Shown here: piece by piece, positions 1-64,000 of the stretch | How the letters are laid out: every line of letters begins with the position of its first letter | Position numbering within the stretch: the first letter of the stretch is position 1 | From: Pseudomonas sp. FP1742 | GTDB lineage: Bacteria; Pseudomonadota; Gammaproteobacteria; Pseudomonadales; Pseudomonadaceae | Assembly (NCBI RefSeq): GCF_030687145.1 | Contig: NZ_CP117460.1 | Location: forward strand, 5,828,001 to 5,892,000 | Reading direction: 5' to 3' | DNA: 64,000 nt | Translations under genes and position numbers: made by a program | The notes under the pieces: generated by a model | What the model saw: only the letters and a program-made list of their open reading frames with translations | What the model was told of the DNA's origin: nothing | The model's database searches: none

Positions 1-1
1 G

Positions 2-661
2 GGCAGCTTCGCTGCAGATCGTAAATCCGCGCTGATTACCGGCGTACCGATTCGCCAGGAAGTCCATCACGAGAAGCGTTTCTTCAACGGCATTACCGTT
101 GTCGGCGAAGGCGATGGCACGTACCTGAAGCAAAAACTGGTGCCGTTCGGCGAATACGTTCCGTTGCAGGAAGTCTTGCGCGGCCTGATCGCCTTCTTCG
201 ACCTGCCGATGTCCGACTTTGCCCGCGGGCCAGCCGATCAACCGCTGCTGCAGGCCAAGGGTTATCAGATTGCGCCGTACATCTGCTATGAAGTGGTCTA
301 CCCGGAATTCGCCGCCGGCCTCGCCGCCCGCAGCGATTTGCTGCTGACCATCAGCAACGACACCTGGTTCGGCACCTCGATCGGCCCGCTGCAACACTTG
401 CAGATGGCGCAGATGCGCGCACTTGAGGCGGGCCGCTGGATGATCCGGGCCACCAACAACGGCGTAACCGGCCTGATCAACCCGTTTGGCCAGATCACCG
501 CCAGGATTCCGCAATTCGAACGCGGCATCCTGTACGGCGAAGTGGTGCCGATGCACAACCTGACGCCGTATCTGCAATGGCGTTCGTGGCCGCTGATCAT
601 CATTTGCCTACTGTTGTTTGGCTGGGCGTTGATGGCCAACCGAATGGCGAAGACCGTTTGA
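2..661 (+). CDS. lnt: Apolipoprotein N-acyltransferase, C-terminal part (5' end outside window)
   Basis: This is the C-terminal part of Lnt, the inner-membrane enzyme that adds the third acyl chain to the N-terminal cysteine of lipoproteins so they can enter the Lol pathway. The reading frame is open from base 2. The nitrilase-like domain is visible: KLVPFGEYVP carries the catalytic-lysine region and ICYEVVYPEF the catalytic-cysteine region, followed by SNDTWFG. One hydrophobic segment (PLIIICLLLFGWALM) near the end is the last transmembrane helix. The gene converges on the YdcF-like gene, separated by a 12-bp stem-loop. Family assignment is secure; the N-terminal membrane part cannot be seen. 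Confidence 0.95.
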   Translation, partial: GSFAADRKSALITGVPIRQEVHHEKRFFNGITVVGEGDGTYLKQKLVPFGEYVPLQEVLRGLIAFFDLPMSDFARGPADQPLLQAKGYQIAPYICYEVVYPEFAAGLAARSDLLLTISNDTWFGTSIGPLQHLQMAQMRALEAGRWMIRATNNGVTGLINPFGQITARIPQFERGILYGEVVPMHNLTPYLQWRSWPLIIICLLLFGWALMANRMAKTV

Positions 662-671
662 CTCAGGCCCG

Positions 672-699
672 GTGATCATTCCCCTGCGGGAATGATCAC
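672..699. terminator. Stem-loop between convergent lnt and ydcF-like gene
   Basis: A perfect 12-bp stem (672-683 with 688-699) and a CTGC loop lie between two convergent genes. The right arm contains the stop codon of the minus-strand gene. Neither side has a clear T-run, so it may act as a shared processing or termination hairpin rather than a classical terminator. Confidence 0.5.
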
Positions 700-1475
700 T
701 CCTCAACGGGCTCGCCTCGATAGAACATCCAATACCCGACCTGCCCCACGGCCTCATTCATCAACTGCCCCGATTGCCAGATCGATTTGAACTCCGGCAT
801 CCAGCCACCCAGTGGCCGGGCATTGTCCACGCCTAAAAACCCCACTGGCGCCGGCACCACCTCAAATCCGGCCTGCTCAAAGCTCCAGACCGCTCGCGGC
901 ATGTGCCACGCCTGAGTCACGACCACCACTCGCTTGATTCCCTGCGGCAACAACACTTGGGCGCTGAACTGCGCATTTTCCCAGGTTGTGCGGCTGCGCC
1001 CTTCCTGCCAGCGCACCGTCACGCCAAAATCATCGAGCAACGAGTCCGCCATCAACTGCGCTTCAGTGGGCGGTGTACCGTAATGCAGGCCACCGCTGGT
1101 CAGAATCGGCAAGCCGGACGCCTTGGCCAGGCGTGCCGCATAGCGCTCACGCCCCAGACCTACGCCGGTCGGCTGGTCGACACCCCAGGCCAGGTCGCCA
1201 CGCTCACGCCCCGAACCCAGCACCACAATCGCGTCGGCGCGCTGGCCCAGAGTGGCCCACTCCTCGCGCACGAGCGGCGGCTCGCGCTCCAGAGCCCGGG
1301 CACTCCACTCCACCATCACTGGCAGGCTCATCAACCAGAAGCCGCCCACGCCCAGAACGAAGCACACTCCCGCCAGCCTCGGCCTGGAACGGCGCCACCA
1401 CCAGGCGAGCACGAGTAACAGCAAAAGAATGCCGGGCGGCAATAGAAGTTGTTTAATGAAATAACGAAAAGGCAT
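696..1475 (-). CDS. YdcF/ElyC-family (DUF218) membrane protein
   Basis: A 259-residue protein with two N-terminal hydrophobic segments (about residues 10-25 and 33-53), then a DUF218 domain: ADAIVVLGSGRE, TSGGLHYGTPPTEAQ, SRTTWENA and VVVVTQAWHMPRA. The family includes E. coli ElyC/SanA/YdcF, implicated in envelope integrity and lipid-carrier metabolism; the exact reaction is unsettled. It probably lies in the inner membrane with the domain in the periplasm. A 10-bp stem-loop overlaps its start codon. The family call is solid, the function is not known. Confidence 0.85.
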   Translation of the reverse strand: MPFRYFIKQLLLPPGILLLLLVLAWWWRRSRPRLAGVCFVLGVGGFWLMSLPVMVEWSARALEREPPLVREEWATLGQRADAIVVLGSGRERGDLAWGVDQPTGVGLGRERYAARLAKASGLPILTSGGLHYGTPPTEAQLMADSLLDDFGVTVRWQEGRSRTTWENAQFSAQVLLPQGIKRVVVVTQAWHMPRAVWSFEQAGFEVVPAPVGFLGVDNARPLGGWMPEFKSIWQSGQLMNEAVGQVGYWMFYRGEPVEE

Positions 1476-1498
1476 CGGGCATCTCCATAGATGCCCGA
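1475..1498 (-). promoter_or_regulatory. Hairpin overlapping the start of the ydcF-like gene
   Basis: A perfect 10-bp inverted repeat (1475-1484 with 1489-1498, loop CCAT) sits directly on the minus-strand start. Read on the minus strand, the GGAG that would serve as ribosome binding site lies in and beside the loop, and the A of the ATG closes the stem. It could limit translation initiation. This is structural inference only. Confidence 0.4.
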
Positions 1499-1581
1499 AG
1501 CCTAAGTGGGTTAACGCAATGCGACAACAAATGCGGAAGGACTTTATTTCAAAAAACCATATGCGATGGTTTCAAGTGTCC

Positions 1582-1902
1582 TTACTTGAACTGCAGAGAC
1601 CGGACCTTTACCGCGCCTCCGCCGGGTGTCTTATCCTTGAGCCAGATGATCTTGGCCGTACGTGGTGCCTCGAGTTGCTTCACTGCTGCTGACAAGCATC
1701 CGTGCGTTTCACGTTCACTGCGGTCCAGATAGGCCTTGACCAGTTCAAACTCTGCGGGGGTCAAACCACGCAGTTCCAGCTCCAGGGGACGCTCGTCACG
1801 AAGCCGTCCAGCGGTTTTGGCCGCGTCCAGGGCCATTGCAAGACGGTCGATCAGTCTTTCGTACAGCTCCGGTTTTGTAGCTTTTTGCTGTGAATCAACC
1901 AT
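1582..1902 (-). CDS. Small conserved Pseudomonas protein of unknown function, upstream of leuS
   Basis: A 106-residue soluble, charged protein. The N-terminal half is helical (YERLIDRLAMALDAAK, LTPAEFELVKAYLDRS) and faintly recalls the helical part of DUF1451/YbeL proteins. The zinc ribbon of that family is absent, so the link is weak. There is no signal peptide or membrane segment. The start is supported by GAGG a few bases before the ATG. Its place between a YdcF-like gene and leuS matches the position of a hypothetical gene in P. aeruginosa as I recall it. I do not recognise a function. Confidence 0.7.
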   Translation of the reverse strand: MVDSQQKATKPELYERLIDRLAMALDAAKTAGRLRDERPLELELRGLTPAEFELVKAYLDRSERETHGCLSAAVKQLEAPRTAKIIWLKDKTPGGGAVKVRSLQFK

Positions 1903-2023
1903 CCATCACCTCATTGAAGATAAGACTCACTCCCCTTTTAGAGCTTAGCCTCACTGAAAAAACCGGCTGAACGCCGCGACCAACGGCCCTCGGGGCGGAA
2001 ACTGGCCACACCCTTGTGTGTAA

Positions 2024-4789
<2,766 letters not shown>

Positions 4790-4798
4790 ATTGGATCG

Positions 4799-4820
4799 GG
4801 CGCCAGGTGAGCCTGGCGCC
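4799..4820 (+). terminator. GC-rich stem-loop between leuS and lptE
   Basis: GGCGCCAGG pairs perfectly with CCTGGCGCC around a TGAG loop, ten bases after the leuS stop. No T-run follows, so it is more likely a processing or 3'-end-stabilising hairpin than a strong terminator. It could uncouple leuS and lptE mRNA levels. Confidence 0.45.
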
Positions 4821-4877
4821 GAGTAAAACCTTTCGGGTCGCTTGACCGGCCCACATGGTTTCAAGGGGAGCAACAAG

Positions 4878-5483
4878 ATGATCAAACGCAATTTGCTGGT
4901 GATGGGCCTTGCTGTCCTGCTGAGCGCCTGCGGTTTCCAGCTGCGCGGCACCGGCACCACCGAACTGGCGATCAAGGAACTCGACCTGAGCGCCCGCAAT
5001 GCCTACGGCGAAACCGTGACACAATTGCGTCAGGTACTGGAAAGCAGCGGCGTCCGGGTCTACACCGGCGCACCTTACAAACTGGTGCTGACCGATGAGC
5101 AGGAAAGCCAGCGCATCCTCAGCTATGCCGGTGCCGGCCGTACTGGCGAGTACCAGGTGAACACCGTGCTCAATTACGACATCCGTGGTCAGGGTGACCT
5201 GCCACTGCTGAGCGACAAGCTTGAAGTGCAGAAGGTGTTCATCCACGACGGCAACAACCTGGTGGGCTCCGACCAGGAAGCCAACGATGCCCGCAAGGAC
5301 ATTCGTCGTGAACTGGTTCAACGCATGATGCTGCGTCTGCAACAGCTCACCCCGACTCAGTTGGAACAGCTGCAACAGACCGCCGACGCCCGGGCCAAGG
5401 CTGAAGCCGCCGCGCTGGAAGCGGCGCAGAAGGCTGAAGCGGAGACTCCGCGTCAGTCGCCTGTCGAACTGCCCCGGCAGTAA
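4878..5483 (+). CDS. lptE: LPS-assembly lipoprotein LptE
   Basis: Outer-membrane lipoprotein that plugs the LptD barrel and helps insert lipopolysaccharide. It has 201 residues with a signal peptide and lipobox LLSAC (Cys18), then the typical start of the mature protein (GFQLRGTG). The C-terminus is an Ala/Glu/Lys-rich tail, as in other Pseudomonas LptE proteins. The start at 4878 is chosen over the in-frame upstream start because AAGGGGAG precedes it and the signal peptide begins there. It lies between leuS and holA, the conserved order (leuS-lptE-holA) in gamma-proteobacteria. Confidence 0.95.
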   Translation: MIKRNLLVMGLAVLLSACGFQLRGTGTTELAIKELDLSARNAYGETVTQLRQVLESSGVRVYTGAPYKLVLTDEQESQRILSYAGAGRTGEYQVNTVLNYDIRGQGDLPLLSDKLEVQKVFIHDGNNLVGSDQEANDARKDIRRELVQRMMLRLQQLTPTQLEQLQQTADARAKAEAAALEAAQKAEAETPRQSPVELPRQ

Positions 5484-5490
5484 GACTTAC

Positions 5491-5508
5491 GGGGCGCTCA
5501 GGCGCCCC
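5491..5508 (+). terminator. Short GC stem-loop between lptE and holA
   Basis: GGGGCGC pairs with GCGCCCC around a TCAG loop in the 39-base lptE-holA gap. There is no T-run. It resembles an intercistronic hairpin that tunes the relative expression of the two genes; weak terminator activity is possible. Confidence 0.4.
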
Positions 5509-5522
5509 GTTCGCCTCTTCTT

Positions 5523-6560
5523 ATGAAACTCGCCCCCGCCCAACTCGGCAAACACCTGCAAGGCGCTCTTGCGCCGGTCTACATCATCAGTGGCGATGAC
5601 CCACTGCTGTGTCAGGAAGCCGCCGACGCGATTCGCGCCGCTGCTCGCCAACAAGGTTTCGATGAACGCCAGGTCTTCGCCGCCGACGCCAGTTTCGACT
5701 GGGGTACGCTGCTGCAGGCTGGTGCAAGCATGTCGCTGTTCGCCGAAAAACGTCTTCTGGAACTGCGCCTGCCCTCCGGCAAACCTGGTGACAAAGGCGC
5801 CGCCGCGCTCATCGAATACTGCTCGCGCCCGGCCGAAGACACGCTGCTGCTGATCAGCCTGCCCAAGCTCGACGGTAGCGCGCAGAAAACCAAGTGGGGC
5901 AAGGCGCTGGTCGAAGGTCCGCAGACCCAGTTCGTACAGATCTGGCCAGTGGACACCAACCAGTTGCCGAGCTGGATTCGTCAACGCCTGTCCCAGGCCG
6001 GGCTGTCCGCCAGCCAGGATGCCGTCGAACTGATCGCCGCCCGGGTCGAGGGCAACCTGCTGGCTGCCGCCCAGGAAATCGAAAAGCTCAAGCTGATGGC
6101 CGAGGGCGGCCAGATCACGGTCGAAACCGTGCAAGCGGCGGTGGCCGACAGCGCGCGCTTCGATGTCTTCGGTTTGACCGACGCGATCCTCAACGGCGAA
6201 GCCGCTCATGCCCTGCGCATGCTCGAAGGGCTACGCGGCGAAGGTGTCGAACCACCGGTGATTCTCTGGGCGCTGGCCCGTGAACTGCGCCTGCTGGCCA
6301 ACCTGTCGTTGCAATACAGCCAGGGCGTGCCGCTGGACAAAGCCTTCAGCCAGGCCCGACCGCCGGTCTGGGACAAGCGCAAACCGCTGATGAGCAAGGC
6401 ACTGCAGCGCTACTCGGCGCAACGCTGGGCGCAGTTGCTGCTCGAAGCGCAACGCATCGACGCACAAATCAAAGGCCAGGCGGCGGGCTCGCCGTGGATG
6501 AGTTTGAGCCGGTTGACGTTGTTGATGGCAGGCCAGCGGCTGACCTTGCCTGCCGAGTAA
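5523..6560 (+). CDS. holA: DNA polymerase III, delta subunit
   Basis: The delta subunit is the wrench of the clamp loader that opens the beta sliding clamp. Its 345 residues match the family length. Visible features: the N-terminal PVYIISGDDPLLCQEAADAIR, an AAA-like fold without a working P-loop (normal for delta), ARVEGNLLAAAQEIEKLKL in the middle domain, and a helical C-terminal domain. No clear Shine-Dalgarno sequence is seen before the ATG, which follows a CT-rich stretch. It is the last gene of the leuS-lptE-holA group, and a long palindromic repeat lies downstream. Confidence 0.95.
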   Translation: MKLAPAQLGKHLQGALAPVYIISGDDPLLCQEAADAIRAAARQQGFDERQVFAADASFDWGTLLQAGASMSLFAEKRLLELRLPSGKPGDKGAAALIEYCSRPAEDTLLLISLPKLDGSAQKTKWGKALVEGPQTQFVQIWPVDTNQLPSWIRQRLSQAGLSASQDAVELIAARVEGNLLAAAQEIEKLKLMAEGGQITVETVQAAVADSARFDVFGLTDAILNGEAAHALRMLEGLRGEGVEPPVILWALARELRLLANLSLQYSQGVPLDKAFSQARPPVWDKRKPLMSKALQRYSAQRWAQLLLEAQRIDAQIKGQAAGSPWMSLSRLTLLMAGQRLTLPAE

Positions 6561-6570
6561 GCACGCCCTC

Positions 6571-6703
6571 TGTAGCAGCTGGCGAAGCCTGCGTTCGGCT
6601 GCGAAGCAGTCGTAAACCCTGAATCCGGGATCATCCTGACACACTGCATTGTCTGACTTGACGACTGCTGCACAGCCGAACGCAGGCTCCGCCAGCTGCT
6701 ACA
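6571..6703. repeat. ~133-bp imperfect palindromic intergenic repeat (type A)
   Basis: The left arm (TGTAGCAGCTGGCGAAGCCT onward, to about 6613) is nearly the reverse complement of the right arm (from about 6659 to 6703). They flank a ~45-base unpaired centre. It lies just after holA. A truncated copy of one arm occurs near 43925. This is a dispersed non-coding repeat able to form a very long hairpin, of the kind found between Pseudomonas genes. Confidence 0.8.
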
Positions 6704-6804
6704 GGGTGGTCGGCGAAAGGTCCTACGCAATGTGGGACTAGACAGAACCCCAACTTCGGCCGATGATTTGCCCCGCAATATCCACTCACTTGCGAGAGAT
6801 CATC

Positions 6805-6969
6805 ATGAGCAAAAAGCCATCCAGGCATGGCCCCAACAAGGCCAAATCCATCATCGCCCAGCCACTGTTCCGCAGCCGTCAGGAACGAGCCGGCAAGGGC
6901 AAAGGCAGCTACCGCCGCGAAGCCTTCCAGTCTAATAGCTGGGAGGCTTCTTACTTTCTGGCGGCTTGA
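6805..6969 (+). CDS. arfA: Alternative ribosome-rescue factor ArfA
   Basis: A 54-residue protein matching ArfA, the backup for tmRNA: it binds ribosomes stalled on mRNAs without a stop codon and recruits RF2 to release the peptide. The diagnostic core is PLFRSRQERAGKGKGSYRR followed by NSWEAS. The N-terminal half is basic. The start at 6805 is chosen over the ATG at 6763 because family proteins begin MSxx a few residues before the conserved core; GAGAG lies upstream. The last codons form a strong stem-loop (see the separate feature), as in E. coli arfA, where it causes production from truncated, stop-less mRNA. Confidence 0.9.
   Translation: MSKKPSRHGPNKAKSIIAQPLFRSRQERAGKGKGSYRREAFQSNSWEASYFLAA
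6920..6959 (+). promoter_or_regulatory. Hairpin plus T-rich tract inside the arfA coding end
   Basis: An 11-bp stem (6920-6930 with 6939-6949, one G-T wobble) and an 8-base loop are followed by the T-rich stretch CTTCTTACTTTCT. The whole structure lies before the stop codon at 6967-6969. In E. coli and other proteobacteria an equivalent hairpin truncates arfA mRNA by termination or RNase III cleavage, so the peptide is tagged and destroyed while tmRNA works and accumulates when it fails. Confidence 0.75.
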
Positions 6970-7027
6970 TTCCCCGCGCTCTTTGCCCCTAGCAACACCT
7001 CCCCAACTTCCCTGCCGACAATCCTTG

Positions 7028-7993
7028 TTACTGAGTCTGATCAGCCACACGAAACGTAAACGTGGCGGACTGTTCCAGCGTTTGAGGCAATGGAATGGAA
7101 ATGATCGGTATCGTGACGCCCGTCAACTCCCGGAAACGCCGTTGGTAAAACTGTGCTCCCGCAAGACCTGTTGGCCTTGTGTAGAAAAACGCTTGAATCG
7201 GTAATTGGCCAGGTATGTTCTGCGCCCACGTTTTAAGTTTCGTGTCATTGGGAGTATTAAAGGCCTCAGGGGAAATGAGGCGTCCAGCGCGCATGCCTTC
7301 CAGAAATCGCGAAGCTGCAGCATTATTTGCAGAGTCCCGGACGTTGAATGAACACATCGATTCGTACTTATTACCTGTAGAAGCATCCCTCCGATATTTC
7401 GCTTCCCACTTCGCTGCAGTATCGATGATCGGGTTCTGCTGCTCGCAACTCTTGCTCACTGTCGGATATCTCGGATGTGCTCCGCAGCCCCCGTCCGGCC
7501 GGGCGTTGGAGGAGCCATCCACCGGAAAAAAGCACAGTATTTCTATATTCAGTTTCCCCGCCGGGGTGCTCAGGATTGGATAGAAAATAAAGCCACTGTC
7601 ATAGGTATAAGCAAGTCGCTTCACCTTGTAGTCAGAGCGAAAGTAGGTAAAAGACACACCGCCATTGGCTTCCGAAGTCGGGCTCGGGTTCCAGGCATCA
7701 AAATGGGTAGAAGGCACCGTACCGCGCATCAAAAGGCCAGTACAAAGAAACGCCGGCTTAGAGGCGGAGCCACAATTATCCCGAGTATCTCGATATCGTT
7801 TCTCCAACTCAGCCGCAACCTGCGCTCCTGTCATGGTCGCTGAAAAGGACGCTACAGACTCTGTCGCAGAAGGACTGCTTGTCATCGAGCCGGCACTTAC
7901 TTGAAGACTTTTCGCTGCCTGGGTATTAGTCGGATTGCTTGCCGAACAACCGGCCAGCAGAAGAGCTATAAGCAAGGGAAGTAATCGCTTCAT
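7028..7993 (-). CDS. Secreted lipoprotein resembling the halovibrin HvnA family
   Basis: A 321-residue predicted lipoprotein: hydrophobic signal, lipobox LLAGC (Cys16), then a Ser/Thr-rich linker of about 35 residues. The mature domain has several cysteines (DNCGS, AFLCTG, EILCFFPVD, GGCGAHP, SKSCEQQ, SMCSFNVRD) and many aromatics, typical of an exported disulphide-bonded protein. The pattern SPTSEANGGVSFTYFRSDYK and the NIPGQLPIQAFFY region recall proteins annotated halovibrin HvnA; Vibrio fischeri halovibrins are secreted NAD-glycohydrolases. That name is from memory and tentative. The ATG at 7993 is preferred over an upstream TTG. It is a single gene between arfA and a lytic transglycosylase, possibly acquired. 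Confidence 0.5.
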   Translation of the reverse strand: MKRLLPLLIALLLAGCSASNPTNTQAAKSLQVSAGSMTSSPSATESVASFSATMTGAQVAAELEKRYRDTRDNCGSASKPAFLCTGLLMRGTVPSTHFDAWNPSPTSEANGGVSFTYFRSDYKVKRLAYTYDSGFIFYPILSTPAGKLNIEILCFFPVDGSSNARPDGGCGAHPRYPTVSKSCEQQNPIIDTAAKWEAKYRRDASTGNKYESMCSFNVRDSANNAAASRFLEGMRAGRLISPEAFNTPNDTKLKTWAQNIPGQLPIQAFFYTRPTGLAGAQFYQRRFRELTGVTIPIISIPLPQTLEQSATFTFRVADQTQ

Positions 7994-8235
7994 CTTGGCA
8001 CTCGTTTTCAAGGAATGATCAGGCGTAGAAACTGTTTTTTCTCCTACGTAAGGCTATTCAACACCTCCAAACTGCGGGCCGAATAGCTGCTAAATCTGAC
8101 AGTTGAAGAGAGAGATAAATGGGGCTAGGTTATTCAGCGACCTGACAAGTCGCAGTCCAAATGTTTGCCAGGCAACCGATTCACTCGGCAGGCATGTTAA
8201 GGTCTGCACCTGATTCGTATCCTCTGGACCTGTGC

Positions 8236-9558
8236 ATGCCCCTTTGTCTTTCCCGTCGTTGGCACCTTCGCCAATTGATAGCTGCCTCCAGCCTCGTTCT
8301 GCTTGTCGCCTGCGCGGAAAAACCCACCGCCGCCGACGCCCAGCCGCTTCAGACCCGAACCGTTGCAACGGCCCCTGCGGTCATTCCGCCAGTGGTTCCG
8401 ACCGGTGAGGATCTCGATATCCAGCCTACCCAGACCTTTGCCGAATGGCAGGCGGGTTTTCGCAAGGACGCCCTGGCCGCCGGTATTCGCGCCGATCTGT
8501 TCGACCGCGTATTTGCCAATGTCAGCGTGGACAACAGCGTAATCAATGCCGACCGCAGCCAGCCGGAATTCACTCGCCCGGTGTGGGAATACCTCGATGG
8601 CGCGCTGTCGCCGCTGCGGGTACGCAAGGGTCAGGCCCTGGTCAGCCAGTACGCTGACATCCTGCAAAGCATCGAACAGCGCTATGGCGTGGACCGCCAG
8701 GCACTGGTCGCGGTGTGGGGCATGGAGAGCAATTTCGGTCAGTTCCAGGGCAACAAGTCAGTGATCAACTCCCTGGCGACCCTGGCCTATGAAGGTCGAC
8801 GTCCGGGCTTTGCTCATGCGCAGCTGATTGCTGCCCTGCAAATCCTGCAACAGGGCGATATCGAACCCGAGAAAATGCTCGGTTCCTGGGCCGGTGCCAT
8901 GGGGCAGACCCAGTTCATTCCGACGACCTATAACACCCATGCCGTGGACTTCGACGGCGATGGCCGCCGTGACATCTGGAACAGCTCCGCTGATGCATTG
9001 GCCTCGACCGCGCACTACCTGCAAAGCTCCGGCTGGCAGAAAGGCCAGCCATGGGGCTTCGAAGCGCAACTGCCAAGCAACTTCAATTACGCCCTGGCCG
9101 ATGGCTCGATTCGCAAAAGCGTTGCCGAGTGGCAGCAACTGGGCGTTACGTTGCCCAATGACGGCCAGGTTCCGCCAGGTTCCGAACACTTGTCGGCCGC
9201 CCTGCTGCTGCCGGCTGGCTATCGTGGCCCGGCATTTCTGGTCCTCGATAACTTCCGCGCGATCCTCAAATACAACAACTCTTCGTCCTACGCTCTGGCC
9301 GTGAATCTGCTGTCCGAACGCTTCAATGGCGGCGGCCTGATCAACGGTCTATGGCCAAAAGATGACTTGCCGCTGAGCCGTACCGAACGAATCGAGCTGC
9401 AAACCCTGCTGAGCGCCCGCAACTACGACGCTGGCACCCCCGACGGGATTATCGGCGCCAATACCCGCAAAGCGATCCGCAGTGCACAGCAGTCGTTTGG
9501 CTGGCCCGCGGACGGGTATCCGACGCACAAGTTGCTCGAAAGTCTGCGGAACCGTTAA
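8236..9558 (+). CDS. Lytic murein transglycosylase, MltB/SltB family, with peptidoglycan-binding domain
   Basis: A 440-residue outer-membrane lipoprotein that cleaves glycan strands with formation of 1,6-anhydroMurNAc. It has a signal peptide with lipobox LVAC (Cys26). The catalytic domain carries WGMESNFG with the acidic residue at Glu164, then SWAGAMGQTQFIPTTY and FDGDGRRDIWNS, all typical of the MltB family. A C-terminal PG_binding_1 domain ends the protein (LLSARNYDAGTPDGIIGANT). The ATG at 8236 is preferred because it puts the signal peptide at the N-terminus; an in-frame start lies 75 bases upstream. It corresponds to the SltB3-type enzyme of P. aeruginosa; a second family member is at 15180-16190. 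Confidence 0.9.
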   Translation: MPLCLSRRWHLRQLIAASSLVLLVACAEKPTAADAQPLQTRTVATAPAVIPPVVPTGEDLDIQPTQTFAEWQAGFRKDALAAGIRADLFDRVFANVSVDNSVINADRSQPEFTRPVWEYLDGALSPLRVRKGQALVSQYADILQSIEQRYGVDRQALVAVWGMESNFGQFQGNKSVINSLATLAYEGRRPGFAHAQLIAALQILQQGDIEPEKMLGSWAGAMGQTQFIPTTYNTHAVDFDGDGRRDIWNSSADALASTAHYLQSSGWQKGQPWGFEAQLPSNFNYALADGSIRKSVAEWQQLGVTLPNDGQVPPGSEHLSAALLLPAGYRGPAFLVLDNFRAILKYNNSSSYALAVNLLSERFNGGGLINGLWPKDDLPLSRTERIELQTLLSARNYDAGTPDGIIGANTRKAIRSAQQSFGWPADGYPTHKLLESLRNR

Positions 9559-9563
9559 AAGCG

Positions 9564-9649
9564 TCGCGGGCAAGCCCGCTCCCACAGGATCAAGGTGTAC
9601 GCGAATATGGTATTCGCCTTTGAACTTGTGGGAGCGGGCTTGCCCGCGA
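9564..9649. repeat. REP pair (inverted Pseudomonas REP elements)
   Basis: Two 23-base arms (9564-9586 and 9627-9649) read TCGCGGGCAAGCCCGCTCCC-type and its reverse complement, separated by about 40 bases. Each arm also contains an internal palindrome (GCGGGCAAGCCCGC). It lies between two converging genes and may serve as a transcription end or gyrase/IHF-type site. Confidence 0.85.
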
Positions 9650-9674
9650 AGACTGACTGTCAGGCAGTAACGAT

Positions 9675-10625
9675 CTAACGCTTGATCACCACATCCTGCT
9701 CCAGCACCAATGTCTTGCTTCCCGCATCCAACCGGACCAACGCCCCCATCGGCAACGTCAGGTTCGGGTCACAGTGCCCGCTGCGCCATCCGGCCAGCAC
9801 GGGTATGCGCAACGGTGCGAAGGTCTGCTTGAGCAGGCCCTCCAACGCGATCGTGTCCACACCCGCCACATCCCCCACCAGAACCCCGCGCAACTTGTGC
9901 AGCGTGCCTGCCAGACGCAAATGGGTCAGCAGCCGATCGATGCGATACAGCGGCTCGTTGATGTCCTCGATGAACAGAATGGCGCCCTCGGCATCAATCT
10001 CGTAAGGCGTGCCCATGGTCGCGGCAATCATCGACAGATTACCCCCCAGCAAGCGCCCGTGAGCGACGCCTGGCGAGAGGGTCGTCAATGGGTAAGCCAG
10101 CGGATGCGTCAACACGCTATCCGCCTTCACCTGCCCGCGCAGCATGTTGAAAAATGAAAACTCGGTGGGCTGCTGCTTGTCACCCAGCAGATCGGCATTG
10201 AGCATCGGACCATGGAAGGTCACGAACCCTGCGTAACGGCTGATAGCCAGATGCAGCGCAGTGACGTCGCTATAGCCGATGAACGGTTTGGCGTTGTTGC
10301 GCAGTAATTCGAAATCGATACGATCGAGCAAACGCGGCGTACCGTAACCGCCACGCAGACAGATGATGGCGTCGACCTCGCTGTCGGCAAATGCCGCGTG
10401 CAAGTCATTGAGCCGCACGTCATCGCTGCCGGCCAGATAGCCGTCTTTCTCATAAACGCCGGGAAATACTCGTAGCGAATAGCCGCGAGCACGCATCCAG
10501 GCAATGGCTTTATCGGTGTCCAGAGCAGCGGGGCCGGCAGGCGCAATGACGCCGATCCGCCCTTCAGGCGGCAAGGCCGGAACAGGGACGTGAGGACAAA
10601 GGGTGTGGGTCGGTCGAGCAGTCAT
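9675..10625 (-). CDS. LD-carboxypeptidase (peptidase family S66)
   Basis: A 316-residue cytoplasmic serine peptidase that would remove the terminal D-alanine from murein tetrapeptides during recycling. S66 hallmarks are present: IGVIAPAGPA at the N-terminus, CLRGGYGTPRLLD, GYSDVTA with the putative nucleophile Ser119, the Glu-bearing LFIEDINEPLYRIDR, and the His-bearing SGHCDPNLTLPMGA. The triad Ser-Glu-His is therefore complete. MccF-type microcin-immunity proteins share this fold; the neighbourhood of wall-active genes favours murein recycling. It is a single-gene unit, converging with the upstream transglycosylase. Confidence 0.85.
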   Translation of the reverse strand: MTARPTHTLCPHVPVPALPPEGRIGVIAPAGPAALDTDKAIAWMRARGYSLRVFPGVYEKDGYLAGSDDVRLNDLHAAFADSEVDAIICLRGGYGTPRLLDRIDFELLRNNAKPFIGYSDVTALHLAISRYAGFVTFHGPMLNADLLGDKQQPTEFSFFNMLRGQVKADSVLTHPLAYPLTTLSPGVAHGRLLGGNLSMIAATMGTPYEIDAEGAILFIEDINEPLYRIDRLLTHLRLAGTLHKLRGVLVGDVAGVDTIALEGLLKQTFAPLRIPVLAGWRSGHCDPNLTLPMGALVRLDAGSKTLVLEQDVVIKR

Positions 10626-10749
10626 CCATGATTCTCCCTGTGTGAATGCTTCAGCACACAGTAGTCAGGAACGGAAATAAACAAAAGAGGGTCAGTCGCA
10701 CCACGGTTTGCAGGAAAAGACTGAAGAGGCTGTGGCACCGCCAATGAAA

Positions 10750-10782
10750 ACGCCCGCAAGGCCTTAAAAGCCTTGCGGGCGT
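10750..10782 (-). terminator. Intrinsic terminator downstream of lipA
   Basis: ACGCCCGCAAGGC (10750-10762) pairs perfectly with 10770-10782 around a 7-base loop. On the minus strand the stem is followed by TTTTCATT, a usable U-tract, and lies 22 bases after the lipA stop. It is also T-rich on the plus side (GTTCTTTTT). Confidence 0.85.
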
Positions 10783-10803
10783 GTTCTTTTTCTCAGCGCG
10801 GAA

Positions 10804-11826
10804 TCAGGACGACATCAACTCGGCCTTGACCAGCTTCGCCTGCTCGTCGGCGTGGTACGAGGAGCGTACCAGCGGGCCGGAAGCGACGTTCTTGAAGCCC
10901 ATCTTGTAACCTTCCTCGGCGAACCAGGCGAAGGTGTCCGGGTGCACGAAGCGCTGAACCGGCAAGTGACTGCGGGATGGTTGCAGATACTGGCCCAGGG
11001 TCAGCATGTCGATGTCGTGCTCGCGCATGCGCTTCATGACTTCGATGACTTCTTCGTCGGTCTCACCCAGCCCCAGCATCAGGCCGGACTTGGTCGGAAT
11101 GTGCGGCATCATTTGCTTGAAGCGTTGCAACAGGGTCAGCGACCACTGGTAATCCGAACCCGGGCGCGCAGCCTTGTACAGGCGTGGCACGGTTTCCAGG
11201 TTGTGGTTGAACACATCCGGCGGCTCGGCGGCGGTGATTTCCAGCGCAACGTCCATGCGGCCACGGTAGTCCGGGACCAGGGTTTCGAGCTGTACGTTCG
11301 GCGACAGTTTGCGGATTTCGCGGATGCAGTCGGCAAAGTGCTGGGCACCACCGTCACGCAGGTCGTCACGGTCCACCGAGGTGATCACCACGTATTTCAG
11401 TTTCAGGTCGGCGATGGCAATGGCCAGGCTTTCCGGCTCGTTCACGTCCAGTGGCTTCGGACGGCCATGGCCAACGTCGCAGAACGGGCAACGACGGGTG
11501 CAGATGTCACCCATGATCATGAAGGTCGCGGTGCCACCGGAGAAGCACTCGCCCAGGTTCGGGCAGGACGCTTCTTCGCAAACGCTGTGCAGCTTGTGTT
11601 TGCGCAGCAGGGCCTTGATGCGGTCAACCTCCGGGGAAACCGGGATGCGCACGCGAATCCAGTCGGGTTTCTTCGGCAGTTCGGTAGTCGGGATGATCTT
11701 CACCGGGATGCGTGCAACCTTCTCGGCGCCGCGCAGCTTGACGCCGGCTTCAACCTTGGCACGCGGGGCCGGACGCTCGGTGACATCGAGCGTCGGGATC
11801 ATGGTTTGCACTGCATCAGTAGTCAT
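10804..11826 (-). CDS. lipA: Lipoyl synthase
   Basis: Radical-SAM enzyme that inserts two sulphurs into protein-bound octanoyl groups of 2-oxoacid dehydrogenases and the glycine cleavage H protein. Its 340 residues include both 4Fe-4S cluster motifs: the auxiliary cluster Cys83-Cys88-Cys94 ([12 protein letters not shown]) and the SAM cluster Cys109-Cys113-Cys116 (CTRRCPFC). The [14 protein letters not shown] tail is conserved. The gene starts one base after the lipB stop, so translation is probably coupled. The operon runs ybeD-lipB-lipA and ends at a strong terminator. Confidence 0.98.
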
Positions 11827-11827
11827 A

Positions 11828-12475
11828 TCAGTCGATTCCGCCCGTTAGGGTCGTCTGCTCAGCATAGTCGAGGTGTTTGACGAGCTGCGCGCGCAGCCGG
11901 GCACTTACCTCGGCAAATTCAATCGGTCCTGCGTGATCGCGCAGCTGGGTCATCGCCAGCCCGGCATAGCCGCAGGGATTAATCCGTCGAAACGGTTCCA
12001 GGTTCATATCCACGTTCAGGGCCAGGCCATGAAAGGAACAACCGTGGCGGATCCGCAGACCCAAGGACGCGATTTTCGCGCCATCGACATAAACACCCGG
12101 CGCATCCGGCTTGGCCACAGCGGTCACGCCGTAACTGGCCAGCAGCTCGATCAGGCATTGCTCCATGCGGCTGACCAGATCACGCACGCCGAAACCCAGT
12201 TTGCGCACATCCAGCAACAGGTAGGCCACCAACTGGCCCGGACCGTGGTAAGTCACCTGACCACCGCGATCGACCTTTACCACCGGAATATCCCCGGGCA
12301 GCAACAGGTGCTCAGCCTTGCCGGCCTGGCCCTGGGTGAACACCGGCGGGTGTTCCACCAGCCAGATCTCGTCGGCGGCATCGCTGCCGCGTTCGTTGGT
12401 GAAGCGTTGCATGGCATGCCAGACCGGCTCGTAAGCCATCTGGCCGAGCTCGCGAAAGCCCAGCGTGCCGGACAT
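11828..12475 (-). CDS. lipB: Octanoyl-[ACP]:protein N-octanoyltransferase
   Basis: Transfers octanoate from acyl carrier protein to lipoyl domains, the step before LipA. It has 215 residues with the family motifs [29 protein letters not shown] (catalytic lysine) and NPCGYAGL (catalytic cysteine). The ATG at 12475 is chosen over a GTG three bases upstream: it overlaps the ybeD stop as TGATG, an arrangement for coupled translation. lipA follows after one base. Confidence 0.96.
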
Positions 12476-12750
12476 CACAGCACCATGTGCACGAAACCGG
12501 TAGCCCGCAACTCGCTGTTGATGTCGTACAGCTGTTCCTGGCCGGTGGCGATGATGTGCAACTGGATGGTCGTGTACTTGCCGTTGGTACTCTGCCGTTC
12601 GGCAAAAGTGTTGTGATCAACGGTCGCGTGTTTCTCAAGGATTGCGATGATCTTGTCCTTGAATCCCACACCGGTGTCGCCGATTACCTTGATCGGGTAA
12701 TCCGCGCAGGGGAATTCGATTTTTGGCGCCTTTGCTTCGGTGTCTGTCAT
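12475..12750 (-). CDS. ybeD: YbeD family protein (DUF493)
   Basis: A 91-residue cytoplasmic protein of the YbeD/DUF493 family, which has an ACT-like regulatory fold. Visible hallmarks: [15 protein letters not shown] near the start and [20 protein letters not shown] at the end of the domain. It is nearly always next to lipB and is assumed to assist lipoate metabolism, though the role is unproven. It is the first gene of the ybeD-lipB-lipA operon, with dacA upstream after about 80 bases. Confidence 0.92.
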
Positions 12751-12830
12751 GGCGTAACGGCCTCGTAAGCCGTGGCAACGGACATGGCCCCGTTCTGGAT
12801 TGGAACGGGGCCATGCAGGTCCACACTAAT

Positions 12831-13988
12831 TCAGTTGAACAAGCCGTAGAAGAATAGACGGATGCTATCCCACATGCGGCGGAAGATACCACCTTCGTCG
12901 ACCGCGTCCAGCGCGATCAGGTCGGCGCTGTGCACCACTTTGTCGTCCAGTTTCACTTCGACTTTACCAATCACGTCGCCCTTGGCGATTGGCGCAACCA
13001 GTTGCGGGGTCATGGTCATGCTGGCGGCGAGCTTTTTCAGCTGGCCTTTGGGCAAGGTCATGGTCAGGTCTTGAGCCAGGCCGGCCTTGACTTGATTGGT
13101 GGTGCCTTTCCAGACAGGTGCCTGAGCCAGCTCGGCGCCTTTCTGATAGAAGGTCTGGGTTTCGAAGAAGCGGAAACCGTAAGTCAGCAATTTCTGGGTT
13201 TCGGCAGCACGAGCCACTTCGCTGTTGGTGCCGAACACCACGGCGATCAGGCGCATGCCATCACGTACGGCCGAAGACACCATGCAGTAGCCGGCTTCGT
13301 CGGTGTGACCGGTTTTCAGACCGTCGACAGTCTTGTCGCGCCACAGCAGCAGGTTGCGGTTAGGCTGCTTGATGCCGTTCCAGAAGAACTCTTTCTGCGA
13401 GTAGATCGCGTAGTGAGCCGGGTCTTCGTGGATGATCGCGCGAGCCAGCACGGCCATGTCGTGAGCCGACGAGTAGTGCTCCGGGTTCGGCAGGCCGGTC
13501 GGGTTCATGAAGTGGGTGTTGGTCATGCCCAGATCGGCCACGGTTTTGTTCATCAGGTCGGCGAATGCGTCTTCGCTGCCGGCGATGTGCTCGGCGAGCG
13601 CAACACTGGCGTCGTTGCCCGACTGAATGATGATGCCGTGCAGCAGATCACTGACGGTGACTTGCGAGCCGACCTTGATGAACATCCGCGAACCGCCGGT
13701 ACGCCAGGCGTTCTCGCTGACGGTCACCGGATCGTTTTCGCCGATCTGGCCACGACGGATTTCCAGGGTCGCGATGTACGCGGTCATCAGCTTGGTCAGG
13801 CTGGCCGGGGGCAGACGCTGGTCGCCATTGTTCTCTACCAGCACGTTGCCGCTGCTGGCGTCCATGAGTACATAGGCTTTGGCGGCCAGTTGCGGTGGCG
13901 ACGGCATCATCTCGACCGCGAATGCGGCAGGCGAGAGGAGCAGCGGGACTAGCAGGCACAGGCGTTTGGCAAAGGTGGTGATGTTCAT
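12831..13988 (-). CDS. dacA: D-alanyl-D-alanine carboxypeptidase (PBP5/6 type)
   Basis: Trims the terminal D-Ala of murein pentapeptides in the periplasm. It has 385 residues with a cleaved signal peptide (ends around AAFA). The active-site motifs are all present: SLTK (Ser63, Lys66), SGN in IQSGNDASVALAEH, and KTG in GLKTGHTDEAGYC. The C-terminal PBP5_C domain ends in an amphipathic helix (GGIFRRMWDSIRLFFYGLF) that anchors it to the inner membrane. It lies between ybeD and rlpA; P. aeruginosa calls the homologue dacC. Confidence 0.95.
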   Translation of the reverse strand: MNITTFAKRLCLLVPLLLSPAAFAVEMMPSPPQLAAKAYVLMDASSGNVLVENNGDQRLPPASLTKLMTAYIATLEIRRGQIGENDPVTVSENAWRTGGSRMFIKVGSQVTVSDLLHGIIIQSGNDASVALAEHIAGSEDAFADLMNKTVADLGMTNTHFMNPTGLPNPEHYSSAHDMAVLARAIIHEDPAHYAIYSQKEFFWNGIKQPNRNLLLWRDKTVDGLKTGHTDEAGYCMVSSAVRDGMRLIAVVFGTNSEVARAAETQKLLTYGFRFFETQTFYQKGAELAQAPVWKGTTNQVKAGLAQDLTMTLPKGQLKKLAASMTMTPQLVAPIAKGDVIGKVEVKLDDKVVHSADLIALDAVDEGGIFRRMWDSIRLFFYGLFN

Positions 13989-14169
13989 CCGTCTCTCGAA
14001 ATCGCTAATGGAAACTGCCCTAGGGCAAAACTAATCAGACAACTTTATAAAAGCTGTCACGTATTCAGTTGCTCACTCTGTAACCCTTGCCGGGCTTTTG
14101 TTCTTCAACGAGCCAACAACCCGGTTCGCCCCCCAAACCGCAAGCGAACCGTCAATCAGGTACTACGTG

Positions 14170-15165
14170 TTACTCGGCGGTGACCAGGCTCGGCGAACCG
14201 AGATTGGCCAGGCGCACGCTGTTCTGCACTTGCTGGATTTCACCTGGCGAGCCGATCGGCCCCATGCGTACCCGATGCAGTGTCTGCTGGTTACGCACGA
14301 TCGAGCTGATGAACACCGGAGCGCTCACCATCCCGCTGAGCTTCGATCTCAGGAGTTCTGCAGCGTCCGGGTTGGCGAACGCGCCCACCTGCAGATACTG
14401 GCCAGAGGCTGGTACAGAAGCGTTTTTTTTTGCATCGATCTGCACGGGCACAACGGCCGCGGCGTGTTGCTGCGGCGGTGGCGTCCATTGCTCGACGGTG
14501 CCGGTGGATGCCGTCACGGTCGGCGTGGCATTTTGCGCCACTTGCGGCTCGTTGAGCATCAACGGTGCCGGACGACCTTTCTGCGCCCACCATTCTTGCG
14601 GGTCGATGCCTTCGACCTTGACCCGCGCCGTGCCGATTTCAGCGTAGCCAAGCTTCTTGGCGGCCGCATAGGACAAGTCGATGATCCGGTCCGAATAGAA
14701 CGGCCCACGGTCGTTGACCCGCAGAATCACCGTTTTGTTGTTGTCCAGGTTAGTCACCCGAACGTAACTTGGCAGCGGCAATGTCTTGTGAGCGGCGCTC
14801 ATGCCGTACAAGTCATACACCTCACCGTTGGCGGTGTTCTGACCGTGAAACTTGGTGCCATACCAGGACGCCGTGCCCGAAGCGACGTAACGCTTGGACT
14901 CTTGCAGCGGGAAGTAAGTCTTGCCCAGCACGGTGTACGGGTTGGCTTTATAAGGACCGCTATGCAGGGTCGGTGTGGCATCCGGGATACGCGACACATC
15001 GACGTCCCACCAGGGTGCGCCATCCTTGTGCGCCCGGTTGATATCCAGGCCAGGGACCGAACGAACGGCGGTGGAAGACTTCTGAGTCGGTGAGCGGCTG
15101 GTCGAACAACTGGCGACCAGCACCGCCAACGCGGCGAATGCCATGAGCTTCAGGGGTTTATTCAT
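14170..15165 (-). CDS. rlpA: Septal-ring lytic transglycosylase RlpA, lipoprotein
   Basis: Outer-membrane lipoprotein that in P. aeruginosa cuts denuded glycan strands at the septum. It has 331 residues, lipobox VASC (Cys20), and a double-psi beta-barrel with ASGTASWYGTKFHGQ and VRVNDRGPF-type sequence (ILRVNDRGPFYSDRIIDLS) holding the catalytic Asp region. A proline- and alanine-rich linker follows, then a C-terminal SPOR domain that binds denuded peptidoglycan (YLQVGAFANPDAAELL). The start at 15165 puts the signal peptide first. It sits directly downstream of an SltB-type transglycosylase. Confidence 0.95.
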   Translation of the reverse strand: MNKPLKLMAFAALAVLVASCSTSRSPTQKSSTAVRSVPGLDINRAHKDGAPWWDVDVSRIPDATPTLHSGPYKANPYTVLGKTYFPLQESKRYVASGTASWYGTKFHGQNTANGEVYDLYGMSAAHKTLPLPSYVRVTNLDNNKTVILRVNDRGPFYSDRIIDLSYAAAKKLGYAEIGTARVKVEGIDPQEWWAQKGRPAPLMLNEPQVAQNATPTVTASTGTVEQWTPPPQQHAAAVVPVQIDAKKNASVPASGQYLQVGAFANPDAAELLRSKLSGMVSAPVFISSIVRNQQTLHRVRMGPIGSPGEIQQVQNSVRLANLGSPSLVTAE

Positions 15166-15179
15166 AGGCAATGCCCGCA

Positions 15180-16190
15180 TTACTTGACGCCCCGTGCTTG
15201 GACCAGCTGTTCAGACAGTTGATGTACAGCCATGGCGTACATCACGCTGCGGTTATAACGCGTAATCGCGTAAAAATTCGTCAGGCCCATCCAGTATTCC
15301 GGGCCATTGTCACCTTCCAGGCGGAAAGCCGTGACCGGCATATCATCGCGCAGCGCATCATGACTCGACCAGCCCAGCGCCCGCAACTCCCCGACGGTTT
15401 TCGTCGGCTCGATGCCGTCGGTCAGCCCGTCGTCCACCTGATCGCCGCGCACATCGGCACGGCTGACCACAGGTTCGCCGGCGACCCAGCCATGTTGCTT
15501 GAAATAACTGGCGACGCTGCCGATGGCGTCATCGGGGTTGGTCCAGATATTGATGTGGCCGTCACCGTCGAAATCCACGGCATAGGCGCGAAAACTGCTC
15601 GGCATGAACTGCGGCAACCCCATGGCCCCGGCGTAGGAGCCTTTGAGTGTCAGCGGGTCGACCTGCTCTTCACGGGCCAGCAGCAGGAATTCGCGCAATT
15701 CCTTGCGGAAGAAATCGGCACGGGGAGGATAGTCGAAACCCAGGGTCGACAAGGCGTCGATCACCCGATAATTACCGGTATTGCGGCCAAAAAAGGTCTC
15801 GACGCCGATGATCGAGACGATCACCTGCGCCGGCACGCCGTATTCCTGCTCGGCACGGGCCAGCACCGCCTCGTGCTGACGCCAGAAGTCCACGCCACGG
15901 GCGATACGCGCATCGGTGATGAACATCGGGCGATATTCTTTCCACTGCTTGACGCGTTCGGCCGGTTTGGAGATCGCGTCCAGAATCGTCTGTTTGCGCT
16001 CGGCTTCGCGGAACACGCCCATCAGCTGTTCACCGGCAAAGCCGTAGTCGCGGGTCATTTCACCGACGAACTCGGCCACCTGGGGTGAACCTTCGTAATC
16101 GCCGGCCAACGCTTCCTGCACGGAACCAAGGATGCCCACCAGGCCGACCCACGGTGCGTATCGAGTCGCCCAGCCACGCATTACTTGCAT
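15180..16190 (-). CDS. Lytic murein transglycosylase B (SltB1/MltB family)
   Basis: A 336-residue periplasmic transglycosylase with a hydrophobic N-terminal signal (WVGLVGILGSVQEALA) but no lipobox cysteine, as in the soluble SltB1 of P. aeruginosa. Catalytic motifs: VSIIGVETFFGRNTG with the catalytic Glu, GSYAGAMGLPQFMPSS, and the EF-hand-like FDGDGHINIW. The ATG at 16190 is supported by AAGGTG nine bases upstream; other in-frame starts lie at 16226 and 16181. It is in the mrdA-rodA-sltB-rlpA-dacA wall-elongation cluster. Confidence 0.93.
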   Translation of the reverse strand: MQVMRGWATRYAPWVGLVGILGSVQEALAGDYEGSPQVAEFVGEMTRDYGFAGEQLMGVFREAERKQTILDAISKPAERVKQWKEYRPMFITDARIARGVDFWRQHEAVLARAEQEYGVPAQVIVSIIGVETFFGRNTGNYRVIDALSTLGFDYPPRADFFRKELREFLLLAREEQVDPLTLKGSYAGAMGLPQFMPSSFRAYAVDFDGDGHINIWTNPDDAIGSVASYFKQHGWVAGEPVVSRADVRGDQVDDGLTDGIEPTKTVGELRALGWSSHDALRDDMPVTAFRLEGDNGPEYWMGLTNFYAITRYNRSVMYAMAVHQLSEQLVQARGVK

Positions 16191-16207
16191 TGAAATCTTC
16201 ACCTTAT

Positions 16208-17311
16208 TCAAACCTGTGCGATCCACTTGCGATGGGTATGGATCGACATCAAAACCCCAAACGCTGACAGTAGCGTCACCAGCGAAGTTCCTCCGTAGCT
16301 AATGAACGGCAACGGCACCCCCACCACCGGCAACAGGCCACTGACCATACCGATGTTGACGAAAACGTAAACAAAAAACGTCATGGTCAGGCTGCCCGCG
16401 AGCAATTTGCCGAACAATGTCTGGGCCTGGGCGGTAATCACCAGCCCGCGACCGATCAACAACAGGTAAATCAGCAACAATGCGCAGATCCCCACCAGGC
16501 CGAACTCTTCACCCAGCACCGCAATAATGAAGTCGGTGTGGCTTTCCGGCAGGAAGTCCAGGTGCGACTGGGTGCCGAGCAACCAGCCTTTGCCGAAGAC
16601 GCCGCCGGAGCCGATGGCCGCTTTCGACTGAATGATGTTCCAGCCTGTGCCCAGCGGATCGCTCTCGGGGTCGAGGAAAGTCAGGATTCGCTGCTTTTGA
16701 TAGTCGTGCATGATGAAGAACCACATGCCGACCGCCACCGGCACTGCCGCGGCAATCACGCTGAGAATCCAGCGCCAGCGCAGGCCGCCCATGAACAGAA
16801 CGAACGCACCACCGGCGAGAATAAGCAGAGAAGTGCCGAGGTCGGGCTGACGCACGATCAAGATGAACGGCAGCCCGATCAGAAACAGACTGACACCTAC
16901 ATGCTTGAGCTGCGGCGGCAAGGTGCGCTTGGACAGGTACCAGGCGATGGTCGCCGGCATCAGGATCTTCATGAATTCCGAGGGCTGGAAGCGGATCACC
17001 CCGGGAATGTTGATCCAGCGCGTGGCGCCCATGGCGTTGTGGCCCATGACATCCACGACTACCAGCAACAACACGCCAATCACATAACCGACCGGCACCC
17101 AGCGGGCCATGAAGCGCGGTTCGAACTGGGCGATGACGATCATCGATACCAGGCCGATACCGAAGGAAGTCGCTTGCTTGGCCAACAGATCCCAGCTCTT
17201 GCCGCTGGCCGAATACAGCACGAACAGACTGCCGGCAGCGAGGGTCAGCAGCAGGATCAGCAGCGGGCCGTCGATGTGCAGGCGTTGCAGCAGCGTCGCA
17301 CGGCGCCGCAT
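16208..17311 (-). CDS. rodA: Rod-shape glycosyltransferase RodA (SEDS family)
   Basis: SEDS peptidoglycan polymerase of the elongasome, partner of PBP2. It is a polytopic membrane protein with about ten hydrophobic segments. SEDS motifs: GATRWINIPG, FQPSEFMKI, RQPDLGTSLL, the large loop with HTDFIIAVLGEEFG, and PLPFISYGGTSL at the end. The ATG at 17311 gives 367 residues, the family length, and has GAGG five bases upstream; GTG starts at 17353 and 17371 are possible. It follows mrdA by about 30 bases. Confidence 0.95.
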   Translation of the reverse strand: MRRRATLLQRLHIDGPLLILLLTLAAGSLFVLYSASGKSWDLLAKQATSFGIGLVSMIVIAQFEPRFMARWVPVGYVIGVLLLVVVDVMGHNAMGATRWINIPGVIRFQPSEFMKILMPATIAWYLSKRTLPPQLKHVGVSLFLIGLPFILIVRQPDLGTSLLILAGGAFVLFMGGLRWRWILSVIAAAVPVAVGMWFFIMHDYQKQRILTFLDPESDPLGTGWNIIQSKAAIGSGGVFGKGWLLGTQSHLDFLPESHTDFIIAVLGEEFGLVGICALLLIYLLLIGRGLVITAQAQTLFGKLLAGSLTMTFFVYVFVNIGMVSGLLPVVGVPLPFISYGGTSLVTLLSAFGVLMSIHTHRKWIAQV

Positions 17312-17342
17312 CACATCCTCGCTGGACAGAATGCGATCGAAA

Positions 17343-19238
17343 TTACTCTTCACGGGCCGTAGCCTCCGCACTGATAGGGCTGGCGTATTCGGCTTTCAGT
17401 CGGCCGTCCTGGTCGAGGAGCCAGGCGTCCATGACTTGACGCACCACCGGCGCGGCGACGCCGGAACCGGACTCGCCGTTCTCGACCATCACCGACACCA
17501 CGATTTGCGGGTTGTCGGCCGGCGCGAAGCCGACGAACAAGGCGTGGTCGCGGTGGCGCTCCTGCACCTTGGAGCGGTCGTACTTCTCGCCCTGCTTGAT
17601 CGCAACCACCTGGGCCGTACCACTTTTGCCGGCAATCCGGTATTGCGCGCCGATCGACGCCTTGCGCGCCGTACCACGGGCACCGTGCATCACCTGCTGC
17701 ATGCCGTGGTTGACCTTGGTCCAGTCGGACGGGTCGCGCAGGATGATGTCCGGCATCGGATTTTCATCCTTCGGCTTCTCGCCCTCGATGGTCTTGGCCA
17801 GGTGCGGACGATTCCAGACACCCTTGTTGGCCACCAATGCCGTGGCCTGCGCCAGTTGCAACGGAGTGGACTGCATGTAGCCCTGCCCGATCCCCAGAAT
17901 CAGCGTCTCGCCCGGGAACCAGGCCTGACGACGGGTTACGCGCTTCCATTCCCGTGTCGGCATCAGCCCCGGCGACTCTTCGAACATGTCCAGGGAGACC
18001 TTCTGGCCAATGCCGAATTTGCTCAGGTAGGACGACAACCGATCAATCCCCAGCTTGTGCGCCAGGTCATAGAAGTAGGTGTCGTTGGAACGCATGATCG
18101 CCGTGTCGAGATCGACAAAGCCGTCACCGGTACGGTTCCAGTTGCGGTATTTGTGATCGTAGTTGGGCAGCATGTAGTAACCCGGGTCGAACACCCGGGT
18201 CGACGCCGTGACCACGCCCGCATCCAGGCCGGCAATCGCCACCGCCGGCTTGATGGTCGAACCCGGCGGGTACAGACCGCGCAGCACGCGGTTGAACAGT
18301 GGCCGGTCGATGGAGTCACGCAGCTCGGAGTAGGCCTTGAAACTGATGCCGGTGACGAACAGGTTCGGGTCGAAGCTCGGCTGGCTGACCATCGCCAGCA
18401 CCTCACCGGTTTTCGGGTCCAGCGCTACCACCGCGCCACGGCGACCGCCAAGCGCGGCTTCGGCGGCTTCCTGCAATTTGATGTCCAGGCTCAGGACGAT
18501 GTCCTTGCCGGATATCGGTTCGGTACGCTTGAGCACGCGCAATACGCGGCCCCGAGCGTTGGTCTCGACTTCTTCGTAACCCACCTGACCGTGCAGCTCG
18601 GGCTCGTAGAAGCGCTCGATGCCGGTTTTACCAATTTGATGGGTGCCGCTGTAACTCACCGGATCGAGCGACTTGAGCTCTTTCTCGTTGATCCGCCCCA
18701 TGTAACCCACCGAGTGCGCAAAGTGCGCGCCCTGCGGATAATGCCGCACCAGCTGCGCAACCACTTCCACGCCGGGCAGACGGAACTGGTTCACCGCGAT
18801 GCGGGCGATCTGCTCTTCGGTCAGCTCGAACAGGATCGGCACCGGCTCGAATGGCCGGCGCCCCTGACGCATGCGCTTCTCGAAGATCACCCGGTCCTCG
18901 GGCGTCAGCTCCAGCACTTCGACGATCACATCGAGCACTTGTTGCCAGTCGCCGGAACGTTCGCGGGTCATGCTCAGGCTGAAGCTGGGCCGGTTGTCGG
19001 CCACCACCACGCCATTGCGGTCGTAGATCAGCCCGCGAGTCGGCGGAATCGGCTGCACATGGACGCGATTGTTTTCCGACAGGGTCGAGTGGTACTCGTA
19101 CTGGATCACCTGAAGAAAATACAGCCGCGCGATCAGCACGCCGATCAGCGTGACTACCGCAATTGCCCCGAACACGACGCGGCCACGCACCAGACGGGCG
19201 TCTTTTTCGTGGTCCTTGATGCGGATCGGCTGGGACAT
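17343..19238 (-). CDS. mrdA: Penicillin-binding protein 2 (elongation transpeptidase)
   Basis: Class B PBP that cross-links new murein during cell elongation; it works with RodA, encoded next. It has 631 residues: a short cytoplasmic tail, one membrane anchor (VVFGAIAVVTLIGVLIARLYFLQ), a pedestal domain with PTRGLIYDRNGVVVADN, and a transpeptidase domain with STIK (Ser near residue 327, in PPGSTIKP), the SND motif and KSGTAQ. The start at 19238 drops 17 upstream residues that do not belong to the family. rlmH lies just upstream on the same strand. Confidence 0.96.
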   Translation of the reverse strand: MSQPIRIKDHEKDARLVRGRVVFGAIAVVTLIGVLIARLYFLQVIQYEYHSTLSENNRVHVQPIPPTRGLIYDRNGVVVADNRPSFSLSMTRERSGDWQQVLDVIVEVLELTPEDRVIFEKRMRQGRRPFEPVPILFELTEEQIARIAVNQFRLPGVEVVAQLVRHYPQGAHFAHSVGYMGRINEKELKSLDPVSYSGTHQIGKTGIERFYEPELHGQVGYEEVETNARGRVLRVLKRTEPISGKDIVLSLDIKLQEAAEAALGGRRGAVVALDPKTGEVLAMVSQPSFDPNLFVTGISFKAYSELRDSIDRPLFNRVLRGLYPPGSTIKPAVAIAGLDAGVVTASTRVFDPGYYMLPNYDHKYRNWNRTGDGFVDLDTAIMRSNDTYFYDLAHKLGIDRLSSYLSKFGIGQKVSLDMFEESPGLMPTREWKRVTRRQAWFPGETLILGIGQGYMQSTPLQLAQATALVANKGVWNRPHLAKTIEGEKPKDENPMPDIILRDPSDWTKVNHGMQQVMHGARGTARKASIGAQYRIAGKSGTAQVVAIKQGEKYDRSKVQERHRDHALFVGFAPADNPQIVVSVMVENGESGSGVAAPVVRQVMDAWLLDQDGRLKAEYASPISAEATAREE

Positions 19239-19248
19239 GGGGGCAGAA

Positions 19249-19716
19249 CTACTTGTGGTAAGGGTGGCCGGACAGCACTGTCCAGGCACGATACAGCTGT
19301 TCGCCGATCAGAATCCGCACCAGCGGGTGCGGCAACGTCAACGGCGACAACGACCAGCGTTGATCCGCCCGGGCACAGACTTCCGGCGCCAACCCCTCGG
19401 GGCCGCCGACCATGAAGTTCACCGTGCGCGAGTCCAGCCGCCAGCGATCGAGTTCGACCGCCAGTTGCTCGGTGCTCCAGGGCTTGCCGTGGACTTCGAG
19501 GGTGACAATGCGCTCATTCGGCCCGACCTTGGCCAGCATGGCTTCGCCTTCCTGACGGATAAAGCGCGCCACGTCGGCGTTCTTGCCGCGGGTGTTGAGC
19601 GGAATTTCCACCAGTTCCAGCGCCAGCTCGGACGGAAGACGCTTGGCATATTCATGCCAGCCTTCTTCCACCCACTTGGGCATGCGTGAACCGACGGCGA
19701 TCAGTCGCAGTCGCAC
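19249..19716 (-). CDS. rlmH: 23S rRNA (pseudouridine1915-N3)-methyltransferase
   Basis: SPOUT-class methyltransferase that modifies helix 69 of 23S rRNA on assembled 70S ribosomes. Its 155 residues match the family exactly: [19 protein letters not shown] at the start, FMVGGPEGL in the SAM-binding knot, [22 protein letters not shown] near the end. The start codon is GTG, preceded by an AGGGA-like sequence. The gene sits between rsfS and mrdA, the usual order. Confidence 0.97.
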
Positions 19717-19725
19717 AGCGGTCCC

Positions 19726-20220
19726 TTATTGCTGGTCTTTGTTGAGCTTGATGAAATGCTCATGGGTGTTTTCCGGGCTGTGGTGCGCGGCGCTGCCGGC
19801 ACGGCTCTGCTCGGCACCCTGCCACAAACGCTCCAGGTCATAGAACTGGCGAGCACTGGCCGTCATCATGTGCACGATGACATCGTCCATATCCAGCAAC
19901 ACCCAGTCGCTGTCGCCCTTGCCTTCTTCACCCAACGGCTTGACGCCCTGGGCCTTGACCGCTTCGCGGACCTTATCCAGCATCGCGCCGATCTGGCGGT
20001 TGGAAGTACCAGTCGCGATGATCATGAAGTCAGTGATGCTCTGCTTTTCACGCACGTCGATCACCAGGATGTCCTGGGCCTTGACGTCTTCCAGGGCCGC
20101 CACGGCAACCTTGACCAGCTCTTCGCCACGCAGATCCGGGCCGGTGTCAGCCGCTACCGGCAGCGGAGCGCTCTTGAACGTGCCTTTGCGCTTTACTTTG
20201 TTTACGTCTTTGTCAGTCAT
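19726..20220 (-). CDS. rsfS: Ribosomal silencing factor RsfS
   Basis: Binds uL14 and blocks 30S-50S joining when nutrients are short. It is 164 residues long, with about 35 charged extra residues at the N-terminus and a Ser/Asn-rich C-terminal tail around the conserved core: DILVIDVREKQSITDFMIIATG, GDSDWVLLDMDDVIVHMM, YDLERLW. The gene is followed by rlmH and preceded by nadD at a 72-base gap. Confidence 0.96.
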   Translation of the reverse strand: MTDKDVNKVKRKGTFKSAPLPVAADTGPDLRGEELVKVAVAALEDVKAQDILVIDVREKQSITDFMIIATGTSNRQIGAMLDKVREAVKAQGVKPLGEEGKGDSDWVLLDMDDVIVHMMTASARQFYDLERLWQGAEQSRAGSAAHHSPENTHEHFIKLNKDQQ

Positions 20221-20292
20221 ATAAAACTCGTTTTGCTCGTATGTTCGGGCGCTTCGCTACACGCATTCACGTGCCTTGAAGCGCGCCCTTTT

Positions 20293-20976
20293 TCAGTTCG
20301 ACGCACGGTAAAGTCCGTGCGCATCGATGTAGGCCAGGACCGCGTCGGGCACCAGGAAACGTACCGACTTACCGCTGGCCAGCAGTTGACGGATCTGGGT
20401 GGCGGATACCGCGAGCGGTGTCTGCCAGACGAATGCAATCTGTCCGCTCGGCCCTTTGAGGGCCAGCGGGTCGCTCACCGAGCGCGCCGCCAACAGATTG
20501 CGCAAGGCATCCGGCGGTTCGCTGTCGGCATCCGGGCGTTGCAGCACCAGGATGTGGCAATGCTGGAGCAACTCTTCCCAGCGGTGCCAAGTGGGCAGGC
20601 CGCAAAATGCGTCCCAGCCCAAAAGTAGAAAAACCTGGTCTGAGGCGGCCAGTTCAGCCCGCATCAGTTCCAGGGTGTCAATGGTGTAGGACGGTTTGTC
20701 CCGCTGCAATTCGCGGGCGTCCACCACCAACGGCGCCACACCGGCCACCGCACACTTGACCATCGCCAGACGGTCCTTCGCCGACACCTGCGGCTTGTCC
20801 CGATGGGGCGGCCTGGCACTGGGTGTCAGACGCAACTCATCGAGCGCCAGCGATTCGGCGACTTCCAGCGCACCGCGTAAATGGCCGATGTGCACCGGAT
20901 CGAAGGTCCCGCCCAATATGCCGATGCGGCGGGGCTCGCTGGCGGTCACTTGGGCTGACGGGTCTAGGTCGCCCAA
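20293..20976 (-). CDS. nadD: Nicotinate-nucleotide adenylyltransferase
   Basis: Converts nicotinate mononucleotide and ATP to deamido-NAD in NAD synthesis. It carries the nucleotidyltransferase motif [11 protein letters not shown] (residues 22-32), [17 protein letters not shown], and the C-terminal [20 protein letters not shown] with the ISSTxxR-type motif. The start is probably TTG at 20976, with AGGAG ten bases upstream, immediately after the proA stop; a GTG at 20949 is an alternative. Confidence 0.95.
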
Positions 20977-20977
20977 G

Positions 20978-22249
20978 TCAGAGCGACTCCTGACCGCGCA
21001 ACTGACCGTCGCCGACCACGATGTACTTCTCGCAGGTCAGCCCCTCGAGGCCTACCGGGCCGCGGGCGTGCAGCTTATCAGTAGAAATGCCAATCTCGGC
21101 ACCCAATCCGTATTCGAAGCCATCGGCGAAGCACGTCGGGGTGTTGATCATCACCGAGGACGAGTCGACTTCAGCCACGAAACGCCGGGTGTCGGCCAGG
21201 TTTTCGCTGACGATCGAGTCGGTGTGATGGGAGCCGTACCTGTTGATGTGCTCGATGGCCTGATCCAGCCCGTCGACCACGCGGATCGACAGGATCGGCG
21301 CCAGGTACTCGGTGGTCCAGTCTTCTTCAGTGGCCGCTATGGCTTCGATGATCGCCCGGGTGCGCTCGCAACCGCGCAGCTCGACGCCTTTTTCGCGGAA
21401 CCGGGCAGCCATCGCCGGCAGGAATGCGCTGGCGACCGCTTGATCCACCAGCAAGGTTTCCATGGCACCGCAGATGCCGTAACGGTAAGTCTTGGCGTTG
21501 AACGCGATGCGCTGGGCTTTCGGCAGATCGGCGTGGGCACCGACGTAGACGTGACAGATGCCGTCCAGGTGCTTGATGACGGGCACGCGGGCATCGCGAC
21601 TGACCCGTTCGATCAGGCCGCGGCCGCCACGGGGCACGATGACGTCGACATATTCGGGCATGGTGATCAGCGCACCCACGGCGGCACGGTCGGTGGTTTC
21701 GACCACTTGCACCACGGCGGCCGGCAGATCGGCCTCGGCCAGGCCACGCTGGATGCAGGCGGCAATGGCACGGTTGGAATGAATCGCCTCGGAGCCGCCA
21801 CGCAGGATGGTCGCGTTACCGGACTTCAGGCACAGGCTGGCGGCATCGATGGTCACGTTCGGCCGGGATTCGTAGATGATCCCGATCACGCCCAACGGCA
21901 CGCGCATCTTGCCGACCTGAATGCCCGACGGCCGATAGCTCATGTCACGGATCGCGCCGACCGGGTCCGGCAGGGCCGCGACCTGGCGCAACCCGACGAT
22001 CATGCCGTCGATGCGCGCCGGCGTCAGCGCCAGGCGCTCCAGCAGGGCCGGCTCAAGACCATTGGCGCGGCCGGCGGCCAAATCCAGTTCATTGGCTGCT
22101 GCCAGCTCGGCGCGCGCAGCGTCCAGCGCATTGGCGGCAGCCTGCAAGGCGCGATTTTTCTGCGCGGTGCTGGCACGACCGATCACGCGGGAAGCTTCGC
22201 GGGCGGCGCGACCCAAGCGGGTCATGTAGTCAAGAACGGACTCAGTCAT
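20978..22249 (-). CDS. proA: Gamma-glutamyl phosphate reductase
   Basis: Second enzyme of proline synthesis; reduces gamma-glutamyl phosphate to the semialdehyde with NADPH. It has 423 residues of the ALDH superfamily. Visible: [41 protein letters not shown] (catalytic-cysteine region) and [14 protein letters not shown]. The nadD start lies just after the stop, so the two are probably co-transcribed. Confidence 0.97.
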
Positions 22250-22436
22250 GGTCTGTAGAGGTCTTTGCTAGGCTTGGTAAAGAATAAAGCGGCAGATTAT
22301 AGCTGTCGCGCCCCCCGACTAACAGCGGTGACGGGCGGATGGTCGAAATGGAGGGCAATTTGCCGACGTTCAGCCGTGATTAAGCTGCTTATTGTTATCA
22401 TTAAGACTCAATCAGCCCTGATAAGCGCTGTTCATC

Positions 22437-23135
22437 ATGACCAACCTGACTGTTCCTGCGTCCGATACGCGCCAGCCCAAAGCGCTACCGGATGCGTTTT
22501 TCGACCGCGACGCCCAAACGCTGGCCCGGGATTTACTGGGCAAAATCATCCGCCACCGGGTCGACGACCTGTGGCTCAGCGCCCGGATCATCGAGACCGA
22601 AGCCTATTACTGTGAAGAAAAGGGTAGCCATGCCTCCCTTGGTTACACAGAAAAGCGTAAGGCTTTGTTTCTGGATGGCGGCCACATCTATATGTATTAC
22701 GCCCGCGGCGGCGACTCACTGAACTTCAGCGCCAAGGGTCCCGGCAACGCGGTATTGATCAAATCCGCCTATCCATGGGTCGATGAACTGAGCGGGCCGG
22801 CGAGCCTGGCGCAGATGCTGCTGAACAATCCCGATGCACAGGGCCGTCCTCGCCCCTCGCAAAAGCTGTGCGCCGGACAGACGTTGCTGTGCAAGGCGCT
22901 GGGGCTGAAGGTGCCGGTCTGGGACGCCAAGCGCTTCGACCATGAAATACTGCTGGTGGAAGACATCGGGCCTGCGCCCGGCCACGTCATCCAGACCACA
23001 CGCCTGGGCATCCCCCACGGGCGCGACGAACATTTGATGTATCGCTTCGTCGACGCGGCTTACGCGCCGTACTGCACCCGCAACCCGTTGCGCCGGGGCC
23101 AGGTGGAAGGTCGAGACTATTTTTTGCTGTCCTGA
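22437..23135 (+). CDS. 3-methyladenine DNA glycosylase (AAG/MPG family)
   Basis: Removes alkylated purines from DNA in base-excision repair. It has 232 residues of the monofunctional AAG fold: RDLLGKIIRH, IIETEAYY with the catalytic-type glutamate, DGGHIYMYYARGG, NAVLIKSAYP. The gene diverges from proA across a 187-base gap with an AT-rich stretch, the probable promoter area. A REP pair follows. Confidence 0.92.
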   Translation: MTNLTVPASDTRQPKALPDAFFDRDAQTLARDLLGKIIRHRVDDLWLSARIIETEAYYCEEKGSHASLGYTEKRKALFLDGGHIYMYYARGGDSLNFSAKGPGNAVLIKSAYPWVDELSGPASLAQMLLNNPDAQGRPRPSQKLCAGQTLLCKALGLKVPVWDAKRFDHEILLVEDIGPAPGHVIQTTRLGIPHGRDEHLMYRFVDAAYAPYCTRNPLRRGQVEGRDYFLLS

Positions 23136-23168
23136 AATTTTCCCGGACTTGAAACAAAGGCAAACCCA

Positions 23169-23258
23169 TGTGGGAGCGGGCTTGCTCGCGAAAACGGCCT
23201 CCCAGGCGATATTGATGTCGCCTGACACACCGCCTTCGCGAGCAAGCCCGCTCCCACA
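23169..23258. repeat. REP pair
   Basis: Two inverted arms (23169-23191 and 23235-23258) of TGTGGGAGCGGGCTTGCTCG type, about 43 bases apart, lie between the glycosylase and the DedA-PAP2 gene. The sequence is the variant with GCTCGC rather than GCCCGC in the centre, shared with the copies at 29.5 and 31.9 kb. Confidence 0.85.
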
Positions 23259-23328
23259 GGAAATCTGTGCCGTTACGAAGATTGGGCCCGCCCTTGGGGC
23301 CAAATAATTATTCGATGGAGTTGTTTTT

Positions 23329-24645
23329 ATGGGCCCATGGCTCGATAGCGTGACCGGTTGGCTGACGGTCAATCCGCAGTGGCTGGCCGTGGCAGTGTTC
23401 ATCGTGGCTTTTGTGGAATGTCTGGCGATTGCCGGATTGATTGTGCCTGGCACAGTGCTGCTGTTTGCCGTCGCGGTGCTGGCCGGCAGTGGCGCGTTGT
23501 CGCTGGGTCAAACATTGCTGTTGGGTTTTCTCGGCGGCGTGCTGGGTGACGTCGTTTCGTATTTTCTTGGCAGACATTTCCACCAGAACATCCGGCGCCT
23601 GCCGGGGTTGCGTCATCATCCGGAATGGATCGCCGGGGCCGAGGCGTATTTCCAGCGTTATGGCATTGCCAGCCTGCTGGTCGGACGCTTTATCGGCCCG
23701 TTGCGGCCAATGTTGCCGATGGTCGCCGGGATGTTCGACATGCCGTTCCCGCGCTTCGCCGCCGTCAGCCTGCTGGCCGCCGCGGGCTGGAGTGTTGCGT
23801 ACCTGCTACCCGGCTGGGCCACCGGTGCGGCCATTCGCTTACCGTTGCCTGAAGGTTTCTGGCCCGAGGCCGGGATCGTCGCGGGCAGCATCGCCGTCAT
23901 GGTGGGCTTGAGCATTACCAGCAGCATGCGCCGTCATCGCAAGGCGACGATGATGATCACCGGCATGAGCTTTCTAATTCTGGCGGGACTGTTCATTGGT
24001 TACCCGCACCTGACCGCCCTCGATCAAGGGGTAATGACCCTGGTGCAGGAACACCGCAGCCCGACGCTCGATGAAGTGGCGGTGGTGTTCACGCTGATCG
24101 GCGAATTCCGCAACATGTTTATGATCAGCGCCCTGTTGACGGCCCTGCTGTTGCTGACGCGACAATGGCGGCATGCGATCTTCGCCGGCAGCACGTTGCT
24201 TTTCACCGCGCTGGGCAACACCGCAACCAAGCACTTTTTCGCCCGTATCCGCCCGGAAGTGCTGAGCGATCCGTTGACCAGCTACAGCATGCCCAGCGGC
24301 CATGCTTCGGGCTCGTTCGCGCTGTTTCTGACGCTCGCGGTGCTGGCGGGTCGTGGACAACCGCCGCGTATGCGCCTGACCTGGTTATTGGTCGGCTGCT
24401 TGCCGGCGCTGACGATTGCCTTGTCGCGGGTGTATCTGGGGGCGCACTGGCCGACTGATGTGCTGGCCGGCGCGATGTTGGCGGCATGCGTGTGTGCGGC
24501 GAGCCTATGGCTGACGCAACGCCAGACGCCGCTCAACGCCATGCCACCCAAGGTCTGGTGGCTGGTGTTGCCATCGTTGGTGGCGTTGTTCGGTTTCTTT
24601 GTGTTGCGGCATTTGCCGCATGCGCTGTTGCGGTATGCCTATTAG
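23329..24645 (+). CDS. DedA-family / PAP2 phosphatase fusion membrane protein
   Basis: A 438-residue polytopic inner-membrane protein built from two families. Residues 1 to about 190 are a DedA/SNARE-associated domain (VECLAIAGLIVPGTV, GDVVSYFLGR, RFIGPLRPMLPMVAGM). Residues from about 240 to 415 are a PAP2 lipid phosphatase with all three signature motifs: KHFFARIRP, MPSGHAS and SRVYLGAHWPTD. The fusion suggests undecaprenyl-phosphate metabolism: flipping (DedA) and dephosphorylation (PAP2) in one chain. GGAG lies upstream of the ATG. The function is inferred from the families. Confidence 0.9.
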   Translation: MGPWLDSVTGWLTVNPQWLAVAVFIVAFVECLAIAGLIVPGTVLLFAVAVLAGSGALSLGQTLLLGFLGGVLGDVVSYFLGRHFHQNIRRLPGLRHHPEWIAGAEAYFQRYGIASLLVGRFIGPLRPMLPMVAGMFDMPFPRFAAVSLLAAAGWSVAYLLPGWATGAAIRLPLPEGFWPEAGIVAGSIAVMVGLSITSSMRRHRKATMMITGMSFLILAGLFIGYPHLTALDQGVMTLVQEHRSPTLDEVAVVFTLIGEFRNMFMISALLTALLLLTRQWRHAIFAGSTLLFTALGNTATKHFFARIRPEVLSDPLTSYSMPSGHASGSFALFLTLAVLAGRGQPPRMRLTWLLVGCLPALTIALSRVYLGAHWPTDVLAGAMLAACVCAASLWLTQRQTPLNAMPPKVWWLVLPSLVALFGFFVLRHLPHALLRYAY

Positions 24646-24669
24646 AAGATCAAAAGATCGCAGCGGACG

Positions 24670-25266
24670 TCAGGCAAACAACTCACCCTGCAATTCATTC
24701 AGCAACGCCTGAATCGCATCCAGCCGTTGTTGCGGATCATCGAGTTGCAGCAGGTCAATCTTGTCCGCCTCGGAAAACGGCAACAGATACGCCAACTGAT
24801 TGGCCAGCGACTGTTGCCCTGTCGCTTCGGTACCCATGCTCAGCGCTTCGACCATCGGGTGTTCCGCCAAGGCCTTGAGCAGCGCCACCAGATCGGCATC
24901 TTCATCCTGTAGCGGTTGCTCGGGCTCATCTTTAAGCCACTCGACGTCGGCGACGATCAACTGGTCGCGCTGCACCTCGGTGCGCACTACGTGGAAACGC
25001 CGCCCGCCCTTTACCCGAATGCCCAACAGGCCATTGTCCTGCTGATGGAAATCGGTGATCAGCGCCTCGCACCCCACCCGTGCGTAGCCTTCAGGAGCGA
25101 TGCCGACTTCTTCGCCCTCAAGAATGCACACCACGCCAAAGCCACTGCCCTGTTTCATGCAGCGACCGATCATGTCCAGGTAGCGCGCCTCGAATATCTG
25201 CAAGTCGAGGATGCAGTCCGGAAACAGCACTGTGTTCAGCGGGAAAAGCGGCAGACTCATAGACAT
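24670..25266 (-). CDS. Lon N-terminal (substrate-binding) domain protein
   Basis: A 198-residue soluble protein consisting of the Lon N-terminal domain alone: LPLFPLNTVLFPDCILDLQIFEARYLDMI at the start and a helical C-terminal half (QLDDPQQRLDAIQALL). There is no ATPase or protease domain. Such stand-alone LON-domain proteins are widespread; their role is unknown. It begins four bases after the stop of the LrgB-type gene and is probably co-transcribed with the lrgAB-like pair. Confidence 0.88.
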   Translation of the reverse strand: MSMSLPLFPLNTVLFPDCILDLQIFEARYLDMIGRCMKQGSGFGVVCILEGEEVGIAPEGYARVGCEALITDFHQQDNGLLGIRVKGGRRFHVVRTEVQRDQLIVADVEWLKDEPEQPLQDEDADLVALLKALAEHPMVEALSMGTEATGQQSLANQLAYLLPFSEADKIDLLQLDDPQQRLDAIQALLNELQGELFA

Positions 25267-25270
25267 TTCC

Positions 25271-25987
25271 TTACACCACCATCGACACCGCCAACGGCAG
25301 GAACACCGCCGTGGCCACGCCCATCAGACTCATCGCCAGCGCCGCGAAGGCGCCGCACTCCTCACTTTCCTGCATGGCCACCGCCGTGCCGACCGCGTGG
25401 GCGGTCATGCCCAGGGCCATACCGCGGGCCTCCGGACTGTGGACACCGAGACGGGTCAAAAGACTCGGCCCGAAGATCGCCCCGATCACTCCGGTGATCA
25501 ACACGAACACCGCCGCCAGTGCCGCGACACCACCAATCTGCTCGGCCACCAGCATGGCTATCGGCGAGGTCACCGACTTGGGGGCCATGGTCATCAGGAT
25601 CATGTGTTCGGCGCCGAACCACCAGCCCAGCAGTACACCCATGCCAGTGGCGACCACGCCACCTATCACCAGCGTAGTAAATATCGGCCAGAACAACTGT
25701 CGAATCCGCCGCAGGTTGAGATACAGCGGCACCGCCAGCGCAACAGTGGCCGGCCCGAGCAAGATACTGAGGATCTCGGTGCTCTTGCGGTATTCGGTGT
25801 AGCTCAGGCCACAACTGACCAGCACACCAATGACCAGCAACATGGACACCAGCACCGGTTGCAAAAAGATCCAGCGGGTTTTCTCGAACGCCGCCAGCAC
25901 CAACTGATACGCACCCAGCGTAATGCCGATGCCGAACAGCGGATGATGAATCACCGAGGCCCAGGCGCCATGCCAATCGAACATCAT
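25271..25987 (-). CDS. LrgB/CidB-family membrane protein
   Basis: A 238-residue protein with about six or seven membrane segments, LrgB/CidB family. Family signature: LGPATVALAVPLYLNL, PKSVTSPIAMLVAEQIGG and TAHAVGTAVAMQESEECGA. These proteins form holin/antiholin-like or metabolite-export systems with their LrgA/CidA partner; recent work links the family to pyruvate or glycolate-type export. It overlaps the upstream partner gene as ATGA, so translation is coupled. Confidence 0.92.
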   Translation of the reverse strand: MMFDWHGAWASVIHHPLFGIGITLGAYQLVLAAFEKTRWIFLQPVLVSMLLVIGVLVSCGLSYTEYRKSTEILSILLGPATVALAVPLYLNLRRIRQLFWPIFTTLVIGGVVATGMGVLLGWWFGAEHMILMTMAPKSVTSPIAMLVAEQIGGVAALAAVFVLITGVIGAIFGPSLLTRLGVHSPEARGMALGMTAHAVGTAVAMQESEECGAFAALAMSLMGVATAVFLPLAVSMVV

Positions 25988-26346
25988 TGGCTGTCCTCGG
26001 AATGAGCGTGACGCTTGACCAGGCGCTGCATCAGCACCCCGGCGAAGGCCATCGACAGCACCAGCGACAATACCAGCGCACCGGTGATCGCCCAGAAATC
26101 CGCGGCAATGTCAGCGGCATAAACCATCACGCCCACGGCCGGCGGCACCAGCAACAACGGCAGGTAACGCAGCAGACTACTGGCGGCGAGGTTCAGCGGT
26201 TCGCCGACTTGACCGCGGGCAATCAGATACCCCAGCAACAACAGCAGGCCAATGATCGGCCCGGGCAGCACCGGCAATATCAGATGGTTGAGGGCAGTGC
26301 CGAGCAATTGAAACAGCACCAGCCAGGTCAGGCCACGTAACAACAT
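25984..26346 (-). CDS. LrgA/CidA-family holin-like protein
   Basis: A 120-residue protein with four hydrophobic segments and the CidA/LrgA signature LPGPIIGLLLLLGYLI and LPLLLVPPAVGVM. It is the small subunit of the LrgAB/CidAB-type system and first gene of the three-gene unit lrgA-lrgB-LON. The C-terminus is charged (KRHAHSEDSQ). The gene diverges from the MaoC gene. Confidence 0.92.
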   Translation of the reverse strand: MLLRGLTWLVLFQLLGTALNHLILPVLPGPIIGLLLLLGYLIARGQVGEPLNLAASSLLRYLPLLLVPPAVGVMVYAADIAADFWAITGALVLSLVLSMAFAGVLMQRLVKRHAHSEDSQ

Positions 26347-26539
26347 CCATCATCTCCCGTGCTCTCCCCACCAAGAAGGGGCGCGACATTATAAGCACGC
26401 CAACGCTATGGATCGGCATTCGCCAAAAGCATGGTCGGTTGACCGGAGCAATTTGTCATGTTGATCTAAAGTGGTTCGCAGGGAGGCCAGATCCCCCCAC
26501 TCGAAAACTATAAAACCGATGAACCCAAGGAGAGTCTCA

Positions 26540-26995
26540 ATGCCCTATGTTCCAATTGCAGAGCTCAAAGATTATGTCGGCAAGGAACTCGGATGTTCCC
26601 AATGGCTCACCATCGATCAGGAACGCATCAACCTGTTCGCAGAAGCCACAGGCGATTATCAGTTCATCCATGTCGACCCGGTCAAAGCCGCGCAAACACC
26701 TTTTGGCAGCACCATCGCCCATGGTTTCCTGTCGCTGTCGCTGATCCCCAAGCTGATGGAAGACATCCTCATCCTGCCTCAAGGCGTGAAGATGGTGGTC
26801 AACTACGGCCTGGACAGCGTGCGTTTCATCCAGCCAGTGAAGGTCAACTCCAGGGTTCGCCTCAAGGTCGACATGAACGACGTCACCGAGAAGAAACCCG
26901 GCCAGTGGCTGCTCAAGGCCACCGCCACCCTTGAAATCGAAGGGTCGGACAAACCGGCGTATATCGCTGAGCCACTGTCCCTCTGCTTCGTGTAA
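26540..26995 (+). CDS. MaoC-family enoyl/(R)-hydratase-like protein
   Basis: A 151-residue hot-dog-fold protein. The hydratase signature FAEATGDYQFIHVDPVKA holds the catalytic Asp and His, followed by FGSTIAHGFLSLSLIPKL. Family members hydrate trans-2-enoyl-CoA, feeding beta-oxidation or polyhydroxyalkanoate synthesis. The start at 26540 has AAGGAG upstream; the longer in-frame ORF adds non-conserved residues. It is a single gene; the substrate is unknown. Confidence 0.88.
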   Translation: MPYVPIAELKDYVGKELGCSQWLTIDQERINLFAEATGDYQFIHVDPVKAAQTPFGSTIAHGFLSLSLIPKLMEDILILPQGVKMVVNYGLDSVRFIQPVKVNSRVRLKVDMNDVTEKKPGQWLLKATATLEIEGSDKPAYIAEPLSLCFV

Positions 26996-27108
26996 ACCAT
27001 CCCGGATGCGAAGCAGCTCACGCTGTTTCGCGCCGTCTGCTTTTCTACCAGCTGTATAAGGGCACATAGCTGCGGCATACTCGGTCGCCTAATTGCCCGG
27101 ATCCCGCT

Positions 27109-28824
27109 ATGCGCTCACTTGCACTCCTTGCCCTGACCCTGTTGCTCACCGCCTGTGGCGATGGCGAATCGCTGCTGCCCCCCGATGCCCGTCTGCCGGA
27201 CGGCGGGCGCTATCGCGGTGACCTGGTCAACGGCTTGCTGCAAGGCGAGGGTCGCATCGATTACCCGAATGGCAGCTGGTACGCCGGCCACTTCGACAAA
27301 GGCCAATGGCATGGCCAGGGCGAATGGCACGGCAGCAACGGCGAGGTCTATCGCGGGCAATTCCAGCAGGGGCTGTTCGACGGTCAAGGCACCTTGACCA
27401 CCACCGGCAGCAGCTACACCGGCGGTTTCAAGGCCGGCCGACGGGATGGTGAAGGCACCCTCAAAGAAAACGCCATGACCTACCGCGGCGAATTCAAGGC
27501 CGATCAATATTCAGGGCTCGGTCGTCTGGAACTCGAAGACGGCAGCCAGTACCAGGGTCAGTTCGCCCACGGCAAACCCAACGGCGAAGGCCAGCGCAGC
27601 GATGCCAGCGGCAATCAGTTCACCGGGCATTTCGTCGACGGCCAGCTGGAAGGCAACGGCACCTTCAACAGCGCCGATGGCGATATCTATGTCGGCGGGT
27701 TCAAGAACAATCAACTGCATGGCAAGGGCCGCTACGAAAACGCCGATGGCGACGTCTGGATCGGTCAGTTCAAGGAAGGCGTGCTGAACGGCAAGGGCGA
27801 GTTGATCGGCGCCGATGGCAGTCACTACATCGGTCAGTTCAGTGACTGGCGCTTCACCGGCCAGGGCCGCTTGAACCTGGCCGATGGCAGTTTCTATATC
27901 GGCCAGTTCGACGGCGACAACTATCAGGGCAAAGGCACGCTGGTGCTGACCGATGGCACGGTGCTGAGCGGCACCTGGATCAACAGTCAGCGAGTGCGCG
28001 ACGCCGACGGCAAGCTGCTGCCCGACACCCTGGAACTCGGCTTGCTGGCTCAGGGCCGCTTGCTCGACGAAGCGCTGGCCAACGTCCCGGCCTCGACTCC
28101 GGCGGTCGAGCTGTACACCTTGACCCTGGGCGGTGACGGCAAGCAGAGCGTGTTCCTGCGCGAATCCGACTACGTCGCCAACATGCTCGCCAGCCGTTTC
28201 GGCGCTTTCGGCCAGATCCGCCTGGTGAATCATCGCGACCACCTCGGCGACCGGCCGATGGCCACTCGGGAAAACCTGCGCCGCGCCGCACAAACCCTGG
28301 CCGAGCGCAGTGGCCCGGAAGACTTGCTGTTCATTTACCTGACCAGCCATGGCTCCAGTGAACACGAACTGGTACTCGACCAGCCACGCATGGAACTGGC
28401 CGACCTGCCGGCCGACGAACTCGCCGCCGTCCTCGCCCCCCTGAAGAAGCGCGACAAAATCATCGTGATTTCGTCTTGCTATTCCGGCGGCTTCATCCCC
28501 GCACTCAAGGACGAACGCACCCTGATCATCACCGCATCACGCGCCGATCGGGTGTCCTTCGGCTGTTCGGAAGAAGCCAACTTCACTTATTTCGGCGATG
28601 CCTTGTTTGCCCAGGCACTGAACCAGACCGACGATCTGGAGCAAGCCTTCAAACGGGCCAGCACCACCGTGGCCGAGCGTGAGCTGGCCGACAACTTCGA
28701 AGCTTCCGAGCCACAGATCTGGGCGCCGAAAACCGTGCTCGCCCACTGGCAATTGTTACGTAAGCAGCAAGCACGAAAGGCCCTGCAAAGTGTCTCTATC
28801 AGCAAGGATGAAAAGAGCAACTAA
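27109..28824 (+). CDS. MORN-repeat lipoprotein with C-terminal C13 (legumain/caspase-like) peptidase domain
   Basis: A 571-residue envelope lipoprotein: signal peptide with lipobox LLTAC (Cys16), then about ten tandem MORN repeats (residues ~30-290, pattern YxGxFxxGxxxGxGxL), then a peptidase C13 domain. The catalytic dyad of clan CD is visible: His414 in TSHGS and Cys457 in SSCYSGGF, followed by ITASRADRVSFGC. The domain order MORN then C13 suggests a surface or periplasmic protease targeted by the repeats. The substrate is unknown. A short NAD(P)-binding protein gene follows after 27 bases. Confidence 0.88.
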   Translation: MRSLALLALTLLLTACGDGESLLPPDARLPDGGRYRGDLVNGLLQGEGRIDYPNGSWYAGHFDKGQWHGQGEWHGSNGEVYRGQFQQGLFDGQGTLTTTGSSYTGGFKAGRRDGEGTLKENAMTYRGEFKADQYSGLGRLELEDGSQYQGQFAHGKPNGEGQRSDASGNQFTGHFVDGQLEGNGTFNSADGDIYVGGFKNNQLHGKGRYENADGDVWIGQFKEGVLNGKGELIGADGSHYIGQFSDWRFTGQGRLNLADGSFYIGQFDGDNYQGKGTLVLTDGTVLSGTWINSQRVRDADGKLLPDTLELGLLAQGRLLDEALANVPASTPAVELYTLTLGGDGKQSVFLRESDYVANMLASRFGAFGQIRLVNHRDHLGDRPMATRENLRRAAQTLAERSGPEDLLFIYLTSHGSSEHELVLDQPRMELADLPADELAAVLAPLKKRDKIIVISSCYSGGFIPALKDERTLIITASRADRVSFGCSEEANFTYFGDALFAQALNQTDDLEQAFKRASTTVAERELADNFEASEPQIWAPKTVLAHWQLLRKQQARKALQSVSISKDEKSN

Positions 28825-28851
28825 GCTGAAGAGTATCAAGGGGGAATTATT

Positions 28852-29493
28852 ATGTACTTGACGCCTCAGCATGTATTGCTTGCCGGAGCTACCGGGTTGA
28901 CCGGTGAGCATTTGCTTGACCGTCTGCTCAATGAGCCAACGATCGCACGAGTGTTGGCACCCTCACGCCGGCCACTGGCTGAGCATCCTCACCTGGAAAA
29001 CCCGGTCGGCGATCCTGCGGTGTTTTTGCCGCAATTGAACGGTCGGGTGGATATCGCTTACTGCTGCCTTGGCACCACCATCAAGCAGGCCGGCTCCGAA
29101 GAAGCATTTCGCGCAGTGGACCTGGACATGGTGGTGGCCTTCGCCAAACGTGCACGGGAGATGGGCGCACGGCACTTGATTGTGATCAGCGCCTTGGGCG
29201 CCGATCGGCGATCCTCGATTTTCTACAACCGGGTTAAAGGCGAGATGGAACACGCATTGCGCGCGCAGAATTGGCCGCAGCTGACCATTTGCCGGCCTTC
29301 GCTGTTATTGGGCGAGCGTGTCGAGCCGCGGCTGGCCGAGCGGGTCGCCGGCCCGTTGTCGAAATTGATTCCGGGCAAATACCACGGTATCGAAGCCTGC
29401 CAACTGGCTCGAGCAATGTGGCGCCTGGCGCTGGAAGAACAGGACGGCGTGCGGATTGTTGAGTCGGATGAGTTGCGCAAGCTGGGCAAATAA
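28852..29493 (+). CDS. NAD(P)-binding atypical SDR protein (HTATIP2-like)
   Basis: A 213-residue Rossmann-fold protein with [16 protein letters not shown] as dinucleotide-binding motif, [20 protein letters not shown] and [25 protein letters not shown] containing the YxxxK pair. This resembles the HTATIP2/YwnB-like atypical SDR proteins. The reaction is unknown. It may share a transcript with the MORN-peptidase gene. AAGGGGGAA serves as the ribosome binding site. Confidence 0.82.
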
Positions 29494-29515
29494 TTGCGCA
29501 GTGCCTGAATGGACG

Positions 29516-29594
29516 CCTTCGCGAGCAAGCCCGCTCCCACATTGGATTTGTGCACGACACAGACCCAATGTGGGAGCGGGCTTGCTCGCGAAGG
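29516..29594. repeat. REP pair
   Basis: Inverted arms (about 29516-29545 and 29565-29594) of the CCTTCGCGAGCAAGCCCGCT type, with the shared outer bases CCAATGTGGG. The spacer is only about 19 bases. It lies between two converging genes. Confidence 0.85.
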
Positions 29595-29620
29595 GCGCAA
29601 CATCGATTCAAAGCCGAACG

Positions 29621-29905
29621 CTACAAACCACCCGTTGCTTGAAAACTTACGCCAATCACCGTCAACAACGACAACGGCAACAGCAGCGTGTCGAGCAACG
29701 CACTGGCCGGTAGATCGACGCCCGGATAACTCGGCGCCTCTGCGCCAAATCTGTCCATGGCGCAGCACCCGCCGTTCATTGCATACAAGTCCAGACGCGT
29801 TCCCGAATACACCACCGGCGCTCCAGGCTTGGCGGCATCGAGGGTGCGCGCCGTGGCGCAGCCTGCCAGTTGCACCGTCAGCAGGATGATCAGCAGCTTA
29901 TTCAT
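29621..29905 (-). CDS. YceK/YidQ-family lipoprotein (DUF1375)
   Basis: A 94-residue lipoprotein: [13 protein letters not shown] lipobox (Cys16), then [18 protein letters not shown] and a C-terminal hydrophobic stretch ([17 protein letters not shown]), as in YceK/YidQ. The function is unknown. The ATG at 29905 overlaps the ubiX stop by eight bases (ATGAATAA), so the gene is the translationally coupled tail of the mpl-ubiX operon. Confidence 0.8.
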
Positions 29906-30530
29906 CACTGCTCAAATGGTGTTCACCCCAGCGCGGCAGCATGTCTTGCGGAATGTTCAGCAAATTGAGAATTCGCGCCACGACGAAGTCGATCAAGTCA
30001 TCAATGGTCTGCGGCTGATGATAGAAACCCGGCGACGCCGGCAGAATCGTCACGCCCATGTTCGACAGCTTGAGCATGTGCTCCAGATGGATACTCGAAT
30101 ACGGTGCTTCACGCGGCACCAGAATCAACTGACGGCGCTCCTTCAATGTCACGTCGGCCGCCCGCTCGATTAAATTGTTGCAGGCCCCGGTCGCGATAGC
30201 CGACAAAGTCCCGGTGGAACACGGCACCACCACCATCGCCGCTGGCGAGCCGGAGCCCGAAGCCACCGGCGACATCCAGTCTTCCTTGCCATACACCCGA
30301 ATCTGCCCGGCGGCGGCGCCGGTGTATTCAGTGAGGAAGGCTTGCATCATCTGCGGCTTGGACGGCAGCGAGACATCGGTCTCGGTGGCCATCACCAGTT
30401 GCGCGGCCTTGGAAATCAGGAAGTGCACCTCGCGGTCCTCGCGCACCAGGCAGTCGAGCAGGCGCAGGCCGTACTGGGCGCCCGAAGCGCCGGTCATCGC
30501 CAGCGTGATGCGTTCCGGACCATTGTTCAT
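29898..30530 (-). CDS. ubiX: Flavin prenyltransferase UbiX
   Basis: Makes prenylated FMN, the cofactor of the decarboxylase UbiD in ubiquinone synthesis. Its 210 residues carry the family marks: [56 protein letters not shown] and [21 protein letters not shown]. The ATG overlaps the mpl stop as ATGA. The longer frame extending to 31061 is an out-of-frame shadow of mpl. Confidence 0.96.
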
Positions 30531-31876
30531 TGCAGCGCCTCGGCCAGTTTGCCGTGCAGGCCGCCGAAGCCGCCGTTGCTCATGATCACCACGTGGGTGC
30601 CGGGCTGGGCCTGGCTCTTCACCCGCTCGATGATGCCTTCCAGCGAATCGCTGACAATCGACGGCACGGTGCACAACGCCGCCGTGGCGCCCAAGTCCCA
30701 ACCGAGGTTGGCCGGCGAATACCAGATCACCTGATCGGCATCGACCACGCTTTCCGGCAAGCCATCGCGGTGAGCGCCGAGTTTCATGGAGTTGGAGCGC
30801 GGCTCGATGATCGCGATCAACGGCGCATCGCCGATGCGTTTGCGCAAACCGTCGAGGGTGGTGGCAATGGCGGTCGGGTGGTGAGCGAAGTCGTCGTAAA
30901 TGGTGATACCACGGACTTCCGCGACCTTTTCCATCCGCCGCTTCACGCTTTTGAACGCGCTCAGTGCCGCAATGCCCATCGACGGCACGACGCCGACGTG
31001 GCGCGCGGCGGCCAAGGTGGCCAAGGCATTGGCGACGTTGTGCTGACCGGTCATGTCCCACTCGACCACGCCTTGAGCGACGCCTTCGAACATCACTTCG
31101 AACTTCGAGCCATCTTCACTGAGCAGTTTGACCTGCCATTGACCGCCGGCGCCGGTGGTTTGCACCGGGGTCCAGCAGCCCATGTCGATGACGCGCTGCA
31201 ACGCCGGCTCTGTGGTCGGATGGATCACCAGGCCTTCGCTCGGAATGGTCCGCACCAAATGGTGGAACTGTCGCTCGATGGCCGCCAGATCAGGGAAGAT
31301 GTCCGCGTGATCGAACTCCAGATTGTTCAGGATCGCCGTGCGCGGGCGGTAGTGAACGAACTTGGAGCGCTTGTCGAAGAATGCGCTGTCGTATTCGTCG
31401 GCTTCAATCACGAAGAATGGCGTATCGCCCAGACGCGCCGACACCGAGAAATTCTGCGGCACGCCGCCGATCAGGAAACCCGGGCTCATACCGGCGTGTT
31501 CCAGAACCCAGGCGAGCATGCTGCTGGTGGTGGTCTTGCCGTGCGTGCCGGCAACCGCCAGCACCCAGCGGCCTTGCAGCACGTGATCGGCCAGCCATTG
31601 CGGGCCGGAGACGTACGGCAGGCCTTTGTTCAACACGTACTCGACGGCCGGGTTGCCGCGGGACATGGCATTGCCGATCACCACCAGGTCCGGAGCCGGA
31701 TCGAGCTGCGCCGGGTCGTAACCTTGGGTCAACTCAATGCCCTGGGCTTGCAGCTGAGTACTCATCGGCGGATAGACGTTGGCGTCGGAGCCGGTCACGC
31801 GATGGCCCAGCTCTTTGGCCAGAACCGCCATCGAACCCATGAAAGTGCCGCAAATACCAAGAATATGAATGTGCAT
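30527..31876 (-). CDS. mpl: UDP-N-acetylmuramate:L-alanyl-gamma-D-glutamyl-meso-DAP ligase
   Basis: Murein-recycling ligase of the Mur family that attaches recovered tripeptide to UDP-MurNAc. It has 449 residues. Features: [17 protein letters not shown] at the N-terminus, the ATP-binding [33 protein letters not shown], and the C-terminal domain with [11 protein letters not shown]. The start at 31876 is the conserved one. It leads the mpl-ubiX-yceK-like operon. Confidence 0.97.
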
Positions 31877-31950
31877 AGTCGACCTCGTAAAACATGGCCG
31901 CAGGTTAGCGTAGGGAGGGGAAAATCGCACCTTTGTTTCTGACTTGAGGA

Positions 31951-32030
31951 CGCCTTCGCGAGCAAGCCCGCTCCCACATTAGGTTTTGGGTGTACACAAA
32001 ATCCAATGTGGGAGCGGGCTTGCTCGCGAA
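31951..32030. repeat. REP pair
   Basis: Inverted arms (31955-31980 and 32005-32030), each about 26 bases and perfectly complementary, separated by 24 bases. Same subtype as the copies at 23.2 and 29.5 kb. It lies between mpl (upstream side) and the end of the sigma-54 activator gene. Confidence 0.85.
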
Positions 32031-32045
32031 TGGCCGCGACGTGGT

Positions 32046-33959
32046 TTACCAGGCGATACCGTGTTTACGCAGCTTCCGATAAAGCGTATTGCGGCTGATG
32101 CCCAGCTGTTCGGCGGTATGGGTCATGTGCCAACGCTGCTGCTCCAGCACCGTCAGCAACGCCAACCGCTCGGCATCGTCCAGCGGATACTCGGACGGTT
32201 CTTCAATCGTCGCCACCGTCACCGGCCGGGCCTGACGAATCATCGCCGGCAAATCTTCCAGCCCGATCCGACCGCCGTCACACAACGCCGCCAGGGTCCG
32301 CAGCACATTGCGCAACTGCCGCACGTTCCCCGGCCAGGCAAAATCCAGCAAGGCCTGCCGCGCCGCTGCATCAATCAATACCGTCTCCCCGCCCGCCTCT
32401 TCGGCCAGCAGAAAGTCGAGCAACTGCGATTTGTCCGTACGCTCGCGCAACGCCGGCAAGGCAACCTCCAGCCCATTGAGCCGGTAATACAAATCCTCGC
32501 GGAAACTGCCGTCCTGCACCCTCTCGAGCAAATTGCGGTGAGTGGCGCTGATGATCCGCACATTGACCGATTCCGGTTCGCCGCCAATCGGCACCACCTG
32601 ACGGTCTTCCAGTACCCTTAATAGCCGGGTTTGCATGCTCAGCGGCATGTCGCCGATTTCATCCAGGAATAAAGTCCCGCCATCGGCCTGCTGCAACTTG
32701 CCGCGCATGCCTTCCTTGCGGGCACCGGTGAAGCTTCCGCCGCGATAGCCGAACAGCTCGCTTTCGATCAGGCTTTCGGGAATCGCCGCGCAATTGAGGG
32801 CAACGAAAGACTTTTCTGCCCGTTGACTGGCCTGATGCACGGCTTTGGCGAAGGCTTCCTTGCCGGAACCGGTTTCGCCGTTGATCAGCAACGGCACGTC
32901 CCGTTCGAACACACGCAAGGCCTTGCGGAAGTCTTCCTGCAACGCGGTGTCTCCCAGGCAAATACCCGACAGCCGTGGGCGCTCGACCACTGCCGGGCTC
33001 TGCACCACGGGCGCAGGAATGCTGCGCGGCTGCCCACGCAACACCGCAAACAGCCGCCGCCCGTCTCGGGTGCGCAACGGCCAACTGGCGCTGGCATTGG
33101 CGCTCGCGCGGCCGAGCAATTCATCCAGCGAGCAGTCGAAAAACGCCTCCACCGGCTGGCCCAACAGGCCGCCACGAATATGCCCCAGCAAATTCAGCGC
33201 GCTCTGGTTGACCGCACAGATCCGCCCTTCCCCGTCGAACGCCAGCAGCCCTTCACTGAACAGCCCGACGGATTCGGCCTGCAAGTGAAAACGCAGCAGC
33301 CATTGATTGTCGAAGTAACGCAGGAAATAACAGCTCTCGATCATCTTCGCCGACAGATTAACCAGGGCCATGGTGTGAAACTGGCTCTGCCGCGAAACCT
33401 CGTGACGCGCCGAAGACACGTCGAGCACCGCCAACAGTTCACCGTGAGGATCGAACACCGGGCTTGCCGAGCAAGTCAGGCCGGTATGGCGGCCGCGAAA
33501 GTGTTCGTCCTGGTGGATGGTCAGGGACTGGCGCTCCACCAGGCAGGTGCCGATGCCGTTGGTACCTTCGCAGGCTTCGCTCCAGTCGGCGCCCAGCCAA
33601 AGGCCGGCGCGTTCGAAAATCTTCCGTTCGGCGGGCGCGGTGACGCAGTTGAGGATCACCCCGCGAGCGTCGGTCAGCAACACGGCGTGGCCGGCGCCGG
33701 AGAGTTGCTGGTGGAGGCTGGTCATTTCGTTGCCGGCGATCTGCAGCACTTGCTGCAAACGTTCGCGGCTTTCCAGGAGACGGCCATGTTCCAGCACCGT
33801 CGGCGCCATGGTCAGGGCCGGGTCGAGGTGATAGTCCTCAAGGCAACGCAGCCAGGAACGGGCAATGGACGGATCGCTGCCGGGACCGTGCAGGTGGGAT
33901 TTGCCCTGGGTCACGGTCAACACTTGCTGGGCATGGCGACTCAAATGGTTGTCGTGCAT
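32046..33959 (-). CDS. eatR: Sigma-54-dependent activator of ethanolamine catabolism (EatR/AcoR type)
   Basis: A 637-residue enhancer-binding protein. It has an N-terminal GAF-type sensor (LLTDARGVILNC, GTNGIGTCLVERQSLTIH), then a PAS-like segment (AVNQSALNLLGH). The AAA+ domain has Walker A GETGSGKEAF and Walker B GGTLFLDEIGD; the sigma-54 contact loop reads GSFTGA (about residues 404-409) instead of the usual GAFTGA. A Fis-type helix-turn-helix ends the protein (TAEQLGISRNTLYRKLRKHG). It diverges from the aldehyde dehydrogenase-eat-eutBC genes, which have a sigma-54 promoter. P. aeruginosa EatR (PA4021) controls the same set; the name is by that analogy. Confidence 0.88.
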   Translation of the reverse strand: MHDNHLSRHAQQVLTVTQGKSHLHGPGSDPSIARSWLRCLEDYHLDPALTMAPTVLEHGRLLESRERLQQVLQIAGNEMTSLHQQLSGAGHAVLLTDARGVILNCVTAPAERKIFERAGLWLGADWSEACEGTNGIGTCLVERQSLTIHQDEHFRGRHTGLTCSASPVFDPHGELLAVLDVSSARHEVSRQSQFHTMALVNLSAKMIESCYFLRYFDNQWLLRFHLQAESVGLFSEGLLAFDGEGRICAVNQSALNLLGHIRGGLLGQPVEAFFDCSLDELLGRASANASASWPLRTRDGRRLFAVLRGQPRSIPAPVVQSPAVVERPRLSGICLGDTALQEDFRKALRVFERDVPLLINGETGSGKEAFAKAVHQASQRAEKSFVALNCAAIPESLIESELFGYRGGSFTGARKEGMRGKLQQADGGTLFLDEIGDMPLSMQTRLLRVLEDRQVVPIGGEPESVNVRIISATHRNLLERVQDGSFREDLYYRLNGLEVALPALRERTDKSQLLDFLLAEEAGGETVLIDAAARQALLDFAWPGNVRQLRNVLRTLAALCDGGRIGLEDLPAMIRQARPVTVATIEEPSEYPLDDAERLALLTVLEQQRWHMTHTAEQLGISRNTLYRKLRKHGIAW

Positions 33960-34008
33960 TTCTTATTATTCTCCCCGATAGGTGAGTGCCTACCTATAAC
34001 CACTTCCT

Positions 34009-34139
34009 GTGGCGAGGGGGCTTGCCCCCGTTCGGCTGCGCAGCAGTCGTAAATCCTGAGCATGCGGTGTATCTGGTAAATCGAGGTGAATGGTTTGGGG
34101 GCTGCTTCGCTGCCCAACGGGGGCAAGCCCCCTCGCCAC
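34009..34139. repeat. ~130-bp imperfect palindromic repeat (type B)
   Basis: The outer arms GTGGCGAGGGGGCTTGCCCC and its reverse complement enclose further complementary sequence (GTTCGGCTGCGCAGCAG versus CTGCTTCGCTGCCCAAC) with an unpaired centre. Related copies are at 40498-40641 and 63901-64000. It lies in the region between the divergent regulator and aldehyde dehydrogenase genes, upstream of the probable activator sites. Confidence 0.8.
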
Positions 34140-34241
34140 GCAAGCTCCCTCGCCACAGAGGATTACCTGTGGGCCATTTGAGGCCCAGCATCCTCCAGCC
34201 ATCGACGCATTGCAATGCTGGCAAGACCCATCGGTCACAGG

Positions 34242-34294
34242 TTGTGCCACAAGCGGTACAAAGTGTCACACGGGTTGTACCGCAAGCGTCACAA
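34242..34294. promoter_or_regulatory. Nested dyad upstream of the ethanolamine genes, probable EatR sites
   Basis: GCGGTACAA (34253-34261) and TTGTACCGC (34275-34283) form a perfect 9-bp inverted repeat. Outside it, TTGTG (34242-34246) and CACAA (34290-34294) are placed symmetrically. The centre contains GTGTCACAC. The dyad centre is about 96 bp upstream of the sigma-54 promoter, a normal distance for an enhancer-binding protein site. Assignment to EatR is inference. Confidence 0.6.
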
Positions 34295-34355
34295 GCCCCG
34301 CCCAGCCGTCCGACAAAAAACACACAAGTCCTTGATTTAACTGACCTGCAAGGCG

Positions 34356-34372
34356 GTGGCCCAACCTTTGCT
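34356..34372 (+). promoter_or_regulatory. Sigma-54 (-24/-12) promoter of the ethanolamine genes
   Basis: TGGCCCAACCTTTGCT keeps the invariant GG (34358-34359) and GC (34370-34371) with exactly ten bases between, and matches TGGC...TTGCT of the consensus. It is about 67 bp before the aldehyde dehydrogenase start and downstream of the dyad thought to bind the divergent activator. Confidence 0.75.
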
Positions 34373-34438
34373 CTACGCTTGTTACCGCGCTCTGGCGCGT
34401 CCTCCCTTATAAGCACAAAAGCCAAGGAGAAACCCATC

Positions 34439-35959
34439 ATGCGTTACGCTCACCCAGGCACTGAAGGCGCTATCGTTTCGTTCAAGAGCAAATACGGTAA
34501 CTACATCGGCGGCGAGTTCGTCGCGCCTGTCAAAGGTCAGTACTTCACCAATACTTCGCCGGTCAACGGCCAACCGATTGCCGAATTCCCGCGTTCCACC
34601 GCCGAAGACATCGAAAAGGCCCTGGACGCCGCCCATGCCGCCGCCGATGCCTGGGGCGCCACGTCCGCCCAGGCACGCTCGCTGGTGCTGCTGAAAATCG
34701 CCGATCGCATCGAACAGAACCTGGAACTGCTGGCGATCACCGAGTCCTGGGACAACGGCAAGGCCGTGCGTGAAACCCTTAACGCCGACATCCCGCTGGC
34801 CGCCGACCACTTCCGCTACTTCGCCGGCTGCATCCGCGCCCAGGAAGGCAGCGCCGCCGAGATCGACGGCAACACCGTGGCCTATCACATCCATGAACCG
34901 CTGGGCGTGGTCGGGCAGATTATCCCGTGGAACTTCCCGATTCTGATGGCCGCCTGGAAACTCGCCCCGGCCCTGGCCGCGGGTAACTGCATTGTCCTCA
35001 AACCTGCCGAGCAAACCCCGCTGGGCATTACTGTGCTGATGGAGCTGATCGGCGACCTGCTGCCACCTGGCGTGCTCAACGTGGTGCAAGGCTTCGGCAA
35101 AGAAGCCGGGGAAGCCCTGGCCACCAGCAAGCGCATTGCCAAGATCGCCTTCACCGGGTCGACCCCGGTCGGCTCGCACATCATGAAATGCGCCGCCGAA
35201 AATATCATTCCGTCCACCGTGGAGCTGGGTGGCAAGTCGCCAAACATCTTCTTCGAAGACATCATGCAAGCCGAACCGACCTTCATCGAAAAGGCCGCCG
35301 AAGGCCTGGTGCTGGCGTTCTTCAACCAGGGCGAGGTCTGCACCTGCCCGTCCCGCGCCCTGGTGCAAGAGTCGATCTATGACGAGTTCATGAAAGTCGT
35401 CATGAACAAAGTCCTGCAGATCAAACGCGGCGACCCGCTGGACACCGACACCATGGTCGGCGCCCAGGCGTCCGAGCAGCAATTCGACAAAATCCTTTCG
35501 TACCTGGACATCGCCAAGGGCGAAGGCGCCGAGCTGCTGACCGGTGGCAAGGTGGAAAAACTCGAGGGCAGCCTGGCGACCGGGTATTACATCCAGCCGA
35601 CCCTGCTCAAGGGCACCAACAAAATGCGCGTGTTCCAGGAAGAAATCTTTGGCCCGGTGGTGAGCATCACCACCTTCAAGGACGAAGCCGAAGCCCTGGC
35701 CATCGCCAACGACACCGAGTTCGGCCTGGGTGCCGGCCTCTGGACCCGCGACATCAACCGCGCCTACCGCGTGGGCCGCGCCATCAAGGCCGGTCGCGTG
35801 TGGACCAACTGCTACCACCTGTACCCGGCGCACGCCGCGTTCGGCGGTTACAAAAAGTCCGGTGTCGGGCGTGAAACCCACAAAATGATGCTCGATCACT
35901 ATCAGCAGACCAAAAACCTGCTGGTGAGCTACGACATCAACCCGTTGGGCTTCTTCTAA
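34439..35959 (+). CDS. NAD-dependent acetaldehyde/aldehyde dehydrogenase of the ethanolamine pathway
   Basis: A 506-residue ALDH of the ExaC/AldB type. It should oxidise acetaldehyde released by EutBC to acetate. Motifs: [19 protein letters not shown] (cofactor loop), [31 protein letters not shown] with the general-base glutamate, and [11 protein letters not shown] with catalytic Cys301. AAGGAG lies nine bases upstream of the ATG. The sigma-54 promoter and activator dyads precede it. A terminator follows the stop, so the permease gene may also be read from another promoter. Confidence 0.93.
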
Positions 35960-35967
35960 AAACCGGG

Positions 35968-35995
35968 GGGCGATACAGGTATTTCTGTATCGCCC
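35968..35995 (+). terminator. Terminator after the aldehyde dehydrogenase gene
   Basis: GGGCGATACAG pairs perfectly with CTGTATCGCCC around GTATTT, nine bases after the stop. Only a short TTC follows, so read-through to the permease gene is likely. Confidence 0.65.
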
Positions 35996-36004
35996 TTCAG
36001 AAGG

Positions 36005-36028
36005 CCATCGCGGGCAAGCCCGCGATGG
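36005..36028. repeat. Single REP-like palindrome
   Basis: A 24-base palindrome, CCATCGCGGGCAAGCCCGCG plus ATGG, in the gap between the aldehyde dehydrogenase and permease genes. It shares the GCGGGCAAGCCCGC core with the REP pair at 9.6 kb. Confidence 0.7.
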
Positions 36029-36140
36029 TGCCCTTAAACGCCTCCTTCATCGCTCTGCCGGTCTGGCATGGGCTTTGCACGCCCGCTCTACACGCTGAAT
36101 GCCATACCCGAAAGTCCAACAAATCAAACAATAAAAAAGA

Positions 36141-36194
36141 CAGAGAGGACTTATGACTTCTACCACGCAGAGAGGACCTATGACTTCTACAACA
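36141..36194 (+). repeat. Tandem 27-bp duplication of the eat ribosome binding site and start
   Basis: Two adjacent 27-base copies (36141-36167, 36168-36194) match at 24 of 27 positions. Each carries GAGAGGAC and then ATGACTTCTAC. The copies are in frame, so the permease can start at either ATG (36153 or 36180). Confidence 0.9.
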
Positions 36195-37550
36195 CAGCTC
36201 AAACCCACACTCGGCACTCTGCATCTATGGGGCATTGCCGTCGGCCTGGTGATTTCCGGTGAGTATTTCGGCTGGAGTTACGGCTGGGGCACCGCAGGCA
36301 CCCTGGGTTTTCTCGTCACCGCATTGATGGTGGCGACGATGTACACCTGCTTCATCTTCAGTTTCACCGAATTGACCACCGCCATTCCCCACGCTGGCGG
36401 GCCGTTTGCCTACAGCCGTCGGGCCTTCGGCGAACGAGGCGGACTGATCGCCGGCATCGCCACCCTGATCGAATTCGTCTTTGCGCCACCGGCAATTGCC
36501 ATGGCCATCGGCGCCTACCTCAATGTGCAATACCCGGAACTGGACCCGAAGGTCGCCGCTGTTGGCGCCTATTTCGTGTTCATGACCCTGAATATCCTCG
36601 GCGTGAGCATCGCGGCCACCTTCGAACTGGTGGTCACCGTGCTCGCCGTCGCCGAATTGCTGGTGTTCATGGGTGTGGTCGCACCAGGCTTCAGCTTCAG
36701 TAACTTCGTGCTCAACGGCTGGTCGGGCGCCAACGAATTCAGCATGGCCTCGATTCCCGGCATCTTTGCGGCCATCCCGTTCGCGATTTGGTTTTTCCTC
36801 GCCATTGAAGGCGCAGCCATGGCCGCCGAAGAAGCCAAGGACCCGAAACGCACGATTCCCAAGGCTTATGTCAGTGGCATCCTGACCCTGGTGTTCCTCG
36901 CCATCGGCGTGATGGTCATGGCCGGCGGTGTCGGCGACTGGCGTCAGCTGTCGAACATCAACGACCCGCTGCCTCAGGCGATGAAAGCCGTGGTCGGCAA
37001 CAATTCGAGCTGGATGCACATGCTGGTGTGGATCGGCCTGTTCGGTCTGGTGGCGAGTTTCCACGGGATCATTCTGGGCTATTCGCGGCAGTTCTTCGCC
37101 CTGGCGCGCGCGGGTTACCTGCCTAAAGGGTTGGCCAAGCTCTCGCGCTTCCAGACCCCGCACCGGGCGATCCTGGCGGGCGGCGTGATCGGCATCGCGG
37201 CGATCTACAGCGACGGCCTGATCAACCTGCAAGGCATGACGCTGACGGCTGCAATGATCACCATGTCGGTATTCGGCGCCATCGTGATGTACATCATCAG
37301 TATGCTGAGCCTGTTCAAACTGCGTAAAACCGAACCCAACCTGGAGCGCACCTTCCGCGCGCCGGGCTACCCGATCGTACCGGGGATCGCGCTGTTTCTG
37401 GCGGTGGTGTGCCTGGTGGCGATGGCCTGGTTCAACGCGCTGATCGGCTGTGTGTTCCTCGGTTTCATGGTGGCCGGTTACCTGTATTTCCAACTGACCG
37501 CCAAGCAACGCGCCGATGCGCCGGCAGATGCGATGCTCGAAGGCGTCTGA
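36153..37550 (+). CDS. eat: Ethanolamine permease (APC superfamily)
   Basis: A 465-residue (or 456-residue, second start) inner-membrane transporter with about twelve hydrophobic segments, of the APC ethanolamine permease type. Motifs: VGLVISGEYFGWSYGWGTAG in the first helix, FTELTTAIPHAGGPFAYSRR, and AAEEAKDPKRTIPKAY. It imports ethanolamine for EutBC. The beginning is unusual: the ribosome binding site and first codons are duplicated in tandem, giving two in-frame starts nine codons apart. The second start gives an N-terminus closer to family members. eutB follows at 119 bases. Confidence 0.93.
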   Translation: MTSTTQRGPMTSTTQLKPTLGTLHLWGIAVGLVISGEYFGWSYGWGTAGTLGFLVTALMVATMYTCFIFSFTELTTAIPHAGGPFAYSRRAFGERGGLIAGIATLIEFVFAPPAIAMAIGAYLNVQYPELDPKVAAVGAYFVFMTLNILGVSIAATFELVVTVLAVAELLVFMGVVAPGFSFSNFVLNGWSGANEFSMASIPGIFAAIPFAIWFFLAIEGAAMAAEEAKDPKRTIPKAYVSGILTLVFLAIGVMVMAGGVGDWRQLSNINDPLPQAMKAVVGNNSSWMHMLVWIGLFGLVASFHGIILGYSRQFFALARAGYLPKGLAKLSRFQTPHRAILAGGVIGIAAIYSDGLINLQGMTLTAAMITMSVFGAIVMYIISMLSLFKLRKTEPNLERTFRAPGYPIVPGIALFLAVVCLVAMAWFNALIGCVFLGFMVAGYLYFQLTAKQRADAPADAMLEGV

Positions 37551-37668
37551 AATGCACCGGCGCCGGGCTGACTCCCGGCGCCTGCCCTATTGAAGTGCAC
37601 CAGAACCCGCTCCCACAGGGGTTAGTGGTGCATTTGAGATATTTATTGAATCAGGAGGACACCGTCCC

Positions 37669-39063
37669 ATGGCCGTATTTGCCCATACCGTCGGCGCCCA
37701 GACCTACCGCTTCGACAGCCTCAAGGAGGTCATGGCCAAAGCCAGCCCGGCGCGCTCCGGGGACTTTCTGGCCGGCGTTGCAGCCCTCAACGATGGCGAG
37801 CGGGTGGCCGCGCAGATGGCCCTGGCCGACACCCCGCTGGCCCACTTCCTGGAGGAAGTGCTGATTCCTTACGAGGCCGATGAGGTCACCCGACTGATCA
37901 TCGACACTCACGACAAACAGGCTTTTAAAGCGGTCAGCCACCTCACCGTCGGCGGTTTCCGTGACTGGCTGCTCAGCGACGCCGCCAACGAACAGAGCCT
38001 GCGCGCCCTCGCCCCCGGCCTGACCCCGGAAATGGTCGCCGCCGTGTCGAAGATCATGCGCGTGCAGGACCTGGTGCTGGTGGCGCAGAAAATCCGCGTG
38101 GTCACCAAGTTCCGCGGCACCCTGGGCCTGCGTGGCCGGCTCTCGACACGCTTGCAACCCAACCATCCCACGGACGAACCGGCCGGCATCGCCGCAAGCA
38201 TTCTCGACGGTCTGCTGTACGGTAACGGCGACGCGATGATCGGCATCAACCCGGCCACCGACAGCATCGCTTCGATTTGCGCCATGCTGGAAATGCTCGA
38301 CGCGATCATCCAGCGCTACGACATTCCGACACAGGCCTGCGTGCTGACCCACGTCACCACCTCCATCGAGGCGGTCAATCGCGGGGTTCCGCTGGACCTG
38401 GTGTTCCAGTCGATTGCCGGCACCGAAGCGGCCAACGCCAGTTTCGGCATCAACCTCAACGTTTTACAGGAAGGCTACGACGCGGGCTTGAGCCTGAATC
38501 GCGGCACATTGGGCCAAAACCTGATGTATTTCGAGACAGGCCAAGGCAGTGCCTTGTCGGCCAACGCCCACCACGGCATCGATCAACAGACCTGTGAAAC
38601 CCGCGCCTACGCCGTGGCACGGCATTTCAAACCGTTTCTGGTGAACACCGTCGTAGGCTTCATCGGCCCGGAATACCTCTATAACGGCAAACAGATCATC
38701 CGCGCCGGCCTCGAAGACCACTTCTGCGGCAAGCTGCTGGGCGTCCCCATGGGTTGCGACATCTGTTACACCAACCATGCCGAAGCCGACCAGGACGACA
38801 TGGACACCCTGCTGACCTTGCTGGGCGTGGCCGGGATCAACTTCATCATGGGCATCCCCGGCTCCGACGACATCATGCTCAACTACCAGACCACGTCATT
38901 CCACGACGCCCTTTACGCCCGGCAAACCCTGGGCCTGAAACCGGCGCCGGAGTTTGAACAGTGGCTGGCGAAGATGGGCATCTTCACCCAGGCAGACGGC
39001 AAGATTCACTTCGGCAACAGCCTGCCACCGGCGTTCCGCCAGGCATTGGCGCAACTGGGATGA
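37669..39063 (+). CDS. eutB: Ethanolamine ammonia-lyase, large subunit
   Basis: Catalytic barrel subunit of the adenosylcobalamin enzyme that splits ethanolamine to acetaldehyde and ammonia. It has 464 residues with [60 protein letters not shown] and [19 protein letters not shown], all typical of EutB. AGGAGG precedes the start. eutC overlaps its stop codon. No microcompartment shell genes or cobalamin riboswitch are visible, so this is the simple soluble version of the pathway. Confidence 0.97.
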
Positions 39064-39896
39064 GTGTTTATATGGATAAGCCACCCCTCGATCCGCAAAA
39101 CCCGTTGCTGGAACTGCGTCGCCTGACCCCGGCGCGCATTGCACTGGGTCGCACCGGCACCAGCATGCCGACCCGCGCGCAGCTGGATTTCCAGTATGCC
39201 CATGCACAGGCCAGGGACGCGGTGCACCTGCCATTCGATCACCCGGGGCTCAGTTCGCAACTGGCCGAGCGTGGACGTGAGAGCTTGCTGCTGCACAGCG
39301 CCGCCACGGACCGGAACAGCTATTTGCAGCGCCCCGATTTGGGACGCAAGTTGAGTGACGAGTCGGCGCAGACCCTGCGCGATTACGCACGAGCCAATCC
39401 TGGCGGGGTGGATCTGGCTGTAGTGGTGGCCGATGGTCTCTCGGCACTGGCCGTTCATCGCCACACCTTGCCGTTTCTGGCGCGCATGGAAGAACAGACA
39501 GCCATTGAAGGTTGGTCCCTGTCACCGGTGATTCTGGTGGAACAGGGCCGGGTGGCGGTGGCCGACGAGATTGGCGAGCTGCTCGGTGCGAAAATGGTGG
39601 TCATACTGATCGGCGAACGCCCCGGCTTGAGCTCGCCGGACAGCCTGGGGTTGTATTTCACCTATAATCCCAAGGTCGGACTGACGGATGCCTATCGCAA
39701 TTGCATCTCGAATGTCCGGCTCGAAGGCTTGAGTTATGGCATGGCGGCACACCGTTTGCTGTATCTGATGCGCGAAGCCTGTCGGCGGCAGTTATCGGGG
39801 GTCAGTCTGAAGGACGAAGCCCAGGTTCAGACGCTGGAGTCGGACACAGGAGCAGACTTGAAAGGTAATTTCCTACTCAGCCCGTCGAACGCCTGA
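39060..39896 (+). CDS. eutC: Ethanolamine ammonia-lyase, small subunit
   Basis: A 278-residue subunit that helps bind cobalamin. Features: [67 protein letters not shown]. It starts with ATG overlapping the eutB stop (ATGA), so the subunits are made in step. An upstream in-frame start at 38961 lies inside eutB and was rejected. It ends the ethanolamine group. Confidence 0.97.
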
Positions 39897-40009
39897 ACCG
39901 TTTCCGCATTGCGTTTCTGTTCCGGTTTCAGGCAGGATCGATGCACGGCCGCCAGGGGTTTCCTATCGCCGTCACCACGTAAGACAGCCACTTGAAGACG
40001 AGACCTACC

Positions 40010-40471
40010 ATGCGGATTATTCAAGCGACCCTCGAACACCTCGACCTGCTGACCCCGTTGTTCGTCAAATACCGCGAGTTTTACGGATCCCTGCCGTATC
40101 CGGACTCGTCCCGGGCGTTCCTCGAAAAGCGCCTGCGACGCAAAGAGTCGGTGATCTACCTGGCCCTGGCCGATGACGACAACAACAAACTGTTGGGTTT
40201 CTGTCAGTTGTACCCGAGCTTTTCGTCTCTTTCGCTCAAACGCGTGTGGATCCTCAACGACATCTACGTCGCCGAAGACGCCCGCCGCCAGTTGGTGGCC
40301 GACAACCTGATCCGCACCGCGAAGAAAATGGCCAAGGAAACCAATGCCGTGCGCATGCGCGTTTCCACCAGCAGCAACAACGAAGTCGCGCAGAAAACCT
40401 ACGAATCCATAGGGTTCAGGGAAGATACCGAGTTCAAGAACTACGTGTTGCCGATCAGTGACGAGTTGTAA
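40010..40471 (+). CDS. GNAT-family N-acetyltransferase
   Basis: A 153-residue acetyltransferase. WILNDIYVAEDARRQLVADNLI contains the acetyl-CoA loop region, and KTYESIGFREDTEFKNYVLP is the C-terminal GNAT motif. The substrate is unknown. The ATG at 40010 is chosen over a TTG 18 bases upstream. It is a single gene after eutC with a type B palindromic repeat downstream. Confidence 0.87.
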   Translation: MRIIQATLEHLDLLTPLFVKYREFYGSLPYPDSSRAFLEKRLRRKESVIYLALADDDNNKLLGFCQLYPSFSSLSLKRVWILNDIYVAEDARRQLVADNLIRTAKKMAKETNAVRMRVSTSSNNEVAQKTYESIGFREDTEFKNYVLPISDEL

Positions 40472-40497
40472 ACACCTTGGCGGCGAGGCGCACCCTG

Positions 40498-40641
40498 CAG
40501 CGAGGGGGCTTACCCCCGCTGGAGTGCGAAGCGCTCCCAATCCCGGACAGGCGTCTTGTCTGACAAAACTGATTTGCTGATTGACGACCGCTTCGCGGCC
40601 GAACGGAGCGATGCGGCGTTCCGACAAGCCCCCTCGCCACA
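40498..40641. repeat. ~144-bp imperfect palindromic repeat (type B, divergent copy)
   Basis: The outer arms (GCAGCGAGGGGGCTTACCCC and GACAAGCCCCCTCGCCACAA) match the repeats at 34.0 and 63.9 kb. The internal part differs (GACCGCTTCGCGGCCGAACG), so this copy is diverged or a chimera. Confidence 0.7.
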
Positions 40642-40746
40642 AAGGATTGTGCAAGGCCAACAGACTGCTGGTCGACCCATCGACATTCCTCGCTACAAAC
40701 TCGACGTGTTTTTCACTTTTCACCCCGTATAATGCCCACACCTCAC

Positions 40747-40791
40747 GGCTCGTAAGAAAAATTACACCCTGCTGTAGTCTTACGCAGAGCC
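40747..40791 (+). promoter_or_regulatory. Leader stem-loop upstream of dedA
   Basis: A 7-bp stem CGTAAGA/TCTTACG is extended by GGCT/AGCC across a 3-base bulge, with a ~20-base loop. It follows the TATAAT box and ends about 47 bases before the ATG. It may be a regulatory leader; the class is not recognised. Confidence 0.4.
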
Positions 40792-40837
40792 ATCCGCACA
40801 GGCCTGCCGAGTCGGGCCATCACCACAGGTGCTTTCC

Positions 40838-41494
40838 ATGGATTTCAACCCGATCGACCTTATCCTGCATCTCGATGTTTACCTCGACTTGCTGGTGACT
40901 AACTACGGGTCATGGATCTACGCCATCCTGTTTATGGTGATCTTCTGCGAAACTGGTCTGGTGGTGATGCCGTTCCTGCCGGGCGATTCCCTGCTGTTCA
41001 TCGCCGGGGCCGTGGCGGCCGGTGGCGGCATGGACCCGGTATTGCTGGGCGGCCTGCTGATGCTGGCGGCGATCCTCGGTGACAGCACCAACTATCTGAT
41101 TGGCCGTACCGTCGGCGAACGGCTGTTCAGCAACCCGAACTCGAAAATCTTCCGCCGCGACTACTTGCAGCAAACCCACGACTTCTACGACAAGCACGGA
41201 GGCAAAACCGTGACCCTGGCGCGTTTCATGCCAATCATCCGTACCTTTGCCCCATTCGTCGCCGGCGTCGGCAAAATGCCTTACCCGCGTTTCTTTGCCT
41301 TCAGCGTCCTCGGCACCATCCTCTGGGTGGGCGGCCTGGTAACCCTCGGTTATTTCTTCGGCAACGTACCGTTCATCAAGAAAAACCTGTCGTTGCTGGT
41401 GGTGGGCATCATCCTGCTGTCGCTGCTACCGATGATCATCAGCCTGATCCGCAGCCGCCTCGCCAACGCCGCGTCCAAAGCCGAACCCCGCTGA
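40838..41494 (+). CDS. DedA-family membrane protein
   Basis: A 218-residue inner-membrane protein with the DedA signature: FCETGLVVMPFLPGDSLLF (the conserved E-x-G/PG-D motif), GDSTNYLIGRTVGERLF, and RFMPIIRTFAPFVAGVGKM with the conserved arginines. DedA proteins recycle undecaprenyl phosphate and support membrane potential and polymyxin tolerance. The ATG at 40838 is preferred to a GTG nine bases upstream. mtfA-like follows after six bases. Confidence 0.94.
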   Translation: MDFNPIDLILHLDVYLDLLVTNYGSWIYAILFMVIFCETGLVVMPFLPGDSLLFIAGAVAAGGGMDPVLLGGLLMLAAILGDSTNYLIGRTVGERLFSNPNSKIFRRDYLQQTHDFYDKHGGKTVTLARFMPIIRTFAPFVAGVGKMPYPRFFAFSVLGTILWVGGLVTLGYFFGNVPFIKKNLSLLVVGIILLSLLPMIISLIRSRLANAASKAEPR

Positions 41495-41500
41495 CTGACG

Positions 41501-42313
41501 ATGTGGTCCCTTAGCGCCTGGCGACGCCGGCGCACCCTGGCCAGGCACCCGATTGCCGATGACATGTGGCAACGGGTGCGTCACCACCTGAGTTTTCTCG
41601 ATGGCATCAGCGCGGCCGAAGACCGCTGGCTGCGCGAAGCCTGCGTGCTGTTCCTGCAAGACAAACACCTGACCGCCCTGCCCGGCGTCGAACTCCACCA
41701 GGAGCAACGCCTGCTGCTCGCCGCCCAGGCCCAATTGCCGCTGCTGCATTTGGGCGATCTGAACTGGTATCAGGGCTTTCACGAAATCATCCTCTACCCC
41801 GACGATTTCCTCAGCCCCCAGCGCCATCGCGATGCCAGTGGCGTCGAACACGAATGGGACGGCGAACACAGCGGCGAAGCCTGGCAGCAAGGGCCGATCA
41901 TCCTCGCCTGGCCTGGGGTGATGGCCAGCGGTGGCTGGGAAGGCTACAACCTGGTGATCCACGAACTGGCGCATAAACTCGACATGCTCAACGGCGCCGC
42001 CAATGGCCTGCCACCGCTGCATGCCGATATGCGCGTCAGCGACTGGGCCAGGGTGATGCAAGAGGCTTACGACGACCTCGACCGGCAACTGGAGCGAAAT
42101 CCGGACGCTGAAACCGCCATCGACCCTTACGCAGCGGAAAATCCCGCCGAGTTTTTCGCGGTCACCAGCGAATACTTCTTCAGCGCCCCGGATCTGCTGC
42201 ACGAGGCTTATCCACAGGTCTACGAGCAGTTGAGGCTGTTTTACCGGCAGGATCCTTTGACAAGGCTTACGCAACTTCAGGCCGATGATCCGGTCTATCG
42301 GGCTCATGACTAA
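41501..42313 (+). CDS. mtfA: MtfA-family zinc peptidase
   Basis: A 270-residue cytoplasmic protein with the zinc motif HELAH (residues 154-158) in YNLVIHELAHKLDMLNG and the third-ligand region NPAEFFAVTSEYFF. E. coli MtfA is an aminopeptidase that binds the glucose repressor Mlc. In Pseudomonas the partner is probably different. It starts six bases after the dedA stop and is likely co-transcribed. Confidence 0.92.
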   Translation: MWSLSAWRRRRTLARHPIADDMWQRVRHHLSFLDGISAAEDRWLREACVLFLQDKHLTALPGVELHQEQRLLLAAQAQLPLLHLGDLNWYQGFHEIILYPDDFLSPQRHRDASGVEHEWDGEHSGEAWQQGPIILAWPGVMASGGWEGYNLVIHELAHKLDMLNGAANGLPPLHADMRVSDWARVMQEAYDDLDRQLERNPDAETAIDPYAAENPAEFFAVTSEYFFSAPDLLHEAYPQVYEQLRLFYRQDPLTRLTQLQADDPVYRAHD

Positions 42314-42372
42314 GGTCTCTACGACCTCTGTACATGGCGTCGTTGGCAGAATATGCCTATAATCGCCGCCAC

Positions 42373-42406
42373 TTTTTGGTCAATCCGGCCAAGTATTTTT
42401 GGTCAA
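42373..42406 (+). repeat. Direct repeat in the ppa leader
   Basis: TTTTTGGTCAA occurs twice (42373-42383 and 42396-42406), 23 bases apart. A TATAAT box lies just upstream at 42358-42363. The repeat spans the early transcript before the ppa start and could be a regulator site or leader element. Confidence 0.5.
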
Positions 42407-42425
42407 CTAACGGGGGCACCGCCCA

Positions 42426-42953
42426 ATGAGCTACAGCAAGATTCCGGCTGGCAAAGACCTGCCGAACGACATCTACGTCGCGATCGAGATCCCGGCCAAC
42501 CACGCGCCGATCAAATACGAAATCGACAAAGACAGCGATTGCCTGTTCGTTGACCGTTTCATGGCCACCCCGATGTTCTACCCGGCCAACTACGGTTACA
42601 TCCCGAACACCCTGGCTGACGACGGTGATCCCCTCGACGTGCTGGTCGTGACCCCTTACCCGGTTGCTCCAGGTTCGGTGATCCGCGCGCGTCCAGTCGG
42701 CATCCTGAACATGACCGACGACGGCGGCGGCGATGCCAAAGTCATTGCAGTTCCACACGACAAGCTGTCCCAGCTGTACGTGGACGTGAAGGAATACACC
42801 GACCTGCCAGCCCTGCTGATCCAGCAGATCGAGCACTTCTTCGCGAACTACAAAGACCTCGAAAAAGGCAAATGGGTGAAGATCGAAGGTTGGGACGGTG
42901 CAGACGCCGCCCGCGCCGCGATCACCAAGTCGGCTGCTGCCTATAAAGGCTGA
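42426..42953 (+). CDS. ppa: Inorganic pyrophosphatase
   Basis: Family I soluble pyrophosphatase, 175 residues. Signature regions: [39 protein letters not shown] (metal-binding DxDPxD) and [19 protein letters not shown]. It hydrolyses pyrophosphate to drive biosynthesis. It has its own -10 box and a strong terminator. Confidence 0.98.
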
Positions 42954-42977
42954 GAAGCCACGGCAAGCGTCAACAAG

Positions 42978-43003
42978 AACCCCGGTTGATCCGGGGTTTT
43001 TTG
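42978..43003 (+). terminator. Intrinsic terminator of ppa
   Basis: AACCCCGG pairs with CCGGGGTT around TTGAT, followed by TTTTTG. This is a textbook rho-independent terminator 25 bases after the ppa stop. Confidence 0.92.
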
Positions 43004-43167
43004 TGGGCGTCTGAAACGCCTTTAACAAGGGGTTTTCAACCGCTCGGCCTGGGTGTTTGCCTGTTTAATTTTTACCAAAAGCGTCTTACATCCAGTCTTA
43101 AATTTCCCTCGAAATTTGAACGGGTCGTTTATTCAAACCCCCATCCTGCGCCCGTAAACTCGTGTTT

Positions 43168-43914
43168 ATGAAAAAGAACACTAGCGGCCCACGGTTTAGA
43201 GCGCTCCTCGAAGCAGCCAACATCACAACGACAGGATTTGCCGCTTTCTTCGACACGGAAGCGCAAAATATCCACAACTGGTACACCCGCGGTGTGCCCG
43301 CTTACCGCATGGAAGAAGTCGCCAGACTGTTGTCCGTCAACAGTGACTGGCTGAAAACCGGCGAAGGCCCGAAAGAGTCCACACGCCTGCGCGTACTCGA
43401 CCAGTCCGGCAACACCTTCGACGCCCAGGCCATCCGCGGCGTCTACACCGTGGTCGAGTCCATTGACGTCGAACTGCCGTTCTTCAAAGAAACCGCCACC
43501 GCCCCCGGCTCCAATAAAACCCATGTCGTCGAAGACCCCGGCCAATCCATCCGCCTGCCCCACAGCCACCTCGACTCCCTGGAAATCAAACATGCCGACG
43601 CCATCTGCACCCACATGATCGGTAACAGCATGGCCGAAAAAATTGAAGACGGTTCCACCCTCGCCATTGATCGCGGGTTGACGCAGATCATCGATGGCGA
43701 GATCTACGCGATCGAGCATGACGGAATGCTGCGGATCAAGTACCTGCACAGGATGCCGGGGAATGCGCTGCGGCTGCGCAGTCACAACCGTACTGAGTAC
43801 CCGGATGAGATATTCAGTGCCGAGCAGATCGATAAGCAGAACATCAGGGTATTGGGATGGGTGTTCTGGTGGTCCACGCTCAACAAACGCAGGCCGTCCG
43901 TACCGTTCCTGTAA
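43168..43914 (+). CDS. S24/LexA-like transcriptional repressor with N-terminal HTH (PrtR/CI-like)
   Basis: A 248-residue protein with an N-terminal CI-type HTH (FRALLEAANITTTGFAAFF) and a C-terminal S24 domain. The Ser/Lys dyad is present: Ser154 in MIGNSMAEKI and Lys191 in LRIKYLHRMPG. No Ala-Gly or Cys-Gly dipeptide, the usual self-cleavage site, is found in the linker. It may therefore not be cleaved by RecA-dependent induction. Homologues regulate pyocins (PrtR) or prophages, but no phage genes are seen here. It lies after the ppa terminator at the edge of the accessory region. Confidence 0.8.
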   Translation: MKKNTSGPRFRALLEAANITTTGFAAFFDTEAQNIHNWYTRGVPAYRMEEVARLLSVNSDWLKTGEGPKESTRLRVLDQSGNTFDAQAIRGVYTVVESIDVELPFFKETATAPGSNKTHVVEDPGQSIRLPHSHLDSLEIKHADAICTHMIGNSMAEKIEDGSTLAIDRGLTQIIDGEIYAIEHDGMLRIKYLHRMPGNALRLRSHNRTEYPDEIFSAEQIDKQNIRVLGWVFWWSTLNKRRPSVPFL

Positions 43915-43922
43915 ATACGAAG

Positions 43923-43956
43923 CCCTGTAGCAACTGGCGAAGCCTGCGTTCGGCGC
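43923..43956. repeat. Truncated arm of the type A palindromic repeat
   Basis: CCTGTAGCAACTGGCGAAGC and the following bases GCGTTCGGC match the left arm of the repeat at 6571-6703, but the sequence then diverges and the right arm is missing. Confidence 0.7.
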
Positions 43957-44181
43957 TGCTACGCCTCAGCGCCATCGCTCTACCCCGCACGCCAAGCTGG
44001 GAATTCCTCAAAAAAATCAGTATGCTGCGCCCCACATTTGCGCATCGACCCTTCCAAGGCTCAGATCGCACCGACAAGGCAGATCACTTTCTCGCCAAGT
44101 CCCACAGCCGGACGCAAGATCCGGGTGTACGTTTTGAAGGCTGGCGCGGTTTACCAAAAATAAACCAAGCCAGTCCCCGAG

Positions 44182-44207
44182 AAGCCGGCCACAAGCCGGC
44201 TTTTTAA
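44182..44207 (+). terminator. Orphan intrinsic terminator
   Basis: AGCCGGC pairs with GCCGGCT around CACAA, followed by TTTTAAT. It has no credible coding gene directly upstream, so it ends either the S24 repressor transcript (about 270 bases downstream of its stop) or a small RNA. Confidence 0.8.
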
Positions 44208-44308
44208 TGCCTGAAATAAATCCCACCCTGTCCCAATCCCCCAAGCAAGGCCTGTCACCAGGCATCGATCCGTACGCCAGCACCCTCTCAAAAAACCGCC
44301 CTCCTCAA

Positions 44309-44333
44309 CTGTCATGGTCGCGCAACCATACAG
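44309..44333 (+). promoter_or_regulatory. Imperfect dyad upstream of the accessory cluster
   Basis: CTGT-ATGGT (one extra C) and ACCATACAG form an inverted repeat around CGCGCA, about 130 bases before the first gene. It is a candidate operator for the MocR-type regulator at the other end of the cluster or a leader hairpin. No direct evidence supports either. Confidence 0.35.
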
Positions 44334-44463
44334 TTCGTTGCCCACGCCCATCGCCGTACCGGTACTTCCTTCGCCAGGCTCCCTAATCTGCAGGTGTTCA
44401 CCAAGGCACCCACGCTTCAGCCCGCCAATGGCCCATAAAAATACAATAGAAAAGGAGTTTCAA

Positions 44464-45204
44464 TTGAACACTGATGAAACAGTGGTTGTCACCGGAGTGA
44501 CATCAGGCATTGGTCTGGCCTGCGCCAGAAAGTTGATAGAACAGGGAAACAAGGTAATTGGGATCGGGCGCAGAACCGAGCGCCTCAATGCACTTGGCGA
44601 CGAACTGGGCGAACGTTTTTATCCCTTGAACTGCGATGTTCGTGACATCGACTCACTCAATACACAGTTGAAACAACTTCCTGATGCATTTGCCACTATC
44701 AGCAAACTCATCAATAGCGCCGGTTTGCTTCAGGGACAAGGGACGTTACTGGAAGTCTCGGACGCTCAAATATCCACCATGCTGGAGACCAATGTCCACG
44801 GTTTGATCAATGTCACTCGGGCGGTATTGCCCAAACTGATAGAAAGCGGTTGCGGGCACATCATCAACCTGACTTCGATTGGCGCTCACTATCACTATGC
44901 CGGTGGCCATGTCTATGCCGCGTCCAAGGCCTTTGTCGACCACTTCGGACAATGCCTGCGCACCGAACTGGTGGGGTCTAGGGTCCGGCTGACCAACATC
45001 GCTCCCGGGAAAACCCGCTCAGAATTTGCCTTGGTTCAATTTGCCGGCGATCAAGCCAGAGCCGACCGGGTGTACAGCACCCTGACGCCGCTTGAGCCGA
45101 TGGATGTTGCCAACTCGATCCTCTGGGCCCTGCATCAGCCCACCCACGTCAATATTAATCTTATTGAACTAATGCCTGCTGATCAGGAACTTTCGTACCG
45201 GTGA
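44464..45204 (+). CDS. Short-chain dehydrogenase/reductase, first gene of accessory cluster
   Basis: A 246-residue classical SDR: VVVTGVTSGIG (residues 7-17) binds NAD(P), NSAGLL, the serine in NLTSIGAHYHYAGGHVYAASK and the YxxxK catalytic pair are present. The start is TTG at 44464 with AAAGGAG six bases upstream; the in-frame ATG at 44314 adds 50 low-complexity, proline-rich residues that do not belong to the fold. The next gene starts four bases after the stop. The substrate is unknown; the setting suggests a tailoring oxidoreductase. Confidence 0.87.
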   Translation: MNTDETVVVTGVTSGIGLACARKLIEQGNKVIGIGRRTERLNALGDELGERFYPLNCDVRDIDSLNTQLKQLPDAFATISKLINSAGLLQGQGTLLEVSDAQISTMLETNVHGLINVTRAVLPKLIESGCGHIINLTSIGAHYHYAGGHVYAASKAFVDHFGQCLRTELVGSRVRLTNIAPGKTRSEFALVQFAGDQARADRVYSTLTPLEPMDVANSILWALHQPTHVNINLIELMPADQELSYR

Positions 45205-45208
45205 CCCC

Positions 45209-46408
45209 ATGAGCCAATCTCTTGCCCATTACTATGTCAGAAACAAACTCACACATAAGTTGATCAGCAAGCGTGTGCTGTCACCTATTTCACTTTCCCA
45301 GCAACCTCCGGCTGATTTGGTACAGGCACTTTGTATTGAAAGTGAAGTATCAAAGTTGTCAGCTGTTTATGCCCAGTTCCAACACTCGGACGATGGCCAG
45401 ACGGGCCTTCCCCGTTACATGCCATTTTATCGTTTCATTCAGTCCAAGTTCCCTGGCTTTCAATGGCAGGTCCGTTCCACTCAAGGCAAGAAAACCTTGA
45501 TTCTGGACAAGCCGTACATCAACCAAAGCCGCCCTTCGCTATTGAATTTGCTGCTGTGTGCCATCAACGACAACACCGCCACGACGCCGGCCTTGAAAGT
45601 GCGATACCCCGCCATGCGAGAACTACCGGACGAATTGGTGGTGGATCTTGAGCAGGCCTTTGAGCGCCTGTCATTTACCCAATCCGCCCCGCACTTTGTC
45701 GCGCGTTTTGCCCAGGCCCTGGCCAAGGGACTGGCCGGTGAAACCATTACCCTAGTCTCTCCGGTGTGCCCTGATTACGGCTACGAAAACAAGAATGGTC
45801 GCCTGCGTTATACCTTCGAACATCTGGGCGAAGGCATCGGGCTGGTGGCCGGACGCGTGGTCAAGACCCTGCCTGACCTGCAAGCCGTGCTGAAAAAGCA
45901 TGGCATCGATGCCCGGATCGCCGTGGCGGCCGGGGATTTTGAAGGGTTTGACGCCAGTACCCTGAACCGTCTCAAGGAAACACGCGAAGGCTTCGCTCGC
46001 AAACTGCGAATCAGCCAGCAGAAGATCCTCGACGTTCTCGGCCCTGACGCCGAGTCGATCATGATCGCCGAAGCTGCCGGTGGCGAGGACTGCTGGCATG
46101 CACTGACGGCTGAGGCCCAGCAGCGCCTGGCACATCAGGACAACGGCTGCATCGTCGAGGAGGATCTCGACTATGCCTCTATCTTCAGTGCACGACTGCC
46201 GCTCTATCAGGCCTGGCATCAACAACGCAGCAACGAAGAACTGATGCAGATCCTGTATGCCCAGGGTGCGGAGTATGCGGCCATCGGCAAGGTGTTTGCC
46301 CAGCAGTGGACCAACCCGATTGTCATCGGGGCGGATCACAATCGCATGCAACCCTTCTATTGGCTGTACAGCACCATTCCCGTCCTCTATCTGACCAGGG
46401 TTTACTGA
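45209..46408 (+). CDS. Protein of unknown family in accessory cluster
   Basis: A 399-residue soluble protein I do not recognise. It has no signal peptide or membrane segment. Noticeable segments: ETITLVSPVCPDYGYENKNG, FEHLGEGIGLVAGRVV, HGIDARIAVAAGDFEGFD in the middle (alternating hydrophobic strands suggest an alpha/beta fold), and NPIVIGADHNRMQPFYWLY near the end. The layout vaguely recalls the Dit1/PvcA isonitrile synthases (P...LGE...DARI), but clear shared motifs are missing. The 5' part is less GC-rich than core genes. Its stop overlaps the next start (TGATG), so it belongs to the same pathway. Confidence 0.7.
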   Translation: MSQSLAHYYVRNKLTHKLISKRVLSPISLSQQPPADLVQALCIESEVSKLSAVYAQFQHSDDGQTGLPRYMPFYRFIQSKFPGFQWQVRSTQGKKTLILDKPYINQSRPSLLNLLLCAINDNTATTPALKVRYPAMRELPDELVVDLEQAFERLSFTQSAPHFVARFAQALAKGLAGETITLVSPVCPDYGYENKNGRLRYTFEHLGEGIGLVAGRVVKTLPDLQAVLKKHGIDARIAVAAGDFEGFDASTLNRLKETREGFARKLRISQQKILDVLGPDAESIMIAEAAGGEDCWHALTAEAQQRLAHQDNGCIVEEDLDYASIFSARLPLYQAWHQQRSNEELMQILYAQGAEYAAIGKVFAQQWTNPIVIGADHNRMQPFYWLYSTIPVLYLTRVY

Positions 46409-47646
46409 TGAGCCCTCGTGAAAGTGCAGGTCAATGCACTCACTACTGTCAGTACGGGCCACAGGGCGATGTCCGCGCCAGCTATGCCCACCTGCCCTTC
46501 CAGGGTTTCTGGACCTGGCTGACCGGCAAGGGTCAGGCGCTCACGCCCGAGGCGTTAAAGCGCGCAATGAATGAGAACGGTGAGCGCTTTCTGGTGGTTC
46601 ATTTGCTGTTCACCTGGTCGGTGATGATTGCTCTGGTGATGCTCGGCCAGGCCGTTCTGGAGGGTGCCTTCTCCACGGGTACGGCGGTGTTGCTGGTACT
46701 GGTGGGCTGGGTCCTGATGGTTAACCGCTTGCGCAGCATGCAAGCGACCTTCCACTACTTGACCCACGGCGCGGTGCTCAAGGACAAGGCTCGCGCACAG
46801 CGCTATGCCAGGTTGTTTCTGACCACGCCGCTGCTGTACCAGGACTGGGACACCTATAACCAGAGCCATGTGCGCGAACACCACAATATCCACGTGTTGT
46901 GTTCTGACACGGATCCCGACCAGCGCTTCATCCGCGAGCAAGGTTTTTACCCGGGGATGCCTGAAGCGGTCTACTGGTGGCGGGTTTGCTGCACGCCCTT
47001 TCGCCCCGTTTACCTGATGCGCCAATGGCGTGGGACGTTGCTCGACAGCTTTGTTCGTCTTGACCGTCGTGAAGCGCTGTTTCGCTGGGTGTTCTGGGGC
47101 GTATTGCTGACGCTGCTGTGGGCCGCAGGCGGGTTGCAAGCCTTTGGCTTGATGTATGTGATCCCGCGTGCTGTGTTGTTCGAGCACTCCATGTGGCTGC
47201 AATTGTTTACCGAGCACCTGTGGTTCTACCACCGGGACGCCCACAGCACCGAGAAAAGCCACTATGGCCGACTGACCTGGGGGCGTTTCCAGGGCCGTAC
47301 TCCACCAGAAAGCGGGGTCGTCGCCCATGCCGCCTGGGTACTGAAGTGCGTGCTCTACGATCTGCCGGTGCGCTTGTATGTGTACCCGCAAGACTTGCCC
47401 AACCACGACGCGCACCACCGCCGCCCCAACGTCCATTACCGGCATATCGCCAATTATCGCGCCAGCGTCGAGCAACAGCCCTCGCCTTATGGCCCGTTCC
47501 TCGAAGTCTGGGGGTTCATGGCGGGGCTGTACCTGATTCGCGACCATTTGTGCCGAGGGGTGGCCGAGCCTTTTACCCCTCGGGAATCTGCTTCTCTCAA
47601 CACCCAAAACAGCCTGTACCCAACGTCCACCTCTCAAGGAGTCTGA
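46408..47646 (+). CDS. Fatty-acid desaturase/hydroxylase-like membrane di-iron protein
   Basis: A 412-residue membrane protein with three histidine boxes: HYLTH (116-120), HVREHH (154-159) and HDAHH (333-337), plus FHRDAHS-type extra histidines. Two hydrophobic segments (about 62-80 and 92-105) and others around 260-290 fit the membrane-bound di-iron desaturase superfamily. It could desaturate or hydroxylate an aliphatic or amino-acid-derived substrate. The ATG at 46408 overlaps the previous stop as TGATG; the longer frame from 46306 lies inside that gene. AAGGAG for the next gene is in its 3' end. Confidence 0.83.
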   Translation: MSPRESAGQCTHYCQYGPQGDVRASYAHLPFQGFWTWLTGKGQALTPEALKRAMNENGERFLVVHLLFTWSVMIALVMLGQAVLEGAFSTGTAVLLVLVGWVLMVNRLRSMQATFHYLTHGAVLKDKARAQRYARLFLTTPLLYQDWDTYNQSHVREHHNIHVLCSDTDPDQRFIREQGFYPGMPEAVYWWRVCCTPFRPVYLMRQWRGTLLDSFVRLDRREALFRWVFWGVLLTLLWAAGGLQAFGLMYVIPRAVLFEHSMWLQLFTEHLWFYHRDAHSTEKSHYGRLTWGRFQGRTPPESGVVAHAAWVLKCVLYDLPVRLYVYPQDLPNHDAHHRRPNVHYRHIANYRASVEQQPSPYGPFLEVWGFMAGLYLIRDHLCRGVAEPFTPRESASLNTQNSLYPTSTSQGV

Positions 47647-47649
47647 GCA

Positions 47650-48273
47650 ATGCAAGAGACGATTCAAGCTGCGAACCACGAACTGCAGAACAACGCCTAC
47701 GCTTCCCTCAAAGCCTCACAGCTGTTTTCTCAAGAAGACCTGGAGTACATGGAAGCGGCGTGCCAGGTCATTCCCAAAACCATCATCGAAATCGGTGATG
47801 TGGGCGAAGAAAACTTTCTCGCGGTGGGACGCTTCATGGAGGACCAAAAAGGCCAGTTGCCCGTGTATCGCAACGATCCCTACGGCAAACGTGTGGTGGA
47901 GATCCTCTCTTCGGGAAAAAGCCGTGAGTTCTTCAACGGCATCATGGAAGGCGAGTGCTTTATCCGGCGCTGCCAGTCCAACCTGCTGGAAGCCGGCAAC
48001 TTCATCGGCAAGCACATCGATACCTACAGCAACCTGGAATACCGCTACTCCGTGGTGATTCAGTTCGGCAAGCAATACGAAGGCGGCGAGTTTTTCATCG
48101 AGCATGAAGGCCGCGAGTCGCAATTTAAAACCGGCTATGCCGATGTGCTGATCAATCGCTGCGAGATTCCACACGGCGTGCGCAAGGTAGAGAGCGGCAC
48201 ACGCTCGTCCCTGGTGTTTTTCCTGAGCACCAGCCCATTGGACAAACCCAACCTCAACAACAAACAGATCTGA
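47650..48273 (+). CDS. 2-oxoglutarate/Fe(II)-dependent oxygenase
   Basis: A 207-residue protein with the facial triad of the prolyl-hydroxylase-like (PKHD) group: His122 and Asp124 in GKHIDTYS, His175 in CEIPHGV, and Arg185 for 2-oxoglutarate. The sheet in between (YRYSVVIQFGKQYEGGEFF) fits the double-stranded beta-helix. It presumably hydroxylates the pathway intermediate. It starts three bases after the desaturase-like gene with AAGGAG upstream. A 9-bp stem-loop follows. Confidence 0.87.
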   Translation: MQETIQAANHELQNNAYASLKASQLFSQEDLEYMEAACQVIPKTIIEIGDVGEENFLAVGRFMEDQKGQLPVYRNDPYGKRVVEILSSGKSREFFNGIMEGECFIRRCQSNLLEAGNFIGKHIDTYSNLEYRYSVVIQFGKQYEGGEFFIEHEGRESQFKTGYADVLINRCEIPHGVRKVESGTRSSLVFFLSTSPLDKPNLNNKQI

Positions 48274-48283
48274 TCGGTAGGTG

Positions 48284-48306
48284 CGTCCGCCCTTGCAGGG
48301 CGGACG
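48284..48306 (+). terminator. Stem-loop between oxygenase and exporter genes
   Basis: CGTCCGCCC pairs with GGGCGGACG around TTGCA, 10 bases after the oxygenase stop. No T-run follows, so it is likely an intercistronic hairpin rather than a full terminator. Confidence 0.5.
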
Positions 48307-48337
48307 TTCAACCGGCGAAACCAGAAGGAAACGTCCC

Positions 48338-49237
48338 ATGACGCAAACCAACGTAGCCAGCTTTCAAGAAACAAAGAATCAAGACCTGCAAGCCTATTTC
48401 CTGGGGCTCATTTCGGTCGCGGCCTTCGCCATGACCTTGCCGGCGGCAAAAATGCTCGCCGGCGACCTCAGTGCCCTGCAAGTCGGGTTCTTCCGGTCGG
48501 TGTTGGCTGCGTTTGCGGCAATTCCCTTTTTGCTTATCGGTCGGGCAAAGATTCCCAACCGCTCGCAAATCAAGCGAATGTTGCTGACGTCCACCGGGAT
48601 CGTTTATGGCTTTCCGATCCTCACCGCGCTCGGCATGCAATACGTTCCGGTCAGCCACGGCGGCGTGGTACTCGCTGCACTGCCGCTGTCCACTGCGATC
48701 TTCGGTACCCTCATCACAGGCACTCGCCCATCCAAAATGTTCTGGGCGGTCTCAAGCCTGGGCTTCCTGGTGGTGATGGCCTACACCGTCATCAAGTCGA
48801 ATGTCTCGGACATCTACATCGGCGATCTGGCGCTGCTGGGCGCCGTGCTGCTGGCCGGTTTTGGCTACGCTCAGGGCGGTGCACTTTCCAAGGAACTGCC
48901 GGGCTGGCAGGTCATGTGCTGGACCCTGGTCATCAGCCTGCCTGTGCTGCTTCCGGTCAGCCTCTGGCTCTATGACAGCCAGACCATCGCCAACCTGCCT
49001 GCACAAGGGGTCGCCGCCCTGCTGTTTCTGGCCCTGATCAACTCGCTGCTGGGCTTCTTCTCATGGAACCGCGCCCTGGCCCTGGGTGGTATCCAGCGCA
49101 TCAGCCAACTGCAGTTGCTGCAACCGTTCTTCACGTTTGCCTTTTCGATCTTCCTGATGGGCGAGCTGTGGAACTGGCTGACCCCGGCCGTCTGCGCCAT
49201 CGTCATCGTGCTGGTCTGGTTGTCCAAGCGCATCTGA
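48338..49237 (+). CDS. EamA/DMT-family exporter
   Basis: A 299-residue inner-membrane protein with about ten hydrophobic segments in two EamA repeats (SVAAFAMTLPAAKMLAGDLS in the first, ALLGAVLLAGFGYAQGGAL at the start of the second). EamA transporters usually export amino acids or small metabolites, which fits secretion of the cluster product or self-protection. The ATG at 48338 has AGAAGGA upstream; the longer frame is rejected because its added residues are basic and unrelated. Confidence 0.88.
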   Translation: MTQTNVASFQETKNQDLQAYFLGLISVAAFAMTLPAAKMLAGDLSALQVGFFRSVLAAFAAIPFLLIGRAKIPNRSQIKRMLLTSTGIVYGFPILTALGMQYVPVSHGGVVLAALPLSTAIFGTLITGTRPSKMFWAVSSLGFLVVMAYTVIKSNVSDIYIGDLALLGAVLLAGFGYAQGGALSKELPGWQVMCWTLVISLPVLLPVSLWLYDSQTIANLPAQGVAALLFLALINSLLGFFSWNRALALGGIQRISQLQLLQPFFTFAFSIFLMGELWNWLTPAVCAIVIVLVWLSKRI

Positions 49238-49343
49238 ACAGGGTCGCGCGCCGGCTAACCAGCGCGCTCCCATCCACGTGTTCCTCGAGGGGGCTTTCAG
49301 CCCGGCTGTTACCCCCTCTCCACACCCAGACGGAAACCCGCCC

Positions 49344-50123
49344 ATGACTTCTTCGAGCTTTTTTCGTCCCGCCTCAGAGCAACAATGGGACGCCTCGCAG
49401 TATGAAAACAACGCCCGTCTCGTCGCTCAGCTCGCCAACGGCGCGGTGGAACTGTTGGCCCTCAAGGCTGGCGAGCGGGTCTTGGACATCGGTTGTGGCG
49501 ACGGCTACCTGAGCGAGCAACTGGCTCGGCAAGGCGCTGAGGTGGTGGGTTTCGATTACAGCCCGGAACAGGTGAAAGCCGCACGTTTGCGCGGCCTGGA
49601 TGTGAGGTTGGGTAATGCCGAAGAACTGATCTTTCACCAAGAATTCGACGCAGTGTTCAGCAACGCCGCCATGCACTGGATGCGACGTGCCGACCAAGTC
49701 GCCCATGGGGCCTTTATGGCACTCAAACCCGGTGGACGTTTCGTCGGTGAGTTCGCCGGTGCCGAAAATGCCCTGCTGATCCGACGGGCGATCCACGGCG
49801 CCCTGGAGCGCCGATCCGTCGATGCGCAAGACATTGAGCCCTGGTACCTGCCCACCGCCGGAGAATACCAGCGGGTACTGGAGAACGCGGGGTTTCACGT
49901 CAGCTTCATCAGTTGGTTCGAACGACCCCTGGTGCTGGATTACTCCATTGCCCAATGGATACAAACCTTTGGTAGCCCTTACCTGACAGTGCTGCCGGTT
50001 GAAGCCCGCGCGGATTTTCTGGAGGAAGTGACGGAGGAATTGGCCAATGACCTGCTGGACTCCGATGGCCGATGGACAGTGGATTACACGCGCCTGCGTT
50101 TCAGAGCTGAAAAAAAGGCATAG
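49344..50123 (+). CDS. SAM-dependent methyltransferase (class I)
   Basis: A 259-residue methyltransferase of the methyltransf_11/trans-aconitate type. The SAM loop VLDIGCGDGY is at residues 47-55, followed by VVGFDYSPEQVKAAR, AVFSNAAMHWM and LKPGGRFVGEF. The C-terminal lid region has an aromatic pattern. The substrate is unknown; within the cluster it is probably a tailoring enzyme. It begins 106 bases after the exporter gene. Confidence 0.85.
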   Translation: MTSSSFFRPASEQQWDASQYENNARLVAQLANGAVELLALKAGERVLDIGCGDGYLSEQLARQGAEVVGFDYSPEQVKAARLRGLDVRLGNAEELIFHQEFDAVFSNAAMHWMRRADQVAHGAFMALKPGGRFVGEFAGAENALLIRRAIHGALERRSVDAQDIEPWYLPTAGEYQRVLENAGFHVSFISWFERPLVLDYSIAQWIQTFGSPYLTVLPVEARADFLEEVTEELANDLLDSDGRWTVDYTRLRFRAEKKA

Positions 50124-50196
50124 CCCCACAGAACCTGCCTGAAAAAGAGCGACACGCTGGATCAATCAGCAATACCGTCGAACTGGAATTAACGAT

Positions 50197-50535
50197 ATGT
50201 CTATAAAAACCAATGGATTAGCGTTGAAATCTTTTTACGCCGACGCCCGGGTGTGGTCGAACCAGGACGGCAAGCCGCTGTTCTGGATCGATGACATCAG
50301 CCTGTCCGTCAACGGCTTGGAAATCGTTGAAGACTCTTTCATTCAATCACTGCGCGACAATGATGAAGTCCAGATCCTCAACGGCGTCATCTACTCCTAT
50401 GAAGACCTGGGGGAAGTGGCCACCCTGGCGGAGTACTTCAAAAGCTGGCAAGACACCCATGACGCGCCGCCGGGCAGCAAGATCGACAAGCATCAGGCTA
50501 ACCCGGGGCCAAGTCTCAAACGCTGTGTTCCGTGA
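50197..50535 (+). CDS. Small hypothetical protein at the end of the accessory cluster
   Basis: A 112-residue acidic protein (SVNGLEIVEDSFIQSLRDND, YEDLGEVATLAEYFKSWQ). There is no signal peptide or membrane segment, and I recognise no family. Only a weak GGAA lies before the ATG. Its last 20 bases overlap the 3' end of the convergent MocR-type gene, so its real end may differ. It is kept as a gene because coding-like composition and spacing continue from the cluster. Confidence 0.5.
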   Translation: MSIKTNGLALKSFYADARVWSNQDGKPLFWIDDISLSVNGLEIVEDSFIQSLRDNDEVQILNGVIYSYEDLGEVATLAEYFKSWQDTHDAPPGSKIDKHQANPGPSLKRCVP

Positions 50536-51946
50536 CTCCGCGGGCTATTTCGCTACCGGTCTGAGCATCGATGAAACGCTTGAACTGGATGTCATTGCAG
50601 TGGCTGACGTTCAGGCGAATATATTGATCGTAATCCCGGGTGTTGCTGAACAACGAGCCTGGAGCCAGAAAGATGCGGGCGTCATGGGCCCGTTCGATCA
50701 GACGGCGAATATCCACCTGCGCGGGGAAACGCCCCCAGAGAAACAAACCATCCACGCTGGGTTCATCAAACACCACGCCTACCTTGCCCAGCCACTCCCG
50801 AGCCCTGACACGCTCCTGCATCACCCGCTGGCGCAGAACATCCAAATGATGTTGATAGCGCCCGGACTCCAGGGTGTAGGTCACGATGGTTTCGTCCATC
50901 GATGAGCCGCACAACAGGTTGTACATCTTCTGCTCCACCAGACGCTCGACAAAGGCCGGTGGGGCCGCCACATATCCAAGGCGCAGGGCAGGACTGAGCA
51001 CCTTGCTGAAACCGCTGATGTAAAAGGTGCGATTCAAACCGTCCAGGCTGGCCAGTCGAAGTGTTTGCTTGGCGGACAGCGAACCGAAAATATCATCTTC
51101 AACAATATGAAAATCATACTTCTCGGCCAGCGAAAGAATCTTGAACCCCTTGGCCGGGGAGGTATTGCCGCCCGTAGGGTTGTGGATCAGGGTCTGGGTC
51201 AGGAACAGTTTTGGCCGGTACTTGATCAGCATGGCCTCCATGGCCTCCAGATCCGGACCGTCCCCCATTCGTGGCACCGTGATGATGTTGAAATCCCGCC
51301 CCTTGATCAGCTTCAACTGCAGCAACAAGTAGCTCGGGTCTTCGACCAGCAGGTAATCACCGGGCTTGAGCATGACGTTGCGAATCAGCGAGAACGCGTG
51401 AGTAGCCCCCACCGTCACCACAATCTGGTTGCTGGAGGCATCGATTTGAACCTCTCGCAACTTGCGCGCAATCACCGAGCGCAATTGCTGACTCCCCGCA
51501 GCGGGGGCCGGAACGCTGCAAGACAGCGTGTTACGTATCAGCCGTCCGGTAACAGAAACGGGTACAGCGTCAGCCAGCCAGGACGGCGGAAAGTAACCTG
51601 AACTGACCGGGATATCGTATTGGGAAGGGTCCAGTGCGCGGTACAGAAACCCCGCATGCAGGCTGGACGGAGGAATCAACTCGTCCAGATCCTTGAGGCT
51701 TCCCGCAGGACTGGTCGCGAGAATGAAGTAACCGGCCCCGGGGCGGGACTCGATAATGTGCTGCGCCACGAGGTCCTCGTACGCGCTGCTCACCGTAAAG
51801 TTACTGACGCCCAATTGTTTGGAGAGCGCCCTGACCGAAGGCAACCGACTGCCTTGAACCCATTGGAAAGATTCAATACGGGCAATAATTGCATTTCGGA
51901 TCTGGTCCACCAACAGCGTCTTGCTGCTGCGATCTATCTCAAACAT
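50516..51946 (-). CDS. MocR/PdxR-type regulator (GntR HTH + aminotransferase-like PLP domain)
   Basis: A 476-residue fusion. Residues 1-75 form a GntR winged helix (RLPSVRALSKQLGVSNFTVS). The rest is a fold-type I aminotransferase domain with TQTLIHNPTGG, DIFGSL and SGFSKVLSPALRLGY, where Lys315 would bind PLP. Such regulators sense amino acids or PLP adducts and often control neighbouring transport or metabolism genes. It converges on the accessory cluster, overlapping the last small gene, so it is the likely local regulator. That suggests an amino-acid-like effector. Confidence 0.92.
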   Translation of the reverse strand: MFEIDRSSKTLLVDQIRNAIIARIESFQWVQGSRLPSVRALSKQLGVSNFTVSSAYEDLVAQHIIESRPGAGYFILATSPAGSLKDLDELIPPSSLHAGFLYRALDPSQYDIPVSSGYFPPSWLADAVPVSVTGRLIRNTLSCSVPAPAAGSQQLRSVIARKLREVQIDASSNQIVVTVGATHAFSLIRNVMLKPGDYLLVEDPSYLLLQLKLIKGRDFNIITVPRMGDGPDLEAMEAMLIKYRPKLFLTQTLIHNPTGGNTSPAKGFKILSLAEKYDFHIVEDDIFGSLSAKQTLRLASLDGLNRTFYISGFSKVLSPALRLGYVAAPPAFVERLVEQKMYNLLCGSSMDETIVTYTLESGRYQHHLDVLRQRVMQERVRAREWLGKVGVVFDEPSVDGLFLWGRFPAQVDIRRLIERAHDARIFLAPGSLFSNTRDYDQYIRLNVSHCNDIQFKRFIDAQTGSEIARGVTEHSV

Positions 51947-52268
51947 CTCATTCCCTTAATGAACAACCGCCACCATGGTCTTCCTGATGCCTGGCAAAGA
52001 GCAGGCCGGTGATCGACAGGCCATCGTGCAAGCACTCGCGTGCGAGATAGTAACCTGGAATTTTTGTAAGCAAAGTTTACGCCAGTGCTCGAAAAACACC
52101 TTGTCTATTCCGTCGGATAAAAGCTCAGGGATATGAATGGGTTTTCATGGGGTTAGCGGACATTTTGATCCAAAGGATCAAGGTAGAAGTCCTGTTTGCC
52201 AAATATCGGTTGAGAATGATCAGGTATTGGGTCCAGGGTAAGTCTCAGCAGCGCCGAGACTATCTCAT
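51947..52268. other. Intergenic region between MocR gene and mag operon end
   Basis: This gap has an AT-rich stretch next to the MocR start (probable promoter area) and a 7-bp dyad TTGATCC-AAA-GGATCAA at 52165-52181. No coding gene or RNA is recognised. Confidence 0.55.
52165..52181. promoter_or_regulatory. Isolated palindrome TTGATCC-AAA-GGATCAA
   Basis: Perfect 7-bp arms around AAA, about 220 bases upstream of the MocR gene start and about 90 bases beyond the last mag gene's stop. It could be a regulator site or part of a weak terminator; no partner is known. Confidence 0.4.
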
Positions 52269-53075
52269 TTACGGATAACTAAACCCCTTAACCAACGTCA
52301 ACTCCCCCACCGCCCGCATCGGCACCAGGAACGTCTCCATCTTTTCATCAGGCGTCCCCTCCTCCGTAATCACCGTCACTTGCGCGGTGGTCAGCGGTTG
52401 AACAGCCTCTTCCTGCCCTTCGTCATCACTGCGATACCCGCCGCCGTAGTAGTTCACGTACACCAGGTATTGCCCTTTGATCGGCGCCGGCATGGCGAAG
52501 ATTTCCGGGCCGTAGCCGGTGGTCACGTCCACATCCAGCGCCGCGCCATTGGGCGCGACACGATCGCCGTACCAGATGTGTGCGCCATCGGGGGTGATGA
52601 GGTGCAAGTCCAGATCCGTGCCGTCGCTGTCCCAGGCCAGCAGCACTCGCAACTTGGCTGGGGTGGCGCCGCCGTTGGCATTGAGGAACTGCGTGCGGTG
52701 GCGTTGTTGGCCATCGGGGCTGCGGACTTCAACGCTGTTGCTGCCTTTGGGGAATGAGAACGGGCGATCGAAACGGCCGGCGGGGTCAATTTTCAACGGC
52801 ATGCTGACGCCGTTGACGATCAGTTTGCCGGGTTCATTGCTCTTGGGGGTGGATTGGATCTGACCGGTAATGCGCGCCGTGTTGGCCTGGCCCACCGGGG
52901 TATTAACCGACGAAGCCGGGTAATTGACCGTCTGACGAAAGTTTTCGCCATCGCCTTCAGGAGCGCCGGTACGCCAGCCTCCCATGGGCGTATCAAGTTT
53001 CACGGCGGCAAATGTCGCCGGCAGTACGCAAAAAGCGCAAAGGAACAGCAAGACCTGTGGATAACGGAGTTTCAT
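52269..53075 (-). CDS. magF: YfaP-family protein (DUF2135), last gene of the mag/yfa operon
   Basis: A 268-residue exported protein with a signal peptide ending near VLPATFAA and a DUF2135 domain: LAWDSDGTDLDLHLITPDG, GAHIWYG, GPEIFAMPAPIKGQYLVYVNYYG. It is paralogous to the first gene of the operon. It is named by position after P. aeruginosa magABCDEF. The molecular role is unknown; the operon encodes a macroglobulin complex on the inner membrane and in the periplasm. Confidence 0.82.
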   Translation of the reverse strand: MKLRYPQVLLFLCAFCVLPATFAAVKLDTPMGGWRTGAPEGDGENFRQTVNYPASSVNTPVGQANTARITGQIQSTPKSNEPGKLIVNGVSMPLKIDPAGRFDRPFSFPKGSNSVEVRSPDGQQRHRTQFLNANGGATPAKLRVLLAWDSDGTDLDLHLITPDGAHIWYGDRVAPNGAALDVDVTTGYGPEIFAMPAPIKGQYLVYVNYYGGGYRSDDEGQEEAVQPLTTAQVTVITEEGTPDEKMETFLVPMRAVGELTLVKGFSYP

Positions 53076-53078
53076 GGC

Positions 53079-54698
53079 CTATTCCAGCAAGAGGTGGCGG
53101 GCGAGCCCTTCGATGTAGGTTTCATCCTGGCCGTTAGGGTGTGCTTCGAAGGCCAGGTGCAGGTATTCGTGGGTCAGGTCGAGGCGGTCTTGCAACGACA
53201 GCACGCCGCGCACGTAGATGCGCTGGCGTTCGCGGTCGACAAACGGACGACCAAAGGCCAGGCGGCAGACCGCAAACGTGCTGACTTCGTTGTAGCCAAC
53301 TTCGTTTTCGAGTCGTTGGCGCCAGCCGCGGCGCTGGTTTTGCAGCCAGTCCTGCGCGGCGGGCAGTGCTTCGCAGGAGGCGACGGGGTTGTCCCAACGG
53401 CTGAGGCTGGCGCGCGGATAGGCATGCAGCAGGATGGCGTCATAGCGTTGGCCGGCATTGGCCTGTTCGACGGCTTGTTGCCAGGAGAGTTTGTCCGGCC
53501 CCGGTAGGTCGGAATGATAGGTGACGGCGGTGCCGGCCAGGACCAGATCGCTGGTCCACGCCGCGATGTTGCGCGATTCGCTGGCAGCCGGACGTGGCGC
53601 AACCCGTTGTCGGCTGCTGCTGTCGTCGATGCTCAGGCACTCGCCATTGCGGGTGGCGTTTTGCAGCAGGTAGGTGCGGATCGCGACGGCCAAGGCTTTG
53701 GCTGCTTCGACGGGTTCAGGCCTGGCTTCACGCTGCAGGACGCGGGCGACGTATTCTTCACGATCGAGGCGGGCGATGAGTTTGTCTTTGAGCAAGAACA
53801 ACTCGCCGTCGCTGTGGATATCGAGTTGATTGCCGTTGGCGAACTCGACGCGATAGTCGCCTTGCAAAGGGCCGGGCGCTACAACGCGATCCCCCGACAG
53901 CACGCGTTTCAGTGGATAACGCGCGAACAGGCCGACCTCTACGCACTTCCCAGCCTCGGCTGGCCATGACGAGGGCAGCACCGTCGCCAGCGCCTGACCA
54001 TAATGGCGCAACACCATTTGGCTGGTGCCGCGCCCACCGGCCCAGATCGGCGTGCCGTCCGCCGTCCAGCCTGCGAATCCGCCCTGGCGTGACGAAGGAT
54101 CCTGATCCCCCAGCCAACTCCAGGTTTTCACCCGCAACCGACCACCGAGTTCGCCCACGACATTGCCGTCCGCGGCATTGAGCACCACATCGAGCAATAC
54201 CCTGCGGGCCTGATCCTGCGCGGGCATTACGGCCAGCACCTTCAGCAGCTCAGCCACCGAAACCCGGGTCTGGGGTTGCAACGACGGCAAGTCCAGCAAC
54301 CACTTCGGCGCTTGCTTCGCCTGCCAATACTCGCGCCACTGCGTGCCGGTAATGCCCAGGCGTGCAGGCTCAAAGTACAACCCGCAGGACTTCACCAACG
54401 CCTGATCACGCCCGATCGTGCCGCCCACCGTGCAGCAATAAACTTCTTCCTTCGATTGCCCGCGACATTCATAAGCCGGCTCGCGTGCGCCGGTGTCCAC
54501 CAGCCAACCGTAGACAAACAGCTTCCACAGGCTGCCCAGCGGCGTCTGCAAATCTGCGGGCAATGGCTCACGCGAGATCACCTGAGTCCGGCTCAACCCA
54601 AGCAATTCACCCTTGAAGCCCAGGCGCAACGGTTCGTCCTGCGCTGTCGCCAGCACAGGGATCAAACACAGCAGTAACCAGACCAGAGGCCGGGTCAT
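53079..54698 (-). CDS. magE: DUF2300 protein (YfaQ/MagE)
   Basis: A 539-residue exported protein (signal WLLLCLIPVLATA). It contains DUF2300-type sequence, with VCRLAFGRPFVDRERQRIYV, and a C-terminal HEYLHLAF segment that resembles a zinc-peptidase HExxH (here H-E-Y-L-H). It starts one base from the macroglobulin stop, so it is coupled to it. Recall of the family: E. coli YfaQ, P. aeruginosa MagE. The function is unknown. Confidence 0.82.
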   Translation of the reverse strand: MTRPLVWLLLCLIPVLATAQDEPLRLGFKGELLGLSRTQVISREPLPADLQTPLGSLWKLFVYGWLVDTGAREPAYECRGQSKEEVYCCTVGGTIGRDQALVKSCGLYFEPARLGITGTQWREYWQAKQAPKWLLDLPSLQPQTRVSVAELLKVLAVMPAQDQARRVLLDVVLNAADGNVVGELGGRLRVKTWSWLGDQDPSSRQGGFAGWTADGTPIWAGGRGTSQMVLRHYGQALATVLPSSWPAEAGKCVEVGLFARYPLKRVLSGDRVVAPGPLQGDYRVEFANGNQLDIHSDGELFLLKDKLIARLDREEYVARVLQREARPEPVEAAKALAVAIRTYLLQNATRNGECLSIDDSSSRQRVAPRPAASESRNIAAWTSDLVLAGTAVTYHSDLPGPDKLSWQQAVEQANAGQRYDAILLHAYPRASLSRWDNPVASCEALPAAQDWLQNQRRGWRQRLENEVGYNEVSTFAVCRLAFGRPFVDRERQRIYVRGVLSLQDRLDLTHEYLHLAFEAHPNGQDETYIEGLARHLLLE

Positions 54699-54699
54699 G

Positions 54700-57600
54700 T
54701 CAGTTGACCGTGACCTGACCGAGTGCCGGTTTCTGTTCCTGAGCCTGATGCTGTGGCGCGTAGACCTGCGTGAAACGCACCGGCGGCAGGTTGAACTGGC
54801 CTTTTTGCGAGAAGCGCACCAGATGACGCAGGCGCAACTCGCCGCTCAGCGCATCCACTGGCACCGCATAGGCCATTTGCCCCGGCTCGAAACGGGCCTT
54901 CTCCAGCGAGGTCGGCTCGGTGCCGGCCTTGCCCATCAGCTTGATGCCCCACGTGGTGCGCTCGACGTCCGCACCCGGTGGCAGCGGCACTTCGAGCATG
55001 CCGTAGCGCAGCGGTTTCGCCGCTTTGCTGGTAATGATCACTTCGTCCAGGTACAGGCTGTCGCTGGACAATGGCTTGGTGCCAACCGCTTCGAGTTTGA
55101 ATTCGAACGCTTCATCACCCGGCACCAGACGCGACAGGCGACGGGTGATGGTCACAGGCATCGGTTCGATTGCCGGTTGTTTGGTCTGGAAGCTCAACAT
55201 GGCGCGTAGCGGGCGCTCTTGCGTCCCGGTCAGCGACAACGCCGCTGGCACTGGCGAGGAGCCCTGCCACGTCCAATACATCTCACCGGTATCACTGTAA
55301 CGTTTCTTCCAGCCCTCACCCGGTGCCAGTGCGATGGTCGGAGAGGCCTGCTCGATGCTGCGTTGCAACCAGGTCAGCGCCAACGCGCGTTCCAGGGTCG
55401 ATTGCTGTGGCAACAGACGTTGCAACAACGCTTGCGCGTGGGCCTGATCGAAGGCTTGCAGCGACAGGTTCAGGGCTTCGACAAACGGTTGGGCGCTGGC
55501 GGCCACTTGTTGTTGCGCCGCGTCCACTTGGCGACTGAACGCCGGCGGCAGATTGACCTTGGCCTGACGCGCCAAAGACGCGGTCAGCACCCGAGCACTG
55601 GCCAGCCCCAAGGCCGAATCCGGATCGTTCATGACCAGGCTCTCTGCGCCATCGTCCATGACGCTCGCCGCTTTGCCCTCGCCGGCTTTCGCCAGATCAT
55701 CCATCAAACCGCTGAGCAACGTGTTCACCGGCAATTGCATCTGTTTGGCAAACGACAGAATCAACGCACGCTGCAACAGCGGCGTGTTCTGTGCCTGTTT
55801 CGCGTACACCTCCAGCACCCGCTGCCAATGCTCCGGCGGCAAAGTCAGTTCCAGCGCCTTGCTGGCGTGCCAGTCGGCGTAGTACGCATAGGCGGTGAGG
55901 AACGCATCCGGCTCGCCGTCAAAGCCCCACCAGGTGAAGCTCGCCGATGGCCCGGCCATTTGCACCAGCCGCAGACGGCTGTTCTGCATGATCAAACGCA
56001 AGCGATCGCGGATCTGTGGATTCGACGACAGCGTTGGATAGGCGATGCTCAGCGGCAGCAAACGACTGGCGGTTTGTTCGACGCCGCCGTACGGATAGCT
56101 CAGCAGATCATCGAGGGCCGAGCGGAACACCGCTTGCGGGCTGTCATCCAGACGCAGGCGAATATCCGTGGCATCCGTCGGCAGGGTCAACGGCGTGTCG
56201 CCGCTGACCGCGTCCAGGCTTTGGCTCTGGGTCACCTGCCAGCCTTCGCCAGTCGCGGTCAGGCGCACAGCCAGTGCGTCGGCGGTTTTGCCGTCCTGCA
56301 CCAGCTCGGCGGTCCAATCGCCATTGGCCAATGTGAACGCCGGCAACGGGATGTAGTTGATGCCGTTGTTCAAAGTGACCGGCACACGTTGCTCGGCACC
56401 GGCGTAATGAATCACCAGCTCAGCCTTGACCGGTTTCTCGGCCTGACTGAAAGCGAATACGCCAAGATCCGGTTTGTCGCCGCTGCGGAATTTGGTCGGG
56501 CCGCTCCACTTCAGGTACAGCGGTTTTTCCGAGCGCACGAATTGCTTCTTCTGCCCGACCTGGCCGTCATCGGCGATGGCCCGGGCGGTAATGCGCCAGC
56601 GGGTCAGGGAGTCCGGCATCTTGAAGGTGAAGCGGGTTTTGCCGTTGGCGTCGGTGATCAATTCCGGCTGCCACGCGGCGGTGTCGACGTCCTCACGACG
56701 CGGCCGCTCCAGCACTTTCACCCCGCGCTCGCTGCGGTTGGCTTTACCCGGCGCGCCAGGACTGCCCGGCAGTGCCACGTCGTAGCTGATGAACGACAGA
56801 CTGGCGCTGGTGCGCACGTTGTTACGGCGTGGGTGATAGAAGAACTGGTCGATGGTCGGCGCGACTTCCGGTTGCAACGCGTAGATCATTTCGTCGACCA
56901 CGCTGACCGTCAGGTGCGCCGGAATCGGCTTGCCGGCGAACTGGGTGGTGAGGTCCACGGACACGGTATCGCCGGGTTGATACGCCTCTTTGTCGGTAGT
57001 GATCGCCACATCGATCTGTGGCGCGACCACCTTGATACCGGCGTTCTGGAAGCTGTACTGACCGCCCTTGGTGTAGAGCACGGAGAACGTCAGGTTCGGC
57101 GCGAAGTTGTCTTTCACCGCGATGCGCGCGCGGTATTGGGTGTCGCTGAGTTTTTCCATCTTCAGCCAGTCGCCACCCTTGGACAGCAACGCCGTGGCCT
57201 CGACCTTGTCGCGCTCGAGCGACAACAACGCATCGCTGACCGGCTCGGGGAAAGTGATCAACGCGAGGGCTTCGTCACCAGCCTTGTACTCGGGTTTGTC
57301 GAGGACGATTTCCACGGTGCCGGGCACCGCTTTGACGCCATCACCCGTGACCGAATGGCCGGTCGCGCCAAGCACGCGGCCGTGATCATCCTTCAGCGTC
57401 AGGTTGTAAGTACCCGGACGGTCGAAGGCCAGGCTGAAGCCTTTGTCCTTGGCGGCAAGTTTGCCTTCGCCAGTGGTCTGGTCTTCGAGTCGCACCCAGC
57501 TGTAGCTGCTCGGGTTGACCGCTTTGCTTTGCTCGCTGCCACCTTCGTTGGCATAGCTGAAGGCAACCTTGCTGCCCACCGCGCTGAACCGTTGCGGCGC

Positions 57601-59274
57601 GCTCAGGCGGAAACTGGCGGCGCCCCGGTCGATGAGGATTTCCTTGGTAGTCTTGACCCGATACGCCGCACCATCGCTGGCGAATACGGTGAGCATGTAG
57701 CGGCTCGGTTTCTCGGCGGCGGGCAGGTCAAGCGTCGCGTTGCCCTTGGCATCGGTGGTCAGTTCGGCACTGGTCAGCTCCACCGGGAATTGCCCCAGGT
57801 ATTGCAGTTCGTTATCGACCATCGACAACTGCTGGGCGCGCAGGCTCAGGCTCACCTTGGCGTCGGCCACTGGTTTACCGTCCGGGTACAACAACACCAG
57901 ACTGCCCTTGACCGGTTCGCCGGTGCGGTAATCCTGCTTGGCCAGGTTCAGAGAAATCTCGAAGTGCGGCTTGATGTACTCAGCCACGCGGAAGGCACTG
58001 CTGTAGGCCTGATCCTTGTAGCTGAAACGCAGCTCATAACCACCTGCCACCGCATTGTCCGGCAACTGGAAACGGCCCTGAGTACCGGCCTTGGAATCGA
58101 GCTTCAACGCCAACGATTGCAACGCCGTGCCGGTGGCATCGAGCACCGTCACATTGACATCGGCAGCAGTCGGTGCCACGGAATCCCGGGCATTCTTGAA
58201 CTCGCGGCCGACGATTTTCAACGACACCCAATCACCCGGCCGGTACAGCGGTCGGTCGGTGAAGGCATAGAGTTTGGTGTCGTAGATTTCGCTGTCGTAA
58301 TAGAAGTTCTCGGAGACGAACACCCCGCCCTCTTCGTCTTCGCCGATCACGAACGAACGCTCGGGGCTGACGTGTTTCAGGCGCAGCAAACCATCGGCAT
58401 CGGTGGCGCCACTGCTCATCACGCCCAGGCCATCGGTCCACAGCACATTGACCTTCGGCACCGAACTGCCTTCGTGTTTGCGCGCAGCCCACACCAGCAA
58501 TTCATCACCGGCAATCTTGCTCACGGCCACGGTGTTGGAAACGAACACCATGGTGGTCGCGCGGTACTTGCCGATCAGCGCTTCCACCAGGTACAGGCCC
58601 GGCTTCAGGTTGCCCAACGGGATGTACACGTTGCCCGGCGAGACACTGACGAACTCGCTGGAAGAACCGACCAGTTTCACGCCTTCAGGCGGCTGGATCG
58701 GTTTGGCTTGCCACAGCGGATAACGGAATTGGCTGACCACCGGCAGACCCGGAATCAACGCGAATTGTGGCTGAGCGTCGTAAGGCGTTGGCGCGGCGAT
58801 GGCGGTGCCCATCTTCAGTTCCGGCACTTCCTCGGTGACTTGCTTGCGCGACTCGTAGGAAAACGCCCGCTGCATCACTCGACGGGATTTGCGGTACCAG
58901 TTGTCCCACAGGTACGCGAGGGTGTTCGACAGGCCTTCGCCCTTGAACTGGCCGTCGCTGACCACGCGGTGCAGGTTCTTCTGGCGCTTGAGGAAATCCA
59001 GCGGCTTGTCGATGCGATACACCCGAATGTCCGCACCGCCGTAAGGCTCCATGCGAAACCGGCGATAGTCACGACCCGGCGCTTCGAGGCGTACCACCGC
59101 CTGTTCATCGCTGGCGAAACTGCTGTCGGCCAGGAGAAAAAAGCTCTCACCGGCCACCGGCGTGTAGCCGCTCGGCTCGACGGTGTCTTCGGCGTTGACC
59201 GCCGACAGAGGCAGAACCAACGCAAGCAAAAGAGGCAGTTTTGAGCAAATGCGCAACATGCGGGCACCGATCAT
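54700..59274 (-). CDS. magD: Bacterial alpha-2-macroglobulin (YfaS/MagD type), thioester cysteine absent
   Basis: A 1524-residue envelope protein of the bacterial alpha-2-macroglobulin family, with a signal-like segment ([16 protein letters not shown]). It has MG-domain repeats ([57 protein letters not shown]) and a C-terminal toroid/TED-like part. Where thioester members have YGCLEQ, this one reads YGGVEQ (Gly1064 in place of Cys), so it cannot form the covalent thioester. The start overlaps the magC stop as ATGA; a second ATG lies at 59259. It probably traps proteases or aids wall-enzyme complexes, as for MagD and PBP1b. Confidence 0.92.
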
Positions 59275-59909
59275 TGGGAGAGAAAGTTCAGTCGATAGAC
59301 GCCGATGAAGTTGGGGTTGGCTGCGTCGGGTATCCATCGGGTGTCCTTCCATGTCATGAGTTGCTGCAGGCTTGCGGAGCGCATGCCGTTGTCGGTGGGG
59401 GTAGTGGTGCCGGTGTGATAGGCAATGAAGCGGCCCATCCAGATCATCAGGTGCTGGTCATCGCCCTGATCGAAAAACATCAGGTCGCCAGGCCGAGCCT
59501 GGGCCAGATCACGGCCGACCAGATGGCTGTTGAACTGAATCAGTTTGATCGCGTTGACGTAGGGCCCGACCTTGCCGCCGCCCTGCTGCCATTGCTGGGC
59601 GAGGCCGCGTTGGGCATCGCTCAGTTGCAACTCCGGCGGCAGGTAGCGGTTGGACAGGCCATTGCTGCGCAGCCATTTGTCGTCGTGGACTTTCAGCGCT
59701 TCGTTGGCGGCAAACCGCACCAGCCCGGCGCAGTCCTGCTGGTACCAGCGCGGGCTCGGGCCTTGGGTCAATTGTTCCTGGGCGATGCGCACGAACCAGG
59801 CGCGGAATACCTGGGATTGCTGCGGGTCGAGCGCGGCGGCTTCGCTGGCGAATGTGCGCGTCCCCAGCAGCAACGCCAGCAGACCAAGGCCTCGGATAAG
59901 TGCGGTCAC
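59271..59909 (-). CDS. magC: DUF1175 protein (YfaT/MagC)
   Basis: A 212-residue exported protein: GTG start overlapping the magB stop (GTGA), then a signal peptide ([13 protein letters not shown]). The domain has [16 protein letters not shown] and [25 protein letters not shown], a layout like NlpC/P60-type cysteine hydrolases (Cys in DCAGLVRF, His later). DUF1175 is the YfaT family. An ATG start at 59936 inside magB was rejected in favour of the coupled GTG. Confidence 0.82.
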
Positions 59910-61627
59910 AGGGCTTTCCACTCCAGCGGCAGCCATTGCCAGTGGCCGTCGGGCTCGCTGCCTTTGGGCAAGGTCAGGGCATATTTGCCGTAGCCGCCGA
60001 GGGTGCGCAGTTTCGGGATCAGGTAGGTTTGCGCGGCGTTGTAGAACACCGGCTCCATGTCCTGCGGCAGGCTGTCGAGGGTTTCCTGTTGCATCAGTTG
60101 CGCCATGGAATCGGGGCCGAAATAGATCGGCATCAGCAGGTCTTTGGGCAGCACGTCAGCCAACGGCGGGAAGCGTTTGTCGAGGGTGCCCAGCGCTTTG
60201 TCGACGAGTTTGTCGTCGAGGGAGAACAGCAGCGTCGAACCGTGGCGCGCCAGGCTTACGCGCATGAAGGCTTTGCCGGTGATCGCGTCTGGCTGCTCGG
60301 CATCCTTGGCCTTATAAGGACCGAAGTTGGAACTGACCTGACGCTGCCACTGATGGGTTTTACCGTCCTGTTTCTCGACCACCGGGAACGCGTGCTCGGC
60401 AACGTTGCCTTCGTAAGCACCGACCATCGAGCTGAACAGGTTGCCCAGGTCGCCGTCGAGTTTGGCGCCGTCATCGTCATTCAGGCTGGCCACCAGCAGC
60501 GGTGTGTACAGCCGCGAGTCGGCGTACCAGCACAGGCCGGCGGCACCGGCCATGTGTTCGGTGAGGGACTGGGCCACGGCTTCGTCGGCGCCGAGCTTCA
60601 CCAGCAACGGTTTCTGTTGTTCGGCGGCCAGTGGCAACGCTACGCAGGCGCTGGCACCCATGGGCATGGCTTGCCAGACCGGTTTGAAATCGAAATCCGG
60701 CTGGTTATCCACTTCGTCCATGGCCAGGAAGCTGTGCCAGCCCTTGTCGTCCATGTCGAAACGCAGGCCGGCGAAGTTCGGGATGAAGCGCTGGTAACCC
60801 ATGGCCAAAACACTGGAATTGACCGAAAGGCGTTGTTTTACCTCGGGCGCACGGGGCGGCAGGCCGAAGGCTTCGGGGAACAGTTTGTCGCCGTTGAGCA
60901 AGGCAGCGATCGCCTTGGTCGAAACGCTGCCGGTTTCCTCCAAGGCGCCGTTTTCCGGATCGTAGAGTTTGGCCGGATTGGACAGCACCACCAGCTTGTC
61001 GCCATGGGAGGCGAACACCAACGCCTTGCTGGCGTTGTAGTTGAGCTGATAGAGGGTGACGGTGTCGGCACCAACTTTCACTTCGCTGAGCTTGCTCAGC
61101 TGCGAATCATCCAGCGCCACTTTCGCCAGCGGCTCCAGCACCTTGGCCAGTCCGCCGCGATCCATCACCAACAGGAAATCCTTGAGACGCCCATCCGCCC
61201 CACGCCACAGCGCCACATCCGCCGGTTGATCGAAGAGCTGCTCGATCAGGCTGTCCTGCAGCTTCAGGTCATGCTCGTAAATGATCCGCCGCAGGCTGCC
61301 GATCAAGCCGAGACGGTCGGCGTGAGCTTCGTAATAGAAGACGAAATCTTCGGTCAGGGTTTCCTTGAGGAACGGCACGGCCAGCAGATCCTTGGGCAGC
61401 TGACTCAAGGAATGGGTTTCGAGCAAGCCGTCCGGCCGGCTCATGCCCAGTTTGTCACTGGCCAGTTCCGCAGGCGGAGCCTTGGGTTTGTTCAGGAACC
61501 ACCCCAACCCGCCTGCCACGCCGGCCACCAGGCATAGCCCGATCACCAGCGCTGGCCAGCGGCGAGGAGGTTTGGCAGCGGGTGCGGCGGCCGGGGAAGC
61601 GGCTGGTGGAATCGTGTTATCACTCAT
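59906..61627 (-). CDS. magB: DUF2138 protein (YfaA/MagB)
   Basis: A 573-residue inner-membrane-anchored protein: short cytoplasmic Pro/Ala-rich tail, one transmembrane segment ([20 protein letters not shown]), then a large periplasmic DUF2138 domain ([55 protein letters not shown] at the end). The ATG at 61627 is preferred to the GTG six bases upstream. Homologue of E. coli YfaA and P. aeruginosa MagB. The role is unknown. Confidence 0.83.
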
Positions 61628-61662
61628 GTTCACAAACCCAATTCATCCGTGGTGCGGGATGT

Positions 61663-62457
61663 TTAATAGTTGAAAGTCTTGACCAGCAGCAGGTCGCCGA
61701 TCGCCCGCAAGGGCACGATGAACGTCTCGCGTTTTTCGTCGACGGTGTTTTCGTTGAGCACCAGGTTGATTTGCGAGGTGATCACCTCGTTCTGGTTGCT
61801 GTTCTCATCGAAGTTATAGCCGCCGCTGCCGTAGTTGCCCCAATAGTTCACGTAAACCAGATAGGTACCGTGCATCGGCGCGGTCATGGTGAACATTTCC
61901 GGGCCGGGGCCATCGACACCGTCCGGGTCCAGCCCACCGCCGTTGCTCATCGCCGGACTGGCCCAGAACGCGTGCTGGCCGTCGGGGGTAATGATGTGCA
62001 GGTCGAGTTCGGCCTTGGGGTCGTCCCAGCCCAGCACCACGCGAATCCGCGCCGGGGTGCGCAGGTTGTTGGCTTCATAGAATTGAACGCGCTTGAGCGA
62101 CTTGCCCTCGGAACTGCGCACTTCGACGCTGTTGGAACCGGCGCCGAACGCATAGGGCCGGGCAAAACGCCCTTGATCGTCGGTGTACAGATTCAGCGGA
62201 TTGCCGTTCACCGCCAGGCTGTGCGGTGGTCGGAGGGTGCCGAGGGCCTTGAGCTGGCCTTCGATCATTGTGCGATTGCGCTGCACACCCCGGTCGATGG
62301 GCGGCGTGGGGTAGGCGACGCGAGGATTTTCACTGCGGTCCAGCAGACCGTGATAGCGCCAGCCGCCCACCGGTTCCGACAACTCGGCCGTAGGCTGCTC
62401 GGCCCACGCCACCTGAGCGCAGACCAGCGTGATCAGCAGTGAAATAACCCAACGCAT
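61663..62457 (-). CDS. magA: YfaP-family protein (DUF2135), first gene of the mag operon
   Basis: A 264-residue exported protein with a signal ending near CAQVAWA and a DUF2135 domain (VVLGWDDPKAELDLHIITPD, GPEMFTMTAPMHGTYLVYVN). AGGAGG six bases before the ATG at 62457 fixes the start; upstream residues in the longer frame are not part of the protein. It is a paralogue of magF at the other end of the operon. The operon order is DUF2135-DUF2138-DUF1175-A2M-DUF2300-DUF2135. Confidence 0.83.
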   Translation of the reverse strand: MRWVISLLITLVCAQVAWAEQPTAELSEPVGGWRYHGLLDRSENPRVAYPTPPIDRGVQRNRTMIEGQLKALGTLRPPHSLAVNGNPLNLYTDDQGRFARPYAFGAGSNSVEVRSSEGKSLKRVQFYEANNLRTPARIRVVLGWDDPKAELDLHIITPDGQHAFWASPAMSNGGGLDPDGVDGPGPEMFTMTAPMHGTYLVYVNYWGNYGSGGYNFDENSNQNEVITSQINLVLNENTVDEKRETFIVPLRAIGDLLLVKTFNY

Positions 62458-62648
62458 GTGACGCCTCCTGCCATGCATAACGAAACCTGGCGCCCGATCC
62501 TCGGCGCGTTACAGATAGATAAAACTGCGTTTCGTCAGAATGACCCTGAATATAGGGTCGTAGAAGGCGCGAAGATTAGCCATTCGGCAGTTTTTTAACA
62601 ATCAGATACATCTATATTTGCGGTGAAAATCACGGTGATTGTTGGGCG

Positions 62649-62711
62649 TGAGCCGAATAGCGGTCTTATTCGGCTCATAAAGTGAGCCGAATAAGACTAT
62701 TATTCGGCTCA
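62649..62711. promoter_or_regulatory. Two tandem dyads upstream of the Fic gene, candidate operators
   Basis: TGAGCCGAATA and TATTCGGCTCA form two separate 11-bp dyads with 7-base spacers: 62649-62659/62667-62677 and 62683-62693/62701-62711. Centres are 34 bp apart, about three helical turns. They are immediately upstream of the Fic gene's ribosome binding site. They may be bound by the Fic protein's own C-terminal winged-helix region, or could also affect the divergent mag operon. Confidence 0.75.
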
Positions 62712-62734
62712 TTCACCTTGGAGCACCCGAGTTC

Positions 62735-63880
62735 ATGGCACCTCACTGGATCTGGCAACGGCCTGATTGGCCAAATTTCAACTGGCAAGCCGAGCGCCTG
62801 ACACCGTTATTACGCGAGTGTGTGCAGGCACAAGGTCGGTTGATGGGCATGGCCAGTTCCGTGGGTAGCTCACTAAGCGCGCAGAACGAACTGGATGCGT
62901 TATTGCAGAATATCGTGACGTCTTCAGCTATCGAGGGTGAACAGCTTAATGTTGGTTCCGTGCGCTCTTCACTGGCACGACGGTTAGGTTTAAATCTGGT
63001 CGACGGCGATAAGGTGAGCCAACGCAGTGAGGGTCTGGCGCAACTAATGCTCGACGCTACGCAGCATTTTGCTGAAGCACTGACGCTTGAGCGACTACTG
63101 GATTGGCATAAATGGGTGTTTCCTGATCAGGATACAGACTTCGCCGCCCGGCCAATCCACGTTGGCGCGTTACGCGGCGATGAGCCCATTCAAGTGGTTT
63201 CGGGGCGACTCGACAGGCCAACCGTTCACTTCGAAGCGCCGCCTCGCCAAGGCCTTGAGCAGCAACTGGACACATTCCTCAAATGGTTTGAAGCCAGCCG
63301 AAATCAAGCCGGCCTCGATCCATTGTTGCGGGCCGGTATCGCACACTTCTGGTTCGTCACTTTGCACCCCTTCGACGATGGCAATGGCCGTCTCACGCGA
63401 ACCATCACCGACCTGGCGCTGGCCCAGGGTGAGGCTCAGGCTATCCGTTTCTATGCCATGTCAGCGAGCATCCTGGAGGATCGTTCAGGCTATTACCGAG
63501 TGCTGGAAACCAGCCAGAAAGCCACGCTGGATATCACCGATTGGCTGGAGTGGTTTCTAAGAACGCTCCTGCGTAGTTTGCAGCAAGCCATGAACCGGAT
63601 CGAGTTGGTGCTGGCCAAAGCGCGCTTCTGGCAGGCACATCGGGAGTCCGAGCTGTCGGTTGAGCAGATCAAAGTGTTGAATCGTTTACTCGATGGCGCA
63701 GAGCGTGGTTTCGAGGAGGGAATCAGCGCAGCTCAATACCAGGCAGTGGCAAAGGTTTCCAAAGCCACCGCGACCCGTCATCTGACCGAACTGCTGGAGA
63801 AGGGCTGCCTGAAACGCCTGCCCGGTGGCGGGCGCAGCACTCGCTATCAAGTCAGCTATCCGGATAACTCAACGAACTAA
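62735..63880 (+). CDS. Fic-domain protein (class II-type) with C-terminal winged-helix-like region
   Basis: A 381-residue protein. The N-terminal DUF4172-type region starts WIWQRPDWPNFNW. The class II inhibitory motif is SSAIEG (63-68; S/T-x-x-x-E-G). The Fic motif HPFDDGNGRLTR begins at His211 and looks fully active. The C-terminal part (KVSKATATRHLTELLEKGCL, then RSTRYQV) resembles a winged helix. Fic proteins transfer AMP to target hydroxyl groups. TTGGAG precedes the ATG. Two strong dyads lie upstream, so the protein may regulate its own promoter. Confidence 0.9.
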   Translation: MAPHWIWQRPDWPNFNWQAERLTPLLRECVQAQGRLMGMASSVGSSLSAQNELDALLQNIVTSSAIEGEQLNVGSVRSSLARRLGLNLVDGDKVSQRSEGLAQLMLDATQHFAEALTLERLLDWHKWVFPDQDTDFAARPIHVGALRGDEPIQVVSGRLDRPTVHFEAPPRQGLEQQLDTFLKWFEASRNQAGLDPLLRAGIAHFWFVTLHPFDDGNGRLTRTITDLALAQGEAQAIRFYAMSASILEDRSGYYRVLETSQKATLDITDWLEWFLRTLLRSLQQAMNRIELVLAKARFWQAHRESELSVEQIKVLNRLLDGAERGFEEGISAAQYQAVAKVSKATATRHLTELLEKGCLKRLPGGGRSTRYQVSYPDNSTN

Positions 63881-63900
63881 TCGTGATCAACACCACTACT

Positions 63901-64000
63901 GTGGCGAGGGGGCTTGCCCCCGTTCGGCTGCGAAGCAGTCGCAAATTGCTGAATGCGGTATGTCTGATGTATCGCGGCGCCTGGATTAGAGGGCCGCTGC
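63901..64000. repeat. Type B palindromic repeat, cut by the window end
   Basis: GTGGCGAGGGGGCTTGCCCC and following bases match the left arm of the repeat at 34009-34139, including GTTCGGCTGCGAAGCAGTCG. The window ends before the right arm. Confidence 0.75.

What the first reader, a model, noticed from the sequence alone, without database searches (positions are those of the whole stretch)
44464..50535. Uncharacterised seven-gene accessory cluster with dedicated regulator
Seven + strand genes are packed with overlaps or short gaps: SDR, unknown protein, three-histidine-box membrane di-iron enzyme, 2OG-Fe(II) oxygenase, EamA exporter, methyltransferase, small protein. A convergent MocR-type PLP regulator ends the set. 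The mix of tailoring enzymes, one exporter and an amino-acid-sensing type of regulator looks like a pathway to a small exported, perhaps amino-acid-derived, molecule. It lacks NRPS/PKS genes, so genome-mining tools may miss it. It sits just after ppa, where the recalled P. aeruginosa gene order breaks off.
Basis: partly seen in the sequence, partly recalled or inferred. Interest (0 to 1): 0.75.

Follow-up and report, generated by a model that had tools for sequence, protein, structure and literature searches.

The report
Small-molecule cluster with unknown core enzyme
A compact set of bacterial genes, found again in distantly related bacteria, looks like an assembly line for an exported amino-acid-like compound, and its central enzyme appears to be an undescribed relative, in shape, of the enzymes that load amino acids onto tRNA.

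Summary
Seven packed + strand genes and a convergent MocR fill an ~8.06 kb insertion (44214-52270) that relative G011 lacks and G002 replaces with other genes. It is a real unit: all eight genes recur in order in 12 other loci, SDR-unknown-di-iron-2OG in five more, and the triad unknown/di-iron/2OG in 23 of 26 distinct loci.

New: the unknown 399-aa protein matches no Pfam or NCBIfam model, yet AlphaFold models of two members 25-28% identical both show the tyrosyl-tRNA-synthetase catalytic fold, shared with cyclodipeptide and isonitrile synthases. It ends before the KMSKS region, has its own invariant residues (CPDY, QxxEY; 53 of 53) and fails the sequence tests for all three families. Those two side branches each found a metabolite class; this looks like a third.

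Exporters of three amino-acid-exporting families lie beside the triad in 20 of 26 loci, so an exported amino-acid-like product is likely. The product, and whether the enzyme uses tRNA, free amino acid or sugar phosphate, are not shown; profile comparisons link it to neither TyrRS nor isonitrile synthases.

The parts
44214..52270 (.). inserted segment that holds the whole unit
   Evidence: DNA similarity to relative G011 (L066) stops at window 44213 and resumes at 52271, with 660 bp between; relative G002 (L065) breaks at 44216/52271 around about 9 kb of other genes
44464..45204 (+). SDR oxidoreductase, TTG start with AAAAGGAG
   Evidence: homologues align from this start
45209..46408 (+). unknown 399-aa protein, proposed core enzyme; class Ic aminoacyl-tRNA-synthetase-like fold (residues about 144-399)
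45767..45778 (+). invariant CPDY motif (residues 187-190), candidate catalytic Cys
   Evidence: 53 of 53 members of A6
45932..45943 (+). GDFE motif (residues 242-245); F244 and E245 invariant, position 243 D in 51 and E in 2 of 53
   Evidence: aligned with TyrRS GDFT by hhalign, not significant
46262..46276 (+). invariant Q352, E355, Y356 (QxxEY)
   Evidence: 53 of 53; correspondence with TyrRS QxxD is by eye
46334..46339 (+). D376 (invariant) and H377 (48 of 53)
46408..47646 (+). membrane di-iron oxygenase/desaturase-like protein, distantly GntB-like
   Evidence: NF041365 57 bits, below cut-off 380; His boxes; relatives PF00487
46753..46767 (+). His box 1 (HxxxH)
   Evidence: residues 110-114 of window:46426-47643
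46867..46884 (+). His box 2 (HxxxHH)
   Evidence: residues 148-153
47404..47418 (+). His box 3 (HxxHH)
   Evidence: residues 327-331
47650..48273 (+). 2OG-Fe(II) oxygenase, HxD 122-124 and H175
   Evidence: PDB 6n1f 109 bits; fused to the di-iron protein in P0081 and P0083
48338..49237 (+). EamA-family exporter (start from homologues)
49344..50123 (+). SAM-dependent methyltransferase
   Evidence: found only in the 12 Pseudomonas-type loci among 26
50197..50535 (+). small protein, conserved ~85-aa core and variable tail
   Evidence: phrog_4254 E 9e-10, unknown function
50516..51946 (-). MocR-type regulator
   Evidence: MocR tblastn hit within 8 kb of the core gene in 18 of 26 distinct loci (25-96% identity), and about 9.6 kb away on the Massilia plasmid

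Best explanation
The unit is a biosynthetic gene cluster for a small, exported, amino-acid-like compound, built round an enzyme family not described before. The 399-aa protein most likely binds an amino acid (free or on tRNA) in a tyrosyl-tRNA-synthetase-like pocket and, without ATP activation, performs the scaffold-forming step with its invariant Cys187 and acidic residues. The membrane di-iron enzyme and the 2OG-Fe(II) oxygenase then oxidise that product, one after the other; the SDR adjusts the oxidation level and the methyltransferase caps it in the Pseudomonas version; EamA exports it; MocR senses an amino-acid- or PLP-linked signal and switches the operon. Shown: gene unit, insertion, conservation, predicted fold of the core protein, natural di-iron/2OG fusion. 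Inferred: catalysis, order of steps, substrate, product, regulation.
Against: Nothing shows catalysis. Profile comparison does not connect the protein to TyrRS (probability 1%) or to PvcA-type proteins (0.1-0.7%), so kinship rests on predicted fold alone, and query-normalised TM-scores are only 0.2-0.41 in the listed rows, as the N-terminal ~140 residues are hardly covered. The two models share members in their alignments, so they are not wholly independent. Three of 26 loci have the protein without the triad: a Kerfeldbacteria MAG with two copies, a 3.9 kb contig and a contig end. Two Pseudomonas loci carry the triad with no exporter of these types seen. CPDY was part of the pattern that fetched the genome-contig loci and 5-residue words drove the protein searches, so its invariance is partly selected.
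Confidence: 0.6

Rival explanations
1. Cyclodipeptide-synthase-like: the core protein takes aminoacyl-tRNA, forms an aminoacyl-enzyme (on Cys187 or Ser184) and makes a diketopiperazine, a linear dipeptide or another amide, which the oxygenases then tailor.
For: CDPS structures are among the top Foldseek matches of both models. Like CDPSs it lacks the ATP motifs and a separate tRNA-binding domain (CDPS features: PMC4159871 and PMC7566563, passages). Position 184, by eye that of the CDPS serine, is S in 46 of 53, T in 4, C in 2, A in 1.
Against: No CDPS match among the families listed for 45 members at E up to 10, though HMMER's filters drop most matches above about 0.1; position 184 is Ala in one member; no clear conserved equivalent of CDPS Tyr178 by eye; net charge 0 in the window protein, -9 to +46 over 26 members, so no consistent basic character; exporters are of amino-acid type, not those listed for CDPS clusters.
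Confidence: 0.33
2. Isonitrile-synthase-like: the core protein joins the amine of a free amino acid with a carbon donor such as a sugar phosphate, and the 2OG oxygenase plays the part of IsnB/PvcB.
For: PIsnA (with isonitrile product or L-Tyr) has the highest query-normalised TM-score of the 50 rows in both Foldseek lists. Known isonitrile synthases use L-Trp/L-Tyr and ribulose-5-phosphate (PMC7949033, start of abstract in search listing). A 2OG oxygenase lies within 8 kb in 23 of 26 loci; a 2OG partner is also the rule for IsnA (recalled).
Against: No PF05141 match, no profile support; the KSP and SDG residues conserved in seven PvcA-type proteins are not among the conserved residues here. 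The genome already has two genuine PF05141 genes elsewhere. The 2OG enzyme is PF13640, whereas IsnB/PvcB are TauD-type (recalled).
Confidence: 0.25
3. The cluster modifies a lipid or N-acyl compound: the membrane di-iron enzyme is an acyl desaturase/hydroxylase and the rest serve lipid or signal modification.
For: Many di-iron relatives carry PF00487. Distant triads sit with FA_hydroxylase, penicillin amidase and LuxI/LuxR in Pseudomonas L019 (Pfam; similar ORFs in L020), and near FA_hydroxylase, penicillin amidase and a fatty-acyl-type A-T protein on the Massilia plasmid.
Against: The window-type clusters have none of these genes and carry an amino-acid-type exporter; the only curated family near the di-iron enzyme is the L-arginine hydroxylase GntB, although far below cut-off. 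In a sister di-iron family, L072 has a LysE gene and L074 a MutE glutamate-mutase gene nearby. The acylase could equally remove an N-acyl group from a protected amino acid.
Confidence: 0.12
4. The core protein is a decoy or resistance paralogue of an aminoacyl-tRNA synthetase, or a regulator, not the scaffold-forming enzyme.
For: aaRS paralogues with non-synthetic roles exist (PMC9437257, passages).
Against: No ATP motifs or tRNA-binding domain were seen, so it is unlikely to replace an aaRS; it has its own invariant residues and is linked to the two oxygenases in 23 of 26 loci.
Confidence: 0.08

Closest known systems
Cyclodipeptide synthase clusters (PF16715)
   Same: core enzyme with class Ic aaRS fold but without ATP motifs, accompanied by tailoring enzymes
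   Different: no PF16715 match, conserved CPDY/QxxEY, extra N-terminal ~140 residues, amino-acid-type exporters
Isonitrile synthase clusters (PvcA/IsnA/PIsnA, PF05141)
   Same: same fold by Foldseek; partner is an Fe(II)/2OG oxygenase (IsnB partnership recalled)
   Different: no PF05141 match, KSP and SDG not conserved, additional membrane di-iron enzyme, different 2OG family
Tyrosyl-tRNA synthetase (class Ic aaRS, PF00579)
   Different: no HIGH-like motif seen, chain ends where TyrRS reaches residue ~223-229, before KMSKS; no anticodon domain; no PF00579 match
MshC / CysRS (class I ligases)
   Same: also in the Foldseek lists, more weakly (8hfn E 0.036, 3c8z E 0.064 at best)
   Different: ATP-dependent enzymes (recalled); lower TM-scores than TyrRS, CDPS or PIsnA in most rows
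Guanitoxin L-arginine hydroxylase GntB (NF041365)
   Same: the only curated family the di-iron protein matches
   Different: 57 bits against a cut-off of 380; no gene of the unit passes a guanitoxin cut-off
Amino-acid antimetabolite pathways of Pseudomonas such as methoxyvinylglycine (recalled, not tested)
   Same: small operon, amino-acid exporter, Fe-dependent oxygenases
   Different: no NRPS in the window; unrelated core enzyme

Membership tests
Cyclodipeptide synthase (PF16715) | sequence match to the family model | tested here: not met
   window protein 0 families; 45 members scanned at E up to 10, CDPS not among the 15 families listed
Cyclodipeptide synthase (PF16715) | class Ic aaRS-like fold | tested here: met
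   Foldseek 5mlp E 2.3e-3 and 3s7t E 2.1e-3; query-normalised TM-scores 0.34 and 0.31
Cyclodipeptide synthase (PF16715) | catalytic S37, Y178, E182, Y202 (residues named in PMC7566563, passages) | tested here: inconclusive
   position 184 is S46/T4/C2/A1, but equivalence is by eye; no residue-level structural alignment was available
Cyclodipeptide synthase (PF16715) | uses aminoacyl-tRNA | not testable with these tools
   needs biochemistry
Isonitrile synthase (PF05141) | sequence match to the family model | tested here: not met
   hhalign against 7 of the 16 PF05141 loci gave 0.1-0.7% probability
Isonitrile synthase (PF05141) | fold of PIsnA | tested here: met
   9dhm TMq 0.41, 9dh4 TMq 0.38; below 0.5
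Isonitrile synthase (PF05141) | conserved KSP and SDG residues of the PvcA-type alignment | tested here: not met
   invariant in A4, seven sequences of one genus; not in the conserved set of A6
Class Ic aminoacyl-tRNA synthetase (PF00579) | HIGH and KMSKS ATP motifs | tested here: not met
   no HIGH-like motif in the sequence as read by eye; residues to 398/399 align to TyrRS residues up to about 196-229 and the protein ends there; KMSKS position in TyrRS is recalled
GntB guanitoxin L-arginine hydroxylase (NF041365) | curated score cut-off | tested here: not met
   57 of 380 bits
Membrane di-iron fatty-acid-desaturase-like superfamily | three His boxes | tested here: met
   H148/152/153 and H327/330/331 invariant in 17 of 17 aligned sequences, H110 and H114 at 90% or more
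2OG-Fe(II) oxygenase (PF13640) | model match and HxD...H | tested here: met
   28.2 bits against 27; H122-D124, H175
MocR regulator | GntR HTH plus class I aminotransferase domain | tested here: met
   PF00392 46.6 bits, PF00155 82.3 bits
NRPS/PKS cluster | NRPS or PKS gene in the unit | tested here: not met
   none among the eight genes; NRPS genes seen beside the triad on the Massilia plasmid

The most novel reading that the evidence does not exclude
The core protein is a new metabolite-making branch of the tyrosyl-tRNA-synthetase fold, beside cyclodipeptide synthases and isonitrile synthases, with its own Cys-based chemistry; with its di-iron and 2OG partners it defines an uncatalogued class of natural-product cluster spread over Gamma-, Beta- and Alphaproteobacteria that makes amino-acid-like compounds, exported free or loaded into NRPS peptides.
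Probability: 0.5. Interest if true: 0.87.

Novelty: new variant of a known kind. Interest (0 to 1): 0.72.

Why it matters
The two metabolite-making side branches of the TyrRS fold that came up here (CDPS, isonitrile synthase) each founded a class of natural products. A further branch, with recurrent partners and no Pfam or NCBIfam model, would give genome mining a new handle (the triad) and a short list of testable loci, among them a plasmid where the same triad sits in an NRPS cluster. It also bears on how an ancient tRNA-charging fold was reused for metabolism.

Tried and rejected
Weak profile hits of the core model in G028 and G806 (E 2e-4, 4e-4) look like SohB-type proteases in the sequences (by eye) and were dropped; so the tallies I use are 2 of 398 phylum genomes (own and the Massilia genome) and 1 of 369 class genomes (own). 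hhalign against seven PvcA-type proteins and against TyrRS (11 kept by length out of 20 candidates) gave nothing significant; the TyrRS alignment puts GDFE on the GDFT of TyrRS but at P 0.05 and 1% probability. Searches of the protein and of its profile in PDB sequences gave only chance matches. No convincing operator-like repeat shared by the SDR and MocR upstream regions (one 11-mer) and no promoter count above shuffles. A RiPP precursor role for the small protein was considered: about 85 residues are conserved and the tail varies in length, but I recognised no RiPP enzyme among the eight genes, so it was not pursued. Phage defence (PADLOC): two matches only, a generic 2OG model and a methyltransferase domain of mad2. 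Papers: no description of this gene set or family in the listings of searches (open-licence PMC only); one search found no paper at all.

The A-domain code of the Massilia NRPS, read by eye from the alignments as DLFNNALTYK, resembles (recalled) the Ala code of microcystin McyA; it is a lead only. PIsnA, CDPS and TyrRS cannot be ranked by these fold scores; CDPS and PIsnA do not appear in the 50 rows shown by VIA, which excludes nothing. The N-terminal ~140 residues were not predicted alone, so nothing is claimed of their fold.
Full report
WHAT IS THERE. The window lies at 5,828,001-5,892,000 of a 6.67 Mb single-contig genome; the named genomes with a close copy of the core gene (77% identity or more) are Pseudomonas, apart from one MAG labelled Paucimonas. 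The eight genes described are real ORFs. Pfam and NCBIfam give SDR, 2OG-Fe(II) oxygenase, EamA, methyltransferase and MocR; three proteins match no Pfam model. The genes are tightly packed: the di-iron ATG (46408) overlaps the stop of the unknown gene, the other gaps are 3-106 nt with the starts given here, and the MocR 3' end overlaps the small gene by 20 nt. ppa is not the direct neighbour: an S24-peptidase/CI-like gene (43162-43914) lies between.

IT IS AN INSERTED UNIT. Relative G011 has ppa, the S24 gene and the downstream gene (window 52269-53075) but only 660 bp between the points that correspond to window 44213 and 52271. In relative G002 the same two points (44216 and 52271) flank about 9 kb of other genes, by eye arsH/arsC- and copper-resistance-like. 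So the unit is an ~8.06 kb cargo at a site that holds different cargo in different strains. GC content (1 kb windows) is 0.52-0.61 over the unit, 0.56-0.63 upstream and 0.62-0.64 downstream, so the contrast is clear on the downstream side only. Of the 12 full copies, two (L012, L013) lie beside the same downstream gene as in the window; in the other ten that gene is not within the fetched flanks.

IT RECURS. The unknown protein occurs in 11 of 298 genomes drawn from the genus: eight close (83-100%, own genome included) and three distant (26-27%). In the same 298 genomes the di-iron profile scores 448 bits or more in exactly those 11, with match ends 3-41 nt from the unknown protein's; the next best scores 140 bits. 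All eight genes are within 8 kb in 12. Five loci at 48-52% identity (Halomonas, Herbaspirillum, Pseudorhodoferax, Hydrogenophaga, a Comamonadaceae MAG) have SDR-unknown-di-iron-2OG in that order, four of them with EamA (partly matched in Pseudorhodoferax). Six far loci (three Pseudomonas, Rhodobacter MAG, Rhizobium skierniewicense, Massilia forsythiae plasmid) have the triad without SDR, methyltransferase and small protein, in varying order. Triad in 23 of 26; the three without are a Kerfeldbacteria MAG with two copies of the core gene, a 3.9 kb contig (Nealsonbacteria MAG) and a Pelomonas contig where the match lies at the contig end. In two metagenomic proteins of 609-610 aa the di-iron and 2OG enzymes are fused, P0081 and P0083; the longest contigs of these entries have the same lengths (8686, 13535) as those of core proteins P0023 and P0024, so they probably lie together.

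WHAT IT CANNOT BE, ON THIS EVIDENCE. It is not a normal aaRS: no HIGH-like motif was seen, and the chain ends where the TyrRS chains have reached residues of about 196-229 by their own numbering, before KMSKS (motif position recalled). It is not a CDPS or an isonitrile synthase by sequence, and the PvcA-type KSP and SDG residues are not conserved in it. By eye, CPDY lies on the loop after the first Rossmann strand, where CDPSs have their catalytic Ser and aaRSs the start of the ATP site; Q352xxE355 lies on the helix where TyrRS has its QxxD (recalled) and CDPSs Y178/E182 (PMC7566563, passages). hhalign with 11 TyrRS sequences aligns only the GDFE region with TyrRS GDFT, at P 0.05. These equivalences are inference.

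WHAT THE PRODUCT IS LIKE. Exporters near the triad belong to families that export amino acids (function recalled): EamA in the window, in 16 further loci of the Pseudomonas and 50% groups and in Rhizobium, AzlC in Herbaspirillum and the Rhodobacter MAG, LysE in Pseudomonas L021; in all 20 of 26 loci (Pfam for window, L021, L032, L037, L038; the others by tblastn to the window's EamA). In the two AzlC loci a GNAT acetyltransferase lies beside it, as one would expect of self-protection by N-acetylation. The only curated family of the di-iron enzyme is the L-arginine hydroxylase GntB, at 57 bits far below its cut-off. A sister di-iron family in eight genus genomes scores 112-140 bits; of six regions fetched I listed ORFs for five, and Pfam confirms LysE near it in L072 and a MutE glutamate-mutase subunit in L074, with a B12-binding match just under cut-off. 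On the Massilia forsythiae plasmid NZ_CP051686.1 the run is 2OG, a 275-aa protein, di-iron, unknown, an A-T protein whose adenylation domain looks fatty-acyl-like (AMP-binding_C_3 match), a TubC-C-A-T-TE NRPS, a small protein, MFS and HlyD, ATP-grasp, then PPTase; on the other side lie penicillin acylase, aminotransferase and sterol-desaturase-like genes on the opposite strand and a gene whose C-terminal part is 49% identical to the window's MocR. In Pseudomonas L019 the triad sits with LuxI, LuxR, FA_hydroxylase and penicillin amidase (Pfam); L020 has similar ORFs. A reading that fits all: the triad makes an amino-acid-like unit with a free amine, which some lineages export as such and others carry as an N-acylated or peptide form that an acylase later frees.

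MECHANISM. Best reading: the core protein performs the first step on an amino acid, free or tRNA-bound, using Cys187 as nucleophile and E245/E355/D376 to hold the amino group or act as base; di-iron and 2OG enzymes oxidise next to each other (fusion); SDR and methyltransferase finish; EamA exports; MocR regulates. All of this paragraph is inference from anatomy. I give the cluster-level statement 0.6. Between the CDPS-like (0.33) and isonitrile-like (0.25) chemistries the present evidence does not decide.

NOVELTY. No paper found describes the family or the gene set (search listings; open-licence PMC only). A 2026 review of aminoacyl-tRNA-dependent enzymes in natural products (PMC12945691, outline and passages) treats AcmF, SbzA, GNAT-fold transferases, CDPSs and PEARLs; in what I saw of it there was nothing like this protein. 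As a kind it is a metabolic gene cluster with a core enzyme of known fold, so I file it as a new variant of a known kind, with the novel case that it founds a class of its own.

Noticed in passing
G000:C1:2475701-2478149 (own genome, outside the window; L082, L093): Two adjacent PF05141 isonitrile-synthase-type genes over the family cut-off, the second longer with what looks by eye like an oxygenase extension, so the strain may also make an isonitrile.
   Followed up: partly
window 44214 and 52271: Insertion site that holds different cargo in related strains: this cluster, genes that look arsenic/copper-related by eye, or only 660 bp.
   Followed up: partly
L074:6004-8797, L072:3351-7122: Sister di-iron desaturase-like genes (PF00487 in L072), with LysE in L072 and a MutE glutamate-mutase subunit in L074: possibly another amino-acid pathway.
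   Followed up: partly
L099 (NZ_CP051686.1 32867-74054): Massilia forsythiae mobilizable plasmid with the triad in an NRPS cluster that also holds penicillin acylase, ATP-grasp and ABC transporter genes.
   Followed up: partly
L019, L020: LuxR and LuxI homologues next to FA_hydroxylase, the triad and penicillin amidase in L019 (Pfam), similar ORFs in L020.
   Followed up: partly
window 50197-50535: Small protein matches PHROG family phrog_4254 (unknown function, phage proteins), E 9e-10.
   Followed up: no
window 52272-53075 and 61666-62427: Two paralogues (46% identical) on either side of the large ORFs at 54700-59352 and 59906-61633; both recur with 9.3-9.6 kb spacing in six relatives.
   Followed up: no
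L028:14046-14834 and L031:14071-15279: Extra cupin-domain gene between EamA and the methyltransferase in L028; Halomonas L031 has a class V aminotransferase after EamA.
   Followed up: no
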